This document shows, piece by piece, positions 1 to 64,000 of a stretch of 64,000 bases of DNA. The position numbers were made by a program, and so were the translations under genes. The stretch comes from Actinocrinis puniceicyclus. Its GTDB lineage: Bacteria; Actinomycetota; Actinomycetes; Streptomycetales; Catenulisporaceae. The stretch is taken from positions 1-64,000 of the forward strand of contig NZ_JAGSXH010000005.1 of the NCBI RefSeq assembly GCF_018283645.1. Reading direction: 5' to 3'. Every line of letters starts with the position of its first letter. Positions within the stretch are counted from its first letter, which is position 1. The notes under the pieces were generated by a model. It was not told the DNA's origin. It did not search any database and saw only the letters and a program-made list of their open reading frames with translations.

Positions 1-7
1 GTCGTGG

Positions 8-178
8 TCAGGCTGCTGCGTAGGTGACCTCGGGTTTGTGGAAGAAGGAGATCACGCGGGTGGGCTGCTTCTGGAGGCGGTGTAGGTGGGCTCTGATGGC
101 GGCGGCCATGGCGAGCCGGTTGCGGGGTGCTGTCTTGTTCGCGACCTCGCGGGGGCGGCGCGGAGGGCTGGGAAGCCG
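8..178 (-). pseudogene. C-terminal remnant of an unidentified protein at the left edge
   Basis: This is an open frame of 56 codons that ends at TGA (8-10) and is closed upstream by an in-frame TGA at 179-181. No start codon with a ribosome binding site is present. The translated end contains NRLAMAAAIRAHLHRL and VISFFHKPEVTYAAA and looks like a real protein tail, with basic and helical segments, rather than an antisense shadow. I do not recognise the family. It lies on the side of the tRNA remnant where an integrated element would sit, so it may be the decayed end of that element. It could also be fortuitous. Confidence 0.25.
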
Positions 179-230
179 TCAACGGAGACGAAGGCGCAGG
201 TGACGGTCACAGGCGATCGTTTCCACAGTC

Positions 231-271
231 CTCCGGAGGCGGGTGCGCGCGTTCGAATCGCGCCGGGGGCA
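231..271 (+). pseudogene. 3' half of tRNA-Arg(CCG); probable attachment-site remnant
   Basis: The anticodon loop CTCCGGA (231-237, anticodon CCG), the 3' anticodon stem, a variable loop, a T arm GCGCG-TTCGAAT-CGCGC (247-263), the acceptor 3' strand CGGGGGC (264-270) and discriminator A (271) are all present, and CCA is not encoded, as is usual in actinobacteria. The matching 5' acceptor strand GCCCCCG and D arm are absent upstream, and the 5' anticodon stem pairs poorly. A tRNA 3' half without its 5' half is what site-specific integration into a tRNA gene leaves at the far end of the element. The inferred element lies to the left and runs out of the window. Confidence 0.7.
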
Positions 272-292
272 CACAGCGTCAAGAGCAAAAAC

Positions 293-316
293 GGCCCCTC
301 ACCAGCGTGAGGGGCC
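293..316. terminator. Strong hairpin terminator after the tRNA remnant
   Basis: A perfect 10-bp stem GGCCCCTCAC / GTGAGGGGCC with the tetraloop CAGC is preceded by an A-rich run (286-291) and followed by ACTTTCG. It could terminate transcription through the tRNA remnant on the plus strand and the toxin-antitoxin operon on the minus strand, which ends 51 bases downstream. Confidence 0.75.
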
Positions 317-367
317 ACTTTCGTATGCTTGGGATCCTGACGCCATCTGCCAGGACCGTCGCGGCGC

Positions 368-829
368 CTACCGACCGGACTGGTCGGCCGGAACGCTGGG
401 CCGTTCGCCAGTGGTCAGCCAGTGTTGCCAGATCGCCACTGCCTCAGCCTGTGTCAGGCCGATCAACTCCGGCTGGGTCATCCCCACCTTCGTGAGGAGG
501 TTTCTGGCGAGCTTGGCGTCGACAGACGGGCCTTCAGCTGGATCCGGGCCGGGGAGGGTCGGCCGTTCGGGACCCACTCCGTGATCGACTGCATCCCAGA
601 ACTGAGCTTCCGTAACTTGAAGTTGGTCACGCAAGATATGAGCGAACAGGTCACGGTCAGCAATCTGACCGGCTCCGTGCGAGACTCGAGTCATGAGGCG
701 CTCGCCGGTAGGGGTGGTTATGACATATCGGTGATGGTCGCCGGTACGCTTCGACGACAGCTTGTCCTTGTCATCCCAGCCCTCTACTTCGACGAATTTC
801 CGAAGCTGCGCGAAGGTGGGCAGGCGCAC
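368..829 (-). CDS. Toxin of a type II toxin-antitoxin pair (putative RNA-targeting repressor)
   Basis: The 153-aa soluble protein starts at GTG 829. Its N-terminal half carries the conserved pattern of the actinobacterial proteins annotated as cytotoxic translational repressor of a toxin-antitoxin system: MRLPTFAQLRKF, VEGWDDKDK, RTGDHHRYV, TRVSHGAGQI and LRDQLQVTEAQFW. The RTGDHHRY histidines and the SHG motif are candidate active-site residues, by analogy with HicA-like fold toxins. The C-terminal 60 residues include a short helical tail (TQPELIGLTQAEAVAIW). The GTG start overlaps the TAG stop of the upstream gene by one base (TAGTG), implying translational coupling behind the antitoxin. 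Target and mechanism are inferred from the family; RNase activity is not shown. Confidence 0.7.
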   Translation of the reverse strand: MRLPTFAQLRKFVEVEGWDDKDKLSSKRTGDHHRYVITTPTGERLMTRVSHGAGQIADRDLFAHILRDQLQVTEAQFWDAVDHGVGPERPTLPGPDPAEGPSVDAKLARNLLTKVGMTQPELIGLTQAEAVAIWQHWLTTGERPSVPADQSGR

Positions 830-1242
830 TACTCCTCCCCGAAGGCGTGCCGAAGCAACTCTGCGTCGTCGGAGAGCTGAACAAGGTTCACCAGGCCCCA
901 GTTCTCGGCATGATTTGGGTAGTGGCGTAGATCCTCGACCCAGGTTTCCGCGTAATCGCGCAGTGCAGCGACGAACTCGCTGGCCGCTGCTTCGAAGTCG
1001 GCGCCCTGCGCGCTAACCGGGAACCCAGGCAGCCAAACGCTTACCGACTGCTCTCCGAAGCGGATTTGAGGATCGATCGGGCACGAGCTGCGCAGAAGTC
1101 GCTTGAGCGAATCAAGCCGAACCATCGCTACCGCGGGATCATCTGACCGCTGCACAACTGCGGGAACGCCGCTCTGGGCAGAGTCGTACAAGTCCTTCAA
1201 ATGGTCGCGAGCATCGGCCATCTTGTCGAAGGTAAGTACCAT
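829..1242 (-). CDS. Phd/YefM-like antitoxin, first gene of the toxin-antitoxin operon
   Basis: The 137-aa protein begins MVLTFDKMADARDHLKDLYD, an N-terminal helix-rich segment resembling prevent-host-death (Phd/YefM) DNA-binding antitoxins. It continues with VPAVVQRSDDPAVAMVRLD, which matches the family's conserved strand-turn-strand. The C-terminal part (about residues 60-137) is acidic and probably wraps the toxin. Start ATG 1242 is chosen over upstream in-frame codons because AGGAG lies just before it and the putative promoter/operator lies at 1260-1294. Such antitoxins normally repress their own operon with the toxin as corepressor; the three TGTACA palindromes directly upstream fit this. 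Confidence 0.65.
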   Translation of the reverse strand: MVLTFDKMADARDHLKDLYDSAQSGVPAVVQRSDDPAVAMVRLDSLKRLLRSSCPIDPQIRFGEQSVSVWLPGFPVSAQGADFEAAASEFVAALRDYAETWVEDLRHYPNHAENWGLVNLVQLSDDAELLRHAFGEE

Positions 1243-1259
1243 CGAGACTCCTGCCTCCG

Positions 1260-1294
1260 TGTACATGACAGCCACAATGTACATCATGTACATG
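1260..1294 (-). promoter_or_regulatory. Operator of the toxin-antitoxin operon: three TGTACA palindromes
   Basis: TGTACA occurs at 1260-1265, 1278-1283 and 1287-1292. The second is embedded in ATGTACAT and the third in CATGTACATG. Their centres are 18 and 9 bases apart. The block ends 18 bases upstream of the antitoxin ATG and would overlap its promoter, consistent with cooperative autorepression by antitoxin or toxin-antitoxin complex. Confidence 0.6.
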
Positions 1295-1388
1295 AGCGAT
1301 GGCCACCCCAAGTCCCGACCTTGCTGGCGAGACCTACGCGCCCGCGGTCCGCCGGTGATCGCTCGTCCCTGTCGGGCGGCAACGGCTG

Positions 1389-1460
1389 AGTGTGGATGCG
1401 GCGCACCAGCCCGATGGCCTCCTCGGCAGTGCCACCGTCCGGGACGAGAGCGAAGTATTT
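1389..1460 (-). pseudogene. Remnant of a small conserved hypothetical protein
   Basis: On the minus strand a short run reads YFALVPDGGTAEEAIGLVRR, a protein-like segment resembling the N-terminus of small actinobacterial hypothetical proteins of about 80 residues. Neither a start with ribosome binding site nor the expected C-terminal part is in frame; the frame continues into noncoding-looking sequence up to 1284. The C-terminal hallmark of what appears to be the same family is found separately near 28.8 kb. The assignment rests on memory of the family pattern. Confidence 0.3.
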
Positions 1461-1485
1461 GCTGTTGCAACAACTCCTGTCCTGG

Positions 1486-2346
1486 TCAACGGACCTCGCC
1501 CTCGGCGAAGGTCTCCCGGCCCAGGACACACAGCAACTCGAGCTTGCCGGCGCTCTCGGTGCCGGGCCGCGCCGTGTAGAGCACCAAAGACTGCTCCCCC
1601 GAGGACGAGGCGGAGAGCAGCACCTCGCACTCCAGCGTGATCGGGCCGACGTGGGGGTGGACGAACGTCTTCGTCAAGCTGCGTATCACCGCGACGTCGT
1701 GCCGATCCCACAGTTCACGGAAAGCGGCGCTGGCCTGAAGCAGGTCGCTGATAAGCGCATTGACCTCGGCGTCGTCGGGACGGCGGGCGTGGACGGCGCG
1801 CAGATCGGCCACGTGGTTGGCCATCAGCCTGGGCAGTTGCTCCTTGAGCACCGGCCGCGACTGCGTCTCGGTGAACAGCAACCAGATGGCGTTGCCGGCG
1901 CGGCCGGGCAGAACGGGCCCGCCGAACAGCGCCTCCGCCACGGCGTTGCGCGCGAGCACCTGACCGGTGTCGCTGATCACCTGCGCGGGCGCGTCCACCA
2001 AGCGGTCCAGGATGAGCAGCAGACCCGGCGGCACGTGCCGGCTCGCCGTGCCGCGCGCCCGGGTCGGATAGCCGGCCAGGCGATACAGGTAGTCGCACTC
2101 GTCGTCGGTCAGCCGCAGAGCGCGGGCCAGCGCTCCGATCACCTGCTCGGAGGGCCGGGCGCCGCGCTGCTGTTCCAGACGCGCGTAATAGTCGACCGAG
2201 ATCCCGGCCATCTGGGCCACGTCCTCCCGACGCAGGCCGGGGGTGCGCACCCGGGCGCGCGGCGAAAGGCCCACCGAGGACGGATCGATTCGCTGCCTGC
2301 TGCGCCGCAGGAAGTCGGCCAGTGCCGCGAGATCAGACCGGTTCAC
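1486..2346 (-). CDS. XRE-family regulator with MmyB-like ligand-binding domain
   Basis: The 286-aa protein has an N-terminal HTH_31/XRE domain (about residues 8-85; RTPGLRREDVAQMAGISVDYYARLEQ is split across helices 2-4) followed by the MmyB-like domain (about 100-270), with the family patterns DYLYRLAG, NAIWLLF and a C-terminal segment ending in LVLYTARPGTESAGKLELL. Start GTG 2346 gives the usual family length; the frame is open further upstream but that part does not resemble the family. MmyB-like regulators in actinomycetes typically sit next to SDR genes and are thought to bind a lipid-like ligand. That arrangement is seen here with the divergent SDR at 2482, so it probably controls that gene and itself from the 135-bp intergenic region. 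Confidence 0.88.
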   Translation of the reverse strand: MNRSDLAALADFLRRSRQRIDPSSVGLSPRARVRTPGLRREDVAQMAGISVDYYARLEQQRGARPSEQVIGALARALRLTDDECDYLYRLAGYPTRARGTASRHVPPGLLLILDRLVDAPAQVISDTGQVLARNAVAEALFGGPVLPGRAGNAIWLLFTETQSRPVLKEQLPRLMANHVADLRAVHARRPDDAEVNALISDLLQASAAFRELWDRHDVAVIRSLTKTFVHPHVGPITLECEVLLSASSSGEQSLVLYTARPGTESAGKLELLCVLGRETFAEGEVR

Positions 2347-2442
2347 CCGATCATTCTCGCGCGGGGCCCGGACGGTAGCCAGGTACTGCCAGTCCGTGGC
2401 TAAGCCGGCCTCTGCAATCCGGCCGGGCGGCGCGCCAGGCTG

Positions 2443-2454
2443 GCTTGTGCAAGC
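2443..2454. promoter_or_regulatory. Putative operator in the mmyB-like/SDR divergent promoter
   Basis: The palindrome GCTTG-TG-CAAGC (perfect 5-bp arms) lies 28 bases upstream of the SDR start and 97 bases upstream of the regulator start. Its position between divergent genes makes it the best visible candidate site for the MmyB-like regulator. Binding is inferred. Confidence 0.4.
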
Positions 2455-2481
2455 TGAACGGAGCGGGAAACGGAGCACGAC

Positions 2482-3375
2482 ATGGTGAACGAGACGATCC
2501 TGGTGACGGGCGCGACCGGACAGGTCGGCAAGCGGCTGGTGCCGCGGCTGCTGTCCTGGCGCGAAAACGGCGACCAGATCAGGGTGCTGGTGCGCACGCA
2601 GCAGGCCGCCGAGCATTTCGCGAACCTGGGCGCGCTGCCCGTGGTCGGCGACCTGCTTGAGGCCGAGGATCGCAAGCGGGCGCTGGACGCGGTGACTTCG
2701 GTCGTCAACAACGCCGCGACCTTCCGCGGCCCGGAGGTGAGCGACGCCGACATGTTCGCGGTGAACCGGGACGCGGCCGTCGCGCTGGCCGAGGAAAGCG
2801 CCCAGGCCGGGGTGCGCCGCTTCGTGCAGGTGAGCACGAACCTCGTCTACGGTCCGGGCATCGGCCGACCCGTGCGCGAGGACGACGAACTGCGCGCGGT
2901 CGTCACGCCGCAGCAGCGCGCATACCCGGCGAGCAAGCGGGAGGCCGAGGAGCGGCTGCGCGAGCTGAGCGGGGAATCAGGGCTCGACATCGTCACGCTG
3001 CGCCTCGCCTTCGTATACGGCGACCGCGATCCGCACATCGAGAACATCCTGCCGCGCTTCAACGCAGCGGCGGCGAACGAGCCGATGGCGATGGTGCATC
3101 ACGCGGACGTGGCCCAGGGAGTGCACCGTGCTCTCAGGGTCCTGCCGTCAAAGCAGAGTTCCTACCGCGCGTACAACATCTGCGGTGACGCAGTCTCGAC
3201 GGTGTTCGAACTGCATGAGCTGGTGGGGCGCAGCATGGACCTGGCCGCGGCCGAGGGCAGGACCGCCGCGGATCCCTGGTATGGCGTGCCGGACACCACG
3301 CGCGCGTACCGCGAACTGGGCTTCCGCCCGATCTATCCGAGCGCAAGGGCGGCCTGGCGGGACGGCGCGCTGTAG
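2482..3375 (+). CDS. NAD(P)-dependent epimerase/reductase (extended SDR)
   Basis: The 297-aa Rossmann protein has the nucleotide-binding motif TGATGQVG (residues 9-16), a VVNNAAT motif near residue 76, the catalytic serine context VQVSTNLVYG and the YPASK active-site motif near residue 150. It belongs to the NAD-dependent epimerase/dehydratase-like extended SDRs; the substrate is unknown. The ATG at 2482 is preceded by GGAG at a workable distance. It is transcribed divergently from the MmyB-like regulator, which is the usual genomic pairing, so it probably modifies or removes the ligand sensed by that regulator. It ends at 3375, well before a bidirectional terminator. Confidence 0.85.
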   Translation: MVNETILVTGATGQVGKRLVPRLLSWRENGDQIRVLVRTQQAAEHFANLGALPVVGDLLEAEDRKRALDAVTSVVNNAATFRGPEVSDADMFAVNRDAAVALAEESAQAGVRRFVQVSTNLVYGPGIGRPVREDDELRAVVTPQQRAYPASKREAEERLRELSGESGLDIVTLRLAFVYGDRDPHIENILPRFNAAAANEPMAMVHHADVAQGVHRALRVLPSKQSSYRAYNICGDAVSTVFELHELVGRSMDLAAAEGRTAADPWYGVPDTTRAYRELGFRPIYPSARAAWRDGAL

Positions 3376-3537
3376 GCCGTCTCCGGTCTACCCTCACGCG
3401 CCTTTCGAACGCGCCGAACACTCAGCGGCACCTTCATCTTCTCCTCAGGTCAAGGCATCGCTGGCTGCTCGTACCCGATCAACGGCGGGCCGGTCACGAC
3501 AGTCCACGCCGCCAACTGTCAATCCCGCGGTTCCCAA

Positions 3538-3576
3538 ACACGACGGCCGGTAAGCGGACGCCACCGGCCGTCGTGT
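3538..3576. terminator. Bidirectional terminator between the SDR and the biosynthetic operon
   Basis: A perfect 14-bp inverted repeat (3538-3551 and 3563-3576; core CGACGGCCGG / CCGGCCGTCG) with an 11-base loop sits between two convergent transcripts: the SDR ending at 3375 and the operon ending at 3628. The remainder of 3376-3627 holds nothing else I can support. Confidence 0.8.
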
Positions 3577-3627
3577 GCTGTCCTGCGAAGACGGCGTGAC
3601 CACGCCGGATTCACTTCTCGGCGGCTC

Positions 3628-4167
3628 TCAGCTCAGGAAATGCTCGCTGAACAGCGACCAGCCCTCGGGCCAGTTCCCGAGCCCCGAGCCGGCGTTGAGG
3701 TGTCCCTTGCGGCCGACGTTCACCAGTGCGGCGCCGAACAACTCCGCGTTGGCCGCCGCGCTTTCCATGGAGCAGTAGGGATCGTCCTCGCTTGCGACCA
3801 CCAGGCAGGGGAAGGGCAGCCGGCCGTGGCGGGCCGGGTCGAAGCCCACGGCCGCACTCGGGAACGCGGGACCGCGCGCGTCCGGCACCGCTACCAGGAA
3901 GGCGCCGACGATCCCGGCGTCCTGATGCTGCGCGGCCCATTCGGCCACGAGGGTGCAGCCGAGACTGTGCGCCACCAGGATCTTGGGGCCCTCGATCTTG
4001 CGCAGGGCGTCGTCGAACTCCTCGACCCAGGTATCGCGCACCGGCGCGTCCCAGGAAGCGTGCTCGACCCACACCGAGTCGGCCACCCGGCCGCGCCAGT
4101 GCGACTGCCAGTGCTCGGGCCCGGAGTTGTCGATGCCCGCGAGGAAGACGTACGTCAGGGACTGCAT
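3628..4167 (-). CDS. RBBP9/YdeN-family alpha/beta hydrolase, last gene of the biosynthetic operon
   Basis: This 179-aa protein matches the RBBP9/YdeN serine hydrolase family in length and motifs: an N-terminal VFLAGIDNSGPEHWQ, the nucleophile elbow AHSLGC (serine near residue 68), the acid loop SEDDPY and the C-terminal GHLN histidine. The Ser-Asp-His triad therefore appears complete. Start ATG 4167 follows the halogenase stop by two bases (TGATCATG), so the gene is cotranscribed and probably coupled. In a carrier-protein pathway it could be an editing or off-loading hydrolase, or could trim a protecting group. This role is inferred from context only. Confidence 0.85.
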   Translation of the reverse strand: MQSLTYVFLAGIDNSGPEHWQSHWRGRVADSVWVEHASWDAPVRDTWVEEFDDALRKIEGPKILVAHSLGCTLVAEWAAQHQDAGIVGAFLVAVPDARGPAFPSAAVGFDPARHGRLPFPCLVVASEDDPYCSMESAAANAELFGAALVNVGRKGHLNAGSGLGNWPEGWSLFSEHFLS

Positions 4168-4169
4168 GA

Positions 4170-5885
4170 TCAGACCTCGTATTCCGTGCCCACACCGTCG
4201 AAGCGCAGGCGGTCCTGGATGAACACGCGCCGGTCGTCCTTGTCGTAGCCGGTGAGCAAGCCGGCCTCCATCAGCCGGATGACGATCTGCGAACTCGACT
4301 CCTGCATTCCGGCGTCGTTGAGCTGCTTGATCAGGTTCTTGTAACCCACGTTCTCCTTGGCGACGAGCTGGAAGATCTCCCGGTGCCGCTCCTCCAGCGG
4401 GTACTTGATCATATCGAGGCCGTCCTCGTTGGCCAGCACCTTCTTGCTCTCCAGGCGGAAGGAGAGCGGGTCGACCTTGAAGTACGGCTTGAGCAGGACC
4501 TCCTCGCCGGTCCAGGCCAGGCGCGTGATGCGGTTGAGCCGCTTGGTCAGATCGCCGATCCAGCGCACCCGCGCGCCGTTCAGTTCCTGGTCGGCGAACT
4601 CGTCGGTCAACTCCTTGCGCTGGTGGCGTCCGATGGCGATCATCGTGGCCGCGCGGTCGTGGAAGCCGGCCACCGAGGCGTCGGGATGCCGCGCGTCGCC
4701 CGCGACAAGCCGGTCGAACCACTTCTTCCGGTTGAGCCGCTCGTCGTCGGACTCGCTGATCCTGCGCTTGAGCCAGAACTCGGACTCGGGCTCGGTGAAG
4801 GAGGCGAAGGTGTAGAAGGACGCGAGGAACTCGTGGTACTGCTCGTAGGTCTCGCGGTAGCTGCGGTTGTACCACGCGTGGACCGCGTCGAGTTCGTCCT
4901 CGGCGTGCGTGATCCGGTCGATCGCCGACGCCGCGCACACGGCGGATTGGGTGGCCAGGTGGACGCCCTGCGAGAAGAGCGGGTCGGTGAAGCAGGCGGC
5001 GTCGCCGACCAGGAAGTAGCGGCCGGCGGAGAAGTGCTCCGAGTCGTACGACCAGTCGTGGACGATGCGCACCTCGTCGATCATCTCCGCGGCGCCGAGG
5101 ATGGCGGCGGCGCGGGGCGCCTTGGCGAGGGTCTCGCGGTAGAAGCGCTCCGGGCCGAGTTCCTTGACCTCTGCCGACTTGGAGCGGTCGACCACCAGGC
5201 CGACGCTGTAGACGTCGCCCTTCTGCGGGATCATCCACACCCAGCCGTCCTCGAAGGTGATCGAGTACGTCGTGCCCCTCAGGTCGCCCTCGAAGGGATC
5301 GCGGCACTTGAAATACGACCAGACGGCGAAGTTGCGGTAGAACTCGTCATAGCGGCGGACCTTGAGCTGCCTGGCCAGCGGGCTGCCCGAGCCACCGGCG
5401 TCGATGACGAAATCGGCCACGACGCTTCGGGTGGCCTCGTCCTGGCGGAGCGTCAGCGCCACCCGGTCGGCGGCGCTGATGTCCACGTCCGTGACGGCGG
5501 CGCCTTCGTGCACGACGATCCCGCGTTCCCTGACCTCGTCGACGAGGAGCTGGTCGAACTCCTCGCGCTTGACCTGGATCGCGTGGTCGAAGACCCAGGG
5601 CGCGCTCTTCGGCGTGGCGAAGGAGAAGGTCCAGGGCGCCTGGTCCTGACCCCAGAGGAAGGTCGCGGAGGGCTTCGGCACGAACCCCGCGGCGTCGATC
5701 CGCTCCTGGAGGCCGAGGCGGTGCAGGATCGAGAGCGTTCCCGGCAGGAAAGACTCGCCGACGCGGTAGCGCGGGAACCGGCCCTTCTCGAAGACCTCGA
5801 CGTCATGGCCCAGCTTCTGCAGGGTCAGGGCGGCCACGCAGCCACCCGGGCCGGCGCCGATGACGGCGACCTTCGCTCGTTTCAT
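4170..5885 (-). CDS. FAD-dependent halogenase-like monooxygenase
   Basis: The 571-aa protein has an N-terminal FAD-binding motif GAGPGG (residues 10-15), FPRYRVGES (38-45), a lysine in GFVPKPSATFLWG (K71, the probable equivalent of the catalytic lysine of flavin halogenases), the halogenase motif GWVWMIP (214-220) and the second FAD motif VGDAACFTDP near residue 295. This combination matches the FADH2-dependent halogenases that act on carrier-protein-bound substrates (CndH-like) more than free-tryptophan halogenases. The long C-terminal extension (about 400-571) looks helical, with a winged-helix-like end. Start ATG 5885 follows GAAGGA; a GTG three bases earlier is possible. A dedicated flavin reductase is not present in the window. 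Hydroxylation or dehydrogenation instead of halogenation cannot be excluded. Confidence 0.8.
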   Translation of the reverse strand: MKRAKVAVIGAGPGGCVAALTLQKLGHDVEVFEKGRFPRYRVGESFLPGTLSILHRLGLQERIDAAGFVPKPSATFLWGQDQAPWTFSFATPKSAPWVFDHAIQVKREEFDQLLVDEVRERGIVVHEGAAVTDVDISAADRVALTLRQDEATRSVVADFVIDAGGSGSPLARQLKVRRYDEFYRNFAVWSYFKCRDPFEGDLRGTTYSITFEDGWVWMIPQKGDVYSVGLVVDRSKSAEVKELGPERFYRETLAKAPRAAAILGAAEMIDEVRIVHDWSYDSEHFSAGRYFLVGDAACFTDPLFSQGVHLATQSAVCAASAIDRITHAEDELDAVHAWYNRSYRETYEQYHEFLASFYTFASFTEPESEFWLKRRISESDDERLNRKKWFDRLVAGDARHPDASVAGFHDRAATMIAIGRHQRKELTDEFADQELNGARVRWIGDLTKRLNRITRLAWTGEEVLLKPYFKVDPLSFRLESKKVLANEDGLDMIKYPLEERHREIFQLVAKENVGYKNLIKQLNDAGMQESSSQIVIRLMEAGLLTGYDKDDRRVFIQDRLRFDGVGTEYEV

Positions 5886-5937
5886 CACTGGTGTCCTTCT
5901 CTTCGGTGTTCGTGCCCTTGTACTCCCGGCCCGGCGT

Positions 5938-6585
5938 TCATCGGGAGGCGGGAGAGATGGGCAGTGCCTTGATGCGGTTCGGGAGCAGGTAGGTGTGGCC
6001 GCTCGGAGCGTCCTCGAACACGGTGATGCCGGCCTGGAACCTGCTTGAGCTGCCGATCACGACCTCGGGGACGAGCGTGCAGCCCAATCCGAAGAAGTTG
6101 TCGTCGCCCACTGCGACGCTGTTGCCGCAGTGGAAGTTCGGCGAGAGGAAGTTGTTGGAGCCGAGGTGCGAGTGGTTGCCCACGGTGCAGTGGTAGTTGA
6201 TCACGTTGAACCCGCCGAGGCTCACGTTGACGCCCAGGTAGCAGTGCGGGCCGATGACGTTGCCGGGCCCGGTCAGCTGCGCCGGGTCGACCCGGGAGCT
6301 GGGGTGGACGACGTTCTCGGCGAGCAGGCCGCGCCCCACTATGTGGCGGTCGATGATCTCGCGCCGCGTCGCCGGGTCCGCGACGGCGAGCACCACGGGC
6401 GTGCCGGCCGGCAGGTCGCAGGTGTCCAATTCGGCGCACCGGCCGGCGGGGACCTGCACCTGCTCGCCGGGCACGCTCAGGTACCGCTCGACGCGAAGGC
6501 CGCCCCTCGCGGCGAACGCGTCCTCGACGTACCGGGTGATTTCGAGGGCGAATTTACCGGCTCCGATCAGCGTCAGTCCCGTCAC
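5938..6585 (-). CDS. NeuD/PglD-like sugar O- or N-acyltransferase
   Basis: The 215-aa protein combines an N-terminal Rossmann-like segment (LTLIGAGKFALEITRYV) with a left-handed beta-helix of hexapeptide repeats (about residues 95-190; GPGNVIGPHCYLG, GNHSHLGSNN, VAVGDDNFFG), the architecture of NeuD/PglD acyltransferases. Histidine in VINYHCTVG is in the position expected for the catalytic base. The GTG start at 6585 overlaps the stop of the upstream ligase gene (GTGA), and 52 bases separate it from the halogenase. Its presence in a carrier-protein operon suggests acylation of an amino or hydroxyl group on the product or on a sugar-like unit. Donor and acceptor are not predictable. Confidence 0.82.
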   Translation of the reverse strand: MTGLTLIGAGKFALEITRYVEDAFAARGGLRVERYLSVPGEQVQVPAGRCAELDTCDLPAGTPVVLAVADPATRREIIDRHIVGRGLLAENVVHPSSRVDPAQLTGPGNVIGPHCYLGVNVSLGGFNVINYHCTVGNHSHLGSNNFLSPNFHCGNSVAVGDDNFFGLGCTLVPEVVIGSSSRFQAGITVFEDAPSGHTYLLPNRIKALPISPASR

Positions 6586-7973
6586 GGCACGATCCGCTTC
6601 TTCTTGAACCGCTCCGAGACGGTGACGGCGTCGACCAGGTTGACCTTCGTGGGGATCTTGAACGCCTCCAGCTTTCCGGTGAGGAATTCGACCACGTGCT
6701 TGCGCATCTGCGCGCGGGTCGGCTCGCCGCGAGGGATGATGTCCGCGCACACCGACTGTCCCGTGATGGCGTTGGGCGTGCCGTACACCACGCAGTCGGC
6801 GATCAGCGGGCTGGAGAGCAGGACCGACTCCAACTCCAGCGGCAGCACCTTCTGCCCGCCCACGTTGATGACCTCCTTCGCGCGGCCCTTGATCCTCAGG
6901 TAGCCGCCCTCGTTCAGCTCGACGAGGTCGCCGGTGCGGAACCAGCCGTCCTCGGTCAGGCTGTCGCCCGGATGGTTGAGGTAGCCGAGGAACTGCGTGG
7001 AACTCTTGAGCTGGAGTTCGCCGTCGACGATCCGGTGCTGGACGCTCGTGTCCTCGATCCGGAAGTACGTGCTGCGGGACGACTCGCTGGTGGTGGTCGA
7101 GATCCCGGTCTCGCTGGTGCCGAAGGTCTGCAGCAGCCTGGCGCGCGGGAAGGCGGCGCCCACCCGCTTGAGCAGTTCCTCGGGCATCGGCTCCGTGCCG
7201 TAGCTGATCAGGCGCAGGCTGCTCAGATCGTGCTTCTCGTGGAAGCCGCCGATCAGGATGAGGTTGAGGAAGGTCGGGCTGGTGGGCAGCAGCCGGATGC
7301 GGTGCTCCTCGATCAGGGCGCAGATCTCCTCCGGGGTGCGGCGGCGCGGCACGACCACCGTGCCGCCGACGCGCACCGCGCCGAGCAGTGAGTTGATGCC
7401 GCCGATGTGGTCGAAGAGCAGGAACATCAGGATGCTGGAAGGCCTTCCGCCGCCGCGCGCCCGCCTGCCGAGCTTCTCCTCGACCAACGCGTCGAGGTCG
7501 TGCAGGATCGCCTTGGGCACCCCGGTACTGCCGCTGCTGAGCAGTACCAGCCCGGAGGCGCCGCGGTCGGCGAGGCGGGAGTAACGCTCGCCACGGTCCG
7601 CTGCGGCGCCGGGCACGGCCTCGATCGTCACATCGGGTGCCTCGTCCGCGGGCTCCGTGTCGTGCGACACCCTCAGGATGTGGCGTGGATCGCAGGACTC
7701 GATGACCGTGGTGAGGGTCGTCCCGGTGAGGGAGACGACGGGGATGACGACGTTCCGGTTGAGGTGCAGCGCGAACAGCGCGGCGATCGACGCGAAGGAG
7801 AAGTCGCCGTTGAGGACCACGGCGTCGTGCGGTCGCACGCCGTGCGAGTCCAACTCCTTGAGTAGTCGCCGTATCCGGTCGGCGAGTTCGGCGTAGCCGT
7901 GCCTCGCCTCGCCGTGGACGACCGCCACCCGGTCGCCGAGTTCGTCGAAGCTGTCGAGCAGTTCGCTGCCCAT
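6582..7973 (-). CDS. Acyl/aminoacyl adenylate-forming ligase (AMP-binding)
   Basis: The 463-aa stand-alone ANL enzyme keeps the core motifs: A3 LLSSGSTGVPK (about residue 160), A5 QTFGTSETG, A7 FRTGDLVEL, A8 YLRIKGRAKEVINVGGQK and an A10-like end SERFKKKRIVP with the catalytic lysine. It lacks a fused carrier domain, so it probably loads the separate carrier protein encoded two genes upstream, or makes a CoA ester. The short N-terminal subdomain is typical of fatty-acyl or aryl ligases rather than full NRPS modules. The start ATG 7973 overlaps the preceding stop by one base (TGATG), and the end overlaps the NeuD-like gene by four bases. The substrate code could not be read with confidence. 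Confidence 0.88.
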   Translation of the reverse strand: MGSELLDSFDELGDRVAVVHGEARHGYAELADRIRRLLKELDSHGVRPHDAVVLNGDFSFASIAALFALHLNRNVVIPVVSLTGTTLTTVIESCDPRHILRVSHDTEPADEAPDVTIEAVPGAAADRGERYSRLADRGASGLVLLSSGSTGVPKAILHDLDALVEEKLGRRARGGGRPSSILMFLLFDHIGGINSLLGAVRVGGTVVVPRRRTPEEICALIEEHRIRLLPTSPTFLNLILIGGFHEKHDLSSLRLISYGTEPMPEELLKRVGAAFPRARLLQTFGTSETGISTTTSESSRSTYFRIEDTSVQHRIVDGELQLKSSTQFLGYLNHPGDSLTEDGWFRTGDLVELNEGGYLRIKGRAKEVINVGGQKVLPLELESVLLSSPLIADCVVYGTPNAITGQSVCADIIPRGEPTRAQMRKHVVEFLTGKLEAFKIPTKVNLVDAVTVSERFKKKRIVP

Positions 7974-8671
7974 CAGTGGACCCCTCCGAGGAAGAGCGTC
8001 TCTCCGGTGATGAACCCTGATTCCCGCGAGATGAGGAAATCGACGGGGCCGACGATGTCCTCGACCGTGCACATGCGCTTGAACGCCTGCCGCTGGATCA
8101 GCACGTCGATCTTCTCGGCCGGCACGGACCGGGTCAGGACCGTGTGTACCGGCGGCAGGCCGATGCCGTTGACCCGGATCGGGAACTGCGCCAGTTCCTT
8201 GCTCATCACGCGGGTCAGCTGCTCGACCGCGGCCTTGCTGGCCGAGTAGAGCAGCTGTCCCTCCAGCGCCCACGGCACGGCGACCGTGCTGACGTTGAGG
8301 ATCGCCGGGGCCGGCTCCTCGCTCTTGCGCAGCAGTTTGACCGTCTCCCGGCAGCAGTCGAGAACCGCGAAGAAGTTCACCTCGAACATGCGGCGCGAGG
8401 TCTCGGCCGGTGTCGTCATGAAGTGGTTCATGCTCGCCGTGCCGGCGTTGTTGATCACCGCGTCGAGGCGTCCGTGGTCGGCTCGGATCGCCCGGCACAT
8501 GGACTTGATCGCCTTGACGTCGGTGACGTCGGCCGCGTGGTGCACGTACTGCGGGTGCTCGATGGTCGCCGGCCTCCTGCTGCACCCCACCACCTGATGG
8601 CCGCGGCCGAGCAGGTACTCGGCCAGGGCCCTGCCGATACCGGTCCGGGTGCCGGTGATCAGGACGATCAT
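7973..8671 (-). CDS. SDR-family oxidoreductase (classical)
   Basis: The 232-aa classical SDR has TGTRTGIG (residues 6-13) for NAD(P) binding, the INNAGTAS motif, a catalytic serine in ILNVSTVA and the YSASK active site near residue 145, and ends with the family-typical ITGETLFLGG. The start ATG 8671 overlaps the carrier-protein stop (ATGA) and the end overlaps the ligase start. It probably reduces a beta-keto or oxidises a beta-hydroxy group on a carrier-bound or precursor substrate. It could also be involved in forming the unusual amino acid monomer. Confidence 0.88.
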   Translation of the reverse strand: MIVLITGTRTGIGRALAEYLLGRGHQVVGCSRRPATIEHPQYVHHAADVTDVKAIKSMCRAIRADHGRLDAVINNAGTASMNHFMTTPAETSRRMFEVNFFAVLDCCRETVKLLRKSEEPAPAILNVSTVAVPWALEGQLLYSASKAAVEQLTRVMSKELAQFPIRVNGIGLPPVHTVLTRSVPAEKIDVLIQRQAFKRMCTVEDIVGPVDFLISRESGFITGETLFLGGVH

Positions 8672-9042
8672 TCCCCGGGTCCGCCCGCAAGGCCCTGCGC
8701 CGGGATCGCGTTCCCCGCTTCAGTGCCCTGCTCGTCGGGTTCCCCGTCCCGGGCGAGCGCGATCTCCTCCTCGATGAAATCGATCAGCCTGCGGCCGCTG
8801 CTGAACGGGCTCACCCTGCGCGAGACGGCCTTCTCGGAGGTCAGCGAGATTTCGACGTCGAATTCGTCCTCCAACGCCTCCTCGACCAGGACGAGGAAGT
8901 TCACCAGGTGCATCGAGTCGAAGACCCCTGCCTCGCCGTACAGGCCGACTTCCAGCAGGTTCTCCGTGGGGATCTTCTCGTCCCGCCGTTCGTTGAGCTC
9001 GTCCACGACGTTCACGAGCAGGGCGAGGAGCTGGTCCCGCAT
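8668..9042 (-). CDS. Acyl/peptidyl carrier protein
   Basis: The 124-aa acidic helical protein contains the phosphopantetheine attachment motif GVFDSMHLV with Ser43, and the surrounding LLEVGLYGE and LVEEALEDEFDVEI segments fit helices II and III of carrier proteins. The C-terminal 35 residues (after FIEEEIALA) form a Gly/Glu-rich tail not needed for the fold. Start ATG 9042 has GAAAGG upstream. It is the only carrier protein in the operon, placed next to the SDR and AMP ligase, so it probably tethers the substrate for these and for the halogenase. No phosphopantetheinyl transferase gene is visible nearby. Confidence 0.85.
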   Translation of the reverse strand: MRDQLLALLVNVVDELNERRDEKIPTENLLEVGLYGEAGVFDSMHLVNFLVLVEEALEDEFDVEISLTSEKAVSRRVSPFSSGRRLIDFIEEEIALARDGEPDEQGTEAGNAIPAQGLAGGPGE

Positions 9043-9112
9043 AGCTGTGCCTTTCTTCGGTCCGGGGACGCGGTGAGCGTATGTAAGGGTTCTACTGTCT
9101 GCATCAGGGTTC

Positions 9113-10402
9113 TCAATGCGAGCCGGCCGCGGCGGCCTGCTCGGACTCGGACTCCCGCGGCGCTCCCGGCGGTGGCTCGAGCCGGCCGAGCCGGGCGCCG
9201 AGCACCGTGACGGCGAGCGCAGTGCACACGAACACCGCGGCGAGCGCGATCAGCCCGGTGGTGCGCCGGCTCAGCAGGAGCGCCAGCAGCACGGGGCCGA
9301 CGATGCCGGCGGCCGAGGTGCTGAGGTTGAACACGGACAGGTACTCGGTGCGCCGCGCCTCGGGCGCGTGGCGGAACGACAGTTCCCACCCGCCGGCCCC
9401 CTGGAGCAGCTCGCCGAAGGTGAGCACCGCGGTCGCGGCTATCAGCAGGATGATGGTCAGCCAGCGAGAGGAGTGCGTCGTGGCGATCAGCAGCAGGCTG
9501 AACGCGGCCAGGGCGAGTCCCGACCTGCGCAGGGCGCGGATGCCGTCCCGGGTGCTGTTGACGTTCTTGGCGACGTGCACCTGGAAGACGATCGCCAGCA
9601 CGGTGTTGACCACGAACAGCGCGCTCAACAGGCCGACGGGTGCGTTGGTGGACTGCACGATCCACAGCGGCAGCCCGATGCCCAGCAGCACCGTGTGCAG
9701 GAACAGCGCGCCGTTCACGAGCGTCAGGCCCAGATACGGGCGGTCGCGGGCGACGGTGAGCAGCCCGCCGAAGCGGCGGGTCTGCGTCGGCCCGGCGGTG
9801 ATGACACCCACCTTGAGCAGGCCGAACACCGCCGAGGAGGCCAGGCAGCACCCGGCGCCGACCAGGAGGACCGCCCGGAGCATGCCGGTGCCGCCCACGG
9901 CGAGGAACGGCGCGGCCGCGAGTATGCCCAAGGACATGCCGACGTTGATCACCGAACTGATCAGGCCGAGCGTGCGGGTGCGGTCGGCCTCGCCCACGAC
10001 GGCGTTCACCAGCAGCTGCACCATCGGGAAGATCGGTCCCTGCGAGATCGTGAACAGCGAGGCGAACAGGGTGAAGGCGACCATGCCGTGCGCGAAGGCC
10101 AGCGACGCGAACCACAGCGCCCTCCACACCTGGAGCAGCCGCAGCAAGCGCCGCGGTCCCCAGCGGGTGGCCAGCATGCTCACCGGCACCGTGGTCACGA
10201 ACCCGACCAGGCTGGCGATCGTCAGTCCGGCGCCGACCTGCGCGGCGCTCAGGCCGATGCCCTTGACGAAGTAGACGGTGCCGCCGGCCAGGTAAAGCCC
10301 GCTGCTCGACGCATAGACCACGACCCCGGCGGCGATGATCCGGCCGCCCTTGCTCGGCAGCGCGTAGTTGCCCAGCAGGCGCCGCATGACCTCGCCTCTC
10401 AT
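9113..10402 (-). CDS. MFS transporter, probable product exporter
   Basis: The 429-aa membrane protein has about 12 hydrophobic segments. The loop between segments 2 and 3 carries the MFS pattern as TRWGPRRLLRL, and the C-terminus is a short cytosolic tail (PPPGAPRESESEQ). Start ATG 10402 overlaps the ATP-grasp stop (ATGA); a second ATG at 10387 is possible. A 70-base gap separates its end from the carrier-protein gene, the largest internal gap in this half of the operon. By position it should export the product and confer self-resistance, as many DHA-type MFS pumps do in biosynthetic clusters. Direction of transport is inferred. Confidence 0.85.
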   Translation of the reverse strand: MRGEVMRRLLGNYALPSKGGRIIAAGVVVYASSSGLYLAGGTVYFVKGIGLSAAQVGAGLTIASLVGFVTTVPVSMLATRWGPRRLLRLLQVWRALWFASLAFAHGMVAFTLFASLFTISQGPIFPMVQLLVNAVVGEADRTRTLGLISSVINVGMSLGILAAAPFLAVGGTGMLRAVLLVGAGCCLASSAVFGLLKVGVITAGPTQTRRFGGLLTVARDRPYLGLTLVNGALFLHTVLLGIGLPLWIVQSTNAPVGLLSALFVVNTVLAIVFQVHVAKNVNSTRDGIRALRRSGLALAAFSLLLIATTHSSRWLTIILLIAATAVLTFGELLQGAGGWELSFRHAPEARRTEYLSVFNLSTSAAGIVGPVLLALLLSRRTTGLIALAAVFVCTALAVTVLGARLGRLEPPPGAPRESESEQAAAAGSH

Positions 10403-12870
10403 GCCGTCCCTCCGTCGTGGCCCGCCGGCTCGAGTTCCACCGCGACCAGCGCCGCCGCCCGGTCCAGCACGACCTGGCACTCCTCTGGCGTCTCTCCGGT
10501 GACCAGCAGCGCGGCCAGCCGCGGCACGACGCCGCGCGGCGGCAGCAGCAGCCGCGCGCCCGGCTGGGCCAGCCGCACCACCTCGGCCACCCCGGGCACG
10601 GCCGCGGCGGCAGCCGTGTCCAGGGAACGGACCACGCAGTCGCGGTCCGGGTAGAGGAAACGCACCTCGGCGCAGACGTCGCGCTGCTGGCGCAGGTCGG
10701 GCTCCCGGCCCAGGGCGAGGTCCACCGCGGCGGCGGTCAGATCGATCCCGGTGGCCAGCGACCCCAGGTGCGGGATGAAGTCGCCGCCGAGGCGGCCGTT
10801 GAGTTCCACGAGCCGGGGGCCGGCCGCGGTGAGCCGCACCTCGGCGTGGGTGACGCCCATGGTGACGCCGAGCGCGCGGTGCGCCTCGACGACGAGGTGG
10901 GTGAGTTCGTCCGCCCACGGTTCGTGCCGCCACCGCGAGACCAGGTGGCCGATCTCCTCGAAGAAGGGCTCGAAGCCGAGCCGTTTGCGGGCCACGTTCA
11001 CGGGCTGAACCTCGCGGTCGCGCACGACGCTGTCGACGCTGACCTCGGGGCCGTCGAGGAACTCTTCCAGCACCAGACCGTCCAGCGGCTCGATGCCGGG
11101 GAACACCGCTTCGGCGGCGTAGTGGTACAGCGCGCGCAACTCGTCCGGTCCGTGCATGACGACCACGCCCGCGCTGCCCGCCAGTGAGCGGGGCTTGACC
11201 ACGACGGGGTAGCCGATGCTCTCGGCCGCGCGCAACGCCTCCTGCTGCCCGTGCACGTGCGCGAACTTCACGCCCGCGACGCCGGCCGCGGCCAGCAGCC
11301 GCCGGGTGGAGAGCTTGTCGCGGCAGTTGCGCGCCGCGAGCAGGGACATGTGCGGCAGGCCCAGACGCGAGGCGGCTTCGGCGGTCGCCTCCAGCAGAAC
11401 CTCGTCCCACGTCAGGAGACCGACGCGGCCGGGGTGCGCGGCGCAGGCCCGCGCGGCCGCGGCGGCGGTCGCGTCCGGGGTGTCCTGCGGCATCCGGTGG
11501 CAGCCGGCCAGGTAAGGCTGCTGCCAGCTCGGTTCGGCGGTGGTGACCAGTGCCACGTCGGCGCGGGCGGCGGCCGCGGCGAAAGCGTACTCGCGGTAGG
11601 GCCGCCCGCCGCTGCCGACGAGGACCACGAGGCCGCGCGCCGACTCGTCGATGCTCGTACACCGATATTCGAACGCTGTCGCGGTGCGCTCCACGGCGGC
11701 CTGGACCTCGGCCGTGCTCGCGCCCCGGAAACGGAACCGCGCGCCCGCATGCTCGTAACCGGGCAGGTCGTCGAGGGTCTGGCCGACCAGGGGCACCCGC
11801 TCGGCGTAAGGGCCGCCGTCGGTTCCCACCTGCGGGTCCGCCGCCGTGACCCGGCAGGGCCGGGCCGCCGGGGTGGGCACCAGCAGCCAGCCGCCGCGCT
11901 CCACGGACGGCGGTTCGCCGGCTGCCCGGGCGGCCGCCGGCAGCGGCGCGCCGATCTGGAGGGCGAAGGCCGCCTCCATCAGGTCGATTCCGTGCACCTC
12001 GCGCCACACGAAGGGGACCTCCGCGCCGCCCGGGCGTGCGCCCACCTCCAGGACCTGAAGTTCGGGGGCCGAGTCCGGGCCGGATCGGAAGAGTTCGAGG
12101 TGGAACACGCGCGGCCCGTCCGAAACGGCGCGCAGGACTTCAGCGGTGAACGCGCCGACGGCCTTGAGGAGCCGGGGATCGTCCAGTTCCACCGAGCCGA
12201 GCGGCGCGCCCGCGGTGAAACCGAGGCAGGTGTTGAGATAGCGGGAGGCGCGCCACGCCCCCAGCCCCGTGCCGTGGTACACGCCGTCGACGTGCAGCAC
12301 CTCGTGCGGGAGATACGGCTGGACCAGCATCGCCAGGTCGGGCGGGAAGCTGTACGCGGCGAGATCGGCTTCGGAATCCAGGCGCGCGACGCCCGCGCTC
12401 GCGGTGCCTCGCAGCGGCTTGACCAGGACCGGCCACCCGTGGGCGGCGGCGAAGGCGCGTACCGCCTCGTGATCCGGCGCGGGCCCGGTCGCCGGGACGG
12501 GAACACCCGCGGCGGCCAGGCGCCGGGCCATGACGAGCTTGTCGCGGAACGGGGCGAGCCCGGCCAACCGCTCGCCCGGGACGCCGAGTTCCTCGCGCAG
12601 TTCCGCGGCCATGTCCAGGTCGACCTCGTGCAGCGCGACGACGCGGGCGGGCCGGCCGCGCTCCTCGATCAGGGAGCTGACGGCGGCCCGGACCTCCTTG
12701 CCGTCCTCGGTGCTGTGCACGGTCCGCACCGCCGCGGGCGCCTCGGGCAGCGAGCCCGCGGCGCGGCGTGTCGTCACATAGCTGACCCGATGGGCGCCGT
12801 GGTCCACGTAGGAGCCGTAGTTCGCGTACCGGTCGGCCCATCGGTGCAGGACGATGAGGTGTTCTGGCAC
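10399..12870 (-). CDS. Tandem double ATP-grasp ligase (fused peptide/amide ligase)
   Basis: The 823-aa protein is two ATP-grasp ligases fused head to tail. Module 1 (about residues 1-400) has K151 in VLVKPLRGTASAGV, the hinge MLVQPYLPHE and the metal-binding end LEVGARPGG (274-282), in which Gly replaces the usual Asn. Module 2 (about 410-823) has K559 in VVVKPRSLAGSAGV, the hinge LVLEEFLDGPEVSVD and the canonical ELNGRLGGDF (689-698). Each module would activate a carboxylate as acyl phosphate and join it to an amine, as in L-amino-acid ligases and carnosine-synthase-like enzymes. GTG 12870 is preceded by GGGAGGGGAA. Two ligation steps by one polypeptide, or one active plus one degenerate module, are both possible. 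Confidence 0.85.
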   Translation of the reverse strand: MPEHLIVLHRWADRYANYGSYVDHGAHRVSYVTTRRAAGSLPEAPAAVRTVHSTEDGKEVRAAVSSLIEERGRPARVVALHEVDLDMAAELREELGVPGERLAGLAPFRDKLVMARRLAAAGVPVPATGPAPDHEAVRAFAAAHGWPVLVKPLRGTASAGVARLDSEADLAAYSFPPDLAMLVQPYLPHEVLHVDGVYHGTGLGAWRASRYLNTCLGFTAGAPLGSVELDDPRLLKAVGAFTAEVLRAVSDGPRVFHLELFRSGPDSAPELQVLEVGARPGGAEVPFVWREVHGIDLMEAAFALQIGAPLPAAARAAGEPPSVERGGWLLVPTPAARPCRVTAADPQVGTDGGPYAERVPLVGQTLDDLPGYEHAGARFRFRGASTAEVQAAVERTATAFEYRCTSIDESARGLVVLVGSGGRPYREYAFAAAAARADVALVTTAEPSWQQPYLAGCHRMPQDTPDATAAAAARACAAHPGRVGLLTWDEVLLEATAEAASRLGLPHMSLLAARNCRDKLSTRRLLAAAGVAGVKFAHVHGQQEALRAAESIGYPVVVKPRSLAGSAGVVVMHGPDELRALYHYAAEAVFPGIEPLDGLVLEEFLDGPEVSVDSVVRDREVQPVNVARKRLGFEPFFEEIGHLVSRWRHEPWADELTHLVVEAHRALGVTMGVTHAEVRLTAAGPRLVELNGRLGGDFIPHLGSLATGIDLTAAAVDLALGREPDLRQQRDVCAEVRFLYPDRDCVVRSLDTAAAAAVPGVAEVVRLAQPGARLLLPPRGVVPRLAALLVTGETPEECQVVLDRAAALVAVELEPAGHDGGTA

Positions 12871-12969
12871 TTCCCCTCCCAGAGCGGCGGATGTGTCGAT
12901 GGACTGCCCGGCGAGGATGTCGCGGGCCTGCGACGCAGCGGTCGCGGAACGCAGGGAACGCGCGCGGCC

Positions 12970-14244
12970 CTACGACTCCTCGGCCGGTTCGGCGTCGGCG
13001 TCGGCCAGAACCAGGACGTCCTCAAGAGCGCGCAGCAGCCCGATGACCCCGTCGAAGCCGGTGGAAGTGGAGTTCTCCCGCAGAGTGCAGGTGAGCGTGT
13101 CGCCGTCCTGCGCCTGGAGGTAGAGGGGCGCTCCGATGTTGCGCCCCGCGGTGCCCGACTCCATTTCCCGCCGCGGGATCGTCTGATCCTTCTGATATTC
13201 GCCGAGGTAGTTGAAGAAGTAGCGGAAGAAGCCGCTGACCGATCCTTCGAAGGAGCCGTTCACGGTGCCGTGGTAGCCGTGCAGGGCGCCCTCCTCGAAC
13301 ACGTCGTCCACGTTGTAGGCGGCGTGCTTGTACGAGCGCAGGCTCTCCCAGTGGACCCGCGTCGCGAACGCGCCGAACTCCTCGTCCGGATCGACGGCCA
13401 CGAGCAGCGGGATGATCTGGGTCTGGGCCGCGACCAGTCTCTCCCAGCGCGGGTCGCTGCGGTTGTTGGCGTACACGGCGACGAGCAGCTTCCGCTCGCC
13501 GCTCTGCCGCGCCAGCGCCATGCAGTAAGCCGCGACCAGTACGGACGGGACCGACACGTTCAGCCGCTTCGCGAGCCGGTGCGCGGCCGCGGCCGCCTCC
13601 TGGGAACTGTGCCGGGCCCAGCGGCTGGTGACAGGGCTGGGCCCGGTGTCCCGCGCCATCGGCGGAGCGGCCAGGAAGATCTCCCGCCAGTACCTGCGCG
13701 CCGACGCGCGGCGATTCTTGCGGGCGTCGGACCACTGCTCGACGGCCAGTTCCCGGCAGTTCGGCGCATCCTCGGGCAGTGGCCGGCCGGCCAGCAGCGC
13801 CAGGAACTCCTCGTGCAGCTGGTTGATCGCCCATGCGTCCACTGCGATGTGGTGGTAGCAGATCACGAGTTGCGACGGGACCTGCCGCGCGGTGACCAGT
13901 CGCGCGCGCCACGGCCGGTCCGCGGACAGATCGAACGGCTCGGCGGCCAGTTCCTCCGCCACCTGCGCGGCATCCGCCTCGACCGTCTCCAGGCTCACCG
14001 CGGCGGGATCCTGGACCACCTGCGTCAGCCCGTGCTCACCGCGCTCCTCGTAGCAGGTGCGCAGCGACTCGTGGCGGCGTTCGAGGTCTTCCAGCGCGTG
14101 TTCGATCTCTTCTTTGGCGGCGTCGCGCGGCAGGGCCCATATCTGCGGTAGATTGCAGGCCGCTGGTGGAAGTTTCGCGATGGAACGCCACAGGGACAGT
14201 TGGCCGAAGGTCGCACGTTCGCGGCTCACAACACGTTCTTGCAT
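12970..14244 (-). CDS. Stand-alone NRPS condensation-domain protein, first gene of the operon
   Basis: The 424-aa protein is a free-standing condensation domain: FGQLSLWRS near the N-terminus (C1), the catalytic YHHIAVDAW at 130-138 (HHxxxD complete; His132, Asp136), and the latch region NVDDVFEEG. Such enzymes join a carrier-bound acyl donor to an amine or alcohol acceptor. With one carrier protein and an ATP-grasp ligase in the same operon, it probably performs one amide or ester bond formation. ATG 14244 has GAGGCGAG just upstream and is the first gene of the 10.6-kb transcript. A 99-base gap precedes the ATP-grasp gene and holds no other recognisable gene. Confidence 0.87.
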   Translation of the reverse strand: MQERVVSRERATFGQLSLWRSIAKLPPAACNLPQIWALPRDAAKEEIEHALEDLERRHESLRTCYEERGEHGLTQVVQDPAAVSLETVEADAAQVAEELAAEPFDLSADRPWRARLVTARQVPSQLVICYHHIAVDAWAINQLHEEFLALLAGRPLPEDAPNCRELAVEQWSDARKNRRASARRYWREIFLAAPPMARDTGPSPVTSRWARHSSQEAAAAAHRLAKRLNVSVPSVLVAAYCMALARQSGERKLLVAVYANNRSDPRWERLVAAQTQIIPLLVAVDPDEEFGAFATRVHWESLRSYKHAAYNVDDVFEEGALHGYHGTVNGSFEGSVSGFFRYFFNYLGEYQKDQTIPRREMESGTAGRNIGAPLYLQAQDGDTLTCTLRENSTSTGFDGVIGLLRALEDVLVLADADAEPAEES

Positions 14245-14340
14245 GATCTCGCCTCGCTCAAAGGGATCCGGCGCTCACGGGGCGGAGAGGCAACGCGAAG
14301 AAAAGAGCAGGCCCCCCACTCGTGATCTTTCGGTGAAACC

Positions 14341-14364
14341 CGTGCTCGATTGCGTTCGAGCACG
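14341..14364. promoter_or_regulatory. Candidate operator upstream of the biosynthetic operon
   Basis: A perfect inverted repeat CGTGCTCGA-TTGCGT-TCGAGCACG (9-bp arms, 6-base spacer) lies 97 bases upstream of the first operon gene. No pathway regulator is encoded inside the operon, so a regulator encoded elsewhere would have to bind here. A hairpin in the 5' untranslated leader is the alternative. Confidence 0.45.
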
Positions 14365-15003
14365 TCGCAGTACATTGTCCGCACGACCGGCGGCGGTCCT
14401 TCACGCGGGCGAGCGCTCCGCCCGAAGTCGCCGACGGTCTCGAGAAGCACTGGTGAGCGGTCTTTCCGTATCCCCCTTTGAGCACGGTCGGATGGCTCCC
14501 GCGGTCTACCGGACACACGGGTGGCGCTGCGAGTTTCAATAGGGCAAGGTGCGCAGAACTCGGCGATCCGGCGTCGACGGCAGATTGCCTGGAAGAGCGT
14601 GCGGAAAGGCATCGCGGCAGGTAGACCTCCGCGTTACGTCGAGGTTAGCGGGTGGAAGCACACTGGTACAACGATCGTCCACATTTCGAACCTGGATCAA
14701 CCGGCGTGTATCACCGGCTGACCCCTGAGGCAACGGGCGGCGGCGGGTGACACGCGATCACGCAACTGTCGAACAAAGCGGGGTTACGTACACGATCACC
14801 AGGCGCGTCGCCTCGATCCGCCCGCACACGCCGGCTGATCGACAACGACCCCTGATAACGAAGAGTTCGAAGACAGGGGTCCGGGGCGTGCGGTCCGTAT
14901 ACCCTGAGCGCAAGCATGCGTATGGCAGCATTCGAGCGTCATCGGCTCACCCTGGGCCGTGTTTGAGAGGCAGCGCCGGATGCCGGCGCCGGGGGCGTCA
15001 CGC
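14365..15003. other. Intergenic region, about 640 bases, no supported gene
   Basis: The base composition is visibly less GC-rich than in the flanking genes, and no open frame shows actinomycete codon bias or a ribosome binding site. It should contain the promoter of the biosynthetic operon (minus strand) and the 3' end of the Wadjet transcript. It is a plausible boundary between two horizontally acquired blocks. Confidence 0.5.
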
Positions 15004-16413
15004 TCAGAAGTGCGCCGCGGTGTCGAAATCCGAATTCGACCTCTCGGCCGCCGTGACCCGCGCCGGGCCGGCCGTCCCGGGGGCGTCGGATACCGGGAGC
15101 CCGACCGGGGCTGCGGCGGCTTGCGCGAGATCGGCGAGAAGGTCGGCGAGGACGAGTTCTTCTTCCACCCGCCGGCCCTCGCGGATCATCGTGGCGGGTA
15201 GATCCGTATCCCATGCCGCGGTGGGCACCGCCGACGGCGGAGGCAACGCGCCGGTGCCCGGGTGTTCCTTGAGCGCCGCCCGGTATGCGTCGGTGTCGAA
15301 ACGCCACGGCAGCCACCCGATCCGGGCGCGCAGTCCCGCGGCGATGCGCAGGCCGCCCCAGTCGAAATCCCCGTGGTAGAGGAGCGTGGCGCCGCCCTGC
15401 GCGAGGAGGCTGAGCAGTTTGACGGCGGCGGCGCTCGGCTGCCCGCCGACACAGACCAGCGGCGGGCAGCGGGCGGCGAACCGGTCGGCTGCGGCCGCGA
15501 CCACGGACGGGTTCTCGCACACGAAGACCCGCGTGCCGGGCGGCAGCGGCCTGGGCGCGTCGCGGGCGAGCTGACGCAGGGTGAGCACGGCGGGCTGCCC
15601 GGCCGGGTGCAGTGCGGCCAGCGCTCGGCCGGTCGCGGTCGCGCTGTCGCCCGGCAGGCCGAGGGTGAGCACCTGGCTGGACAGCTCGTCCTTGAGCAGG
15701 CCGACCGCGGCCCAGGTCTCCCGCCGCCACTGCGCGCCGTTTCCGTGCGCGCCCCCGGTCAGCGCGCGGGCGGCGCTGAGCGAGAGCGTACTGAGCGGTC
15801 TGTCGTCGTCCAGGGCGTGCGCGTCCGCGAGGACGCGAGCGGCGAAGGCGGCGAGCGACTCGTCCTCGGCCGGCAGCGCCGACACGACTTGCGCCAGGTC
15901 GGCCAGCATCGCCGCGGCTGTCGTGGGGCTCCCCGAGGACAGGCGCGTGACCAGTCCCTGCGCCCGAAGTGCGGTGAACCACGCCTCCAGCTGCGGTCGG
16001 GCGCGTACGGCGGCCGCGAGCGGCGCGAAGGCGTCCTGCCAGGCGCGCTCGCGGGCGGCTTCCGTCTCATGGCGCGGGGTCACCGGGCCGGTGAGCTCGA
16101 CGACGGCGGCGGCCAGGCCCTCGGGGCAGGCGCCGCTCTCGCGCAGGATCCGGTCGACCGCGGGCAACGGGACGTGGATGGATCGGGCCGGTCGCAGCGC
16201 ACGGCCCAAGAGTCGTGCGGCGGCGGCTCGTTCGGACTCGCTGGGAGTGCTGTTCGTCACCGGGCCGTCGAGATCCCGGCCGAGTTCCATCCGGCGTCGT
16301 GCCCTGTCGACCAGCCATGCCAGGTCCGGGCCGCCGAGGAGTCGCAGGAGGTGGGCGCGGCGCTCGGCGGCCGGGGTCGAGTGCGGCGGCGGGCCGCCGT
16401 CGGGCCGGGTCAT
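15004..16413 (-). CDS. jetD: Wadjet JetD, type III (TIGR02679/DUF2399 toprim nuclease)
   Basis: The 469-aa protein carries the C-terminal DUF2399 toprim-like domain with the expected acidic residues: the glutamate of FVCENPSVV near residue 298 and the DxD of YHGDFDWGGL near 347. JetD is the topoisomerase-VI-like nuclease subunit that cleaves plasmid DNA after SMC-like loop extrusion by JetABC. The N-terminal part (about 1-280) is the family's arm domain. Start ATG 16413 overlaps the jetC stop (ATGA). It is the last gene of the four-gene operon. The only visible oddity is the long Pro/Ala-rich stretch near residues 390-430. Confidence 0.9.
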   Translation of the reverse strand: MTRPDGGPPPHSTPAAERRAHLLRLLGGPDLAWLVDRARRRMELGRDLDGPVTNSTPSESERAAAARLLGRALRPARSIHVPLPAVDRILRESGACPEGLAAAVVELTGPVTPRHETEAARERAWQDAFAPLAAAVRARPQLEAWFTALRAQGLVTRLSSGSPTTAAAMLADLAQVVSALPAEDESLAAFAARVLADAHALDDDRPLSTLSLSAARALTGGAHGNGAQWRRETWAAVGLLKDELSSQVLTLGLPGDSATATGRALAALHPAGQPAVLTLRQLARDAPRPLPPGTRVFVCENPSVVAAAADRFAARCPPLVCVGGQPSAAAVKLLSLLAQGGATLLYHGDFDWGGLRIAAGLRARIGWLPWRFDTDAYRAALKEHPGTGALPPPSAVPTAAWDTDLPATMIREGRRVEEELVLADLLADLAQAAAAPVGLPVSDAPGTAGPARVTAAERSNSDFDTAAHF

Positions 16414-19400
16414 CGCAGGAGCGGTTCGACGCCGGCCGGCGTCGCGTCGGCGGCCTGAGTGTCCGGGGCGGCGGATCGGGCGGGCAGCAGGGCGCCGGGA
16501 TCCGCTCCGGGACGCCGTTCCCTCCCGTTCCACTCCCACCGGGTGACCAGCACCGCGGCGACCTCGTCCACCCGGGACAGCTGGGCGATCGCGAGCCCGG
16601 GCACCTGCGGGTAGCAGCCCCACTCGCGTTCCGAAGTCATCACCACATCCAGGTCGAAGGCGGCCAGCAGCCCGAGGGACTTGGCCCGCGAGTCGTCGTC
16701 GACCCCTGCGAATGCCTCGTCGAGGGTGACCAGGCGCGGGCAGTGCGGGTTGCCTGCGGACGCGTAGTGCGACGAGGCGGCGGCGAACAACGGGATGCTG
16801 ACGGCCAGCACCCGCTCGCCGCCCGAGGCGGGACCCGTGGCGGACTGCCAGCGGCCGTGCTGGTGGCGTTCGATGGCGAACTCGTGCCAGGAGCGGTAGT
16901 CCAGGGCGCGGCCCAGGTGTTCCGCCCAGGTTCCGGTCGGGTCCTCGGCGCGGGCACGCTCGATCTGCCCTTGCAGGAACTCGCCGACGGCGGCGCGGTC
17001 GGCGGCGGACCAGGCGTCGGCGCTCTGGCGCAGCAGGCGCTGTCGCGCGGCGGCCAGCCCGGCGGGGGCGTCTTTCGCCGGACGCCACAGCAGCCGCAGC
17101 CGCATGCCCGTACTGGTGGGCCGCGACTCCAGCTCGGTGTTCATGGCCAGGACACGACGGTCTGCGGCGGCGATCAACTCGGCCAGGGTGCCGGCCACCT
17201 CGGTGATCAGGTGGTTCTCCAGGATCTCCTGTTCGCGCTCGGACAGCAGGCGGCGGCGGTCCGCGATGTCGGTCTCCAGCGCGTCGGCGAGCTGCGGGAC
17301 CGACTGGGGCCGGCCCTGGAAGACCACGGAGACGACGATGCCGTCCTCGTGCATCTCGGCGCCCGCGCTGTGCCCGTGGCGGGCGAGCGCCTCGGCGAGG
17401 TCCTTGAGTTCTTCGGTCGTCCGTTTCTGCACGCGGTCCCACGCGGCGTCCGAGTCGTCGGTGTCGGCCAGTTCCCGCTCGATCGTGCGGGCCAGGCGGA
17501 TCGCCGGGTCGGGCGCCCAGGGTTGCGCGGGGTCCGGGGTCTCCAGATCCGGAAGGGCGATCGCGAGCAGCCCGGTCACGGTGAAGCGGCGCAGCGCCTC
17601 GGTGGCCTCGCGCCGCTCCCGCACGGTTTCTTCGAGGTCTGCTTCGAGCTGGCGGTGCCGCCCGGCCGCCTCGCCGCGGGCCTCGCGCGCGGCGTCCAGC
17701 GCCCGGCGGGCCTCGACCTCCCGGTCGCGGCGGGCGCGCTGGGCGGCGGCGACCTCGCCGAGCCGCTGCTGCAGTTCGCTGACGGCGGCGCCGACGGTCG
17801 CGGCGAGGGTCTCGTGCCGCGCGTTTGCGGCTTCGCCGTCGGCGGCGGCCTGTTCGGCGCGCTCGCCCATCTGCGCGACGTACTCGGCGGCGCGCTCGCA
17901 GCCGGCGCGCTCCTCGGCGAGGGTCCGCCGCGCGGTTCGCAGCTCCCTGATCGCCGGCCACAGCGCGGCCAGGGCCTCGCGGTAGGCGCCGAGGGCGTCG
18001 CGGATCGGGCGCTGTGCCTCCGGTTCGGCCGGCAGGTCCAACTCGTCGGCGCCGCGGCGCACCTCGGCCTGGGCGACGTCGGCGTCGGCCTGTTCGCGGG
18101 CGCACGCGGCGGCGAGGGCCCCGCGGCGTTCGGCCAGGCGCTGCTGTTCCTCGGCCGCCGCGGCAAGGCGGGCGTGGGCACGGCGCAGGTCGTCTTCGGT
18201 GGGGTATGCGGCCACCTGGGCGGCCAGGCGGGCGCGGCGGGCCGCGAGGTCCTGTTCGCGTTCGGCCAGGGCGGCGAGTTCGTGCCCGATACCGGTGAGG
18301 ATCTCGCCGAGCCTGCCGATGCGGCGGCGACGGGCCTGCTCGCGGGCGCCCTCACCGATGAACTGCGCGGCCGGCTTGGCCCACGCGCCCCGCGCCGGAC
18401 CGTTGCGGAACCGGCCGTCGGTCGAGATCCAGGTCGCGCAGGTCGGATCGGTGCTCGATTCGGGCTCTGCGACACCGGGTCGCAGCAGCGCGATACCGGC
18501 GAGCAGTCGCGCTACGGTCCGCTCGGGGACGGCTGCGGCGCGCGGATCCCCATGGTCGGGGGCGGGCCGCATGAGGTCCGCGAGGGACGGGCCTTCGACG
18601 GGCGGGCCGGGCACGAGCAGCACGTCGTGCGTTTCCGCCCCCAGCGCGGTGCCCTCGGGGGTGATCCAGGCGTCGAGCAGTCCGGCGGCTTCGAGGGCCG
18701 CCTCGATGCCGGCGCGCTGCTCGGCCGTGGCGCTCTCGGCGAAGTCGGCCAGTCGCCACAGCGGGGCGCCGGACAGGCCCCCTCGCGCCGCCTCGTCGCG
18801 GGTGGGCGGCGCGGCCGGCGGCCGTTGCCCGCCGGCCTCCAGCTCGGCCAGTTCGCGCCGGACCTCGTCCTGGCGGGCGCGCGCCTCGGCGAGCGCGGAG
18901 TCGAGGGCGGCCCGCTCGGCGGCGTGCGCCGCGGTCGCCTCCCGCGCGGCGGCGTCGACGGCCGCGCGCGCGGGACTGGGGCCGGTCAGGGTGCCGATCC
19001 ACTCGGCGAGCGCGTCGAGCGCGCCCTGCGTGTCGAGGGGATGGAGTTCGGCGGCCTCGCCGAGGTAGGCGCGCACGCGGTCGGTGTGGCGCGATCCGGC
19101 CGTGGCGAGGTCCTCTTCCGCGTCGGCGCGTCGTTCCGCCTGCGCGGCGAGTTGCGCGTCGGCGTCTTCGAGCCGGCGCGCGGCGAGGTCCGCCTTGCCG
19201 GCGGCGGCCGCGGCCCGGTCGAGCAGCTCCTCGAGCAGTTCCAGGGACCGGGCGCGCCGGTCGGCCATCTCCTCGGCCGCGCGGCGCAGGTCCTCGGGCG
19301 CGACCGGCGGCTCGGCGGCGTCCCGATCGGCTCTCCAGGCGTCCAAGGGCGCTGCGACGCGGTCGGCGTGGCCCTGTTCGATCCGGGCGCGGACCGCGTT

Positions 19401-20630
19401 CTCTCGCGCGCAGGCGGCGGACCGGTCCAGCTGCGTCTCGGCGCCGCCGAGCCGGGCCGAGGCGGACTCGGCGCGGACCGCCGCGCGGTTGAGTTCTGAT
19501 TCGGCGCGTTGCAGGTCCGCGGCGGTGCGCCGCGCGGTCTCCTGGGCCGTGCGAGCGTTCTCCGCGGCGTCCGCGAGCGCCTGGGCGCTGCGCATCTCGG
19601 GACTCTCGCGCAGCGCGGCGTCCTGCGCGCGCAGCCGCGCCTCCTCCTGGCCGAGTTCCGCCAGCGACCGCTCCCCCGCCTCGATCTGCCGTCCGGCGGC
19701 GTCGCGGGCCTGTTCGGTGGCGGACAGCTCAGCGCGCTGCGACTCGTACTTCGAGTGCTGCTGGCGCGGCAGTCTGGCCTTGCGGCGCGCGGCGGCCCGC
19801 GCGTAGCGGCGGTAGTGGCCGAGGAAGTCCGCGGCGGCCCGGTGGGCCTCGGCCGTCGCCTGAAGGTTCTCCTTCTCCTCGTCCAGGCTGCGGAACGCCT
19901 CGGCCACGTCGGCGAGTACGGCCTGGTCCATCGGGGCGAGCGCCTCGGTCAGCGCCCGGGACAGGGCGCGTTCGTCAGGACGCTTCGACAACTGCGGCTG
20001 GCGCAGTTGCACCAGCAGGTCGACCAGGGCCGCGTATCGCTGGTCGCCGAGTCCGAACAGCGCCTGGTCGACGGCCCGGCGGTAGGCGCGCGCCGAGTCG
20101 TACACCATCCCGTGGCCGGAGACGGCGTCGGCCAGGCGCTCGCGGCCGATCGCCGACCGGGTGGGATCGAGCAGGTCGAGGCCGCCCTGCGCGGCGGGCG
20201 CCCCGATCCGTTGATCGGTGACGAAGAACCAGTGCCGTGCGATACCCCGCCCGGAGACCGCCTTCATCCCGCAGCCCAGGGTGGTGAAGTGCGCGGTCCC
20301 GTCCGCGCCGAGGCGGCCGAACTCGATCCAGGCGTAGCCGAGGCGCTCCGGATGCGGGTGGTCGCCGCCGAGCAGCAGGTTCCACTCCATCTTCTTCTTC
20401 GGGTCGCCGTCCGGCTCGACCCGGTGCGCGGACAGGTCCCCGTCGAGCAGGAACGGGAGCGTGAGCGCGAGGACCTTGGACTTGCCGGTGCCGTTGTTGC
20501 CGCGTAGCAGCAGCCGTCCGTCGTGGAACCAGAACTCTTCGACGTCGTAGTAGAACAGGTCCACCAGTCCGACGCGCAGCGGCTGCCAGCGCTCGCGGTG
20601 GGCGGAGGGGAGCGGTCGGTGCGAGGTCAT
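16410..20630 (-). CDS. jetC: Wadjet JetC, type III SMC-like ATPase (TIGR02680)
   Basis: The 1406-aa SMC/MukB-like ATPase has its Walker A GNNGTGKSK at residues 44-52, long Ala/Glu/Arg-rich coiled coils (about 270-530 and 770-1020), the ABC signature SGGERVLAV near 1270 and Walker B VTLDEAFAGVDDD near 1300. JetC is the motor that extrudes loops on small circular DNA so that JetD can cut it. Overlaps of four bases on both sides (ATGA with jetB, ATGA with jetD) show a single transcript. Length matches the family and no key motif is lost, so the system should be functional. Confidence 0.93.
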   Translation of the reverse strand: MTSHRPLPSAHRERWQPLRVGLVDLFYYDVEEFWFHDGRLLLRGNNGTGKSKVLALTLPFLLDGDLSAHRVEPDGDPKKKMEWNLLLGGDHPHPERLGYAWIEFGRLGADGTAHFTTLGCGMKAVSGRGIARHWFFVTDQRIGAPAAQGGLDLLDPTRSAIGRERLADAVSGHGMVYDSARAYRRAVDQALFGLGDQRYAALVDLLVQLRQPQLSKRPDERALSRALTEALAPMDQAVLADVAEAFRSLDEEKENLQATAEAHRAAADFLGHYRRYARAAARRKARLPRQQHSKYESQRAELSATEQARDAAGRQIEAGERSLAELGQEEARLRAQDAALRESPEMRSAQALADAAENARTAQETARRTAADLQRAESELNRAAVRAESASARLGGAETQLDRSAACARENAVRARIEQGHADRVAAPLDAWRADRDAAEPPVAPEDLRRAAEEMADRRARSLELLEELLDRAAAAAGKADLAARRLEDADAQLAAQAERRADAEEDLATAGSRHTDRVRAYLGEAAELHPLDTQGALDALAEWIGTLTGPSPARAAVDAAAREATAAHAAERAALDSALAEARARQDEVRRELAELEAGGQRPPAAPPTRDEAARGGLSGAPLWRLADFAESATAEQRAGIEAALEAAGLLDAWITPEGTALGAETHDVLLVPGPPVEGPSLADLMRPAPDHGDPRAAAVPERTVARLLAGIALLRPGVAEPESSTDPTCATWISTDGRFRNGPARGAWAKPAAQFIGEGAREQARRRRIGRLGEILTGIGHELAALAEREQDLAARRARLAAQVAAYPTEDDLRRAHARLAAAAEEQQRLAERRGALAAACAREQADADVAQAEVRRGADELDLPAEPEAQRPIRDALGAYREALAALWPAIRELRTARRTLAEERAGCERAAEYVAQMGERAEQAAADGEAANARHETLAATVGAAVSELQQRLGEVAAAQRARRDREVEARRALDAAREARGEAAGRHRQLEADLEETVRERREATEALRRFTVTGLLAIALPDLETPDPAQPWAPDPAIRLARTIERELADTDDSDAAWDRVQKRTTEELKDLAEALARHGHSAGAEMHEDGIVVSVVFQGRPQSVPQLADALETDIADRRRLLSEREQEILENHLITEVAGTLAELIAAADRRVLAMNTELESRPTSTGMRLRLLWRPAKDAPAGLAAARQRLLRQSADAWSAADRAAVGEFLQGQIERARAEDPTGTWAEHLGRALDYRSWHEFAIERHQHGRWQSATGPASGGERVLAVSIPLFAAASSHYASAGNPHCPRLVTLDEAFAGVDDDSRAKSLGLLAAFDLDVVMTSEREWGCYPQVPGLAIAQLSRVDEVAAVLVTRWEWNGRERRPGADPGALLPARSAAPDTQAADATPAGVEPLLR

Positions 20631-21883
20631 CGGGTGACTGTCCTCTTCAGCGGGTTCTTGGCGGAACGCCGGGGCGCGGCCCGCTGCCCTCGTTCGAGCA
20701 GCGTCGCCTCGGCGACCGCGTACCGGGCCAGCGCCGGTCTGGCCAGCACGGCCGGGCGGCCGTCCACCTCGGTGACGGTGACCAGGCCGAGCGCGGACAG
20801 GCGGTCCAGCGCCGTGGCGACCAGGGCGGCCTCGGCGCCGGGTTCCTGTGCGCTGCGGCGCCAGAAGCCGGCGTACTCCCCCGCGATCCGGCGCACGTGC
20901 GCGGTGAGCTGGAAGACCGGCACGGCGCGCTGCTGCGCGGCGAGGTACTCGGCGACCAGCAGGGTCACGTGCCCGTCAGTGCCCGCCTCGGGCATACGCA
21001 GGTCCGTCAGGTCGTCTTCGGGGTCTACCATGGCCAGTCCCTCGGCGCGCGCCTCGGGCACCAAGCCGGTCAGTGCGCTGATCCGCTGGGCGATCTGGCC
21101 GCGCTGGGAGGCGAGGTAGGCGCGCTCGGCCTCGGTCAGCTCTTCGTGGTAGACCACCGGGTCGTCGAGCAGCCGCCGGGTGAGCCGGTGCCGCAGCTCC
21201 CGGTTCCGCAGGTCGTCGCTGTCCGGCAGGACCTGCGCGTTGAGCGCGGCGAGCCGGTCGGCGAAGCCGGGTGCGGCGACGGTGCTCGGGCCGCGCCGGC
21301 AGGCCAGCATGCCGGCCAGGACCCGCCGCTCCACGTCGTAGAGCACGTCGCCCGATTCCTTGAGGAAGGCGTCCTCGTCCCCGGCGACCTTCGCCAGCAC
21401 GCCCAGGTCCAGCAGCAGCCGCACCACCGCGACCAGGTCGGTGCGCTGCTCGCGCTCGTCGAGGGCGAAGTGCGTCCCGGTCGTGGCGAAGGCGGGATCG
21501 GCGCAGGAGAGCACGACCTGCTCGGCCAGCCAGCCGAGGGCGATCTGCGCCTCGGAGCGCTCGAGGACGGCCAGGGCCAGGCAGAGCAGGACGTAGCGGC
21601 GCCGGGAGAATTCCAGGCCGGTCTTCGGGTCGAGCGCGGGATGGGTCGGGTCGGCGTCCGAGCCCGGGATCCGGCGCAGCCGTGCCACTTCGGCGTCGAC
21701 GTACAGCTGCCAGCCGGTGTTGCGTTCGAACCAGGCCCGCAGCTGCGCCGCGTGGGTGCGCACGAGCTTGAAATCGTCGGCGGTCGAGCCCTGGGCGCGC
21801 AGCAGCGGGCGACGCAACAGCGCACGCGCCGCGCGGCGCAACTGCTGCTCGCGCTGCGCGGTCAGCGTCTCCTGAAGGCTCAC
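20627..21883 (-). CDS. jetB: Wadjet JetB, type III (TIGR02678/DUF2398)
   Basis: The 418-aa protein matches the DUF2398 family in length and context: an N-terminal helical region ending in RRPLLRAQG, the segment GLEFSRRRYVLLCLALAVLERS, and C-terminal winged-helix-like sequence with FWRRS and YAVAEATLLERG. JetB corresponds to the kite-type (MukE-like) subunit that bridges the kleisin JetA and the ATPase JetC. The GTG start 21883 overlaps the jetA stop (GTGA). The frame is open far upstream, but that extension overlaps jetA and is a shadow. Confidence 0.9.
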   Translation of the reverse strand: MSLQETLTAQREQQLRRAARALLRRPLLRAQGSTADDFKLVRTHAAQLRAWFERNTGWQLYVDAEVARLRRIPGSDADPTHPALDPKTGLEFSRRRYVLLCLALAVLERSEAQIALGWLAEQVVLSCADPAFATTGTHFALDEREQRTDLVAVVRLLLDLGVLAKVAGDEDAFLKESGDVLYDVERRVLAGMLACRRGPSTVAAPGFADRLAALNAQVLPDSDDLRNRELRHRLTRRLLDDPVVYHEELTEAERAYLASQRGQIAQRISALTGLVPEARAEGLAMVDPEDDLTDLRMPEAGTDGHVTLLVAEYLAAQQRAVPVFQLTAHVRRIAGEYAGFWRRSAQEPGAEAALVATALDRLSALGLVTVTEVDGRPAVLARPALARYAVAEATLLERGQRAAPRRSAKNPLKRTVTR

Positions 21884-23493
21884 GCGGCCCTGCCTTGCGC
21901 GACCGGGTCGATGCGCGCGTCCGACGAATCCGGGTTCTGATCCCAGGAGGCCAGGTCGGTGATCTGCACCAGGTGCTCGGGGCCGCGCAGGACGCCGTCG
22001 GCGGTGTGGATCTGCACGATCGGCGCCTGCGGTACGCGGGTCATCCGGATTTCCATCGTTCCGTCGTTGGTCGTCGCGACCAACTGCTCGACTCCCGGCC
22101 GCAGCTTCGCCAGCGCGTCGCCGAGCAGCTGGAGGAAGAGCCGGAACGCCTCGGGGTCCAGCTCGCCGAGGTCGGACAGGCGTACCTCGCCGCGCGTGGC
22201 CAGCCTCGCGCGGGCGGCCGCCGTCTGCTCGGCCTGCTTGCGCGCCAGCTCGGCCAGACGCTGTTTCGCCTCGCCCCGGTCCTGCACCGCGCGGGCCTTG
22301 CCCCGCCGCTCGTACGCGCCGGTGCGCCGCAGTTGAGCGCTGATCCGCAGGCCCGGAGCGTCCTCCCACGAGACCGACGCGGGCACCGGTTCGGCGTCCC
22401 AGGCCTCGAGCGTGTCGGGGTCCACGGTCAGGTGGCGGGCGCCGTACAGCCCGAACGCCGAGCGCCACAGCCGATGGCGCGCCTCGTCGTCAGGGGCCTG
22501 CGCGAACCACAGGGCCAGCGCCCGGAAGTCCGCCGACCGGTCCGAGCGCCCGGACCTGCGCTCGTTGAGCGCGCGCACCACGCCGAGCAGGTCGGGGATG
22601 GCGTGCCGGGCCGCCGACCGCAGCAGCTTGGCCTGCGAGTCGCTGCCCGGGGCGCTCAGGAACCAGGAGCGCAGACCCTCGAACCGCTCCTGCCACCGCG
22701 CCTGGGCGTCGGCTGCCGCGCGCTCGGACTGATCCGGCGCGGCGTCCGCCGCCTCGCGCACGGCGACGACGCGCAACAGCGATTCGGCGCGTCCCTCCTC
22801 GGCGAGCCGTCCGAGCAGCCCGGCGATCTCCGCGCCGCGGGTGACCAGGTCCTCGATGAACCGTTTGAGATAGTCGATCAATCGGTCCTTGTACGCGAGG
22901 AACGCGTCCACGTGCGCGTCGTGCAAGTCGATCGTGCGCTGCAACGAGCCCATGAACGCCCGCGCGTTGTCCGCGAGCCCGGTGAAGCGGTCGACCAGCC
23001 CCAGCAGCGTCAGGTGCGCCATCGCCGGGTCCGGGTCGCCCCCGTCGGCGAGCGCGATCAACGCCCGCAGCTGGGTCGCGATGTCCGCGAGCGCCACGGC
23101 CTGCAACTCGCCGCGCCGCCCGAGCGCCTCGTCGTAGGCCGTCAGCGCCTCCTCGGCGGCCTCACCTTCGCGGGTGAGCTGATAGATCAGCCGGCGCCGG
23201 TAGAAGTCCTCGACCGCGGTGACCCGGCTGGTGTCGGGATCGGCCCGCAGGTTCCCCCAGCGCTCCAGGCTCTCGAGCGCGGCGGCGACCGCGGCCGGCT
23301 CCGGTCTGCGCTCGGCCGGCAGCGCGGCGTGCACCTCCTCGGGGCGCAGGTGCACGGTGAAACGGCGCTTGGCCGCCAGAAACGCCGCCATCACCTGCCG
23401 GTACAGCGCCGCGTTCGGCGCCGCCAAGTGCGCGAACGGGCCGTAGCCGGCGGCTGGACCGTCTTGATCGATTGTTCCGTACATCCCGGCCAT
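21880..23493 (-). CDS. jetA: Wadjet JetA, type III kleisin-like subunit (TIGR02677/DUF2397)
   Basis: The 537-aa protein fits DUF2397: an N-terminal YGPFAHLAAPNAALYRQVM winged-helix segment, the RRRLIYQLTREGEAAE region near 110, central helices, and a C-terminal end containing EIRMTRVP. JetA is the kleisin-like subunit closing the JetC ring. It is the first gene of the jetABCD operon, starting at ATG 23493 (a second ATG at 23484 is equally plausible; neither has a strong ribosome binding site). A divergent pRiA4b-domain gene begins 125 bases away, so the shared intergenic region holds both promoters. Confidence 0.9.
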   Translation of the reverse strand: MAGMYGTIDQDGPAAGYGPFAHLAAPNAALYRQVMAAFLAAKRRFTVHLRPEEVHAALPAERRPEPAAVAAALESLERWGNLRADPDTSRVTAVEDFYRRRLIYQLTREGEAAEEALTAYDEALGRRGELQAVALADIATQLRALIALADGGDPDPAMAHLTLLGLVDRFTGLADNARAFMGSLQRTIDLHDAHVDAFLAYKDRLIDYLKRFIEDLVTRGAEIAGLLGRLAEEGRAESLLRVVAVREAADAAPDQSERAAADAQARWQERFEGLRSWFLSAPGSDSQAKLLRSAARHAIPDLLGVVRALNERRSGRSDRSADFRALALWFAQAPDDEARHRLWRSAFGLYGARHLTVDPDTLEAWDAEPVPASVSWEDAPGLRISAQLRRTGAYERRGKARAVQDRGEAKQRLAELARKQAEQTAAARARLATRGEVRLSDLGELDPEAFRLFLQLLGDALAKLRPGVEQLVATTNDGTMEIRMTRVPQAPIVQIHTADGVLRGPEHLVQITDLASWDQNPDSSDARIDPVAQGRAA

Positions 23494-23618
23494 TGTCCCG
23501 CATCGCGCGGCCTCGGCGGACGCTTTCCGGAAAGCGGACGCGGCGATTCGTGGCGCGCACCATCGAGTACTAACATCGACCGGTCAACGAGAAGGCCCCA
23601 TCGGAAGCGGCGATCTAC

Positions 23619-25397
23619 ATGAGCTCGGCCGAAGAGACGGATGACAAGACTCCGGGTATCGCCGAGGTCGCCGCGGCGCTGCGTGCGAATCCGGCGGTGG
23701 GCCGCCGACTCCAGCCCGCGGTCTTGCTGGCCGGTTGGGTGGGCAGCGGTAGGAAGGTCACGAGCACCGGTGTACCGAAGCCCGCGGACGCCGCAGGGGC
23801 TGCCCGCGCCTGCGGGCTCGGCGTCCCGCCCGGGAAGATCACCCGGGCCGCCCGGATCCCGGGTCTGGTCGAGGCTTGGGACCTGGCCCTGGCCACCGGG
23901 CTGGTGGAGCTGGCGGCCGACCAGGCACTGCCCGGACCGAATCGCGGCGCGTGGCCGGACGGCCCGGACGAACAAGTCGTCGAGGTCTGGCTCGCGGCGT
24001 TCGCCCGGGCCATCGGGCTGGAGGTGGGCGAGGAGGCCGAGCTGATCGCCGGCGACGGCGGGTTGCTCACCCTGAGCGTGCTCGAACTGCTCGGTGCGGG
24101 TCCGCGATCCCTCACCGATCTGCGGGCGGAACTGGACGATGCGCTGCGCGGCGACCTCGGGCCGACGATCGCGCTGATCCGCATGTCCGTGCAAGGCGAT
24201 CCGGAGCGGGTGGCGGTCGGCCATCTGGTCGACTGGGGGCTCGCCGAGTGTGAGGGTGGTCTGGCTTCGCTCAGCGCGCCCGGCGTGTTCGCCCGCCGCG
24301 AGCTCGGTCTCGAGCCGGTACGCCAGCTCGATCCCGCGCTCGACGCCGCCGGTCTGCTCGCCGCGCTGGCCGCGGAATCCGAGCTGGGGCCCGAGGCGGC
24401 AGAGTCCTGGCTCGCCGCGCGTCCGGCGCGGGCCGCGGCAGAGCAACTGCTCGCCGCCGCGGCCGGAACTGATCCGTTGAGCCGGGTCATGGCGATCGGC
24501 TTGGCGCAGAGTCTGGGCCCTGAGGCGGCGCCCGCCTGGAAGAGGGCCGCCCGGCTGCCCGGCGTGGGACCGCACGCGCGCATGTATCTCTATCAAGTCG
24601 ACAGCGGCGCACAGCCCTCGCCCGGAGACTCGGGATGGATCGCCGCGGATCTCGGGGCGGCCGTAGCGACGCTGGCGGACCGTGGCATCCCGCGCGAGCA
24701 GTTCGATGCGCTGATCGACGACGTGTTCGCGGACCTCGGCGGCCAGGAGCGGGCCGATCTCGCCTCCGCGATCCGCGCCAGCGGCCACCCCGGCGCCGCG
24801 ACCGCGCTCGGACTTCTCGCTGCCGAGGGAGATCCGGCCGGGGCACCGGCGAAACCCGGGTACCAGCTCAAGGTCACGCTGCTGGGGCTGCGACCGCCGG
24901 TCTGGCGCCGGATCACGGTTCCGGCCGACACGAGTCTGGCGGCGTTGCATCACGTCATCCAGGCCGCGATGGGCTGGGAGGACTATCACATGCACGTCTT
25001 CAACGCGGGGCGCGCGTCGTACGGCCTGCCGGATCGCGAACTCGGTCACCGCGACGCGAAGAAAGTGCCGTTGAGCCGGGTGCTGGGCGGGGTGGGCGAT
25101 CGGATCGGCTACACCTACGACTTAGGCGACTGCTGGGAACACGAGATCCTCCTGGAGAAGACCGTCGCGACTGTCGGCCGACCCGCTTGCGTGGACGGCC
25201 GGCGTCACTGCCCGCCCGAGGACTGCGGCGGGGTGTGGGCTTATCAGGATCTCGTGCAAGCACTCACCGACAAGGACGACGAACGGCACGAAGAGCTGAC
25301 CGAGTGGATGGAGGAAGCACACGGCCTGACGGATTTCGATCCGGAGTTCTTCGATCCGGCCGAGGCGGACGCGCGCCTGGCCCGTCTGCGCCTGTGA
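23619..25397 (+). CDS. pRiA4b ORF-3-domain protein divergent from the Wadjet operon
   Basis: The 592-aa protein has a C-terminal PRiA4_ORF3 (TnpR/pRiA4b) domain at about 413-592: YQLKVTLLGLRPPVWRRI, ALHHVIQAAMGWEDYHMHVF, the signature YDLGDCWEHEI and CVDGRRHCPPEDCGG, whose cysteines and histidine may bind metal. Residues 1-410 are Ala/Leu-rich helices of unknown fold, and the N-terminal segment (about 10-110) resembles extensions seen in other large actinobacterial members. The domain name comes from Agrobacterium plasmid pRiA4b; its biochemical role is unknown. Facing jetABCD across 125 bases, it may be an accessory or regulator of the defence locus, but this rests only on position. Confidence 0.75.
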   Translation: MSSAEETDDKTPGIAEVAAALRANPAVGRRLQPAVLLAGWVGSGRKVTSTGVPKPADAAGAARACGLGVPPGKITRAARIPGLVEAWDLALATGLVELAADQALPGPNRGAWPDGPDEQVVEVWLAAFARAIGLEVGEEAELIAGDGGLLTLSVLELLGAGPRSLTDLRAELDDALRGDLGPTIALIRMSVQGDPERVAVGHLVDWGLAECEGGLASLSAPGVFARRELGLEPVRQLDPALDAAGLLAALAAESELGPEAAESWLAARPARAAAEQLLAAAAGTDPLSRVMAIGLAQSLGPEAAPAWKRAARLPGVGPHARMYLYQVDSGAQPSPGDSGWIAADLGAAVATLADRGIPREQFDALIDDVFADLGGQERADLASAIRASGHPGAATALGLLAAEGDPAGAPAKPGYQLKVTLLGLRPPVWRRITVPADTSLAALHHVIQAAMGWEDYHMHVFNAGRASYGLPDRELGHRDAKKVPLSRVLGGVGDRIGYTYDLGDCWEHEILLEKTVATVGRPACVDGRRHCPPEDCGGVWAYQDLVQALTDKDDERHEELTEWMEEAHGLTDFDPEFFDPAEADARLARLRL

Positions 25398-25433
25398 CTC
25401 CCGCGCCGGGTCGCTGCGGACGGGGTAGTGCTT

Positions 25434-26042
25434 TCACACTTCCGAAGGGCGCTCGGATCGAGCATCCGGCGGCGCGTCGCCAGGCGAGCCGCCGCGGATG
25501 CCCTCAAGCTGGAGCGCTACGTGCCGACGCCAGTTTCCGCTGCCGGCCATGTTCGCCATCGCGCCACGGGTGATGAGGACGAAGTCGTCGGCGCGGAAGT
25601 CGGCGCGCAGGCGGCCGGCGGCGACGGCGCGCCGCACGATGCGCTCGACGATCGCCGAGAACGCCGTCTTCTGCTCGTCGATGTCGCCCCAGGTCGGCTC
25701 GTGCGGGCCGAGTAGCGCGAAGCGGAAGGCGGCGTCGGGCTCCGCGGACTCCAGGTAGCCGTACAGCAGCGCCTCGAACGCCGCCCAGGGATCCTCGAGC
25801 GCCTCGGCGCTCGAGGCGAGACCGGTCATCGCCTCGAACCGGCGGCCGATGATCGCCGCGAGCAGCGCCCGCTTGTCGGCGAAGTGCCGGTACAGGGTCC
25901 CGACGCCGAGCCCGGCCCGCTCGGCGATCTCGTCCATCTGCACACCGTCGCCGCGCTGGGCGAACAGTTCGCCGGCCGCGTCGAGGACGCTCTCGCGGTT
26001 GCGCCGGGCGTCGGCGCGCAGCGAGCGTTCGGAAGCGGTCAT
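25434..26042 (-). CDS. TetR-family regulator of the divergent nmrA-like gene
   Basis: The 202-aa TetR protein has its N-terminal HTH at about 15-62 (VQMDEIAERAGLGVGTLYRHF, written in two conserved helices) and an unassigned ligand domain. It is divergent from the nmrA-like gene with 83 bases between starts. That gap contains an 18-base operator-like palindrome inside the NmrA promoter, the classical layout for repression by the neighbouring TetR. The likely inducer is an electrophile or quinone handled by the oxidoreductase. That part is inference. Confidence 0.88.
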   Translation of the reverse strand: MTASERSLRADARRNRESVLDAAGELFAQRGDGVQMDEIAERAGLGVGTLYRHFADKRALLAAIIGRRFEAMTGLASSAEALEDPWAAFEALLYGYLESAEPDAAFRFALLGPHEPTWGDIDEQKTAFSAIVERIVRRAVAAGRLRADFRADDFVLITRGAMANMAGSGNWRRHVALQLEGIRGGSPGDAPPDARSERPSEV

Positions 26043-26058
26043 GGCCGGTCCATCGTAG

Positions 26059-26108
26059 TTGACGGCGCGCCGAGCCCGACAGTAGATTCGGAACCGGAGT
26101 TCCGGTTC
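26059..26108 (+). promoter_or_regulatory. Promoter and TetR operator of the nmrA-like gene
   Basis: TTGACG (26059-26064) and TAGATT (26083-26088) are separated by 18 bases, a good sigma-70-type promoter. The palindrome GAACCGGA-GT-TCCGGTTC (26091-26108, perfect 8-bp arms) follows directly, at the transcription start. Bound TetR there would block initiation. A G-rich ribosome binding site (TAGGGGG) precedes ATG 26126. Confidence 0.65.
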
Positions 26109-26125
26109 ATCTTAGGGGGTTTCTC

Positions 26126-27010
26126 ATGATCGTCGTCACGACGCCGACCGGGCAGATCGGCGGGCGGTTGGTTCGGCGGCTGCTCGACCGAGGCGGCGCG
26201 GTGCGGGTCATCGCCCGCGACGCTTCGCGCCTGCACGGGAGCGTGCGCGAGCAGGTCGAGATCGTCGAGGGCCGCCATGACGATCCGGCCGTGCTCGACA
26301 AGGCGCTGTCCGGGGCGGACGCGCTGTTCTGGCTCGTTCCCCCGAACCCGTCCGCGCCGAGCGCCGAGCAGCACTACCTCGCCTTCGCCCGAGCCGGCGC
26401 CGCGGCCGTCGCCCGCCATCGGGTCGGCCATGTCGTGGCGGTGTCCAGCGCCGGGCACGGATGGCCGGCTCCGGCGGGCGTGCTGTCCGCGGCTTTCGCC
26501 ATGGACGCCGAGCTGGCCGCGTCGGGCGCGGCTTACCGGGCGCTGTCGCTTCCCTTCTACATGGAGAACCTGCTCGGTCAGCTCGACGCGATCGTCGAGC
26601 GCGGCGTGTTCCGGTTGACCTGCGCGGGCGATCGGCCGCTCGCCTTGATCGCGACGCGTGACATCGCCGGCGCCGCCGCCGACCTGCTCACCGACCTGTC
26701 CTGGTCCGGGCAGGAGAGCCTGCCGGTCTTCGGGCCGGACCGGCTCACCCCCGACGCCATGGCCGAGGTCATCGGCGAAGAACTCGGCCGGCCGGTCGCC
26801 TACAGCCGCATGGCCATGGACGACTTCGCGGCGATGCTGCGCTCCGGTGGGGCGGGCGATCGGGCGGTCAAGGAGCGGACCGAGATGTTCGCCGCGCAGG
26901 ACGCGGGTATCTACGAGGCGGACTGGTCGATCGCGACGATCGCGGCGACGGACTTTCGGACCTGGTGCCGGGAGGTGCTCAAGCCCGCCGCGCGCGCCGA
27001 GGCGTCGTGA
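26126..27010 (+). CDS. NmrA-like NAD(P)-binding oxidoreductase
   Basis: The 294-aa protein belongs to the NmrA/QorB-like atypical SDRs: the N-terminal IVVTTPTGQIGGRLVRRLL supplies a TPTGQIG dinucleotide-binding loop, AVSSAGH follows near residue 110, and no YxxxK active site is visible, as is usual in the NmrA group. Such proteins reduce quinones or act as redox sensors. It is controlled by the divergent TetR regulator, judged from the operator in its promoter. Nothing recognisable lies in 27011-27174 apart from a short direct repeat of GAGTTCCCGGCC. Confidence 0.85.
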   Translation: MIVVTTPTGQIGGRLVRRLLDRGGAVRVIARDASRLHGSVREQVEIVEGRHDDPAVLDKALSGADALFWLVPPNPSAPSAEQHYLAFARAGAAAVARHRVGHVVAVSSAGHGWPAPAGVLSAAFAMDAELAASGAAYRALSLPFYMENLLGQLDAIVERGVFRLTCAGDRPLALIATRDIAGAAADLLTDLSWSGQESLPVFGPDRLTPDAMAEVIGEELGRPVAYSRMAMDDFAAMLRSGGAGDRAVKERTEMFAAQDAGIYEADWSIATIAATDFRTWCREVLKPAARAEAS

Positions 27011-27174
27011 CTCAAACCCCTGGTTCACGGCCGCGAATTGAGTTCCCGGCCCGAGTTCCCGGCCGCAGCACCCTGACCTGAAACCCCGATCAGGCACCGT
27101 GTCAGCGCTCAGAGAGTGGCCGGGACGCCGCGAAGCCGCGAAGGTGCGGCGGTTGTCGTCGGCCCGCCGCAGGA

Positions 27175-28059
27175 TCAGCCCTCGGTGAAGTAGTGGCCCT
27201 GCTCAAGGTCGGCGATCAAGCCGGGCTGGACCGGCTCCCACGCAAGCAGCTGTCGGGTCTGCGTGTTGGGCATCGTCAGGTCGACCGTGACGAAGGGGAA
27301 GCCCTTGAAGTGGTCGGCGGCCCGTTCGGCCGGGACGCTGACCGCCGGCACGTCCAGGCGGCGCGCGATGGTCTCGGCGATCTCGCGCACGGTGATTCCC
27401 TCCTCGGCCGCGGCGGGCAACTGCGCGCCGGCCGGGGCCTTCTCCAACGCCAGGACGAAGAGGCGCGCGACGTCCAGCGTGTGGCCGGCGGGCCAGCGGT
27501 TGGCGCCGTCGCCGACGTAACCGGACACGCCCGCGTCGCGGGCGATCTTGATCAGGATGGGAATGAAACCGTGCCTGTCCTGCGAACTGTGGGTGACCGG
27601 CGGGACGCCGACGAGGATGGCGCGTATGTCGCGTTCGGCGAACCCGAGGATCGTGTGAGCGACCGCTGAGCGCGGGTTGGCGCTGATCGCCGCGTCGCGG
27701 CGGGCGTCGCCGGTGCGCGCCAGGCCGACGCCGATGAAGGTCTTCCCGGCGCCGGCCAGAGCGTCGCCGAAGGCGCGCACCACACCGTGGTCGGCTTCCA
27801 CGGCGTCGGCGAACCGCCCGGCCGCGATGCTGCCGTGGTCGAACGCGAGGTGGATGACCGCGTCCGCATCGGCGGCGGCTTTGCCCAAGTCGTCCGGATC
27901 GCGCAGGTCGCCGCGGCGCGCCTCGGCGCCGAGGGCCTCGACGGCTGCGGCCGAGGCGTCCGATCGGGCGAGGCCGACGACCTGGTGGCCGGCCTGGAGC
28001 AGTTCGGGTACCACAGCAGAGCCGATGTGGCCGCTGGCACCGGTGACGAAGACACGCAT
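27175..28059 (-). CDS. NAD-dependent epimerase/SDR (extended, atypical)
   Basis: The 294-aa protein begins MRVFVTGASGHIG, a Rossmann dinucleotide-binding motif (TGASGHIG), and continues with GDLRDPDDL and a C-terminal substrate domain ending QGHYFTEG. The catalytic YxxxK is not obvious, typical for the SDR subfamily near YbjT/NAD(P)H-binding proteins. Start ATG 28059 is chosen because GAGGGAG lies six bases upstream; an ATG two codons earlier abuts that ribosome binding site. It is divergent from a TetR regulator, with which it shares a 60-base region containing a large inverted repeat. Confidence 0.85.
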   Translation of the reverse strand: MRVFVTGASGHIGSAVVPELLQAGHQVVGLARSDASAAAVEALGAEARRGDLRDPDDLGKAAADADAVIHLAFDHGSIAAGRFADAVEADHGVVRAFGDALAGAGKTFIGVGLARTGDARRDAAISANPRSAVAHTILGFAERDIRAILVGVPPVTHSSQDRHGFIPILIKIARDAGVSGYVGDGANRWPAGHTLDVARLFVLALEKAPAGAQLPAAAEEGITVREIAETIARRLDVPAVSVPAERAADHFKGFPFVTVDLTMPNTQTRQLLAWEPVQPGLIADLEQGHYFTEG

Positions 28060-28101
28060 GGACATCTCCCTCGAATCGCTCGCCCCGTCCGCACGGGGCA
28101 A

Positions 28102-28161
28102 AGTGATGTGACTTGGTAACGTCACCACCGTAGCAGTGCCACGTTACCAAGTCACATCACT
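28102..28161. promoter_or_regulatory. Double operator: 21-bp perfect inverted repeat between SDR and TetR genes
   Basis: The arms 28102-28122 and 28141-28161 are perfect reverse complements (core GACTTGGTAAC / GTTACCAAGTC) separated by 18 bases. The left arm overlaps the SDR promoter region and the right arm ends at a TATGCT box upstream of the TetR gene. Two copies in opposite orientation would let the TetR protein repress both divergent genes. Confidence 0.7.
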
Positions 28162-28173
28162 ATGCTTGTCCTC

Positions 28174-28752
28174 ATGAGTCGCTGGGAGCCGAACACGCGG
28201 GAGCGACTCGTGCGCGCGGCGCTCGATCTGTTCGTCGAGCAGGGCTACGAGGCGACCACCGTCAACCAGATCGCCGAGCGGGCCGGCGGGCTGACCAAGA
28301 CCACCTTCTTCCGATACTTCCCCGACAAGCGTGAGGTGCTTTTCGCCGCCGGGCAGCAGATCCACGCCCGCGTGCTGGCCGACGCGATCGCCGCGGCGCC
28401 CGACCCGGCCACGCCGCTGCAGATCGTCGCCACCGCGCTCGACGCCCTGGCCGCCACCTTCACCGACGAGCGGCGCGAGTTCAGCGCGCGACTGCGAGAC
28501 GTCATCGCCGGAAACGGCGAACTGCGCGAGCGCGCCGCGCTCAAACGCGCCGCGCTCGCCGACGCCACGGCCGAGGCCCTGCGCAAACGTGGCGTGACGG
28601 ATCCCTCGGCGAGCCTGGCAGCCGAACTGGGCGTGCGCGCCTTCTACTGCGCCTACGACCGGTGGGCCGAGCCGACCAACCATCAGTCCCTCGCCGAGAT
28701 CACCCGGCGGGAACTCGACGAACTGCGTGGCGCGATCGCCACGCTCAGCTGA
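28174..28752 (+). CDS. TetR-family regulator, probably leaderless
   Basis: The protein of about 192 aa (MSRWEPNTRERLVRAAL) has a TetR HTH at residues 10-56, ending in the conserved FFRYFPDKREVL. The C-terminal ligand domain is unassigned. ATG 28174 is favoured over 28162 because a -10-like TATGCT lies at 28161-28166, so transcription would begin at or next to the ATG, and no ribosome binding site is present; 28162 would also sit at the edge of the operator. It presumably represses itself and the divergent SDR. Confidence 0.85.
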   Translation: MSRWEPNTRERLVRAALDLFVEQGYEATTVNQIAERAGGLTKTTFFRYFPDKREVLFAAGQQIHARVLADAIAAAPDPATPLQIVATALDALAATFTDERREFSARLRDVIAGNGELRERAALKRAALADATAEALRKRGVTDPSASLAAELGVRAFYCAYDRWAEPTNHQSLAEITRRELDELRGAIATLS

Positions 28753-28799
28753 ACCTGGCCCGCCGGCGCCCGATCAGCCGGGCCGCGAACTGCGCACTG

Positions 28800-28870
28800 A
28801 CCCCGACATGAGGCCTGATCGTTGTGCCCCAGCCGATAGCGGCGCAGGTATTCACGCTGCGCCAAACCAC
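28800..28870 (-). pseudogene. C-terminal remnant of a small conserved hypothetical protein
   Basis: The minus strand reads AQREYLRRYRLGHNDQA, ending in the hallmark YLRRYxLGHND of small actinobacterial hypothetical proteins. The upstream frame is interrupted by a stop, and the expected N-terminal half is missing. It lies in the 200-base gap between a TetR gene and the response regulator and is probably a decayed gene. The rest of 28753-28951 shows nothing else. Confidence 0.35.
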
Positions 28871-28951
28871 CTCACGCCGCGTCATGCTGTTTCAAGGTTC
28901 TGATGCCCTCGGGTGGATGAGGCGCCCTCGACCGGGATCCGCGACATGGCG

Positions 28952-29686
28952 TCAGCCGATGTGATGGCGATGGGCGTAGCCGATCGCGGCGGCGCGATCG
29001 CGCGATCCGGTCTTCGCGAAGATCCGGTTGATGTGCGTCTTCACGGTGTGGTTGCTCAGGAACAGCCGTGCGGCGATCTCGGGATTGGTCAGACCCCGCG
29101 CGATGAGGGCGAGGATCTCCGCCTCCCGCTGGGTCAGGCCGTCGGGCAGGGCTTGTGCGTGCTCTGACGTACTGACCGGGCCGACGGCGCCGGAGCCGGA
29201 GCCGGAGCTCTCGGCGGCGGGCGGCGACGCGGCCGTGGCGGCGGTCAGCAGCGCGGCGTGGACGCGCGGGTCGAAGACGGCCAGTCCGCCGGCGGCGGCG
29301 CGCAGCGCGTGCGCGATCTCGGTGCGGTCGGCGTCCTTCGTCAGGTAACTGCGAGCGCCCGCGCGCAACGCGTCGAGCACCGAGCTGTCGTCCAGGTACG
29401 TGGTCAGCACGACGATGGCCACCTCCGGGTGCTCGGCGGCCAGCCGGCGGGTGGTCTCGATGCCGTCGAGCACGGGCATGTGCAGGTCGAGCAGGATCGC
29501 GTCGGGGCGGTGCTCGGCGACCCGCTCGATCGCCTGCCGCCCGTCCGCCGCCGCCGAGACCACGTCGATGTCGGGCAGGGCGCCGAGCAGGAGCACGAGG
29601 CCCTCCCGGACGCTGGCTTGGTCGTCGGCCACGATGATGCGCAGCGGCGCGGCGCCCCCGCCGGTCGTCTTCGCGGTCGTGTTCAC
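28952..29686 (-). CDS. LuxR/NarL-family response regulator
   Basis: The 244-aa protein has a receiver domain (about 15-135: VADDQ, phospho-acceptor Asp in LLDLHMPVLDG, conserved Lys in YLTKDADR) and a C-terminal LuxR HTH (about 180-244: LTQREAEILALIARGLTNPEIA, split in two helices, ending KTHINRIFAKTG). The 45-residue Gly/Ser/Ala linker is long for the family. The GTG start 29686 lies 28 bases after the kinase stop. It should act with the upstream kinase, probably on the promoters of the membrane-protein genes on either side, where CCGGTATGA repeats are found. Confidence 0.9.
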   Translation of the reverse strand: MNTTAKTTGGGAAPLRIIVADDQASVREGLVLLLGALPDIDVVSAAADGRQAIERVAEHRPDAILLDLHMPVLDGIETTRRLAAEHPEVAIVVLTTYLDDSSVLDALRAGARSYLTKDADRTEIAHALRAAAGGLAVFDPRVHAALLTAATAASPPAAESSGSGSGAVGPVSTSEHAQALPDGLTQREAEILALIARGLTNPEIAARLFLSNHTVKTHINRIFAKTGSRDRAAAIGYAHRHHIG

Positions 29687-29714
29687 GGGCGCGACCGCCG
29701 AGGTAGTGCGTCGT

Positions 29715-30908
29715 TCATCGGGCTGCCTTCTGCGTCGTGGCGCGCTCGTCCAGCGGCAGGTCCGCGGTCACGATCCAACGGTCCTCACGCGGCCCGGCCT
29801 CCAGGGTGCCGCGCAGCAGCCGCAGCCGTTCCCGCATCCCGGTCAGACCATAGCCGCCGTCGACGGTGCGCGGCGCGAGGGTGTCGGCGGGCTCCTGCGC
29901 GCCATCGATCAGAGCGTTGGCGACGGTGAGCCGGACGTGTCGCTCCTCGAAGTCGAGGCGCACGTCGACGGCCTGGCCGGGCGCGTGCTTGGCCGCGTTG
30001 ACCAGCGCTTCCTGAGCGGTGCGCAGCAGCGCGATCGTGGCGTCGGGCGGCAGCGCGGCCGGGGTGCCTTCGGTGGTGACGCGGGTGGCGACCCGATACC
30101 GCGTCGCGTGCTGTTCCCCGGTGCGCGCCAGCTCCTCGTGCAGCGGCGGCGTGTCGGAGCGCAGGGCGTGCACGGCGCGGCGGGTCTCCACCAGGCCGTC
30201 CGAGGCCATGCGCTGGGCGGTCGCCAGCGTCTCCAGCGCGCGCTCGACGTCGTCGTGGTCGGTGAGCAGCGCGCGGGCCGCCTGGATCTGGATACTCAGC
30301 GCGCCGAGCGAGTGGGCGAGCACGTCGTGGATCTCCCGGGCGATGCGGGCGCGCTCGTCGAGCACATCCGCCCGCCGCTGCTCGGTCCGCAGCTGTTCGT
30401 GCTGGGCCAGCAGCAGCGCGGACTGCTCGGCCTGGATGCGGTAGGCCGCACGGTTGCGCCCGAACAGCAGGCCGATCGCGATAAGCATCGGATTGCCGAG
30501 ATAGGTACCGATGCCCTGGTTGAACACGACCGCGCCGACCTCGGTGGCCAGCACGGCGCCCGCGTATACCGTCAGCGCCGTACTCAGGCTCAGGTCGCTG
30601 GCTGCCGAGAGCTGGGCCACCACGGCGAAGGCGATCACGTAGTAACCGCTGCCGCCGGCCGTCGCGCCCAGTGCCGCCGCCGCGGCCGTGAGCGCGAGCG
30701 CGGCGAACAGCGCGCGATCACCGAGCCGCGCGGCGGCGGCGGGGCGCCAGGTGATCAGCCCCCACACCGCGGTTCCGACGCAGACCAGCGCGTAGGCGAC
30801 GGCCTGGGTCGGCAGCGCGCCACGCTGGGCGGACGGGCTGTGCAGCGTCATCACGCCTACGAACACCAGTCCGGCCGTGCGCAGTATCCACACGGTGACG
30901 GTCAGCAT
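29715..30908 (-). CDS. Sensor histidine kinase (HisKA_3 type)
   Basis: The 397-aa kinase has five or six N-terminal membrane helices (about 1-160) with almost no extracellular loop, suggesting it senses a membrane or lipid signal. It continues with a short coiled coil, the HisKA_3 dimerisation box ERARIAREIHDVLAHSLGAL (phospho-acceptor His near 203) and an HATPase_c domain with N-box AQEALVNAAKHA and the G box GGYGLTGMRERL. Start ATG 30908 is four bases after the upstream gene. It pairs with the NarL-type regulator directly downstream. Confidence 0.9.
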   Translation of the reverse strand: MLTVTVWILRTAGLVFVGVMTLHSPSAQRGALPTQAVAYALVCVGTAVWGLITWRPAAAARLGDRALFAALALTAAAAALGATAGGSGYYVIAFAVVAQLSAASDLSLSTALTVYAGAVLATEVGAVVFNQGIGTYLGNPMLIAIGLLFGRNRAAYRIQAEQSALLLAQHEQLRTEQRRADVLDERARIAREIHDVLAHSLGALSIQIQAARALLTDHDDVERALETLATAQRMASDGLVETRRAVHALRSDTPPLHEELARTGEQHATRYRVATRVTTEGTPAALPPDATIALLRTAQEALVNAAKHAPGQAVDVRLDFEERHVRLTVANALIDGAQEPADTLAPRTVDGGYGLTGMRERLRLLRGTLEAGPREDRWIVTADLPLDERATTQKAAR

Positions 30909-30912
30909 GACC

Positions 30913-31644
30913 TCAGTATCCCCGTCCGGCCCGGCGGATTCGCGTCTCGCGGCGGCTCATGCGCGACTCGCGGCCGGCGGCGCGGCGCGAGGCGGGGCCT
31001 GGTGCCGGCGCTGAGACGGAGGCTGAAGCGGGAGCGGGAGCTTCGGACCGCTGCGCGTCGTCGGAGCGGGCCGAGCGCCACTGCGCGAACGCCTCGGAGA
31101 CCGGCGGCACATCACGCTGCGAGGCGCCGCGGCCGCGCTCGAAGGCCGAGGCCATGAACGTTTTGCCGTCCTGCTCGGGCGCGAAGGGCACGCCGGCGGC
31201 CATCGCGCGCGGCACGATCACAGCAGCCTGAGCCAGCCTGTTGACGCCCAGGGTGAGCAGCAGCGTGGACGACGAGGCGGCGACGTGCGCATGTACGGCG
31301 GCGGCAGTCGCGATCATCGCGACGCGCCAGGCGGCCATCGCGCCCCACAGCCACAGGCCGCGAAGCGGCAGCTGCGCCCACAGACAGCCGTCGCGCGATT
31401 CGAGCCTGGTCATCACACCGAAGCCCAGGCCGATCGCGGCCGACCCGAGCACGCCGACGACGAGGCAGGTGACGTCGGCCGGCTGGAGGTGGCCGCCGTT
31501 GCCTCGCAGGTCGCTGAACCCGATCACCGTCAGGATCGCGGGCAGCAGGACGGCGCGTTTGCCGCGCAGCGGCTCGCCCTGAACCTGCCGGAAGATGATG
31601 TACCCGATGACGCCGATCACGGCCAGGGTCTCCAGCGCGGACAT
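30913..31644 (-). CDS. Membrane protein (DUF1453/CcdC-like), first gene of the kinase operon
   Basis: The 243-aa protein starts MSALETLAVIGVIGYIIFRQ and has about five hydrophobic helices in its first 160 residues, with the conserved QGEPLRGKRAVLLPAIL that marks DUF1453-like membrane proteins. Its C-terminal 75 residues are hydrophilic, Ala/Pro/Arg-rich and disordered. Start ATG 31644 follows GGGAG. The kinase follows after four bases, so the protein may be a sensory partner of the kinase. The extended frame to 31830 includes unrelated upstream sequence and is rejected. Confidence 0.75.
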   Translation of the reverse strand: MSALETLAVIGVIGYIIFRQVQGEPLRGKRAVLLPAILTVIGFSDLRGNGGHLQPADVTCLVVGVLGSAAIGLGFGVMTRLESRDGCLWAQLPLRGLWLWGAMAAWRVAMIATAAAVHAHVAASSSTLLLTLGVNRLAQAAVIVPRAMAAGVPFAPEQDGKTFMASAFERGRGASQRDVPPVSEAFAQWRSARSDDAQRSEAPAPASASVSAPAPGPASRRAAGRESRMSRRETRIRRAGRGY

Positions 31645-31725
31645 TGGCGCGCTCCCTTCACGTTCGCTTCCGCCCTTCGGCGGGCCGGCGGTTCGACCGA
31701 CAGCTGCGACGTTAGGTTCCGGGCC

Positions 31726-31808
31726 GGTATGAGCACGTCGCCCCGGAGCGCCAGCACCGGTATGACGCGGTATGAGATCCGCCGGGCACGCGTAGTACCG
31801 GGTGGTAC
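31726..31808. promoter_or_regulatory. Three direct CCGGTATGA repeats and a GTACC palindrome in a divergent promoter region
   Basis: GGTATGA occurs at 31726-31732, 31759-31765 and 31769-31775 (spacing 33 and 10 bases, close to whole helical turns), each preceded by CC or GC. GTACC-GGGT-GGTAC lies at 31795-31808. The repeats sit between divergent membrane-protein genes next to a two-component system and are candidates for binding by its NarL-type regulator. Confidence 0.45.
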
Positions 31809-31921
31809 CAGGCGGGCGCGGCGAGGTCATGCCGCAGGTCGGCCCGCGGGCCGATCCGCCGGGAGCCGTTCGCGGCGAACGTTGGATGCGTCACCGGACA
31901 CCGCATCCCGAGGAGCGAATC

Positions 31922-32482
31922 ATGTTCTCCGCACTGGCCCAGGCCGAACTCGTCAACGTAGCCGTTCTCGTCGCCACCCTGCACGCCGACCTGGGTAGGA
32001 ACCGCAAGATCGGCCCGTTGCGCGTGTTGCGTCCCGCCGTGCTGACCGCGACGATCGTCCCGCTGTTCATCGACCCCGTGGTCACCCGCGGCACCGGCCT
32101 CGCGGTCGAACTGGCCGGTCTGGCGGCCGGTGTGCTCGGCGGACTCGCCGCGCTCGCGCTGACCCGCGTGTATCGCAGCCCGGCGACCGGAAAGCCGGTC
32201 ACGTCCGCGGGCTTGCCATACGCGTTGCTGTGGACCGCGATCATCGGGGCGCGAGCGGTCTTCTCGTACGGATCAGCCCGCTGGTTCTCCGGCTCGCTGG
32301 CGCACTGGTGCGCAAGCCATCAGGTCACCGCCGCCGCCATCACCGACGGCCTGATCTTCATGGCGGTCGTCATGGTCCTGACCCGCACTCTGGGCCTGGC
32401 AGCACGCGCCGCCGCGCTGCCCGGCGACGGTCGCGAGCCGCGGGGCCCGGCGATGGAGCCCGCCGGTGTCGGTGAGCTCTGA
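31922..32482 (+). CDS. Membrane protein (DUF1453-like), divergent from the kinase operon
   Basis: The 186-aa protein has four or five transmembrane helices and the segment LGRNRKIGPLRVLRPAVL, which parallels GEPLRGKRAVLLPAIL of the divergent membrane protein, so the two are probably distant paralogues. ATG 31922 is preceded by GAGGAG at a normal distance. It may be the main output of the two-component system because its promoter region contains the CCGGTATGA repeats. Function unknown. Confidence 0.75.
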   Translation: MFSALAQAELVNVAVLVATLHADLGRNRKIGPLRVLRPAVLTATIVPLFIDPVVTRGTGLAVELAGLAAGVLGGLAALALTRVYRSPATGKPVTSAGLPYALLWTAIIGARAVFSYGSARWFSGSLAHWCASHQVTAAAITDGLIFMAVVMVLTRTLGLAARAAALPGDGREPRGPAMEPAGVGEL

Positions 32483-32525
32483 TGGTCCGGGCTTCGTTCG
32501 CCGGAGCCGCCGCCCGTGGCGTGGT

Positions 32526-32539
32526 GACTTCATGAAGTC
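32526..32539. promoter_or_regulatory. 14-bp perfect palindrome upstream of an SDR gene
   Basis: GACTTCATGAAGTC is a perfect palindrome 72 bases upstream of the GTG start of the SDR at 32611. No regulator gene is adjacent, so the protein that would bind it is unknown. Confidence 0.4.
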
Positions 32540-32610
32540 GCTTGACGACAAGGTATACGTGGCCTTGGGTGGTTCGGAGCAACGGCTGGACTACCCATCG
32601 GAGCTTTCCT

Positions 32611-33318
32611 GTGTCCAAATCGATCGCTGTGTTCGGAGCCGGACCCGGCCTCGGCCAGGCTGTGGCCCGTCGCTACGCGCGAGAGGGTTACGAGGTCACG
32701 TTGGTGGCTCGTAGCTCACAGCCACTCGACCGTCTGGCGAAGGAGCTGATCAGCGGCGGGGCAACCGCTCACGTCATCACAGCCGACCTGTCTGACACCG
32801 CCGCCACGCCCCGGCTGGCCGAGCAGATCCGCGCGAAGGCCGGCGACCTCGACGCCTTCTACTATGCGCCCACCCCCGACACCGGGTTCGTGTCCGCAGC
32901 CGATCTGACCCCACAGCACGCCCAGAAGTTCATGCCGCTGGTCTTCTACACGATGCTGGCACTCGTGCAGGAGTTCCTGCCGCACATGCTCGAGCAGGGG
33001 GACGGCGCCATCCTGACCGCGCAGGGCGGCAGCACCGTGCAGGGCCTGCCGTACATGAGCGGCCCCAGCCCGGCGCAAGCCGCCCAGCGCAACTATCTGC
33101 AAGCCCTGCATGCCGAGGTGGCCGACAAGGGCGTCTACGTCGGCATGCTCTACATCGGTGCGGCTATCGAGAACAGCGCCTTCCACACCGAGATGGAGGA
33201 GAGTAAAGCCGCGGGTCATCCGGTCTGGCAGATGCCTACCGTCGACCCCGAACATCTCGCCGGCCTGCTTTGGACCATGCACGCCACCAGGGGACGGCGG
33301 GAAGCCATCTATCCGTAG
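32611..33318 (+). CDS. Short-chain dehydrogenase (Rossmann, GxGxGLG type)
   Basis: The 235-aa protein begins VSKSIAVFGAGPGLGQAVARR, whose GAGPGLG is the dinucleotide-binding loop. Helix and strand spacing and the segment DLSDTAATPRLAE match SDRs. The usual YxxxK is replaced by a YMSGPSPAQAAQRNYL region, in which the catalytic residues are altered, so enzymatic activity is uncertain. GTG 32611 follows GGAG at about seven bases; extending to 32542 adds an unlikely leader. It ends 18 bases before the convergent arsC gene. Confidence 0.75.
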   Translation: MSKSIAVFGAGPGLGQAVARRYAREGYEVTLVARSSQPLDRLAKELISGGATAHVITADLSDTAATPRLAEQIRAKAGDLDAFYYAPTPDTGFVSAADLTPQHAQKFMPLVFYTMLALVQEFLPHMLEQGDGAILTAQGGSTVQGLPYMSGPSPAQAAQRNYLQALHAEVADKGVYVGMLYIGAAIENSAFHTEMEESKAAGHPVWQMPTVDPEHLAGLLWTMHATRGRREAIYP

Positions 33319-33336
33319 TATCGCGCAAACGCCTTC

Positions 33337-33753
33337 TCAGGCCGCGTCCTCGGCAAGCAGCTCGTCGATCAGGGCACGTACACGCTTCTCGATCTCGTCC
33401 CGGATCGGGCGCACCGCCTCGATGCCCTGTCCGGCCGGGTCGTCCAGAGTCCAGTCGAGATAGCGCTTGCCGGGGAAGACCGGGCACGTGTCCCCGCAAC
33501 CCATGGTGATGCACACGTCCGAGGCTTTGACCGCGTCCACGGTCAGCATCTTGGGGACCTCGGCGGAGATGTCGATGCCGACCTCCGTCATGGCCCGCAC
33601 GGCCACGGGATTGATCTGGTCGCCGGGTGTGGAGCCGGCGGAACGCACCTCGATGCGGCCGCCGGCCAGGTGGCTGAGGAATCCGGCGGCCATTTGGGAG
33701 CGTCCGGCGTTGTGCACGCAGACGAACAGCACGCTGGGCTTGGCGTCAGTCAT
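33337..33753 (-). CDS. arsC: Arsenate reductase, low-molecular-weight phosphatase type
   Basis: The 138-aa protein carries the phosphatase loop VCVHNAGRSQ (CX5R, nucleophilic Cys near residue 12), followed by SAGSTPG, and further cysteines in ITMGCGDTCPVF that serve the thioredoxin-type disulfide cascade. The Asp of LDWTLDDPAG is the general acid. It reduces arsenate to arsenite. ATG 33753 has a GAAGGA-like site. It is the distal gene of the operon with the aquaglyceroporin (35-base gap) and presumably acts with it for As(III) efflux down the gradient. Confidence 0.93.
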   Translation of the reverse strand: MTDAKPSVLFVCVHNAGRSQMAAGFLSHLAGGRIEVRSAGSTPGDQINPVAVRAMTEVGIDISAEVPKMLTVDAVKASDVCITMGCGDTCPVFPGKRYLDWTLDDPAGQGIEAVRPIRDEIEKRVRALIDELLAEDAA

Positions 33754-33788
33754 CAGATCGCTGTCCTTCGGAAGTGGGCGGTTCGCGG

Positions 33789-34562
33789 TCAGGTGCGGGT
33801 CGCGGGCACGCGGGCGCCGTCGGCGACCGGTTGTGCGGCGTCCAGGTCGCAGCTCACGTAAAGCGGGTCGGCAGCCTCGCGCCGGGCGACCGGGTAGAGA
33901 GCGGCCACCACCAGCGCGCCCAGCGCGGCCCCGAGAAGTTGCGCGAAGACGAACCCGGAGATCGAGCCGGGCGCGATCCCGGCGAAGGTGTCGGTGAAGC
34001 CGCGTGCGATCGTGACGGCGGGATTCGCGAAGCTCGTGCTGCTGGTGAACCAGTACGCGGCCCCGATGTACGCGCCGACCGCGGCCGGGCCGTAGTGACC
34101 CCGCTGCGTGCGGGCAAGGGCGAAGACCAGCAGGATCAACCCGCCGGTGGCCACCACCTCGCCGAGCCACAGGTTGACGGCGGAGCGGGTGTGCGTGGAC
34201 GCCGTCGCGGCGGGAAGCGCGAACATCAGGTTCGCCAGCACCGCCCCGCCGATGCCCCCCGCGACCTGCGCGGGAAGGTACACGGCGACGGTGCGCAGGT
34301 CAGGACCGATGCCGGCGCGGCGGCCGAGCACGTAGTCGGCCAGCGTGACCACCGGGTTCAAGTGCGCGCCGGAGACCGGGCCGAAGACCAGGATGATCGC
34401 GGCCAGGCCCAGCGTGGTCGCGATGGAGTTCTCCAGCAGTTGCAGACCGGTGTCGCCCGGGGACAGCCGCTGGGCGGTGATTCCGGAGCCGACGACGGTC
34501 GCGACCAGCAGCGCGGTGCCGAGGAATTCGGCCAGGGCGCGGCGTGCCAGATGCGGGTTCAC
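33789..34562 (-). CDS. Aquaglyceroporin (MIP family), arsenite channel
   Basis: The 257-aa membrane protein has six helices plus the two half-helices with NPA-type motifs: GAHLNPVVT (first motif altered to NPV) and SFANPAVTIARG (second, canonical). AqpS-like channels replace ArsB/Acr3 in some ars operons and let arsenite formed inside the cell leave passively. The GTG start 34562 follows a GGAGG site. Being divergent from the ArsR fusion gene and followed by arsC supports this role. Confidence 0.88.
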   Translation of the reverse strand: MNPHLARRALAEFLGTALLVATVVGSGITAQRLSPGDTGLQLLENSIATTLGLAAIILVFGPVSGAHLNPVVTLADYVLGRRAGIGPDLRTVAVYLPAQVAGGIGGAVLANLMFALPAATASTHTRSAVNLWLGEVVATGGLILLVFALARTQRGHYGPAAVGAYIGAAYWFTSSTSFANPAVTIARGFTDTFAGIAPGSISGFVFAQLLGAALGALVVAALYPVARREAADPLYVSCDLDAAQPVADGARVPATRT

Positions 34563-34657
34563 GCGGTGGCCTCCGGGGTTCGGTGAGCGGTTCGCTCGGG
34601 CGGGGGTCTTCGGCTGCCGCGGCGCGCCGAACGGGCGCGGAGCGCGCGGCGGCCGCC

Positions 34658-34696
34658 TTGACCGAAGAATATAGCTCAATCATCATTGACTCAATG
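34658..34696. promoter_or_regulatory. ArsR operator and divergent ars promoters
   Basis: Half-sites TCAAT (34676-34680), ATTGA (34685-34689) and TCAAT (34691-34695) form two overlapping inverted repeats, TCAAT-CATC-ATTGA and ATTGA-C-TCAAT. The minus strand offers TTGAGT and TATATT spaced 15 bases apart for the aquaporin-arsC operon, which the repeats overlap. The plus-strand fusion gene starts inside the block (ATG 34694), suggesting a leaderless or very short leader mRNA. Confidence 0.65.
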
Positions 34697-35419
34697 GACA
34701 CTGAGCTTTCTTCCTTGCAGGCGCGGGCCCGGCGGCACGCCGCGCTCGGCGAAAGCGCGCGCCTGGCGATCGTGGAGCGCCTGCTGCTCTCGGACGCGTC
34801 ACCCACCGAACTCGCCCGCGAGCTGGGCCTGGCCAGCAACCTGCTGGCGCACCACCTGGCGCTGCTGGAGCAGGCCGGCCTGATCACCCGGGCCCGCTCG
34901 GAGGCGGACCACCGGCGTACTTACGTGCGCCTGAACCACGCCGCGCTGGCCGATCTGGTGCCCATGGGCGCGCGGCGCGCGGCCCGAGTGGTGTTCGTCT
35001 GCACGGCGAACTCCGCCCGCTCACCGCTGGCCGCAGCGCTCTGGGCACGCCGAAGTCGCCTGCCGACAGCCTCGGCCGGCACCGAGCCCGCGCCCTGCGT
35101 GCACCCGGGCACCGTCGCGGCCGCACGGCGCCACGGTCTGAACCTCCAGGGGAAGGGCACCCGGCATCTCAATCAGGTGCTGCGCGCGGACGACCTGGTC
35201 GTCGCGGTGTGCGACCGCGCCCACGAACACGCCGCGCACACCGGCCAGTGGCTGCACTGGGCCGTGCCCGACCCGGCCCGAGACGGTACCGATGCCGCGT
35301 TCGACGCCGCGGTACGGGAACTGTCCGGCCGCATCGACCGCCTCGTGCCCGCCGTACACCCCGTGACAGTCGATCACCCCGCGACGCCCGACCAAGTTGT
35401 GGGAGCGGCCACATTGTGA
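34694..35419 (+). CDS. ArsR-family repressor fused to an ArsC-like phosphatase domain
   Basis: The 241-aa protein has an N-terminal winged helix (about 1-90: LVERLLLSDASPTELARELG is read as the HTH with flanking helices; NLLAHHLALLEQAGLI) and a C-terminal low-molecular-weight phosphatase domain (about 98-241) with VVFVCTANSARSPLAAALW, including the CX5R loop, and DPARDGTDAAFD as the acid loop. The canonical ArsR metal-site CxC is not visible, so arsenite may instead be sensed through cysteines elsewhere. It probably represses the divergent aquaporin-arsC operon and itself. Such ArsR-ArsC fusions exist in other actinobacteria. Confidence 0.85.
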   Translation: MDTELSSLQARARRHAALGESARLAIVERLLLSDASPTELARELGLASNLLAHHLALLEQAGLITRARSEADHRRTYVRLNHAALADLVPMGARRAARVVFVCTANSARSPLAAALWARRSRLPTASAGTEPAPCVHPGTVAAARRHGLNLQGKGTRHLNQVLRADDLVVAVCDRAHEHAAHTGQWLHWAVPDPARDGTDAAFDAAVRELSGRIDRLVPAVHPVTVDHPATPDQVVGAATL

Positions 35420-35523
35420 GAGCCGACGATGACTGACGCCGATGGTGCGGCGGAACCGGGTCTGGCCGAAAAACGTTAGAACGCTGACGATGACCTCACT
35501 CACGGTGGGAGGTGCGCGGACGG

Positions 35524-36066
35524 ATGCGGTTTTCACAGCCGGGCGAGCAACCGAGTCGGCAGAGTCCGGATTACGCGGAACTGGTCGAGCGGTTCCCCGG
35601 TCCGGTCGCCATCGCCTGCGCGCCTCCGGCCGGTTCCATCGCGCTGTGCGGCTACGAAAGCTCGGACGGTCATCCCTGGGCGGTCGAGGTCACCTATGCT
35701 CTGGCGGGACGTGACCTCCTGCGCGTGCGCACCGTGCGCGGATCGGTCGACTGGACGCCGGTGATCCGCGGGACCGAGAGCCTCGCGGGCAACCTGGGCG
35801 TCCTCGGCCTGCCGGGCGACCCGGACGCGCCCGAGACGCCGACGAGCGTGACGGTCGACGGCACACCGATGGCAGGCACGCGGATCGACCTTCCCGACCT
35901 CAGCGGCGTCCGTCTCGAGTGGCGAGAGCAGCACGTCTTCTGCATCGGCGATCCGCGGCAGATCGACGCCGTCGAACTGCGCAGCGCGACCGGCGCGGAC
36001 TTCGCCCGGCTCTGCGCCGAGTTCGAGGACTTCGTCGCCCGGCGCAGGGCCGAGCGCGGCTACTGA
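35524..36066 (+). CDS. Hypothetical protein, 180 aa
   Basis: I do not recognise this protein. It has no transmembrane segment or signal peptide, and is moderately acidic. Features include the alternation of strands in WAVEVTYALAGRDLLRVRTVRG and a C-terminal helix DFARLCAEFEDFVARRRAERG, suggesting a mixed alpha/beta fold. ATG 35524 is chosen over the GTG 12 bases upstream because GGGAGG ends exactly where that GTG starts. Codon bias matches neighbours. It has no visible operon partner. Confidence 0.75.
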   Translation: MRFSQPGEQPSRQSPDYAELVERFPGPVAIACAPPAGSIALCGYESSDGHPWAVEVTYALAGRDLLRVRTVRGSVDWTPVIRGTESLAGNLGVLGLPGDPDAPETPTSVTVDGTPMAGTRIDLPDLSGVRLEWREQHVFCIGDPRQIDAVELRSATGADFARLCAEFEDFVARRRAERGY

Positions 36067-36112
36067 AGAACCGGTTGCGACTGCGCGGCGGCGTTCGCCG
36101 ACGCGTCGCGGC

Positions 36113-36886
36113 TCACAGACGTTCGGCGTCGGCGATCCGCTCGATCAGGTCAGGACCCTGGTTGCGCACGTTGTTCACCGCGGTGCTCACCGGGTCCGCC
36201 TGCATGCCGACGGTCGCGGGGACCAGCAGGCCGCGCAGCGCGTCCGCGTCGTCCACGTCCGGCGCGAGCCACGTCTCATAAGCACTCTGCGGCACGATGA
36301 GCGGCGCGCGGTCGTGTATGCGCCCGATGTCGTCGGTCGCGTCAGTGGTCAGCACCGTGACGGACAACAGCCAAGCCTGCGCGTCTTCGCGCTCCCGGGT
36401 CGGATCACGCCACCACTCGTACAGGCCCGCCATCGCCAGCGTGCCCTTGTCCGGGCGGTGGATGAAGTAAGGCTGCTTCGGCGCCTTCTTGCCCTGGTCC
36501 CCCGCGGGCCGTTCCTGCCACTCGTAGTAGCCCGCGGCCGGCAGGATGCAGCGGCGCCTGGCGAACGCGTGCCGGAACGAAGGCTTCTGCGCGGCGCTCT
36601 CCAGTCGCGCATTGATCAGCCGGTTGCCGACCGACGGGTCCTTGGCCCACGAGGGCACCAATCCCCAGCGTGCGGCCCGCAGCTGGCGTTCCATCGCGCC
36701 GGCGTCGGCACCGGCGCCACCGCTCTCGTCGCGGTCGCGCCGCTCGCGGACCAACACCGCGGGCACGTACTTGGTGGGCGCGACGTTGAAGTCCGGTTCC
36801 ACCGGGCCGTCCACCGCGACCCGGTCGACGGCGAACTCTTCGGCCAGCTCCTGCGGGCTCTTGGTGACTACGTACCGACCACACAT
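36113..36886 (-). CDS. SRAP-domain protein (YedK/HMCES type), abasic-site crosslinker
   Basis: The 257-aa protein begins MCGRYVVT, so that Cys2 becomes the N-terminal nucleophile after Met removal, and carries NVAPT (near residue 34), the WGLVPSWAKD and NARLES motifs, the catalytic glutamate in AGYYEWQ (near 120) and histidine in IHDRAPLI. These are all the conserved SRAP residues. The family forms a thiazolidine DNA-protein crosslink with abasic sites in single-stranded DNA, shielding them during replication. Length is slightly above the E. coli homologue because of an insertion (RDRDESGGAGADAGAM). Confidence 0.93.
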   Translation of the reverse strand: MCGRYVVTKSPQELAEEFAVDRVAVDGPVEPDFNVAPTKYVPAVLVRERRDRDESGGAGADAGAMERQLRAARWGLVPSWAKDPSVGNRLINARLESAAQKPSFRHAFARRRCILPAAGYYEWQERPAGDQGKKAPKQPYFIHRPDKGTLAMAGLYEWWRDPTREREDAQAWLLSVTVLTTDATDDIGRIHDRAPLIVPQSAYETWLAPDVDDADALRGLLVPATVGMQADPVSTAVNNVRNQGPDLIERIADAERL

Positions 36887-36951
36887 GCTTCCGAGGGTAC
36901 GAGCCGTCGCCGTTGGGCGCCCGCCTCCGGCAGCGCCGCGAGTTCCGCGAT

Positions 36952-39447
36952 CTATCGGGCCGGCTCCCGGTCGAGCATGTCGAGCAGTTGCTTAACCCGT
37001 CGGGCGTCAGCGAGCCGGTGTTGCGCGGTGTAGTGCCCGTGGGCCTCCAGCCAGCAGTCGCGAGCCAGGTCGGCACGGTTCTGGCCGAGCCGCGCCTCGG
37101 CGATGTGATGCAGGATGTCGGCCTCGAGGAAGCCCTGGCCCCGGTCGCGGCAAATGGTCAGGGCCTGCTGCAAGTAGTCGAGTGCCTCGTCGTATTCGCG
37201 CATGCGGCAGGCGATATGGCCGAGGCTGTCGAGGATGGCGGACTCGCCGACCTGGTGATCGCCGTGTTCGCGCAGCAGTGCGAGAGCTGCCAGGCAGTTG
37301 GCGCGCGCCTCGGCGTGGCTGCCGAGCCTCGTCTGCAGCCAGCCGACACCGTTCAGCGCCCTGGCCTGCCGGTACGGATTGTCCGCCTGCCGGAAGATCA
37401 GCAGCGCGCGCAGGGCGTGCTCGAGCGCCCGCCGGTCGTCGCCGTGCCGCTCCCAGGTGCCGCCCAGGCTGTGGTGGATCTCGCCCTGCCCGGTGAGGTC
37501 GCCGGCTTCCTCGGTCAGGGACAGGGCCAGGCGCAAATGTTGCAGGGCGTCCGCGGTCCTGCCCTGCTCGGCGCAGGCATCGCCGAACATCTGGTGCGCA
37601 TGCGCGCGAACGGTCGGTTCAGGCAGGCGCTGAGCGCATTTCACGGCGAGAAGCCAGACGGCGGACCGGTCCTGGAGAAGGCCACGGCGGCGGTGGTAGG
37701 GCTCCAGCGCCCAGGCCAAGTGACAGACCTGGGCGTCCCAGCCGTGGCTTCCGGCCGATTGCTGAGCGGCGAGCACACTGGCGTGTTCCACGTCGAACCA
37801 TGCGATCGCGCAGGCCGAATCGGGCAGCGGATGCGGTACACAGCCGGGGGGCAGGTCCTCAAGCAGCGGCGCGGGTAGGTGCGGCGCGAGCAGCCGAGCG
37901 CCTGCACAGGCGGTGTGCACGTAGAACTCGACCAGTCGGCGTAGCGCGGCCTGCCGCTCCGCGAGGGCGCATTCGGCGTGTGCCTTCTCTGCAGCATGCA
38001 GCTTGAGCAGGTCATGCATGCGGTAACTGTCGGCTGCGTGCCTCTGGATCAGGTGTGCGTGATCCAGTTCGCGGAGCAGAGCGAGGGCGGCTTTCCGGGG
38101 AACGCCGAGCAGGCTGGCTGCGGCGGCCGGGGTGATCTGCGGCCCGGGCGCGATCCCCAGCAGTGCGAATGCGCGGGCCGCGGCGGGGGAAAGGGCGCGG
38201 CCGGACCAGGAGAGCACCGCCCGCAGGTCGGCCTGGGGTTCACCGGCGTCGAGGGCGTCGAGCCGGCCGGGCGTCGCGGTCAGTTCGGCGGCCAGGGCCG
38301 TCAGCGACAGGTCGGGTTGGGTGGCGGCGCGCGCGGCGACGATGCTCAGCGCCAGCGGAAGTCCCGCGCAGCAGGTGCGCAGTGTGGCCGCGGCTTCCGC
38401 TTCGACGGCGATGCGGCCGCGGCCGAGGTGCCGGGCGAGCAACTGCCGCGCTTCCTCCTCGGGCAGTGCGTCGAGGGCGACCGCGCACGCGCCGTTCGTG
38501 GCGAGCAGTCCGGTCAGCTTGCGACGGCTGGTGATCAGCACCGTGCACGTCATACCGCCCGGGAGCAGCGGGGCGACCTGCGCGGTGTCGCGGGCGTTGT
38601 CGAGCACGACCAGCATCCGTTTGTCGGCCGCCACACCGCGGTAGAGCGCCGCCTGCGCCTCCAGTTCGACCGGAATCGCGCTCGGGGACACTCCGAGCGC
38701 CTCCAGGAATCCGCGCAGCACGGTCCGCGCGTCCACGGGCTGCCCGCCGGGGTCGAAGCCGCGCAGGTTGACGTACAGCTGGCCGTCCGGAAACCGGTCC
38801 AGGTGCCGATACGCCCAGTGCAGCGCCAGCCAGGTCTTGCCGATTCCGCCCATGCCGCCGATCGCGCAGACCACCACGGTGCCGCCTGTCTGGGTCTGCT
38901 CCCGCAGGGCCGCGTCCAGGAAGGCCAGTTCGCGGGCGCGGCCGGTGAACATGCGGGGCGCGGCCGGCAGTTGGCGCGGCGCCGGCGCCGGCGCGGGCCC
39001 GGGATGCGTGGCCTGAGCACTCGCGGGCTCAGGACTTGCGCCCTGACCGTCGCCGGTGGCAGGCGATCCGCGGCGGGCCGAGCGGCCGGCCGGGCGGGCG
39101 GTCCTCCCCCGGCGGCCGGCCTCCTCGATCCGGTCGCGCGCGCTGGCCAGCGCGCGCCGCTCGCCCGGCGCGGCGCCGAGCACTTCGAGCAGGGCGTCGA
39201 AGCGGTCGGTCGGCGGCAGGGTGCGGGCAGTGAAGTACTCTGCGATCGCGGTGTGGGACCAGCCGGTTCTGCCGGCCAGCTCCCGGTACGTCAGGCTGCT
39301 GTCTCGGCGGCTGCGCGCGTGCCGGCGGCGCAGATCCCGCAGCAGCGCGGCGAGATCTTCCAGCGTCCGGGCCGTCGCCGCGGCCGCCGCGAGCGGGTCG
39401 GGCGTCTCGGGCGGGCCCGGACTCGGCCGCCGCTGACCGTGTTCCAT
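36952..39447 (-). CDS. XRE-NB-ARC-TPR regulator (AfsR/SARP-like STAND ATPase without SARP domain)
   Basis: The protein of about 831 aa has an N-terminal XRE-type HTH (about 30-90; LTYRELAGRTGWSHTAIAEY), a disordered Pro/Ala/Arg linker, an NB-ARC domain with P-loop GGMGGIGKTWLALH near 195, the Walker B RMLVVLDNARDT and a GLPLAL motif, a winged helix, and a C-terminal tetratricopeptide array (about 590-820). STAND proteins switch from ADP to ATP forms on ligand binding and oligomerise; in actinomycetes they regulate secondary metabolism or act in defence. ATG 39447 follows GGGGGA; a TTG six codons upstream is possible. No operon partner is evident. Confidence 0.85.
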   Translation of the reverse strand: MEHGQRRPSPGPPETPDPLAAAAATARTLEDLAALLRDLRRRHARSRRDSSLTYRELAGRTGWSHTAIAEYFTARTLPPTDRFDALLEVLGAAPGERRALASARDRIEEAGRRGRTARPAGRSARRGSPATGDGQGASPEPASAQATHPGPAPAPAPRQLPAAPRMFTGRARELAFLDAALREQTQTGGTVVVCAIGGMGGIGKTWLALHWAYRHLDRFPDGQLYVNLRGFDPGGQPVDARTVLRGFLEALGVSPSAIPVELEAQAALYRGVAADKRMLVVLDNARDTAQVAPLLPGGMTCTVLITSRRKLTGLLATNGACAVALDALPEEEARQLLARHLGRGRIAVEAEAAATLRTCCAGLPLALSIVAARAATQPDLSLTALAAELTATPGRLDALDAGEPQADLRAVLSWSGRALSPAAARAFALLGIAPGPQITPAAAASLLGVPRKAALALLRELDHAHLIQRHAADSYRMHDLLKLHAAEKAHAECALAERQAALRRLVEFYVHTACAGARLLAPHLPAPLLEDLPPGCVPHPLPDSACAIAWFDVEHASVLAAQQSAGSHGWDAQVCHLAWALEPYHRRRGLLQDRSAVWLLAVKCAQRLPEPTVRAHAHQMFGDACAEQGRTADALQHLRLALSLTEEAGDLTGQGEIHHSLGGTWERHGDDRRALEHALRALLIFRQADNPYRQARALNGVGWLQTRLGSHAEARANCLAALALLREHGDHQVGESAILDSLGHIACRMREYDEALDYLQQALTICRDRGQGFLEADILHHIAEARLGQNRADLARDCWLEAHGHYTAQHRLADARRVKQLLDMLDREPAR

Positions 39448-39643
39448 CGGGTCGTCCCCCGACAACTACAACGACTACAACGACGAGCTCGAATATCGGT
39501 GGCGCGTCCCGCAGCGTAACAGCCGGCGCGGCGCTGTCCAGCGCCGCGCCGGCCGCAGCGGGCGATTGCCGTCCCGGGCCGCACTGCTCGGATCGGCCCC
39601 GGAAAGTTTCAGGCTTCGAATACACGAGGGGAGGGCGGTCCGG

Positions 39644-39925
39644 TCACGGCCGGTCTTCGTCCGCGCCCTGCGAAAGCTTTCGCAGTTCGCGCTGCAGCCC
39701 GGCGATGGCCTGCTGCTTCTGTGCCTCGGTCAGCGTGGAATGAGTCCGCACGATGTCGATCTTGTTCTGCAGGAAAGCGCGCTCGGCGGCCAGGTCCCGC
39801 GGCGTGCGACGGGTCGCGCGCGCGATTTCCTCCCGCTTGTCGTGCCCGCCCGGCACGGCGCGCTGGTCCCTGTCCGGTCCGGTCGGCGGTTGGGCGGGCT
39901 GCTGCGAAGCGGGCGGCTCGGACAT
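39644..39925 (-). CDS. Small hypothetical protein, 93 aa, sharing a module with its neighbour
   Basis: The small hydrophilic protein has a disordered Pro/Gln N-terminus (about 1-35) and a helical C-terminal part. Its segment DLAAERAFLQNKIDIVRTHS parallels RAAAERAFAAGKIHLARTHP of the upstream gene's product (about residue 40 there). Both continue into a second helix with the pattern Q/R-K-Q-A. The gene lies 24 bases downstream of that gene and is presumably cotranscribed. Function unknown. The 160-base gap to 39485 holds nothing supported. Confidence 0.7.
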   Translation of the reverse strand: MSEPPASQQPAQPPTGPDRDQRAVPGGHDKREEIARATRRTPRDLAAERAFLQNKIDIVRTHSTLTEAQKQQAIAGLQRELRKLSQGADEDRP

Positions 39926-39949
39926 CGGCGTCGCCTTTCCGCCGACCGG

Positions 39950-40921
39950 TCAGCTGTGGACCGCGAAGGCGTAGTTCGGATCGAGGAACCGGGGCTGGAA
40001 CCCGACGTTGTCGGTACGCACGTAGCTGTCGGACGCCCCGAGCAGAGTGGGGATCGTCCAGTCCCCGTCGCTGTTGAGGTTCTGCAGCTTCGCGCCGAGA
40101 CAGCCGAGGTCGTGCGTGTGGTCGTAGTGCGCCTGGAACGTCTCCACGATCGGACCCCAAGATCCGGTGAAAGGCGGCGCGTCGGTGTCGCCCTGGTCCG
40201 CCCGCGTGGCGTCGTACTCGTACATGTAGATGAGGTCGTAGCCGTCGGTGTCGTGGTTCCACAGCCACACCTCGTTGCGCCACCTGCCGGGCGCCAGCCG
40301 GTACGTTCCATTCCACACCCTGATCGTCTGGTACGCCTGTCCGTGCGCATTCGTCGTGCCCAGGTAGTCCGCCATCTGCGACCACGGGATGTCGGTCTGC
40401 CAGTGCGGGTCGCGCGCCCAGTCGAAGATCTTGAATCGCGGGTCGTTCTGAGCGTAGTACGACACGAACGCCTCCACACCCAGGGCCGCCCGATTCATCG
40501 CGGTGACGTAGAGCCAGGTGTTGACGTTGCCGCCGGGAGTGTTCGGGCAGATGATGTCCCAGGTCAGCGCGGTGCCGTTGTCGAACGCGCCCTGGAAGGC
40601 CGGGTTGTAGAAGAAGCCGTAACCGACGCCGCCGGGAACGGGCGGCTGCTCGCCGGCCGGCTTGCCGAGCGCGGCCGCGGCCGGCCCGAGCAAGTGCGCC
40701 ATTGCGCTCAGCGCGTGTTCGCGGCCGGCGAGGTCATGGGCCGGATGGGTTCTCGCCAGGTGGATCTTGCCCGCCGCGAAGGCCCGTTCGGCCGCCGCGC
40801 GGTCCGGATCGGGCTGTTCGCGGGTGATCGCGGCGAACCTCTCGCGCGCGTCCGCGGTCCGGGCAGGCGTTTCGCGCCTGGCGTTCGAGGCGCGTTCGAA
40901 TACTTTGAATTCCGTTGACAT
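39950..40921 (-). CDS. Hypothetical protein, 323 aa, with possible jelly-roll-like C-terminus
   Basis: I do not recognise the family. The N-terminal 75 residues are helical, including the RAAAERAFAAGKIHLARTHP module shared with the downstream small protein. The remaining 230 residues are aromatic-rich and probably beta-sheet, with TWDIICPNTPGGNVNTWLYV, WNGTYRLAPGRWRNEVWLWN and a His/Asp-rich YDHTHDLGCLGAKLQN. No signal peptide is visible. Start ATG 40921 has GAGGG seven bases upstream; the longer frame to 40990 has no ribosome binding site. The 190-base region upstream is AT-rich and must hold its promoter. Confidence 0.75.
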   Translation of the reverse strand: MSTEFKVFERASNARRETPARTADARERFAAITREQPDPDRAAAERAFAAGKIHLARTHPAHDLAGREHALSAMAHLLGPAAAALGKPAGEQPPVPGGVGYGFFYNPAFQGAFDNGTALTWDIICPNTPGGNVNTWLYVTAMNRAALGVEAFVSYYAQNDPRFKIFDWARDPHWQTDIPWSQMADYLGTTNAHGQAYQTIRVWNGTYRLAPGRWRNEVWLWNHDTDGYDLIYMYEYDATRADQGDTDAPPFTGSWGPIVETFQAHYDHTHDLGCLGAKLQNLNSDGDWTIPTLLGASDSYVRTDNVGFQPRFLDPNYAFAVHS

Positions 40922-41114
40922 GAGGACCCTCTTTTCACCGGGGTGATCGCTCTTCGAGCGTTTCCACCTTGAGAATGAGAGGGAATTCACGCGGATTCAA
41001 TCGTGCATTGCGGTGAGAACGTAATCGCGGCCGGAAAACGTCACATCATCGATGACTCAATAAAATACGTTTCCGGTGTTACGGAAATCCCGTGTGCGCG
41101 GACCGGCGGCAGGC

Positions 41115-41145
41115 GGAGACCGGGCGAGCATGCCGCCCGGTCTCC
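41115..41145. terminator. Terminator after the cellulase gene
   Basis: A perfect 11-bp stem GGAGACCGGGC / GCCCGGTCTCC with a 9-base loop lies 15 bases beyond the cellulase stop on the minus strand. It separates the cellulase from the hypothetical gene pair downstream. Confidence 0.75.
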
Positions 41146-41160
41146 ACTTACGCGCCGTGA

Positions 41161-42765
41161 CTACGGGTTCTGCGTCAGCAGGTGCGCCTTGTAGCCCGAG
41201 CCGTAGGTGCTCGTCGGAGTGCCGCTCCAGTCGGTGATCAGGTCGTTGCCGCTGCTGCCGCACACCCCCCACGGGTTCCAGGTCCACGCGGTGTACCCGA
41301 TGCCGTTGGCGTCGGCCCACGCCGTGACCTGGTCGATGTAGTCGTGGGCGCAGCTGTTCTGGCCGATCTCGCCCGCCTGCACCGGGACCTTCGCCGCCAG
41401 GGCGCCGATGTTGGTGTTCCAGCAGAAGGTGTTGGAGCAGCTGTTGAAGTTGTACGAGTGCCAGGAGGCGACGATGTCGCCGTCCGGGTCCTTGGGCTCG
41501 TAGGCCGCCCACTGGCTCAGGTCGTTGGTCCAGGCCAGGCCGCCGACCATCAGGACGTTGCTGGCGCCGGTCGCGCGCACCGCGTTGACCAGTGTCTGCA
41601 TGCCGGCGACCTGATAGGTGATGCCGGTGCAGGTGCCGCCGTCACGCAGGCAGGTCCATTCCTCGGTGGGGTTGTTCCAACCGTCGGCCGCGTCCGGGTA
41701 GGGCTCGTTGAACAGGTCGAAGACGACCGCGTTGTCGCCCTTGAACGCGCTGGCCACCTGGGTCCAGAAGGTCGGGGTGTACTGCATGTCCGGCATCGGC
41801 TTCTGACAGGTGGCCTTCACGTCGGAGCAGCCGGCGCCGCTGCCGGTGTAGAGACCGTAGGTCCAGTGCAGGTCCAGGACCACGTTGATGCCGTTGGAGA
41901 CCAGGAGGTTGACGTAGTCCTTGACCGCCTGCTGATACGTGGCGCCGCTGGTGCCGCCGGAGGGCACGTCGGCGGTGCCGAGCCAGCACTCCTCGTTGAG
42001 CGGGATGCGCACCGCGTGCACGTTCCAGCTCTTCATCGCGTCGATCGACGCCTGATCCGCCGGGCCGTCCCACATGCCGTTGCCCTGGATGCAGGCGAAC
42101 TCGCCGCTCGACCGGTTCACGCCGAGCAGCCGGTAGACGGCGCCGGTGGAGGTGACCAGGTGGTTGCCGGACACGTGCAGCGCCGGGGCCGGGCCGTTGT
42201 AGCCCCCGCCGCCAGTGCTGCTGGGACTGCTACTCGGCGAGGACGACGGCGAGGATGAGGGTGAGCTCGACGGTGAGGATGACGGCGACGAGGACGGCGA
42301 CGAGGACGGGGTGGGGCTCGGCGTCGCGCTCGGGGAGGGCGAGCCGAGGGAACCGTTGCACACGGTGCCGTTCAGGGTGAAGGTCGTGGGCACGGCGTTG
42401 GTGCCGGAGTAGGTGCCGTTGAAGCCGAAGCTGGTGGTGCCGTTGGTGCCGATCGACCCGTTGTACGACAGGTTGCTGACGCTCGCGTTCGCGCCGGACT
42501 GGGTGTAGCTGCCGTTCCACAGCTGGGTGATCTGCTGGTCGCCGCCGAAGCTCCAGGCCAGGGTCCAGGAGCTGATCGCGCTGCCGAGGTTGGTGATGGT
42601 GACGTTGGTGCTGAAGCCGACGTTCCACTGGCTGGAGACCGAGTAGGCGACCGTGCAGCCGGCGCCGGCGGCCATCGCGGGGACGGTGACCGCGGCGGCG
42701 GCGGCCGTCAGCAGCGCGCCGGCCGCTCCGGTCGCGAGCAGGGTCCTGGTTCTTCGTTGCTTCAT
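41161..42765 (-). CDS. Secreted cellulase: CBM2-linker-GH5
   Basis: The 534-aa precursor has a Sec signal peptide (about 1-33; twin-Arg-free, cut near AMAAGA), a CBM2 cellulose-binding module (about 37-136, bounded by Cys37 and Cys136, aromatics in SQWNVGF and LWNGSYTQ), a Ser/Pro linker of repeated SSSP units (about 140-185) and a GH5 domain (190-534) with acid/base Glu354 in DLFNEPYP and nucleophile Glu466 in VQAGEIGQ. It should hydrolyse beta-1,4-glucan outside the cell. ATG 42765 follows AGGAG. The promoter overlaps an inverted repeat, suggesting sugar-dependent control. Confidence 0.95.
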   Translation of the reverse strand: MKQRRTRTLLATGAAGALLTAAAAAVTVPAMAAGAGCTVAYSVSSQWNVGFSTNVTITNLGSAISSWTLAWSFGGDQQITQLWNGSYTQSGANASVSNLSYNGSIGTNGTTSFGFNGTYSGTNAVPTTFTLNGTVCNGSLGSPSPSATPSPTPSSSPSSSPSSSPSSSPSSSPSSSPSSSPSSTGGGGYNGPAPALHVSGNHLVTSTGAVYRLLGVNRSSGEFACIQGNGMWDGPADQASIDAMKSWNVHAVRIPLNEECWLGTADVPSGGTSGATYQQAVKDYVNLLVSNGINVVLDLHWTYGLYTGSGAGCSDVKATCQKPMPDMQYTPTFWTQVASAFKGDNAVVFDLFNEPYPDAADGWNNPTEEWTCLRDGGTCTGITYQVAGMQTLVNAVRATGASNVLMVGGLAWTNDLSQWAAYEPKDPDGDIVASWHSYNFNSCSNTFCWNTNIGALAAKVPVQAGEIGQNSCAHDYIDQVTAWADANGIGYTAWTWNPWGVCGSSGNDLITDWSGTPTSTYGSGYKAHLLTQNP

Positions 42766-42821
42766 CGCTTCTCCTACTTCTCGGGGGCGCGTGCGCGCAC
42801 GACGGCGCGAAGGAGAACGCT

Positions 42822-42845
42822 ATTTACTTAACCGATTAAGTCAAG
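42822..42845 (-). promoter_or_regulatory. Cellulase promoter with a LacI-like operator
   Basis: The inverted repeat ACTTAA-CCGA-TTAAGT (42826-42841) has a central CpG, as in LacI-family operators. On the minus strand TTGACT overlaps its upstream edge, and TAGCGT follows after 16 bases. A LacI-type regulator responding to cello-oligosaccharides is plausible but no such gene is in the window. Confidence 0.5.
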
Positions 42846-43713
42846 TGCGTGGAAGGAGACTGCGCCGTGCGGCGTTGCCGGATTCCTCCGCCGCCCGAGC
42901 TGGCGCCGACTTGAGCCGATGGGCGGCGGAAGTGGCGAACGGGCTGGTCAGCGCCCACCTGGCGCGGGTGGATCCGCGCGGCGCGCGGCGTGCGGCGGGC
43001 CGCCGGGGGTCCGTGGAACCCGAGGCCGGGCGACGAAAGTTTCGGGCCGCAGCCGACCGGGAGGAGGTCGCCGGGACCGGTGACTGCGGCCGCCATGCAG
43101 CCGTGTGCTCGCGCTCGGCTTGTCGGCGGCGCAGACCGCGGCGACGGTGCCGAGAAGATCGGGCGGCGATGAGCACGAGGCCAGTTGACGAGGCAGGTTG
43201 CGGACGCCGCGGATTCCGGGCGCACCGCGGGGATCCGGCGGCAACCTTTCCGCGCGCCCGCGCGACTGGGAGGGCGGACCTGGCAAGTGCGCGATCGTCC
43301 CGGCGCGTCGGCCGCACCCGAACGCAGCCGGGCGGGGTGGGCAGCACCCCGACCGATCAGCCCAGTGCCGGTCCCGGCCGCGGCGCTGCGGATTCAGCGC
43401 CGCTGCCCGGCGTGGTCGCCGCCGGGCATGCGGGTGTGACGGCCCGCGGGAGCCCGCCGCTCCGCTCCGAAGGACCGGCGGGCTCCGCTTCACTCCGGCT
43501 GACTTCGACCGGCTCCGCAAGGCTCCGCCAGGCTCCGACTGACTCTGGCTACCGCGGCCTGTACGTGCACCTGCGCGCGCGTCTGCGCCTGCCCCTTATC
43601 CGCCTCGAATCGCCCAGCCGCCGCCGCGAACGCTTCCCGTTCGTCGTCCCGGGCGGATGGCCGAAGCACAGCGGGCTCACGCGGTCACGTACACGTCGGC
43701 GAGTGCGGTCGCC
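42846..43713. other. About 870 bases without a supported gene
   Basis: Open frames here are long only because of GC content, with Arg/Pro/Ser-rich translations and no ribosome binding sites. The stretch contains a hairpin with 11-bp arms GGAGCCCGCCG / CGGCGGGCTCC (43449-43486) followed by several GGCTCCG-type repeats. It may be decayed sequence. It should hold any distal cellulase control elements and the 3' end of the amidase transcript. Confidence 0.5.
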
Positions 43714-43757
43714 CCGGACTTCAGGGCACCGGACTACAGGGCGCCCGGCTTCAGGGA
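43714..43757. repeat. Three tandem 15-bp repeats downstream of the amidase gene
   Basis: CCGGACTTCAGGGCA is repeated three times with small changes (43714-43728, 43729-43743, 43745-43757). They end 18 bases before the amidase stop. A role in transcript termination or simple slippage are the ready explanations. Confidence 0.55.
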
Positions 43758-43775
43758 GCGATCACCGACGGGTCG

Positions 43776-44681
43776 CTACTGGCCGAGGAAGGCGAGGATG
43801 CCGTCGGCGATGGCGCGGGCGATGCGCTTGCGGCCGGTCGCGGACTCCTCCAGCGCCAGGTCGCCCGCGTTGCGCATGTTGCCGCACTCGGTGAGGATCT
43901 TCGGCACGGTGCTCAGGTTCAGTCCGGCTATGTCGTCGCGCGGCTCGTATCCGTCGCTGCCGACGTAGTTCGACGGGATCAGGCCGGACTCTTTGTCGAA
44001 GGTCGCGTGCAGCGCGACGGCCAGGCGGTGCGACGCGGACACGATGCCGGAGCCGCCGACCGACTGCACCGCCTCCAGCAACTGGTAGCCGTGGCCACCC
44101 GACGGGCCGCCGTCGGCGTGGATGGAGACCGCCGCGGCGGCGTGCGCGTTGTTGCCGATCGCGGCGCGCACGTTGACGCACGGACCGACGCCCATGTCGT
44201 CGTTGCGGGTGAGGATCACCCGCAGGCCGCGCTGCTCCAGGTCCGCCTTGACCAGCAACGCGACCTGGAAGGCGAACTGATGCTCGGCGTAGCCGTCGTC
44301 GCCGTTGGTGCCCGTGGTGTCGCAGGCCTTGTACTGGCCGAAGCCCTGCGGCACGAGCCGGTTGATCTCTGCCGGGTGGGTCTCGTTGCCGCCGTCGTGG
44401 CCCGGGTCCAGCACGACGACCTTGCCGCTGAGCCCGGAGTCGGCTGCCGGGGCCGCGGCAGCCGGTGACGAAGCGGACGCGGACGGACTCGCGCTGGTCG
44501 ACGCGGAGGACCCCGGGGCGGCTGAGGAGCCCGCGCCGCCGACGGGTGACTCGGATGCGGCGGCGAACACAGTGGGGGCCGCATGCGTCCCGCCGCCGCA
44601 GGCCGCGCACGCCCAAGCCGTGATGGCCGTCAGCAGGAGCGTCGCGGCGGCCGGGGTGTGCCGCCGGTTCTTTCGCCTCAT
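43776..44681 (-). CDS. Secreted N-acetylmuramoyl-L-alanine amidase (Amidase_3)
   Basis: The 301-aa precursor has an N-terminal hydrophobic signal (TLLLTAITAWACAAC, possibly a non-canonical lipobox), a Ser/Ala-rich wall-spanning linker (about 40-82) and an Amidase_3 domain (about 86-300) with zinc ligands His95 (DPGHDGG), Glu133 (AEHQF) and His188 (SIHADGG), and catalytic Glu in LTECGNM. It cleaves the amide bond between MurNAc and the stem peptide. ATG 44681 is used; a GTG one codon upstream exists. No ribosome binding site is visible, and TAGTGT about 10 bases upstream suggests a leaderless mRNA. Confidence 0.9.
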   Translation of the reverse strand: MRRKNRRHTPAAATLLLTAITAWACAACGGGTHAAPTVFAAASESPVGGAGSSAAPGSSASTSASPSASASSPAAAAPAADSGLSGKVVVLDPGHDGGNETHPAEINRLVPQGFGQYKACDTTGTNGDDGYAEHQFAFQVALLVKADLEQRGLRVILTRNDDMGVGPCVNVRAAIGNNAHAAAAVSIHADGGPSGGHGYQLLEAVQSVGGSGIVSASHRLAVALHATFDKESGLIPSNYVGSDGYEPRDDIAGLNLSTVPKILTECGNMRNAGDLALEESATGRKRIARAIADGILAFLGQ

Positions 44682-44822
44682 CACGCGGCAACACTAGCGA
44701 GTCGATCGGGCCGGTATCCACGGTCTTGGGCGATTACGCTGCGTTGATCGCACCGCGGGCCGGACCGAGGCGCCTGCTGCGCGACCGAGTTGCCGGCGCC
44801 GCGGGAGCGTGTTCGACTCTGA

Positions 44823-45008
44823 TCACCAAGCCGGCGTGACAAAACAGATCCAGCGGCGGGCTGCTTCGAGCCGTTCGCTGTGAAAGGAGCCGTCGGGGCA
44901 GGGCAGGGTCCCGCGCAGCTCGGACATGTCGTGACGGAACATCAGCCACAGGCGTTCAAGCATTTGGCGGTCGGTCTCCGTGGCGAGACGCACGGACAGC
45001 TCGGGCAC
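44823..45008 (-). pseudogene. Truncated GNAT-family acetyltransferase
   Basis: The frame starts at GTG 45008 behind a strong GGAGGAG site, encodes PELSVRLATETDRQMLERLW and FRHDMSELRGTLP, a typical GNAT N-terminus, and stops after 61 residues. The acetyl-CoA-binding motif A (usually after residue 80) is missing, and no downstream frame restores it. The gene is probably broken by deletion. Confidence 0.7.
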
Positions 45009-45133
45009 TGGTCTCCTCCAGTGGATGGGCGCGCTGCGGTCGATGCCGCGGACCGACGGCCGGGAGCGGGGCGAGCGCGCCCGCGCCCCCCGGCCGACCA
45101 TCCGCATCCCGAGACGCGACACGCCCGCGCACA

Positions 45134-46360
45134 CTAATTCGCAGGGGGCAGATTCACCAGGCGGCCGAGGGCGGCGCGGTGCTGGGCCGCGGTGCCGAGC
45201 GCGAGGGAAGCGGACTTGGCGCGCTTGAGGTACAGGTGCGCCGGATGCTCCCAGGTGAAGCCGATGCCGCCGTGGAACTGCACGCACTCCTCGGCCGCGC
45301 GAACCGCGACCGTGGAGCAGTAGGCCTGCGCGAGCGCGACCGCGACCGGTGTGTCGGGATCGTCCTGTGCGACGCAGACGGCAGCGTACCTGGCGACCGC
45401 GCGGGCCTGTGCGATGGCCGCCCACAGGTCCGCGGCGCGGTGCTTGAGCGCCTGGTAGGAGCCGATGAGGCGGCCGAACTGGGAGCGGGTCTTGAGATAC
45501 GCCACCGACATGTCGAGGCAGGCTTGCGCGACGCCGAGCTGTTCGGACGCGAGCAGCGCCGCGCCGACGGTCAGGCCGCGGGCGAGAGCCTGTACCGCTC
45601 CGTCCGCATCGGCCAGTCGGCGAGCCGGCGCCGACGCGAAGGTGATGTCGCTCAGCCGCCGGGTCAGGTCGAGCGAGATGACGGCGTCACGGGTCACGCC
45701 CGCGGCGCGCGCCCCGACGGCGAAGAACGCCGGGCCCGAAGCTGCCATCGCCGGGACGAGCAAAACGTCTGCGATACTCGCGTCGGCGACGCTGGTGACC
45801 GTGCCGGTCAGGTGGCCGTCGGCGTCGACGCGAACGGTTTCGGGGAAGCCGGCGCCGGAGCCTGAGCCGGCCGGGGTTGGGCAGGACGAGAACGGCACGG
45901 CGAGGACCGCGGTGGCGTGTCCCGCGGCGAGGTCGGCCAGAAGCGCGGCGACGCTTTCCGCCCCAGCGCCATCCGCGGAGTCGGCGCGATCAGCACTCGC
46001 AGACGCGGGCGCCGCGAGCAGGGCGGCGGTCGCGATGACGGAACCGGTGAGGAACGGGACCGGCGTGACCGCACGGCCGACCTCCTCCGCGACCACCGCC
46101 GCCTCGCGCCACGACGCGCCGGCACCGCCGAGTTTCTCCGGGACCGCGAGGCCCGCGCAGCCCAGATCGGCCGCGAGCGCCTTCCACACGGCCGGATCGT
46201 ACGGCTCGTCGGTCTCGCAGCGCGCGAGCACCGCGTTGTGCGGGCTGCGGTCGGCGAGCATGGAGCGCACCGAGGCGCGCAGGTCTTCTTCGAGCTCTGA
46301 GTAGAGCAGGTCCGGGCCGGACGCGTTGCCGGATGCGGTGTCGGGCGCGGGCGTGCTCAC
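45134..46360 (-). CDS. Acyl-CoA dehydrogenase subunit (second of a pair)
   Basis: The 408-aa FAD enzyme of the acyl-CoA dehydrogenase fold has helical N- and C-terminal domains; FHGGIGFTWEHPAHLYLKRA near the C-terminus includes the glutamate of the catalytic-base region and FAD contacts. It overlaps the partner gene by four bases (GTGA at 46357-46360). Such adjacent, unequal FadE genes in actinobacteria often encode alpha2-beta2 enzymes active on bulky acyl-CoA (sterol side chain or ring products). It may oxidise the same substrate as the ligase encoded divergently. Confidence 0.88.
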   Translation of the reverse strand: MSTPAPDTASGNASGPDLLYSELEEDLRASVRSMLADRSPHNAVLARCETDEPYDPAVWKALAADLGCAGLAVPEKLGGAGASWREAAVVAEEVGRAVTPVPFLTGSVIATAALLAAPASASADRADSADGAGAESVAALLADLAAGHATAVLAVPFSSCPTPAGSGSGAGFPETVRVDADGHLTGTVTSVADASIADVLLVPAMAASGPAFFAVGARAAGVTRDAVISLDLTRRLSDITFASAPARRLADADGAVQALARGLTVGAALLASEQLGVAQACLDMSVAYLKTRSQFGRLIGSYQALKHRAADLWAAIAQARAVARYAAVCVAQDDPDTPVAVALAQAYCSTVAVRAAEECVQFHGGIGFTWEHPAHLYLKRAKSASLALGTAAQHRAALGRLVNLPPAN

Positions 46361-47553
46361 TGGGCCAGGTCCTTCCACGGGACGTCCTTGTCGACCCGGA
46401 TCTCCGGGGGCAGGCCGAGCACCCGCTCGGCGATGATGTTGCGCAGGATCTCCGAGGTGCCGCCCTCGATCGAGTTGCCCTTCGCGCGCAGGTACCGGTA
46501 CCCGGCGCCACGGCCCGCGAAGTCGACCGTCGTCGGCCGCTCGCTCGCCCACGACCCGGTGGACCAGTCGTCGTAACGCAGGCCCTGCTCGCCGAGCAGA
46601 TCGAGTTCGAAACCTGAGATCTCCTGGTTGAGCCGGGCGAAGGCGAGCTTCGCGGCCGAGCCCTCCGGTCCCGGCCCTCCCGCGGCAAGCTGCTGGCGCA
46701 GCCTCGTCGCGGTCAGCCGCGCCGCCTCCGCCTGCGTCCACAGATCCAGCAGCGTGTCGTGCGCGGCGGCGGTGCGCAGTTCGGGACGTTCACGCCACGC
46801 CCGGGCGACGACGCCGATGACGCCGCCCTCGCGCGGCTGCGCGCCGCCGCCGATCGCGACCCGCTCGTTCATCAGCGTGGTCTGCGCGACCGCCCAGCCC
46901 GCGCCGACCGGACCGAGCCGGTGCGCGTCCGGGATCCGCGCGGCGGTGAGGAAGACCTCGTTGAACTCGGCCTCCCCGGTGATCTGCCGCAGCGGCCGTA
47001 CCTCCACACCGGGGCCGGTCATGTCGCAGACGAAGTAAGTCAGGCCCTTGTGCTTCGGCACGTTCGGGTCGGTGCGGGCGATCAGGATGGCCCAGCGCGC
47101 CTCGTGCGCCATCGAGGTCCACACCTTCTGCCCGGTCACGATCCAGTCCGAAGCCTCGTCGCCGGGGTTCTCGCGCACCGCCTTCGTGGCCAGGCCCGCC
47201 AGGTCGGAGCCGGCGCCGGGCTCGCTGAACAGCTGGCACCAGACCTCCTCGCCGGTCCACAGCGGACGCAGGAAACGGCGGCGCTGCTCGTCGGTACCGT
47301 GCGCGAGGATCGTCGGGGCGGCCATGCCGAGCCCGATGCCGATGCGGTGCGGGTCGTTGTCCGGGGCGCCGGCGGCGGCCAGCGCCTCGTCCACGATCCG
47401 CTGCTGCTCGCGCGGCGCGTCCAGGCCGCCGAGCCCGGCCGGGAAGTGCACCCAGGCCAGTCCCGAGTCGAAGCGCGCGCGCAGGAATTCGAGCCGCGGC
47501 GTGCTCGCCGGCGGATGCCCGTCGAGCAGGGCTTTGATGCGCTCGTTCAGCAT
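46357..47553 (-). CDS. Acyl-CoA dehydrogenase subunit (first of a pair)
   Basis: The 398-aa protein has the FAD-domain patterns WCQLFSEPGAGSDLAGL and WIVTGQKVWTS, and ends with the C-terminal helix motif EGGTSEILRNIIAERVLGLP. Start ATG 47553 follows AGGAG. Gene order (kinase-like APH, this gene, then the second subunit) indicates a single transcript reading from 48665 to 45134. Which of the two subunits holds the catalytic base in the heteromer is not certain from sequence. Confidence 0.9.
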   Translation of the reverse strand: MLNERIKALLDGHPPASTPRLEFLRARFDSGLAWVHFPAGLGGLDAPREQQRIVDEALAAAGAPDNDPHRIGIGLGMAAPTILAHGTDEQRRRFLRPLWTGEEVWCQLFSEPGAGSDLAGLATKAVRENPGDEASDWIVTGQKVWTSMAHEARWAILIARTDPNVPKHKGLTYFVCDMTGPGVEVRPLRQITGEAEFNEVFLTAARIPDAHRLGPVGAGWAVAQTTLMNERVAIGGGAQPREGGVIGVVARAWRERPELRTAAAHDTLLDLWTQAEAARLTATRLRQQLAAGGPGPEGSAAKLAFARLNQEISGFELDLLGEQGLRYDDWSTGSWASERPTTVDFAGRGAGYRYLRAKGNSIEGGTSEILRNIIAERVLGLPPEIRVDKDVPWKDLAQ

Positions 47554-47582
47554 GTAAGAGCTCTCCTAAGTAGTCTTACGCA

Positions 47583-48665
47583 TCATCCGGCGGCGAGGGT
47601 GTCCAGGCCGCGCCGCACCAGCGCGGGCACCAGGCCGCCCATGCCTTCGAAGCCTGATCCGACGGTCTGGCCGCTGAGGTAGCGAAAGTGGATGCCCTCG
47701 GCGATGACCGCCAGCTTGAAGTAGCCGAACGCGGTGTACCACGGCAGCCGGGCCACGTCGAGACCGCTGCGGGCGGCGTATCGCGCGACCAGCTGCTCCT
47801 GCCCGGGGAAGCCGGCGGCGCTGTCCACGGCCGAGGTCAGCGCGGCCGCGCCGCCGAGCGACTCCAGTTCGGTCCAGTACACGCACAGCAGGCCCACGTC
47901 GGCGAGCGGGTCGCCGAGCGTGGCCATCTCCCAGTCGAGTACGGCCGCGATCCGGTCGTTCTCGTCCACGATCACATTGTCGAGCCGGTAGTCGCCGTGC
48001 ACGATCGCAGCACGCTGCGGCTGCGGTACGGCGGTGCCGAGCGCTTCGTGCAGTTCGTCGATGCCGGGTACCTCGCGGTTGCGGGATGCGGCCAACTGCT
48101 TGCCCCAGCGCGCGACTTGACGCTCCAGATAGCCCTCCGGGCGGCCGAAATCCGCGAGGCCCACCCGCACCGGGTCGACCGCGTGCAAGTCCGCGAGCAC
48201 GTCGACCAGCGCCCACGACAGCGCGCGGGCGCGGCCGGGGGTCAACTGAGCGGTCTGCGACCTGTCCCGGTACACCGTCCCCTCGACAAGCTCCATCACG
48301 TAGAACGGCGCGCCGATGACCTCAGGGTCCTGGCAGAGGTGATATACCTCCGGCACCGGAACGCCGGTCGGCGCGAGCGCGGACAGTACCCGGTACTCGC
48401 GCGCCATGTCGTGAGCGGTGGCAAGGACGTGGCCGAGCGGAGGGCGGCGCAGCACCCACGCACCCGGCGCAGCACCCACGCTGCGGCTGCCGGCGTCGCG
48501 GCGCAGCACGTAGGTCAGGTTCGACTTGCCGCCGGCGATCAGTTCCGCGCTCAGCGCGCCGCCCGCGAAGGGGGCGTGCAGGGCGTGCTGGGCCAGGTAG
48601 GCGCTCAGCGGCGCGAGCGCGAGGCCGGGCGGATCCGCAGCGCGGGGCTCGGCGGAGTGGGTCAT
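47583..48665 (-). CDS. APH-family phosphotransferase (ACAD11-like kinase)
   Basis: The 360-aa protein has a protein-kinase-like fold with the catalytic loop VHGDYRLDNVIVD, metal motif VLDWEMATLGDPLADVG and ATP-binding KSNLTYVLRR. Homologues next to acyl-CoA dehydrogenases are known, including the kinase domain of ACAD11, which phosphorylates 4-hydroxyacyl-CoA ahead of dehydrogenation. It is the first gene of the operon and begins 50 bases from a perfect 18-base palindrome in the divergent promoter region. Confidence 0.85.
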   Translation of the reverse strand: MTHSAEPRAADPPGLALAPLSAYLAQHALHAPFAGGALSAELIAGGKSNLTYVLRRDAGSRSVGAAPGAWVLRRPPLGHVLATAHDMAREYRVLSALAPTGVPVPEVYHLCQDPEVIGAPFYVMELVEGTVYRDRSQTAQLTPGRARALSWALVDVLADLHAVDPVRVGLADFGRPEGYLERQVARWGKQLAASRNREVPGIDELHEALGTAVPQPQRAAIVHGDYRLDNVIVDENDRIAAVLDWEMATLGDPLADVGLLCVYWTELESLGGAAALTSAVDSAAGFPGQEQLVARYAARSGLDVARLPWYTAFGYFKLAVIAEGIHFRYLSGQTVGSGFEGMGGLVPALVRRGLDTLAAG

Positions 48666-48715
48666 CTCGGATCCCTCGCTCGGGGGGCTTGCACGGACTA
48701 CGGCTCGGTGGAACA

Positions 48716-48733
48716 GTACCGACTAGTCGGTAC
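48716..48733. promoter_or_regulatory. Perfect 18-bp palindrome: operator of the catabolic island
   Basis: GTACCGACTAGTCGGTAC is fully self-complementary and lies between the divergent kinase/dehydrogenase operon (start 48665) and the CoA ligase gene (start 48836). A similar site (14 of 18 bases) is found upstream of the transporter gene at 52717-52734. The likely binder is the TetR protein encoded at 51970. Confidence 0.75.
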
Positions 48734-48835
48734 GTCGGCTAGTGCCGGGACGGCACCCGTCCTCCCGGCCGCCGGCCGAGGACTCGTCACCAGCAACGAC
48801 GCTGCACCCGACGAAGGCGAAGGAGAGCTGCGCCG

Positions 48836-50572
48836 ATGATTGCCAGCACGATGCAGGACTACCCGCTGACCATCACCGCGATCCTGCGGCACGGTTCGCT
48901 GATCTACGGCGGCAGCGAATGCGTGACCTGGGCCGGGGCCGGGAACCCGCCGCGGCGCGCCTCGTACGCCGAGATCGCGCGCAACGCCGAGCGGCTGGCC
49001 GCCGCGCTGGACCGGCTCGGCATCGGTGCCGGCGACCGGGTCGGCACCTTCTGCTGGAACACCCAGGAGCACCTTGAGGCGTACTTCGCGGTCCCCTGCA
49101 TGGGCGCGGTGCTGCACACGCTGAACATCAGGCTTCCCGGCGACCAGCTGGCGCACATCGTCCAGCATGCCGGCGACCGGGTGATCATCGTGGACGGCTC
49201 TCTCGCGCCGCTGCTGGCCGCGATCGCGCCCGGGCTGTCGGGTGTCGAGGCGTACATCGTGGTCGGCGAGGCGGATCTGAGCCGGTTCGCCGGACTGCCC
49301 GCCGACGTCAGAGTGCTGAGGTACAGCGAACTGCTGGCCGCCGAGGAGCCGGGTTATCAGTGGCCGCAGATCGATGAGCTCTCCGCCGCGGCGATGTGCT
49401 ACACCAGCGGGACCACCGGCGAGCCGAAGGGCGTGGTCTACTCGCACCGCTCGACCTTCCTGCACGCGCTGGCCGGGCAGTCCGCCTGCATGGCGGGCAC
49501 CACCGAGTCCGACAGGATCCTGACTATCGTGCCGATGTTCCACGTGAACGCCTGGGGCATTCCGTACGGGGCTTTCCTGGGCGGCGCGACGCTGCACATG
49601 CCCGGCCCGCACATGGGTCCGGACGGCCTGGTCGACTTCATCGAGGCCGAACGCTCCACGGTCGCCTCGGCGGTGCCGACGATCTGGAACTGGATCCTGA
49701 GCTACGGCGAGGCGCGAGCGATCGACCTGTCCTCGCTGCGGCTGGCGACCTCGGGCGGTTCCGCCGCGCCGCGCGCCCTCATCGAGGCCTTCGACCGGCG
49801 CTACGGGGTGCGTATCATCCAGGGCTGGGGCATGACCGAGACCAGCCCGGTCGCCGGGATGGCGCACCCGCCGGCCGGGGTGGAACCGGGCACAGCCGAG
49901 GATGTCGACTGGCGGTTGAAGTCCGGCCGGGTCGCCGCGGGGGTGGAGATGCGGGTCGTGGACGTGGAGAACGGGCGGTCGTTGCCCTGGGACGGGGCGT
50001 CGGTCGGCGAGATCGAGGTGCGCGGCCCGTGGATCACCGGCTCGTACTACCGCGATCCGGCGCCGGAGAAGTTCCACGACGGCTGGCTGCGCACCGGGGA
50101 TCTGGGCACCATCGACGAGCGCGGCTTCTTCCAGGTCACCGACCGGGTCAAGGACCTGATCAAGTCGGGCGGGGAGTGGATCTCCTCGGTGGAGCTGGAG
50201 AACCAGCTGCTCGGGCACCCGGACGTGCTGGAGGCCGCGGTCGTGGCGATCCCGGACCCGACCTGGGTCGAGCGGCCGCTCGCCTGCGTCGTGCGGCGGC
50301 CGGACGCGCAGGGCCGGGCGCCGGCGACGGCCGAGACGCTGGCCGCGTTCCTGGCCGGGAAGGTGGCCCGCTGGCAGGTTCCCGACTACTGGGCCTTCGT
50401 GGACGAGGTGCCGAAGACCACCGTCGGCAAGTTCGACAAGAAGGTGCTTCGCGCGCGGCACCGCGAGGGCACGCTCGACGTGCGCAGGCTGGAGCACATC
50501 CCGGGCGCGGAGCACGGTACGGAGCAGAGCACGGATAAGGGCGCGGATAAGGGCGCGGACGGCAGTGTTTAA
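48836..50572 (+). CDS. Medium/long-chain fatty-acid-CoA ligase
   Basis: The 578-aa AMP-dependent ligase has the P-loop TSGTTGEPKGVVYSHRS (near residue 190), A5 GWGMTETSPV, A8 RVKDLIKSGGEWISSVELEN and the C-terminal KTTVGKFDKKVLR with the catalytic lysine. It activates a carboxylic acid for the dehydrogenases of both operons. ATG 48836 follows AAGGAG. The C-terminus ends in a low-complexity tail with DKGAD repeats that adds about 15 residues. Confidence 0.92.
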   Translation: MIASTMQDYPLTITAILRHGSLIYGGSECVTWAGAGNPPRRASYAEIARNAERLAAALDRLGIGAGDRVGTFCWNTQEHLEAYFAVPCMGAVLHTLNIRLPGDQLAHIVQHAGDRVIIVDGSLAPLLAAIAPGLSGVEAYIVVGEADLSRFAGLPADVRVLRYSELLAAEEPGYQWPQIDELSAAAMCYTSGTTGEPKGVVYSHRSTFLHALAGQSACMAGTTESDRILTIVPMFHVNAWGIPYGAFLGGATLHMPGPHMGPDGLVDFIEAERSTVASAVPTIWNWILSYGEARAIDLSSLRLATSGGSAAPRALIEAFDRRYGVRIIQGWGMTETSPVAGMAHPPAGVEPGTAEDVDWRLKSGRVAAGVEMRVVDVENGRSLPWDGASVGEIEVRGPWITGSYYRDPAPEKFHDGWLRTGDLGTIDERGFFQVTDRVKDLIKSGGEWISSVELENQLLGHPDVLEAAVVAIPDPTWVERPLACVVRRPDAQGRAPATAETLAAFLAGKVARWQVPDYWAFVDEVPKTTVGKFDKKVLRARHREGTLDVRRLEHIPGAEHGTEQSTDKGADKGADGSV

Positions 50573-50629
50573 GAGCTCTTGGAAACTGTGTCAGGGCTCT
50601 TTTGCAGCGAGACGAGGAGTGACGGCCTG

Positions 50630-51868
50630 ATGGATTTCGAACCGAGCCCGCTGGCGCGCGAGTACCTGGAACGGCTGCGCGCCTTCATGGACGACCACGT
50701 CTACCCGGCCGAGCCGGTTTACGCCGCGCAGCGCCGGTCGCTGGTCGAAGCAGGGGACGTACACGGCGTGCCGCCGGTCCTCGAGGAGTTGAAGGCCGCG
50801 GCGCGGGAACGCGGGCTGTGGAACCTCTTCCTGCCCGATGCCGAGGAACCGCGGCACGGCCTGTCGGTGACGGATTACGCGCCGCTGGCCGAGCTGACCG
50901 GGCGCTCGATCGAACTCGCCCCGCAGGCCCTGAACTGCGCCGCCCCGGACACCGGGAACATGGAGGTGCTGCACCTGTTCGGCACCCCGCAGCAGAAGGA
51001 GCGGTGGCTGGCGCCGCTGCTGCGCGGGGAGATCCGAAGCGGCTTCGCGATGACCGAGCCGGAGGTCGCCAGCTCGGACGCGTCGAATATCAGGACGCGC
51101 ATCGAACGGGACGGTGACGAGTACGTCGTCAACGGCCGCAAGTGGTGGACCTCCGGTGCGATGGACCCGCGCTGCGAGATCCTGATCGTGATGGGCAAGA
51201 CCGATCCGCAGGCCGCGGCATACCGGCAGCAGTCGATGGTGCTCGTGCCGATGGACACGCCGGGTGTCAAGGTGGTGCGCTCGCTGCCGGTTTTCGGTTA
51301 CCACGACCAGCCCGGGCACGCCGAGATCGTCTTCGACGGCGTGCGGGTCGCCGCGACGAACCTGATCGGCGAGGAGGGCGGCGGTTTCGCCATCGCGCAG
51401 GCGCGCCTCGGTCCCGGCCGCATCCACCACTGCATGCGCGCACTCGGCATGGCGGAGCGGGCACTTGAGCTTATGTGCGAGCGCGCGATCGGCCGGGTGG
51501 CGTTCGGAAAGCCGGTGGCCATGCAGGGCGTGGTGCAGCAGTGGATCGCCGAGTCCCGGATGGCGATCGAGCAGGCCAGGCTGCTGACGCTGAAGACCGC
51601 CTGGTTGATCGACCGCCACGGCGCCAGGGGCGCGCGCACCGAGATCGCCGCGATCAAGGTGGTGGCGCCGCGGGTCGCGCTCGACGTGGTGGACAAGGCG
51701 ATCCAGGTACACGGCGGCGCCGGCGTGACCGATGACACTGCGCTGGCGGCGATGTGGGCTGCTCTGCGGACGCTGCGCATCGCGGACGGACCGGACGAGG
51801 TGCACGTGCGCTCCGTCGCGCGGACCGAACTGGCGCCGTACCTGAAGCGGCAGCGGGGTGATGCGTGA
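50630..51868 (+). CDS. Acyl-CoA dehydrogenase (ACAD10/11-like)
   Basis: The 412-aa FAD enzyme has [26 protein letters not shown], the [17 protein letters not shown] substrate segment and the C-terminal [10 protein letters not shown] and [19 protein letters not shown] motifs typical of ACAD11-like enzymes. ATG 50630 lies 10 bases after GAGGAG; the frame open to 50579 gives an unsupported leader. The stop overlaps a possible GTG start of the downstream TetR frame. It is the third acyl-CoA dehydrogenase of the island and the best partner for the APH-type kinase. Confidence 0.9.
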
Positions 51869-51930
51869 AGGGCCGGGGCACGGGCAGCGCGCGCCGGGCG
51901 GGCGGGGCCGAAGCCGGCGAAACCGCGACG

Positions 51931-51960
51931 GTGACAGCTCGATCGACGCAGGTCGATACT
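51931..51960 (+). promoter_or_regulatory. Promoter and self-operator of the TetR gene
   Basis: GTGACA (51931-51936) and GATACT (51955-51960) are separated by 18 bases. Between them lies the inverted repeat ATCGAC-GCAG-GTCGAT (51942-51957), a variant of the operator core seen at 48716. The ATG at 51970 follows within 10 bases, consistent with a leaderless transcript. Confidence 0.5.
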
Positions 51961-51969
51961 CTTGTTGCC

Positions 51970-52593
51970 ATGCCTCGCACACCGCTCAAGGCGCTGCCCG
52001 CGCCCGCGCCGGAGCTTGCCCGCCTGCCGGTGCAGGAGCGGCTGTTGGCCGCCTCGCTGCGGCTGTTCGCCGCGCAGGGGGTCGAGGGAACGTCCGTGCA
52101 GGAGATCGTGGCCGCGGCGGGTGTGACGAAGGGCGCGATGTACCACTACTTCGCGTCCAAGGACGACCTGCTCTACGAGATATATCACCGGCTGCTCAGC
52201 AGGCAGACCGAGCGGCTGAACGCGATCGCGGACGGACCGGGCTCGGCGCGGGAGCGGGTGCGCGCGGCGGCCGCGGACGTGGTGGAGAGCACGCTGGACT
52301 CCATCGACGAGGCGATCGTCTCGTTCCGTTCCGTGCACATGCTGCCCAATCCGCAACGCGCGCAGGTGCGGGCGGAACGGCGCAGGTACCACGAGCGTTT
52401 CCGGGAGTTGGTGGAGGAGGGCCAGCGCGACGGGGCCTTCCGCGACGACGTGCCCGCGGACCTCGCAGTGCACTTCTTCTTCGGCTCGGTCAACCAGTTG
52501 GGCACGTGGTACCACCGCGACGGCGGGCTGACCCGGCAGCAGATCGCCGAGCAGTACGCGCGGCTCTTCCTCGCCGGGCTGGGTGCGCGCTGA
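51970..52593 (+). CDS. TetR-family regulator of the catabolic island
   Basis: The 207-aa TetR protein has an HTH at about 22-70 (TSVQEIVAAAGVTKGAMYHYF, split in helices) and a C-terminal domain of the FadR/KstR2-like type, with EQYARLFLAGLGA at the end. ATG 51970 is preferred over GTG 51865 because a promoter-like element with an inverted repeat lies between them; the longer form would add 35 low-complexity residues. It is the last gene of the ligase-dehydrogenase transcript and also seems to have its own promoter. Its targets are probably the palindromes at 48716 and 52717. Confidence 0.85.
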   Translation: MPRTPLKALPAPAPELARLPVQERLLAASLRLFAAQGVEGTSVQEIVAAAGVTKGAMYHYFASKDDLLYEIYHRLLSRQTERLNAIADGPGSARERVRAAAADVVESTLDSIDEAIVSFRSVHMLPNPQRAQVRAERRRYHERFRELVEEGQRDGAFRDDVPADLAVHFFFGSVNQLGTWYHRDGGLTRQQIAEQYARLFLAGLGAR

Positions 52594-52716
52594 CGGGCAA
52601 CAGCCCTCACCACTGACGGCGCTGGCCACGGTCGGCGCTCATTACGGTCGGCTCGAAAACCCTTCGGCGCCGTCCTCCTGTCCGGCGGACGAACGCGGCA
52701 TCCATCCCGTCTAGCC

Positions 52717-52734
52717 ATACCGTCCGGTCGGTAC
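52717..52734 (+). promoter_or_regulatory. Second operator copy upstream of the transporter
   Basis: ATACCGTCCGGTCGGTAC matches the 48716-48733 palindrome at 14 of 18 positions and is followed by TACGCT, a possible -10 element. This links the transporter to the same TetR regulon. Confidence 0.6.
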
Positions 52735-52804
52735 TACGCTCACGCCACCACGCGCGGCCATAGCGCGCCGCGCGGCTCCTTCGGTTCCGCTCTGCTTTGA
52801 CTCA

Positions 52805-52822
52805 AGGCTCAGGCTCAGGCTC
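52805..52822 (+). repeat. Three tandem AGGCTC repeats just upstream of the ribosome binding site
   Basis: AGGCTC is repeated three times directly before AGGAGG (52823-52828), which serves ATG 52838. Slippage in this run could vary the leader length. No further role is visible. Confidence 0.5.
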
Positions 52823-52837
52823 AGGAGGTCCAGAGCA

Positions 52838-54556
52838 ATGTCCGCTTCAGCCACGGAAGGAATCCCCGCACCCGCTTCGCGCCCGACCGCCCCGCGCGCC
52901 GCCCGGGTGCTGTGGCACCGACAGCTTTCGCAATATCCTGACACCGCTGCGAGGTACGGCTACCTCGCGATCGTGGTCGCCGCGACCGTCGTGCTCTACT
53001 ACGAGCTCTACATCCAGTACGCGGTCTCGACCGCGATCATCACGCATTACAACATGACCTTCACGTACTTCGTGTACGTGTCGGTCGTCGGCAACGCGGT
53101 CGGCGCGTTCGCCTCCCTGCTGGCCGGGCTCGCGGACCGCTGGGGCCGCGCCAACCTGACCGTGTACGGGCTGCTGGTGACCGGGGCGCTGGTCGCCTTC
53201 GCGGTGCCGAACGCGGGCTCCAAGGGCATGTTCCTGACGCTGATCGCGCTGGTCAGCTTCGTCGAGGGCATCATCCTGGTGACCACCCCGGCGCTGGTGC
53301 GCGACTTCTCACCACAGCTGGGCCGCGCCTCGGCGATGGGGTACTGGACCATGGGCCCCGTGGTCGGCAGTCTCGTCGTCACAGCCGTGACCAGCCACAC
53401 GTATTCGGGTTCTACGACGTGGCAGGACGAGTTCCGCTACGCCGGCTGGGCCGGACTGCTGGTGTTCGTGATGGCGCTGCTGGGGCTGCGCGAGCTCTCC
53501 CCGCGGCTGCGCGACCAGCTCATGGTGAGCCTGCGCGACCGGGCGCTGATCGAGGCCAAGGCTCAGGGCCTGGACACCGAGGCGGCGCTGCGCGGGCACT
53601 GGCGGCAGATGCTGCACACCGACGTCGTCGGCTCGGCGCTGGCGATCAGCCTGTTCCTGCTGCTGTACTTCGCCGCGGTCGGCTCGTTCACCGTGTACTT
53701 CGTCACGGCCTTCGGCTACTCGGTGCAGCGCACGGCCGGGCTGCTCAACTGGTACTGGGCGGCGAACGCGGTCAGCCTGGTGGTCGTCGGGCTGCTCTCG
53801 GACCGCGCGAAGGTGCGCAAACCGTTCATGGCGATCGGGGCGCTGGCGTCGATCGGGGTCCTGATCCCGTTCGCGCTCGCCGCGACCAGGCCGCAGACCG
53901 GCTACTACACCTTCGCACTGCTGGTGGCCGGGATCGGCGTGTTCGGCGGGTTCACCTACGCGCCGTGGATGGCCGGCTTCACCGAGACCGTCGAGCGGCG
54001 CAACCCGGCGGCCACCGCGACCGGCCTGGCGGTGTACGGCTGGATCATCCGCGCGGTCGTCGCGATCTCATCCGCCGTCCTGCCGATCGTCGTCTCCAGC
54101 GCGACACCGCTGGTGGACCACGGCGCGCAGGTCGCCGCGGCTCAGGCGCAGGCCGGGCCGGCGCTGGCGATCGTGCAGGCGCACCCGAAGCTGTTCGCGC
54201 AGCTTGAGCAGTACCCGCCGAGCCAGATCCCGCCGGCGCTTCAGGCGCAGGCCGTGCAGGAGGTCGGCATCGCGAACCTGCTGGCGGTGCAGAAGGCCGG
54301 GCCGCAGCTCGCGGTGCTGGGCGCGTACGGCAGCCAGGTGCAGCAGGCGGCGGCGCAGAACCCGAAGGACTGGCAGAACTGGTGGTGGGTGTGCCTCGGC
54401 GGCGAGGCGGTGTTCATCCCGTTCATCTTCCTGATGGCCGGACGCTGGAGCCCGCGCAAGGCGCGCGAGGACCTCGCCGCGCACGAGCGGCTCATCGCGC
54501 AGCAGCTCGCGCAGCTCGGCGCGGACCAGGGCACCGGAGCCGCAGCCGCCTCGTAG
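52838..54556 (+). CDS. MFS transporter (MHS-type metabolite:H+ symporter)
   Basis: The 572-aa membrane protein has about 12 helices and the MFS loop LADRWGRANL after helix 2. The region between helices 11 and 12 is enlarged by about 110 residues rich in Ala and Gln (about 415-520), which is odd for the family. The C-terminal tail is cytosolic. An operator matching that of the catabolic island lies 104 bases upstream, so it most likely imports the acid degraded by the ligase/dehydrogenases. Confidence 0.88.
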   Translation: MSASATEGIPAPASRPTAPRAARVLWHRQLSQYPDTAARYGYLAIVVAATVVLYYELYIQYAVSTAIITHYNMTFTYFVYVSVVGNAVGAFASLLAGLADRWGRANLTVYGLLVTGALVAFAVPNAGSKGMFLTLIALVSFVEGIILVTTPALVRDFSPQLGRASAMGYWTMGPVVGSLVVTAVTSHTYSGSTTWQDEFRYAGWAGLLVFVMALLGLRELSPRLRDQLMVSLRDRALIEAKAQGLDTEAALRGHWRQMLHTDVVGSALAISLFLLLYFAAVGSFTVYFVTAFGYSVQRTAGLLNWYWAANAVSLVVVGLLSDRAKVRKPFMAIGALASIGVLIPFALAATRPQTGYYTFALLVAGIGVFGGFTYAPWMAGFTETVERRNPAATATGLAVYGWIIRAVVAISSAVLPIVVSSATPLVDHGAQVAAAQAQAGPALAIVQAHPKLFAQLEQYPPSQIPPALQAQAVQEVGIANLLAVQKAGPQLAVLGAYGSQVQQAAAQNPKDWQNWWWVCLGGEAVFIPFIFLMAGRWSPRKAREDLAAHERLIAQQLAQLGADQGTGAAAAS

Positions 54557-54680
54557 CGCCAGGCACTGACGCACCGCTCGGCACGTCGGTTGTTCCCCTT
54601 CCCCTCTTGCGCCCACGTTCCCTCGAACCCCGGTGCCGGTCGGCCTCCGCATGGGCCGACCGGTACCGGATATACGGGCA

Positions 54681-54761
54681 CCGGATATCCGGCCGCGCAT
54701 CTCGCCATCGGGACACGTCCGCTTGACCGTCGATCGTTCGGACAGTCGATCACTCGGACAG
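54681..54761. repeat. Palindrome and direct repeats in the gap before the antiporter gene
   Basis: The 270-base gap 54557-54826 holds the perfect palindrome CCGGATATCCGG (54681-54692) and a tandem direct repeat TCGATCxxTCGGACAG (54730-54745 and 54746-54761, 14 of 16 identical), overlapping a TTGACC -35-like element at 54723. These are candidate regulator sites for the antiporter. No gene is supported here. Confidence 0.5.
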
Positions 54762-54826
54762 CAGCGCGGGTATCCCGCCGAACCGGCCGCGGGCACCGCC
54801 CGCCCGGCCCGACAGGGAGCGCCCGC

Positions 54827-56419
54827 ATGGACCAACTGACCATCCTGTTCGTGATCTTCCTGGCCACGATCTTCTCGGTCCCGGTGGGCCGCCGCATCGC
54901 GATCCCCTCCCCGGTGCTGATGACCCTGTTCGGCGTCGCGATGGCGCTGCTGCCGCAGGTGCCGAACCCGAACCTGCGCCCGGACCTGATCCTGCCGCTG
55001 GTGCTGCCCCCGCTGTTGTTCGCCGCCGCCCGGCGCACGCACTGGCGGCAGTTCAAGGCGAGCTGGCGCACCGTGCTGCTGCTGGCGATCCTGCTGGTGC
55101 TGGTCACCACGGCGGCGGTCGCCGGGGTCTTCAGCCTGCTCAACCCGACCCTGCCGGTCGGCGTGGCGGTGCTGCTCGGCGCGCTGATCTCGCCGCCGGA
55201 CCCGGTCGCGGCCACCGCGGTGGCCGGCGATCTGAGCCTGCCGCGGCGGCTGATCAACACCCTGGAGACCGAGGGTCTGTTCAACGACGTGACCGCGGTC
55301 GTGATCTACGGCGTCGCGGTCTCCGCCGTGGTCTCGCGGCACTTCTCCGGCTGGGAGGCGCTGGGCGAACTGGCCCTGTCCGGGCTGATCGCGCTCGCGG
55401 TGGGGCTGGGCCTGGGCTGGTTCTCCAACCACGCGATGAGCCTGCTCGGCGACGCGACCCTGCAGGTGAGTCTCAGCCTACTGGTTCCGTACGCGGCCTA
55501 CGTGGCGGCGGACCGCCTGCACGGCTCCGGCGTGCTCGCGGTGCTGGTGTACGGGCTCTACCTCTCCGACAAGATCGACGCGGACGACGTGGCGTACCGG
55601 CTGGTGGGCACGGCGTTCTGGGACATCATCGAGCTGCTGGTGACCGGATTCGCGTTCGGGCTGATCGGCCAGGAGATGTACGTCGTGGTCAACGAGGTCG
55701 GCGGTCGCTGGACCGCGCTGGCCAGCAAGGCTTTCGTGGTGGTCGCGGTGGTGGTGGTCGTCCGGCTGGCGTGGCTGCTGCCGGCCGCCTGGCTGGCCAA
55801 CCGGCTGGGGCGCGCCCGCGGCACGCAGGCGGCCGACGACAGGCCGATCACCCGGCAGGAGACGGTGGTCATGTGGTGGGCGGGAATGCGCGGGGTGGTC
55901 ACGGTCGCGCTGGCTTTGGCCATCCCGCTCACGGTCGACGGCGGCGCGCCGTTCCCGGGCCGCGACGCGCTGCTGTTCACCGCGTTCGCGGTGGTGTTGT
56001 TCACGCTGGTGGTGCAGGGCCTCACGTTGCCGCTGCTGGTGCGGTCGCTGAACATCGGCGCGGACGACCAGGCGCTGCGCGAGGCGGAGAAGCGACTGTG
56101 GTACCGGGTCGCGAAGGCGGAGCTGCGCCGGCTCAACGAGGCCGCGGAGGCGGGCTCGATCCCCGACGAGCTGTACGAGCGGCTGGCCGACCGGCGGCGC
56201 GGCCGGCTGGTGCAGTCGTTCCCGGAATCGGTCGACGAGGAGCTGCGCGCGGCGGCGAAGAAGCGTTACCGCGAGGCGGCGCGGTTGCGCGAACTGGACC
56301 AGGAGATGATCGCGGCGGGGCGGAGGGAACTGCTCGACGCGCGCGCCGAGCCGGATATGGACCCTGAGTTGGTCGACCGGCTGCTGCGCCGCCTGGACCT
56401 GCGCAGCGAACGGCATTAG
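54827..56419 (+). CDS. Na+/H+ antiporter, CPA1 (NhaP) family
   Basis: The 530-aa protein has 11-13 transmembrane helices (about 1-430) with the CPA1 signature LISPPDPVAATAVAGDLSLP and TEGLFNDVTAVVIYG, whose Asp residues form the ion site, and a cytosolic tail of about 100 residues (coiled, charged, HxxxH-free). ATG 54827 follows AGGGAG at eight bases. It exchanges Na+ or K+ for H+ across the membrane. It is not obviously linked to neighbours. Confidence 0.92.
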   Translation: MDQLTILFVIFLATIFSVPVGRRIAIPSPVLMTLFGVAMALLPQVPNPNLRPDLILPLVLPPLLFAAARRTHWRQFKASWRTVLLLAILLVLVTTAAVAGVFSLLNPTLPVGVAVLLGALISPPDPVAATAVAGDLSLPRRLINTLETEGLFNDVTAVVIYGVAVSAVVSRHFSGWEALGELALSGLIALAVGLGLGWFSNHAMSLLGDATLQVSLSLLVPYAAYVAADRLHGSGVLAVLVYGLYLSDKIDADDVAYRLVGTAFWDIIELLVTGFAFGLIGQEMYVVVNEVGGRWTALASKAFVVVAVVVVVRLAWLLPAAWLANRLGRARGTQAADDRPITRQETVVMWWAGMRGVVTVALALAIPLTVDGGAPFPGRDALLFTAFAVVLFTLVVQGLTLPLLVRSLNIGADDQALREAEKRLWYRVAKAELRRLNEAAEAGSIPDELYERLADRRRGRLVQSFPESVDEELRAAAKKRYREAARLRELDQEMIAAGRRELLDARAEPDMDPELVDRLLRRLDLRSERH

Positions 56420-56464
56420 GCAGGCGGACGGACACATCGGCGGGCAAACTGCAAGAATGCACCC

Positions 56465-57183
56465 ATGACGAGTGTTGACCTGGCCCTGGCGCTTGGCACG
56501 GTGGAGACAGCGACCCTTGAATTCAAGGTCGCGGCCAAGAGCGCTTCGACCCGGGAAAAGATCGGGCAGGCCATCTGCGCCATGGCCAACGATCTGACCG
56601 CCGCCGGTGGCGGCGACATCCTCGTCGGTGTGGACGACAATGGAAATCCGGCCGACGACGTCGACACTTCCGACGGGGCTTTGCGTGCCTTCGCTGACTT
56701 TCGCGACGATGGACGCATCCTCGACCGCCCCGGCCTGACAGTGAACATCGCCACGTACAAGACAAAGCCAGTCGTCAGACTGCACGTCAATGCCTCCGCT
56801 GCACCCCCGGTGCGCTTCAACAACGTCGTCTACGTCCGGCCCGGGCCCACGACGCGCAAGGCGCACGCCGACGACGAGAGGGTTCTGACAGAGCGACGCC
56901 GGGCGAACGATCTTCCATTCGACCTGCACACCCGTCCGTCCGCGGCACAGGATGACCTGAACCTCAAGGACCGTACGGGAGGGTCACTCCCGATAATTTC
57001 TACAGCATCAACGATTACCGCAATCCGTCACTCGCCGGGGCGATGAAGAATCTCGGCTTGGTCAACCGGTTCGGGCGCGGCATCACCCGGATCAAGACAT
57101 CGATGGCGGACAACGGGAATCCCGAGCCGGAATTCCTGGTGAACGACGCTCAGTGGGCTGTCATTCTGCGGAGCACCCGGTGA
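56465..57183 (+). pseudogene. Deleted and frameshifted AlbA_2-domain ATP-binding protein
   Basis: The 5' part (56465 to about 56967) encodes an AlbA_2/Schlafen-type N-terminal domain: ATLEFKVAAKSASTREKIGQ, GGGDILVGVDDNG, and YVRPGPTTRKAH, ending in DDLNLK. The sequence then continues in another frame with GPYGRVTPDNFYSINDYRNP and MKNLGLVNRFGRGI, the GHKL-like C-terminal end of the same family. The middle (about 150 residues of the usual 400) is gone, and the junction near 56966-56969 shifts the frame. The stop at 57181 overlaps the GTG of the ParA-like gene, so the pair was once an operon. Confidence 0.8.
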
Positions 57184-58214
57184 AGACGCTCGCGCTGTTC
57201 AACAACAAAGGCGGAGTCGGCAAGACGACTCTGACCTACCACTTGGCGCACATGCTGCAGCGACTCGGCTACCGGGTCCTCGCCGTGGACCTGGACCCGC
57301 AGGCCAACCTGACCTCGTCCTTCCTGGACGACGGGGACCTCGCCGAACTCTGGGGCGAGCCCGAGGACGCCCTCGCGGGTTCCGCTTATCCACGCAGGCT
57401 ACCGGGGACCGGCATCATGTCCGGCGATACCGGCACGGTGGCCGCGGCGATCGAACCGCTCCTCGACCAGACCGGTGACGTCCGCTTCTTCGACCCCGCA
57501 CAGATCCGGGCGAAGCTGAGCCTCGTGCCCGGTGATCTCGAACTGAGCAGATTCGAAGACAAGCTCTCCGACGCCTGGCCGCGCTGCTTCACGGGATCCG
57601 ACAAGGGGGCTTTGCGCGTCTCGACCGCCTTCCACCGGATCATCCAGGACGCCGGCGAACGCGCCACGGCGGACATCGCCCTCATCGACGTGGGTCCGAA
57701 CCTGGGCGCGATCAACCGTTCGGCGTTACTGGCAGCCGATTGCGTACTCATGCCGCTCGCCGCGGACCTGTACTCGCTGCGTGGACTGCGCAACCTGGGA
57801 CCGTCGCTTCGCGATTGGCGTCGAGCGTGGCAGGACACCGTGATCCCCAGGGCGCCGAAGGACATGCGGCTGCCCGCGGGCACCATGGAGCCGATCGGCT
57901 ACGTGATCATGCAGCCGGTCATGCGTCTGAGCCGTCCCGTCAGAGCCTACGAGCCATGGCTCAGGCGCATCCCCGAGGTGTACGCCACCTCGGTGCTCGG
58001 TGAGCCATTCGACCCGGAAGCGGGTGGCGACTATCACATCGCAACCATGCCGAACTACCAGAGCCTGATGCCGCTCGCCCATGACGCCCGCAAGCCGATG
58101 TTCGATCTTCGGGCGGGAGACGGCGCACTCGGCGCCACCCAGGCCTACGTCGACAAGTGCTACCAGGACTTCCGCCGACTGGCGAAGGCGGTGGCGGCGC
58201 GGCTGGAGCTTTGA
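57180..58214 (+). CDS. ParA/MinD-like ATPase, partner of the broken AlbA_2 gene
   Basis: The 344-aa protein begins KTLALFNNKGGVGKTT (deviant Walker A, KGGVGKT) and has switch I/II segments LDPQANLTSS and LIDVGPNLGAINR; it is larger than minimal ParA owing to insertions at about 50-110. No ParB or parS cluster is visible. Start GTG 57180 overlaps the stop of the AlbA_2-type gene (GTGA). Two-gene AlbA_2/ParA-like operons recur in actinobacterial genomes without an assigned function. Plasmid maintenance is less likely for a chromosomal copy without parB. Confidence 0.85.
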   Translation: MKTLALFNNKGGVGKTTLTYHLAHMLQRLGYRVLAVDLDPQANLTSSFLDDGDLAELWGEPEDALAGSAYPRRLPGTGIMSGDTGTVAAAIEPLLDQTGDVRFFDPAQIRAKLSLVPGDLELSRFEDKLSDAWPRCFTGSDKGALRVSTAFHRIIQDAGERATADIALIDVGPNLGAINRSALLAADCVLMPLAADLYSLRGLRNLGPSLRDWRRAWQDTVIPRAPKDMRLPAGTMEPIGYVIMQPVMRLSRPVRAYEPWLRRIPEVYATSVLGEPFDPEAGGDYHIATMPNYQSLMPLAHDARKPMFDLRAGDGALGATQAYVDKCYQDFRRLAKAVAARLEL

Positions 58215-58364
58215 CAGCCCGCCACGTGCCGTCTCCCGCCGCGCGGCGCCCTCGGGCCAGCCGCCCGGCTGTCCGCGATCACCGTTCACATGCCGAATCA
58301 CCTGTGTCGTCGCGCGCAGAGCACGGCTACTGCCGAGGCCGAACCTGGAACCTATGCTCAAGAC

Positions 58365-59336
58365 ATGAGCCGTGCCGCGAAGCCCGGTGCCCTGGCCCGG
58401 GCGCTCGCCGCCGGACCGGTCGTGCTCGACGGCGGGATGTCCAATCAGCTGGAAGCCTGCGGGCACGACCTGTCCGACGCGCTGTGGACCGCGCGGCTGC
58501 TCGCGCAGCGGCCCGACGCCATCGCCGCCGCACACGCCGCGTACTTCGCCGCGGGCGCGCAGGTCGCGATCACGGCCAGCTACCAGGCGAGCTTCGAGGG
58601 CTTCGCGCGCCGGGGTCTCAGCCGCGACCAGGCCGCCGGGCTGCTGCGGCGCAGCGTGGAACTGGCCCGCCGCGCCGCCCGGTCCACGCCGTACGAAACG
58701 GGCGCGCCCGACCCGCCCCCGCCACGGTTCGTCGCGGCCTCCGTGGGGCCGTATGGCGCGGTTCTCGCGGACGGCTCCGAATACCGCGGGCGGTACGGGC
58801 TGACCGTCGCGCAACTCGAGACCTTCCACCGGCCGCGTATCGAAACGCTCGCCGACGCGGCGCCCGACGCGCTCGCCCTCGAAACCATCCCCGACCTCGA
58901 CGAGGCGGAGGCACTGCTGCGCGTCGCCGGTTCGGTCGGCTTGCCGTGCTGGCTGTCCTACACCATCGCCGGCGGACACACCCGCGCCGGGCAGCCGCTC
59001 GGCGAGGCCTTCGCACTCGCCCGCGGCACGGACGCGGTCATCGCCGTCGGGGTCAACTGCTGCGCCCCGGCCGACGTCGCCGACGCGGTGCGCCTCGCCG
59101 CCGAGACGACCGGCAAGCCCGTGGTCGCCTACCCCAACAGCGGCGAGACGTGGGACGCCGCCACACATGCGTGGCAGGGCTCGAACTCGTTCGACGCGGC
59201 CCTCGTGCGCTCCTGGGCGACGGCCGGCGCGCGGCTGATCGGCGGCTGCTGCCGGGTCGGCCCGGAGGGAATCGCGGCGCTCGCCCGAGCGCTGAAACAG
59301 CCGTCCCCCGCCACGCGACACATCGGTAAGGTCTGA
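58365..59336 (+). CDS. mmuM: Homocysteine S-methyltransferase
   Basis: The 323-aa barrel enzyme has the zinc-binding cysteines in GVNCCAP and the C-terminal LIGGCCRVGP, plus the N-terminal VVLDGGMSNQLE expected of MmuM. It methylates homocysteine using S-methylmethionine or AdoMet. ATG 58365 lies seven bases after a TATGCT -10-like box and has no ribosome binding site, so a leaderless mRNA is probable. The CE7 gene begins two bases after its stop. Confidence 0.92.
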   Translation: MSRAAKPGALARALAAGPVVLDGGMSNQLEACGHDLSDALWTARLLAQRPDAIAAAHAAYFAAGAQVAITASYQASFEGFARRGLSRDQAAGLLRRSVELARRAARSTPYETGAPDPPPPRFVAASVGPYGAVLADGSEYRGRYGLTVAQLETFHRPRIETLADAAPDALALETIPDLDEAEALLRVAGSVGLPCWLSYTIAGGHTRAGQPLGEAFALARGTDAVIAVGVNCCAPADVADAVRLAAETTGKPVVAYPNSGETWDAATHAWQGSNSFDAALVRSWATAGARLIGGCCRVGPEGIAALARALKQPSPATRHIGKV

Positions 59337-59338
59337 AC

Positions 59339-60310
59339 ATGGCGTTCATAGACAAGGACCTCGACGAACTCGTCGGCTACCTGCCCGCCCGCACCGAACC
59401 CGGCGACTTCGCGGCGTTCTGGTCCGACACCCTCGCCGCGGCCCGCTCACACCCCCTGGACGCCGCGTTCACCGCGCTGGAGAGCCCCCTGACGACCGTC
59501 GTCGTCGAGGACGCGACCTTCCGCGGATACGGCGGCCAGCCGATCAAGGGCTGGATGCTGCGCCCGGCCGCCGCCACCGGCCCGCTGCCGGCCATCGTCG
59601 AGTACGTCGGCTACGGCGGCGGCCGCGGCCTGCACTTCGAGCGCCTGCTGTGGGCCAGCGCCGGCTACGCGCACTTCGTCATGGACACCCGCGGGCAGGG
59701 CGCCGGCTGGTCGGTGGGTGAGACCCCTGACGACTTCGCCGACGGCAACGGACCGGCGTACCCGGGCGTGATGACCCGCGGCATCCTCGCCCCGGAGACG
59801 TACTACTACCGGCGGCTGTACACGGACGCGGTCCGCGCGGTCGAGGCCGCCCGCTCGCATCCGCACGTCGACGGCTCGCGGATCGTCGTGCACGGCGGCA
59901 GCCAGGGCGGCGGGCTCGCGCTCGCCGTCGCAGGGCTCGTAGGCGACCTGGCCGGGGTGCTCGCGGACGTGCCGTTCCTCCAGCACCTGCGCCACGCCAC
60001 CGAGATCACCGACGGCTTCCCCTACAAGGAGATCGCCAACTTCTGCAAGGTGCACCGGGACAAGACCGAGCAGGTTTTCAGGACCCTGTCGTACTTCGAC
60101 GGGCTCAACTTCGCCGTGCGGGCCGGCGCCCCGGCGCTGTACTCGGTCGCCCTGATGGACGAGATCTGCCCGCCGTCGACCGTGTTCGCCTCCTACAACC
60201 ACTACGCCGGGCCGAAGGAGATCACGGTCTACCCGTACAACGGCCACGAGGGCGGCCAGGCACACCAGGTGCCCGCCGCCCTCTCCTTCGCCGCCGCCGT
60301 CACCAAATAG
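59339..60310 (+). CDS. CE7-family acetyl esterase (acetyl xylan esterase/cephalosporin C deacetylase)
   Basis: The 323-aa enzyme has the RGQG motif (MDTRGQGAG), the nucleophile elbow HGGSQGGGLA (Ser near 183), Asp in SVALMDEICPPS and the HE motif NGHEGGQAH, all diagnostic of CE7. No signal peptide, so it acts in the cytosol on imported acetylated oligosaccharides. It starts two bases after mmuM and converges on an oligopeptide-type ABC operon, which could import its substrate. Confidence 0.92.
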   Translation: MAFIDKDLDELVGYLPARTEPGDFAAFWSDTLAAARSHPLDAAFTALESPLTTVVVEDATFRGYGGQPIKGWMLRPAAATGPLPAIVEYVGYGGGRGLHFERLLWASAGYAHFVMDTRGQGAGWSVGETPDDFADGNGPAYPGVMTRGILAPETYYYRRLYTDAVRAVEAARSHPHVDGSRIVVHGGSQGGGLALAVAGLVGDLAGVLADVPFLQHLRHATEITDGFPYKEIANFCKVHRDKTEQVFRTLSYFDGLNFAVRAGAPALYSVALMDEICPPSTVFASYNHYAGPKEITVYPYNGHEGGQAHQVPAALSFAAAVTK

Positions 60311-60316
60311 CGGCCG

Positions 60317-60350
60317 TACACCGGGTGTCGCGCGGGTGTCGCGCGGTGTA
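60317..60350. terminator. Weak hairpin between convergent transcripts
   Basis: TACACCG / CGGTGTA arms enclose a duplicated CGGGTGTCGCG segment, between the esterase stop and the ABC transporter stop. No T-run follows, so the call is tentative. Confidence 0.4.
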
Positions 60351-60375
60351 ACGCAATCGCGTGGTGCTGACCCTC

Positions 60376-61449
60376 TTAGTCTGCGGAGTCGGCGGCCGGT
60401 GCGGCGGCCGCCGACTCGTCCAGTAACCAGCACCGCGCCGCATGGCCCGCGCCGCCGGCGCCTGCCCCGGGAACCGACCCCTTCACCGCGGGCAGGTCCG
60501 GCGGCCGGGTCGCGCAGACCGGCATCGCGAACGGACAGCGGCTGCGGAACCGGCAGCCCTGATCGAGCACTGATTCCCGGTGCTCGGCCGCGCGCGTGTC
60601 GCGCAGCGCGGCCCGCTGCGCCCGCGCCTCGGCCAGCGCGGCCCGACTCACCGTCGGATCGGGTGCGGCCGCGGCCAGCATCCGGGTGTAAGGGTGCGCG
60701 GGATGCAGGATCACCTGGTCGCTCGGCCCGCGTTCGACCACCTCGCCGCGGTACATCACCATGATCTGCGACGAGAAGTGCCGCGCGGTGGCCAGATCGT
60801 GCGTGACGTACAGCAGCGCCAGGTCGCGGTCCTGCTTGAGCCGGTCCAGCAGGTTGAGGATCTCCAGCCGGATCGAGACGTCGAGCATCGAGACCGGTTC
60901 GTCCGCCAGCAGCACCTTCGGGTCCGTCGCCAGGGCGCGCGCGATCGCCACCCGCTGGCGCTGCCCTCCGGACAGCTCGTGCGGGTGCTTGCGCGCCACG
61001 TCCTCGGCCGGGGTCAGGTTCACCGAGCGCAGCAGGTCGAGCACGGCGGCCTCCAGCTTCGGGCCGCGCCGGTGACCGCCGTGCAGCAGCAGCGGCCGGC
61101 GCAGATGGTGCGCGACCGTGTGCATCGGGTTGAGCGAGGCGAACGGGTCCTGGAAGACCAGTTGCATGGTCTTGTGATACGCCTTGCGTTTCGCCCGCCT
61201 GCCGCGCGGCAGGCCGCGCTCCACCCCGTCCGCGGCGTCGACACCGCGCAGCAGGATCTCGCCCGCGCTGGGCTTGACGAAGCGGCTCAGGGTACGTACC
61301 ACCGTGGACTTCCCGCTGCCGCTCTCCCCGACCAGCGCGAGGGTCTGGCCGGGTTCCAGCGCGAAGGACAGAGCGTCCACCGCGCGGAAGCGGGAGCCGC
61401 CGCGCTGGCGGTAGTCGACGGTCAGATCGGTGACGGTCAGCGCGCTCAT
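60376..61449 (-). CDS. Oligopeptide/dipeptide ABC transporter ATPase (DppF/OppF type)
   Basis: The 357-aa ATPase has Walker A GESGSGKST, Q-loop LVFQDPFASLNP, signature LSGGQRQRVAIARALA, Walker B VLLADEPVSMLD and the C-terminal oligopeptide-transporter domain with CRFRSRCPFAMPVC cysteines. Start ATG 61449 overlaps the upstream ATPase stop (ATGA). It works with the DppD-type subunit. Confidence 0.93.
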   Translation of the reverse strand: MSALTVTDLTVDYRQRGGSRFRAVDALSFALEPGQTLALVGESGSGKSTVVRTLSRFVKPSAGEILLRGVDAADGVERGLPRGRRAKRKAYHKTMQLVFQDPFASLNPMHTVAHHLRRPLLLHGGHRRGPKLEAAVLDLLRSVNLTPAEDVARKHPHELSGGQRQRVAIARALATDPKVLLADEPVSMLDVSIRLEILNLLDRLKQDRDLALLYVTHDLATARHFSSQIMVMYRGEVVERGPSDQVILHPAHPYTRMLAAAAPDPTVSRAALAEARAQRAALRDTRAAEHRESVLDQGCRFRSRCPFAMPVCATRPPDLPAVKGSVPGAGAGGAGHAARCWLLDESAAAAPAADSAD

Positions 61450-62504
61450 CGGCCGCCCTCGCTGGAGTAGTCGTCATGGGCAGGGTCATGCAGGTGGCAG
61501 GCGACCGGCCACCCTCCGGCGGGCGCGCGCAGCGGCGGGGTGATTTCGCGACAGGGTTCGAACACCGATTCGCAGCGCGGCGCGAAGGGACAGCCGACCA
61601 GCGCCTCGCGCAGGTCCGGCGGATTTCCCGGGATTCCGTGCATTTCGCGGCGCTGCCCGCGCAGGTCGGGGAACGAGCGCAGCAGGCCGCGGGTGTAAGG
61701 GTGCAGCGGCTCGGTGGCGACCTGTTCGGCCGGGGCGTACTCGACCACCTGTCCCGCGTACATCACGGCGAGCCGGTCGCTGATCTCCAGCAGCAGCGCC
61801 AGGTCGTGGGTGATGAAGACCACTGAGAAGCCCAGTTCGGCGCGCAGCCGCTCCACCTCGTCCAGGATCTCCCGCTGCACCAGCACGTCCAGTGCCGTGG
61901 TGGGCTCGTCCATCACCACGATCTCCGGTTCCAGGGCCAGCGCCATGGCGATCACCACGCGCTGGCGCATGCCGCCGGACAGCTCGTGCGGAAAGGAACG
62001 CAGCCGCCTGGGGTCAATGCCCACCATCTCCAGCAACTGCCCGGCGCGGGCGCGGCGCGCGGCCTTGTCCATGCCCGGCCGGTGCGTGCGGAAGATGTCG
62101 TCCATCTGGCTGCCGATGCCGGTGACCGGGTTCAGGGCGTTCATCGCGCTCTGGAAGACCATCGAGATCTTGTTCCAGCGAAACTCCCGCAGCCGGTCGC
62201 CGGAGAGGGCGGCCAGGTCGATCACTTCGCCGTCGCGGCCGTAGTACTCGACCACACCCGCTGTCATCCGGGCCGGCGGCCGCAGCATCCGGGTCAGCGC
62301 GTATGCGAAGGTTGACTTACCGCAGCCGCTCTCCCCCACGATGCCGAGCACCTCGCCGCGCCGCAGTTCCAGCGACACCTCGCGCACGGCCCTGGTCGGG
62401 CGGCTGCCGGCGTATTCGACGCTTACGTTGCTCGCGCGCAGGACGAGATCCGTGCCCAGGCCGCTGGAGTCGTCGCGCGTCTCGGTTCCGGTGCTGGGGA
62501 TCAC
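61446..62504 (-). CDS. Oligopeptide/dipeptide ABC transporter ATPase (DppD/OppD type)
   Basis: The 352-aa ATPase has Walker A GESGCGKST, Q-loop MVFQSAMNALNP, signature LSGGMRQRVVIAMALA and Walker B IVVMDEPTTALD, and the C-terminal FAPRCESVFEPC segment. GTG 62504 overlaps the stop of the permease gene (GTGA). The upstream open frame to 62663 lies inside the permease gene and is a shadow. Confidence 0.93.
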   Translation of the reverse strand: MIPSTGTETRDDSSGLGTDLVLRASNVSVEYAGSRPTRAVREVSLELRRGEVLGIVGESGCGKSTFAYALTRMLRPPARMTAGVVEYYGRDGEVIDLAALSGDRLREFRWNKISMVFQSAMNALNPVTGIGSQMDDIFRTHRPGMDKAARRARAGQLLEMVGIDPRRLRSFPHELSGGMRQRVVIAMALALEPEIVVMDEPTTALDVLVQREILDEVERLRAELGFSVVFITHDLALLLEISDRLAVMYAGQVVEYAPAEQVATEPLHPYTRGLLRSFPDLRGQRREMHGIPGNPPDLREALVGCPFAPRCESVFEPCREITPPLRAPAGGWPVACHLHDPAHDDYSSEGGR

Positions 62505-63448
62505 TGGCCGGTCTCCGTTCCGTCTGCGCGCGCGGCGCGCCGGGCGCGCGGCTCGCGGTACACGCGCAACCTGGGATTGAGCAGTTCGTCGAGCCCGAAG
62601 TTGATCAGCGCCAGACCCGCGCCGAGCAGCGCGATGCACAGGCCGGGCGGGGCGAACCACCACCAGTCTCCCGAGGAGAGCGCCTGGGCGTTCTGCGCGA
62701 AGTACAGGGTGTTGCCCCAGGTCAGCAGGTCAGGACTTTGCAGTCCGAGGAAGGCGAGGCCCGCCTGCGCGAGGATCGCGAAGATCATCGCGAACAGGTA
62801 CTGCGAGACGATGATGGGCAGCTCGTTCGGCATGATCTCCACCAGCACGATGCGCCAGACCGGTTCGCCGAGCGCCTTGGACGCGAGCACGTAGTCCCGG
62901 TTGCGGATCGAGAGCGTCTGCCCGCGCAGCACCCGCGCGGAGGCCGCCCAACTGGTCAGCGCGATCACGAAGACGGTCGGCAGCAGGCCGGTGTTCTTCA
63001 CGAACGCGGCGACCACGATGACCAGCGGCAGCGTCGGGATCACCAGTGCCACGTTGGACAGCAGCGCGAGCGCCTCGTCCACCCAGCCGCCCGCGTAGCC
63101 GCCGCCGATCCCGATCACGACGGACACCACGGTGGCGATCAGGCCGGCCGCCGCGCCGATCTCCAGGGTGGCCCGGGCGCCCACCACGGTCTGCGCGAAC
63201 ACGTCCTGGCCGATGTCGGTGGTGCCGAACCAGTGCGCGGCCGAGGGCCCGGCGTGCTGGACCGTGCCGACCAGGTTCGGGTTGCCGAAGAACAGCGGCC
63301 CGACGACGCCGAGCAGGACGAAGAACCCGACGATGCAGAGCCCCGCGATCAGGCGGCGGGAGCGCAGCGCGGTGCGCAGTACGCCGGAGCCGCGCACCGC
63401 GGCCTCGGCGGGGGCTTCCACCAACTGTGTGGTGACGGTGGCCGGCAC
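62501..63448 (-). CDS. ABC transporter permease (DppC/OppC type)
   Basis: The 315-aa membrane protein has six helices; the N-terminal helix precedes the periplasmic HWFGTTDIGQDVFAQ motif typical of OppC, and the EAA loop lies around LASKALGEPVWRIVLVEIMPN. The C-terminus is long, Arg-rich and cytosolic. GTG 63448 follows the stop of the partner permease after one base. Confidence 0.92.
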   Translation of the reverse strand: MPATVTTQLVEAPAEAAVRGSGVLRTALRSRRLIAGLCIVGFFVLLGVVGPLFFGNPNLVGTVQHAGPSAAHWFGTTDIGQDVFAQTVVGARATLEIGAAAGLIATVVSVVIGIGGGYAGGWVDEALALLSNVALVIPTLPLVIVVAAFVKNTGLLPTVFVIALTSWAASARVLRGQTLSIRNRDYVLASKALGEPVWRIVLVEIMPNELPIIVSQYLFAMIFAILAQAGLAFLGLQSPDLLTWGNTLYFAQNAQALSSGDWWWFAPPGLCIALLGAGLALINFGLDELLNPRLRVYREPRARRAARADGTETGQ

Positions 63449-63449
63449 C

Positions 63450-64000
63450 TCAGGCCTCCTTCGTGCGCGGGTCGATGAAGCCGTACAGGAGGTCCACCAG
63501 CAGGTTCGCGCCGAGCACGGCGAAGCTGATGGCCAGGAAGATCCCCTGCATCAGCGGGTAGTCCTGGTTCTGCACCGCGGCGAACAGCAGGTTGCCGACG
63601 CCCGGGTAGTTGAAGACCTGCTCCATCACGATCTGTCCGGTCACCACGAAGCCGATGGACACGGCGAAGCCCGACACGCTGGGCAGGACGGCGTTGCGCG
63701 CGGCGTACTTCGCCATCACCCGCAGCGGGGTCAGGCCCTTGGCCTCGGCCGCGACGACGTAGTCCTCGGCCAGCGTCGCGACCATCATGTTGCGCATGCC
63801 CAACAGCCAGCCGCCGACGGAGGCGACGATCAGCGTGATCGCGGGCAGCAGCGAGTGCTGGATCGCGGAGGAGATGAAGGCACCGTTCCAGCCGACGTCC
63901 AGCGCCGGATCGAAGCCGCCCTGTGCCGGGAAGATCTGCCAGGTGTTCGCGAAGAGGTAGACCAGCAGCAGCGCCAGCCAGAAGTACGGCACCGCGGTCA
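63450..64000 (-). CDS. ABC transporter permease (DppB/OppB type), 5' end beyond the window
   Basis: The visible 183 residues are the C-terminal part of an OppB-like permease: QHSLLPAITL, the EAA loop DYVVAAEAKGLTPLRVMAKYAARN, the VMEQVFNYPGVGNL segment and the end LLYGFIDPRTKEA. The start and N-terminal helices lie to the right of the window, as must any substrate-binding protein. The reading frame is open to the edge. Confidence 0.92.
   Translation of the reverse strand, partial: TAVPYFWLALLLVYLFANTWQIFPAQGGFDPALDVGWNGAFISSAIQHSLLPAITLIVASVGGWLLGMRNMMVATLAEDYVVAAEAKGLTPLRVMAKYAARNAVLPSVSGFAVSIGFVVTGQIVMEQVFNYPGVGNLLFAAVQNQDYPLMQGIFLAISFAVLGANLLVDLLYGFIDPRTKEA

Follow-up and report, generated by a model that had tools for sequence, protein, structure and literature searches.

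The window, a 64,000-nucleotide stretch of the Actinocrinis puniceicyclus genome, encodes on its minus strand an 823-aa protein in which two ATP-grasp modules are joined in one chain. This raises the questions of whether both modules are complete, how they came together, and what a single protein built in this way would make. The gene and its two parts are listed here, with the evidence for each in parentheses.

10399..12870, minus strand: predicted bimodular ATP-grasp amide ligase, 823 aa (ORF, 13 full-length fused homologues, AlphaFold model)
11641..12870, minus strand: module 1 (residues 1-410), RizA-like (profile search, module model, Foldseek, residue counts)
10402..11640, minus strand: module 2 (residues 411-823), BL00235-like, with a C-terminal LAL_C2 domain (profile search, Pfam, residue counts)

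The ligase ORF starts with GTG at position 12870 and ends with its stop codon at 10399, and the plus strand of the same interval is interrupted by a stop in the same frame. GC content at its third codon positions is 0.92, as in real genes here. Full-length homologues, with 44-60% identity, were found in 12 Streptomyces and one Nocardioides by a scan of 84,980 species genomes that detects close relatives only, so that the count of at least 13 fused forms is a lower bound. The third-position GC and the full-length homologues together indicate that the ORF did not arise by chance. When the closest relatives were checked, they proved to be fused proteins and not single-module homologues.

The initial annotation described two complete ATP-grasp modules, and this was borne out: the fold, the lysines, and the metal glutamates are present in both halves. 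An AlphaFold model of the whole chain (pLDDT 85.8, pTM 0.79) placed module 1 at residues 1 to ~408 and module 2 at ~413-823, with almost no linker between them (strands 402-406 and 414-418). The two modules share 30% identity over 250 aa by BLASTP (E 8e-9), and comparison of profile against profile aligned 335 columns with a probability of 99.95%. The best NCBIfam match of the protein was PRK02186, in the ATP-grasp region only. A PRK02186-type fusion to argininosuccinate lyase was rejected, given a score of 210.6 bits of the 625 needed, two ATP-grasp stretches, and no lyase domain.

The top whole-chain Foldseek match was 3vot, and carbamoyl-phosphate synthetase was the only solved family to align across both halves. 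The latter match could be taken to mean that the modules share one reaction with two phosphorylations, the intermediate being passed between sites as in that enzyme. We regard this as very improbable. The two-half alignment has an rmsd of 24 A, the carbamoyl-phosphate synthetase equivalog NF003671 scored 30.9 bits against a cutoff of 599, the glutaminase, linking, and other domains of that enzyme are absent, and the halves occur as separate genes elsewhere.

Each module was compared with solved structures. A profile built from a 19-sequence alignment of module 1 retrieved RizA (4wd3) first, with an E value of 6.5e-40, followed by BL00235 and BacD, and the module 2 profile search retrieved BL00235 (3vot, E 6.4e-60). 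Modeled alone, module 1 reached a pLDDT of 91.9 and a pTM of 0.90, and Foldseek again placed RizA in the lead (TM 0.74/0.78). The top six Foldseek matches (4wd3, 3vmm, 3vot, 3wo1, 3wnz, and 3vot again) were all L-amino-acid ligases, in agreement with the ATP-grasp fold proposed for this module. By profile and fold, RizA is thus the nearest solved relative of module 1, and BL00235 that of module 2. Pfam searches scored ATP-grasp_4 and LAL_C2 above cutoff in module 2 (33.2 versus 29.4 for LAL_C2, PF18603); the second half alone was scored as ATP-grasp, and module 1 went unrecognised, with no LAL_C2 match.

The catalytic residues are conserved in both halves. In module 1, these are K111, K151, D195, E259, E275, and R279, with the motif EVGARPGG at 275-282 and Gly277 at the position of the Asn. 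The module 2 residues are K519, K559, E602, E677, E689, N691, and R693, with ELNGRLGG at 689-696. The ATP-site lysines and metal glutamates (K111, K151, E259, and E275; K519, K559, E677, and E689) are near-invariant in their families; among 47 aligned module-1 sequences, K111, K151, and Glu259 are invariant and Glu275 is present in 46. EVGAR had been read as an altered, specialised metal site from which the Asn was lost. This interpretation fell when relatives were examined. The Asn position is Gly in 41 and Ala in six of the 47 module-1 sequences, and never Asn; the 80 aligned module-2 relatives have Asn (44), His (23), Gly (9), or Ala (4). The corresponding second metal motif likewise lacks Asn in the solved ligases BL00235 (EVGARIGG), BacD (ESAARFAG), and RizA (EIAMRIGG). 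EVGAR is therefore typical of ligases of this type. These same counts and structures rule out damage to the metal site of module 1.

The hinge residue in most ATP-grasp enzymes is Glu. At this position, module 1 has Gln184, and its family has Gln in 38 sequences and Glu in nine. This residue, which the initial annotation did not mention, is what truly sets module 1 apart. It is also one of the features that would fit a protein in which module 2 is the sole catalyst and module 1 only binds substrate or stabilises its partner, since module 1 has diverged further than module 2, escapes Pfam, and has neither the Glu hinge nor the Asn. We consider such a division of labor unlikely. The catalytic lysines and metal glutamates of module 1 hold in all 47 sequences apart from a single deviation at one Glu, free-standing single-module relatives of module 1 exist, and RizA, which lacks the Asn too, is a working ligase (PMC6920838).

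The fused form was present in seven genomes besides A. puniceicyclus among 392 sampled genomes of the order (about 2%), and within a sample of 14 genomes of its own family, it was found in A. puniceicyclus alone. In one sampled genome, the fused gene was present near each chromosome end in copies of identical score (L113 and L114), as in terminal inverted repeats. The halves also occur as separate neighboring genes in Herbidospora, Nocardiopsis, many Streptomyces, a Paraburkholderia symbiosis plasmid, and Apilactobacillus plasmids. Contig C99 of the A. puniceicyclus genome has such a pair, with 53% and 33% identity to the modules and a 98-aa gene between them. Among 42 module-1 loci spanning 8 kb or more, 39 carried a second ATP-grasp gene no farther than 12 kb away; these loci do not represent 42 independent events, since several were drawn from genomes that overlap or are near relatives.

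In a phylogenetic tree, all module-1 sequences were separated from all module-2 sequences with a support of 98. The fused proteins formed a single clade in the module-1 tree (support 99/96) and, less firmly, in the module-2 tree (91/87). Internal duplication was rejected because the relatives of the two modules fall in these separate clades and each module has single-gene relatives. The sequence comparisons indicate that the ligase joins two pre-existing enzyme families, probably once, and the simplest history would be one fusion of two neighboring genes.

Several loci showed other arrangements of the two families. In Streptomyces tateyamensis (L086, 11310-13931), module 2 is extended by an additional C-terminal domain of ~460 aa, with putative ATP-grasp-like motifs as judged by eye, beside a free module 1. 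On a Nocardia plasmid (L017, 9001-11534), a lysine 2,3-aminomutase gene adjoins a free module-1 relative, and no second ATP-grasp gene accompanies them; the plasmid table lists no gene for that stretch. The Paraburkholderia gene pair (L016, 11770-14309) lies beside nodB and nif genes and possibly serves to make a symbiosis-linked peptide. The split pair on contig C99 (L009, 4-9000) belongs to a second cluster of the A. puniceicyclus genome, which also encodes dioxygenase-like and SGNH-like hydrolase proteins and a NodU-type carbamoyltransferase.

The genomic setting of the ligase bears on its likely product. The gene is the second of nine in an operon on the minus strand, the other members of which are listed in order of transcription.

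12970..14244, minus strand: standalone NRPS condensation (C) domain with an HHIAVDA motif, at the start of the operon (Pfam Condensation, E 7.4e-35)
9113..10402, minus strand: MFS exporter (Pfam MFS_1, E 1.2e-24)
8668..9042, minus strand: CmlM-like acyl carrier protein, ACP (DSM phosphopantetheine motif, cassette homologues, position matching cmlM; PMC4249514)
7973..8671, minus strand: CmlJ-like short-chain dehydrogenase, SDR (Pfam adh_short, YxxxK motif, cassette conservation)
6582..7973, minus strand: CmlK-like AMP-forming acyl ligase (Pfam AMP-binding, E 2.2e-38; cassette conservation)
5938..6585, minus strand: NeuD/PglD-like hexapeptide protein (NCBIfam NeuD_NnaD, E 5.7e-24, below its cutoff)
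4170..5888, minus strand: CmlS flavin-dependent halogenase (NCBIfam NF033113; Pfam CmlS_C, E 7.9e-60; WVWMIP motif)
3628..4167, minus strand: RBBP9-type serine hydrolase, the last gene of the operon (Pfam Ser_hydrolase, E 2.7e-52)

Five of the eight junctions are overlapping or no more than 2 bases wide; the ligase stop and the MFS start share 4 bases. The C-domain gene has an alternative GTG start at 14229. The halogenase exceeds the cutoff of the CmlS equivalog NF033113 (1071.5 versus 900 bits). A Pfam search of the ACP gave no match, and its homologues in other genomes, with 51-77% identity, lie within the same cassette. A complete Wadjet type II defence operon (JetD, JetC, JetB, and JetA; PADLOC scores up to 1501 bits) lies directly upstream of the biosynthetic operon at 15004-23493 on the minus strand. 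By sequence likeness, a Wadjet-like operon also adjoins a cml-type cassette in another genome (L133, 28-8169).

The neighborhoods of the other fused genes were compared with the window. A standalone C-domain gene adjoins every fused gene with enough flanking sequence, and the HHxxxD motif is present in every neighboring C domain for which the motif was extracted. Other partners of the fused ligases (a carbamoyltransferase, a lysine 2,3-aminomutase-like protein, acyl-CoA dehydrogenases, and NRPS) are unlike those in the window. Given these differences, gene context does not reveal a substrate common to the fused enzymes. One group of fused loci is a Streptomyces lydicus-type cluster (L061-L071, e.g., L069, 5185-22442), which further encodes a carbamoyltransferase, a lysine 2,3-aminomutase-like protein, an aminotransferase, carrier proteins, two acyl-CoA dehydrogenases, and a phosphopantetheinyl transferase.

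The cassette has a distribution of its own. The order ACP, SDR, AMP ligase, and CmlS recurs without a fused ligase at seven loci of six other sampled genomes, and this cml-type chloroacyl cassette (3628-9042 in the window; L128-L134), often with a NeuD-like gene, was seen in differing clusters of the sampled Streptomycetales. At two of these loci, L132 and L134 (both from Streptomyces, and close relatives of each other), a single module-2-type ligase with 41% identity adjoins the cassette, so that ligase type and cassette are also associated beyond the A. puniceicyclus genome.

ATP-grasp enzymes form an acyl phosphate and then couple it to an amine. By extension from the family, each module would use ATP to phosphorylate a carboxylate, and an amine would attack the resulting acyl phosphate. 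One chain could form two amide bonds in this way and yield a short peptide or pseudopeptide. The CmlM/J/K/S-type cassette would supply a chlorinated, probably dichloroacetyl, acyl-ACP, from which the standalone C domain may move the chlorinated acyl group onto the amine end of the peptide, and the MFS protein would export the product. Of this scheme, the analysis shows the fold, the conserved catalytic residues, the recurrence of the fusion and its probable single origin, its pairing with the C domain, and the nature of the cassette, whereas activity of both modules, the substrates, the order of the steps, and the capping reaction are inferred. The two-step scheme of the initial annotation is retained insofar as there are two full modules in a setting that fits two amide-forming steps; its specialised metal site in module 1 is not.

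The same setting could suggest that the ligase, through either module or both, charges a carrier protein with an amino acid rather than joining two free amino acids. In butirosin biosynthesis, BtrJ acts in this manner. ACP genes are found in the window and in S. lydicus-type clusters, and C domains normally take carrier-bound donors. We nevertheless judge carrier loading to be improbable, since both modules have dipeptide ligases as their nearest relatives of solved structure, the window ACP is of the CmlM type and has an AMP ligase of its own, and the examined stretches of C99-type loci with an ATP-grasp pair contain no ACP.

We favor, as fairly probable, a covalently joined pair of L-amino-acid-ligase-type enzymes whose short peptide product is capped by the C domain with a chlorinated acyl group. 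Points against it are the Gln in place of Glu at the module 1 hinge, the differing partner genes of the other fused enzymes, and a chloramphenicol cluster that does without an ATP-grasp ligase. The operon would most likely make the peptide part of a chlorinated small molecule by means of this ligase. More tentatively, the protein might be a carrier-free two-module amide synthetase that passes a dipeptide directly between its sites, with the C domain adding a dichloroacetyl cap to give an N-dichloroacetyl peptide; such a system could serve as a model for dichloroacetyl transfer in chloramphenicol biosynthesis.

Peptide-forming ATP-grasp ligases are wanted as simple catalysts, and in the pathways found in the literature each successive bond is made by its own ligase. 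A protein in which two different ligases are naturally fused, and which recurs in Streptomycetales, would be a ready framework for making two amide bonds in succession on one chain and would allow substrate hand-over to be tested. The C domain and the chloramphenicol-type chlorination cassette mark an operon that likely makes an undescribed chlorinated acyl peptide. The operon also offers a second system for studying dichloroacetyl transfer, a step in which the roles of cmlM, cmlJ, cmlK, and cmlS were termed obscure in 2014 (PMC4249514).

In the open-access literature, separate pairs of L-amino-acid ligases were described and no fused pair was, which is weak evidence of absence; a search there for fused or tandem ATP-grasp enzymes turned up only microviridin enzymes and archaeal pseudomurein. 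On the best reading, the protein is a fused bimodular amide ligase, unreported within that literature and built from known kinds of ligase. RizA (4wd3), BL00235 (3vot), and BacD (3vmm) have the fold and ATP site in common with it; they are single-module enzymes with 15-21% identity to it in structural alignments. The likeness to PRK02186, an ATP-grasp enzyme fused to argininosuccinate lyase, is confined to the ATP-grasp region. The large subunit of carbamoyl-phosphate synthetase also carries two ATP-grasp halves in one chain, but it differs in its linking and oligomerisation domains, its glutamine chemistry, and its one combined reaction.

Phosphonoalamide biosynthesis offers a functional parallel, in which successive action of the ATP-grasp ligases PnaC (dipeptide) and PnaB (tripeptide) is proven (PMC11867202). 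These are separate proteins with no C domain or halogenase described. The chloramphenicol cluster resembles the window in gene order, with cmlM, cmlJ, cmlK, and cmlS matching the ACP, SDR, AMP ligase, and CmlS genes (PMC4249514). It combines an NRPS protein with an arylamine pathway and lists neither an ATP-grasp ligase nor a standalone C domain; the cassette thus does not require an ATP-grasp ligase. Compared with the chloramphenicol cluster, the window adds the NeuD-like protein and the hydrolase.
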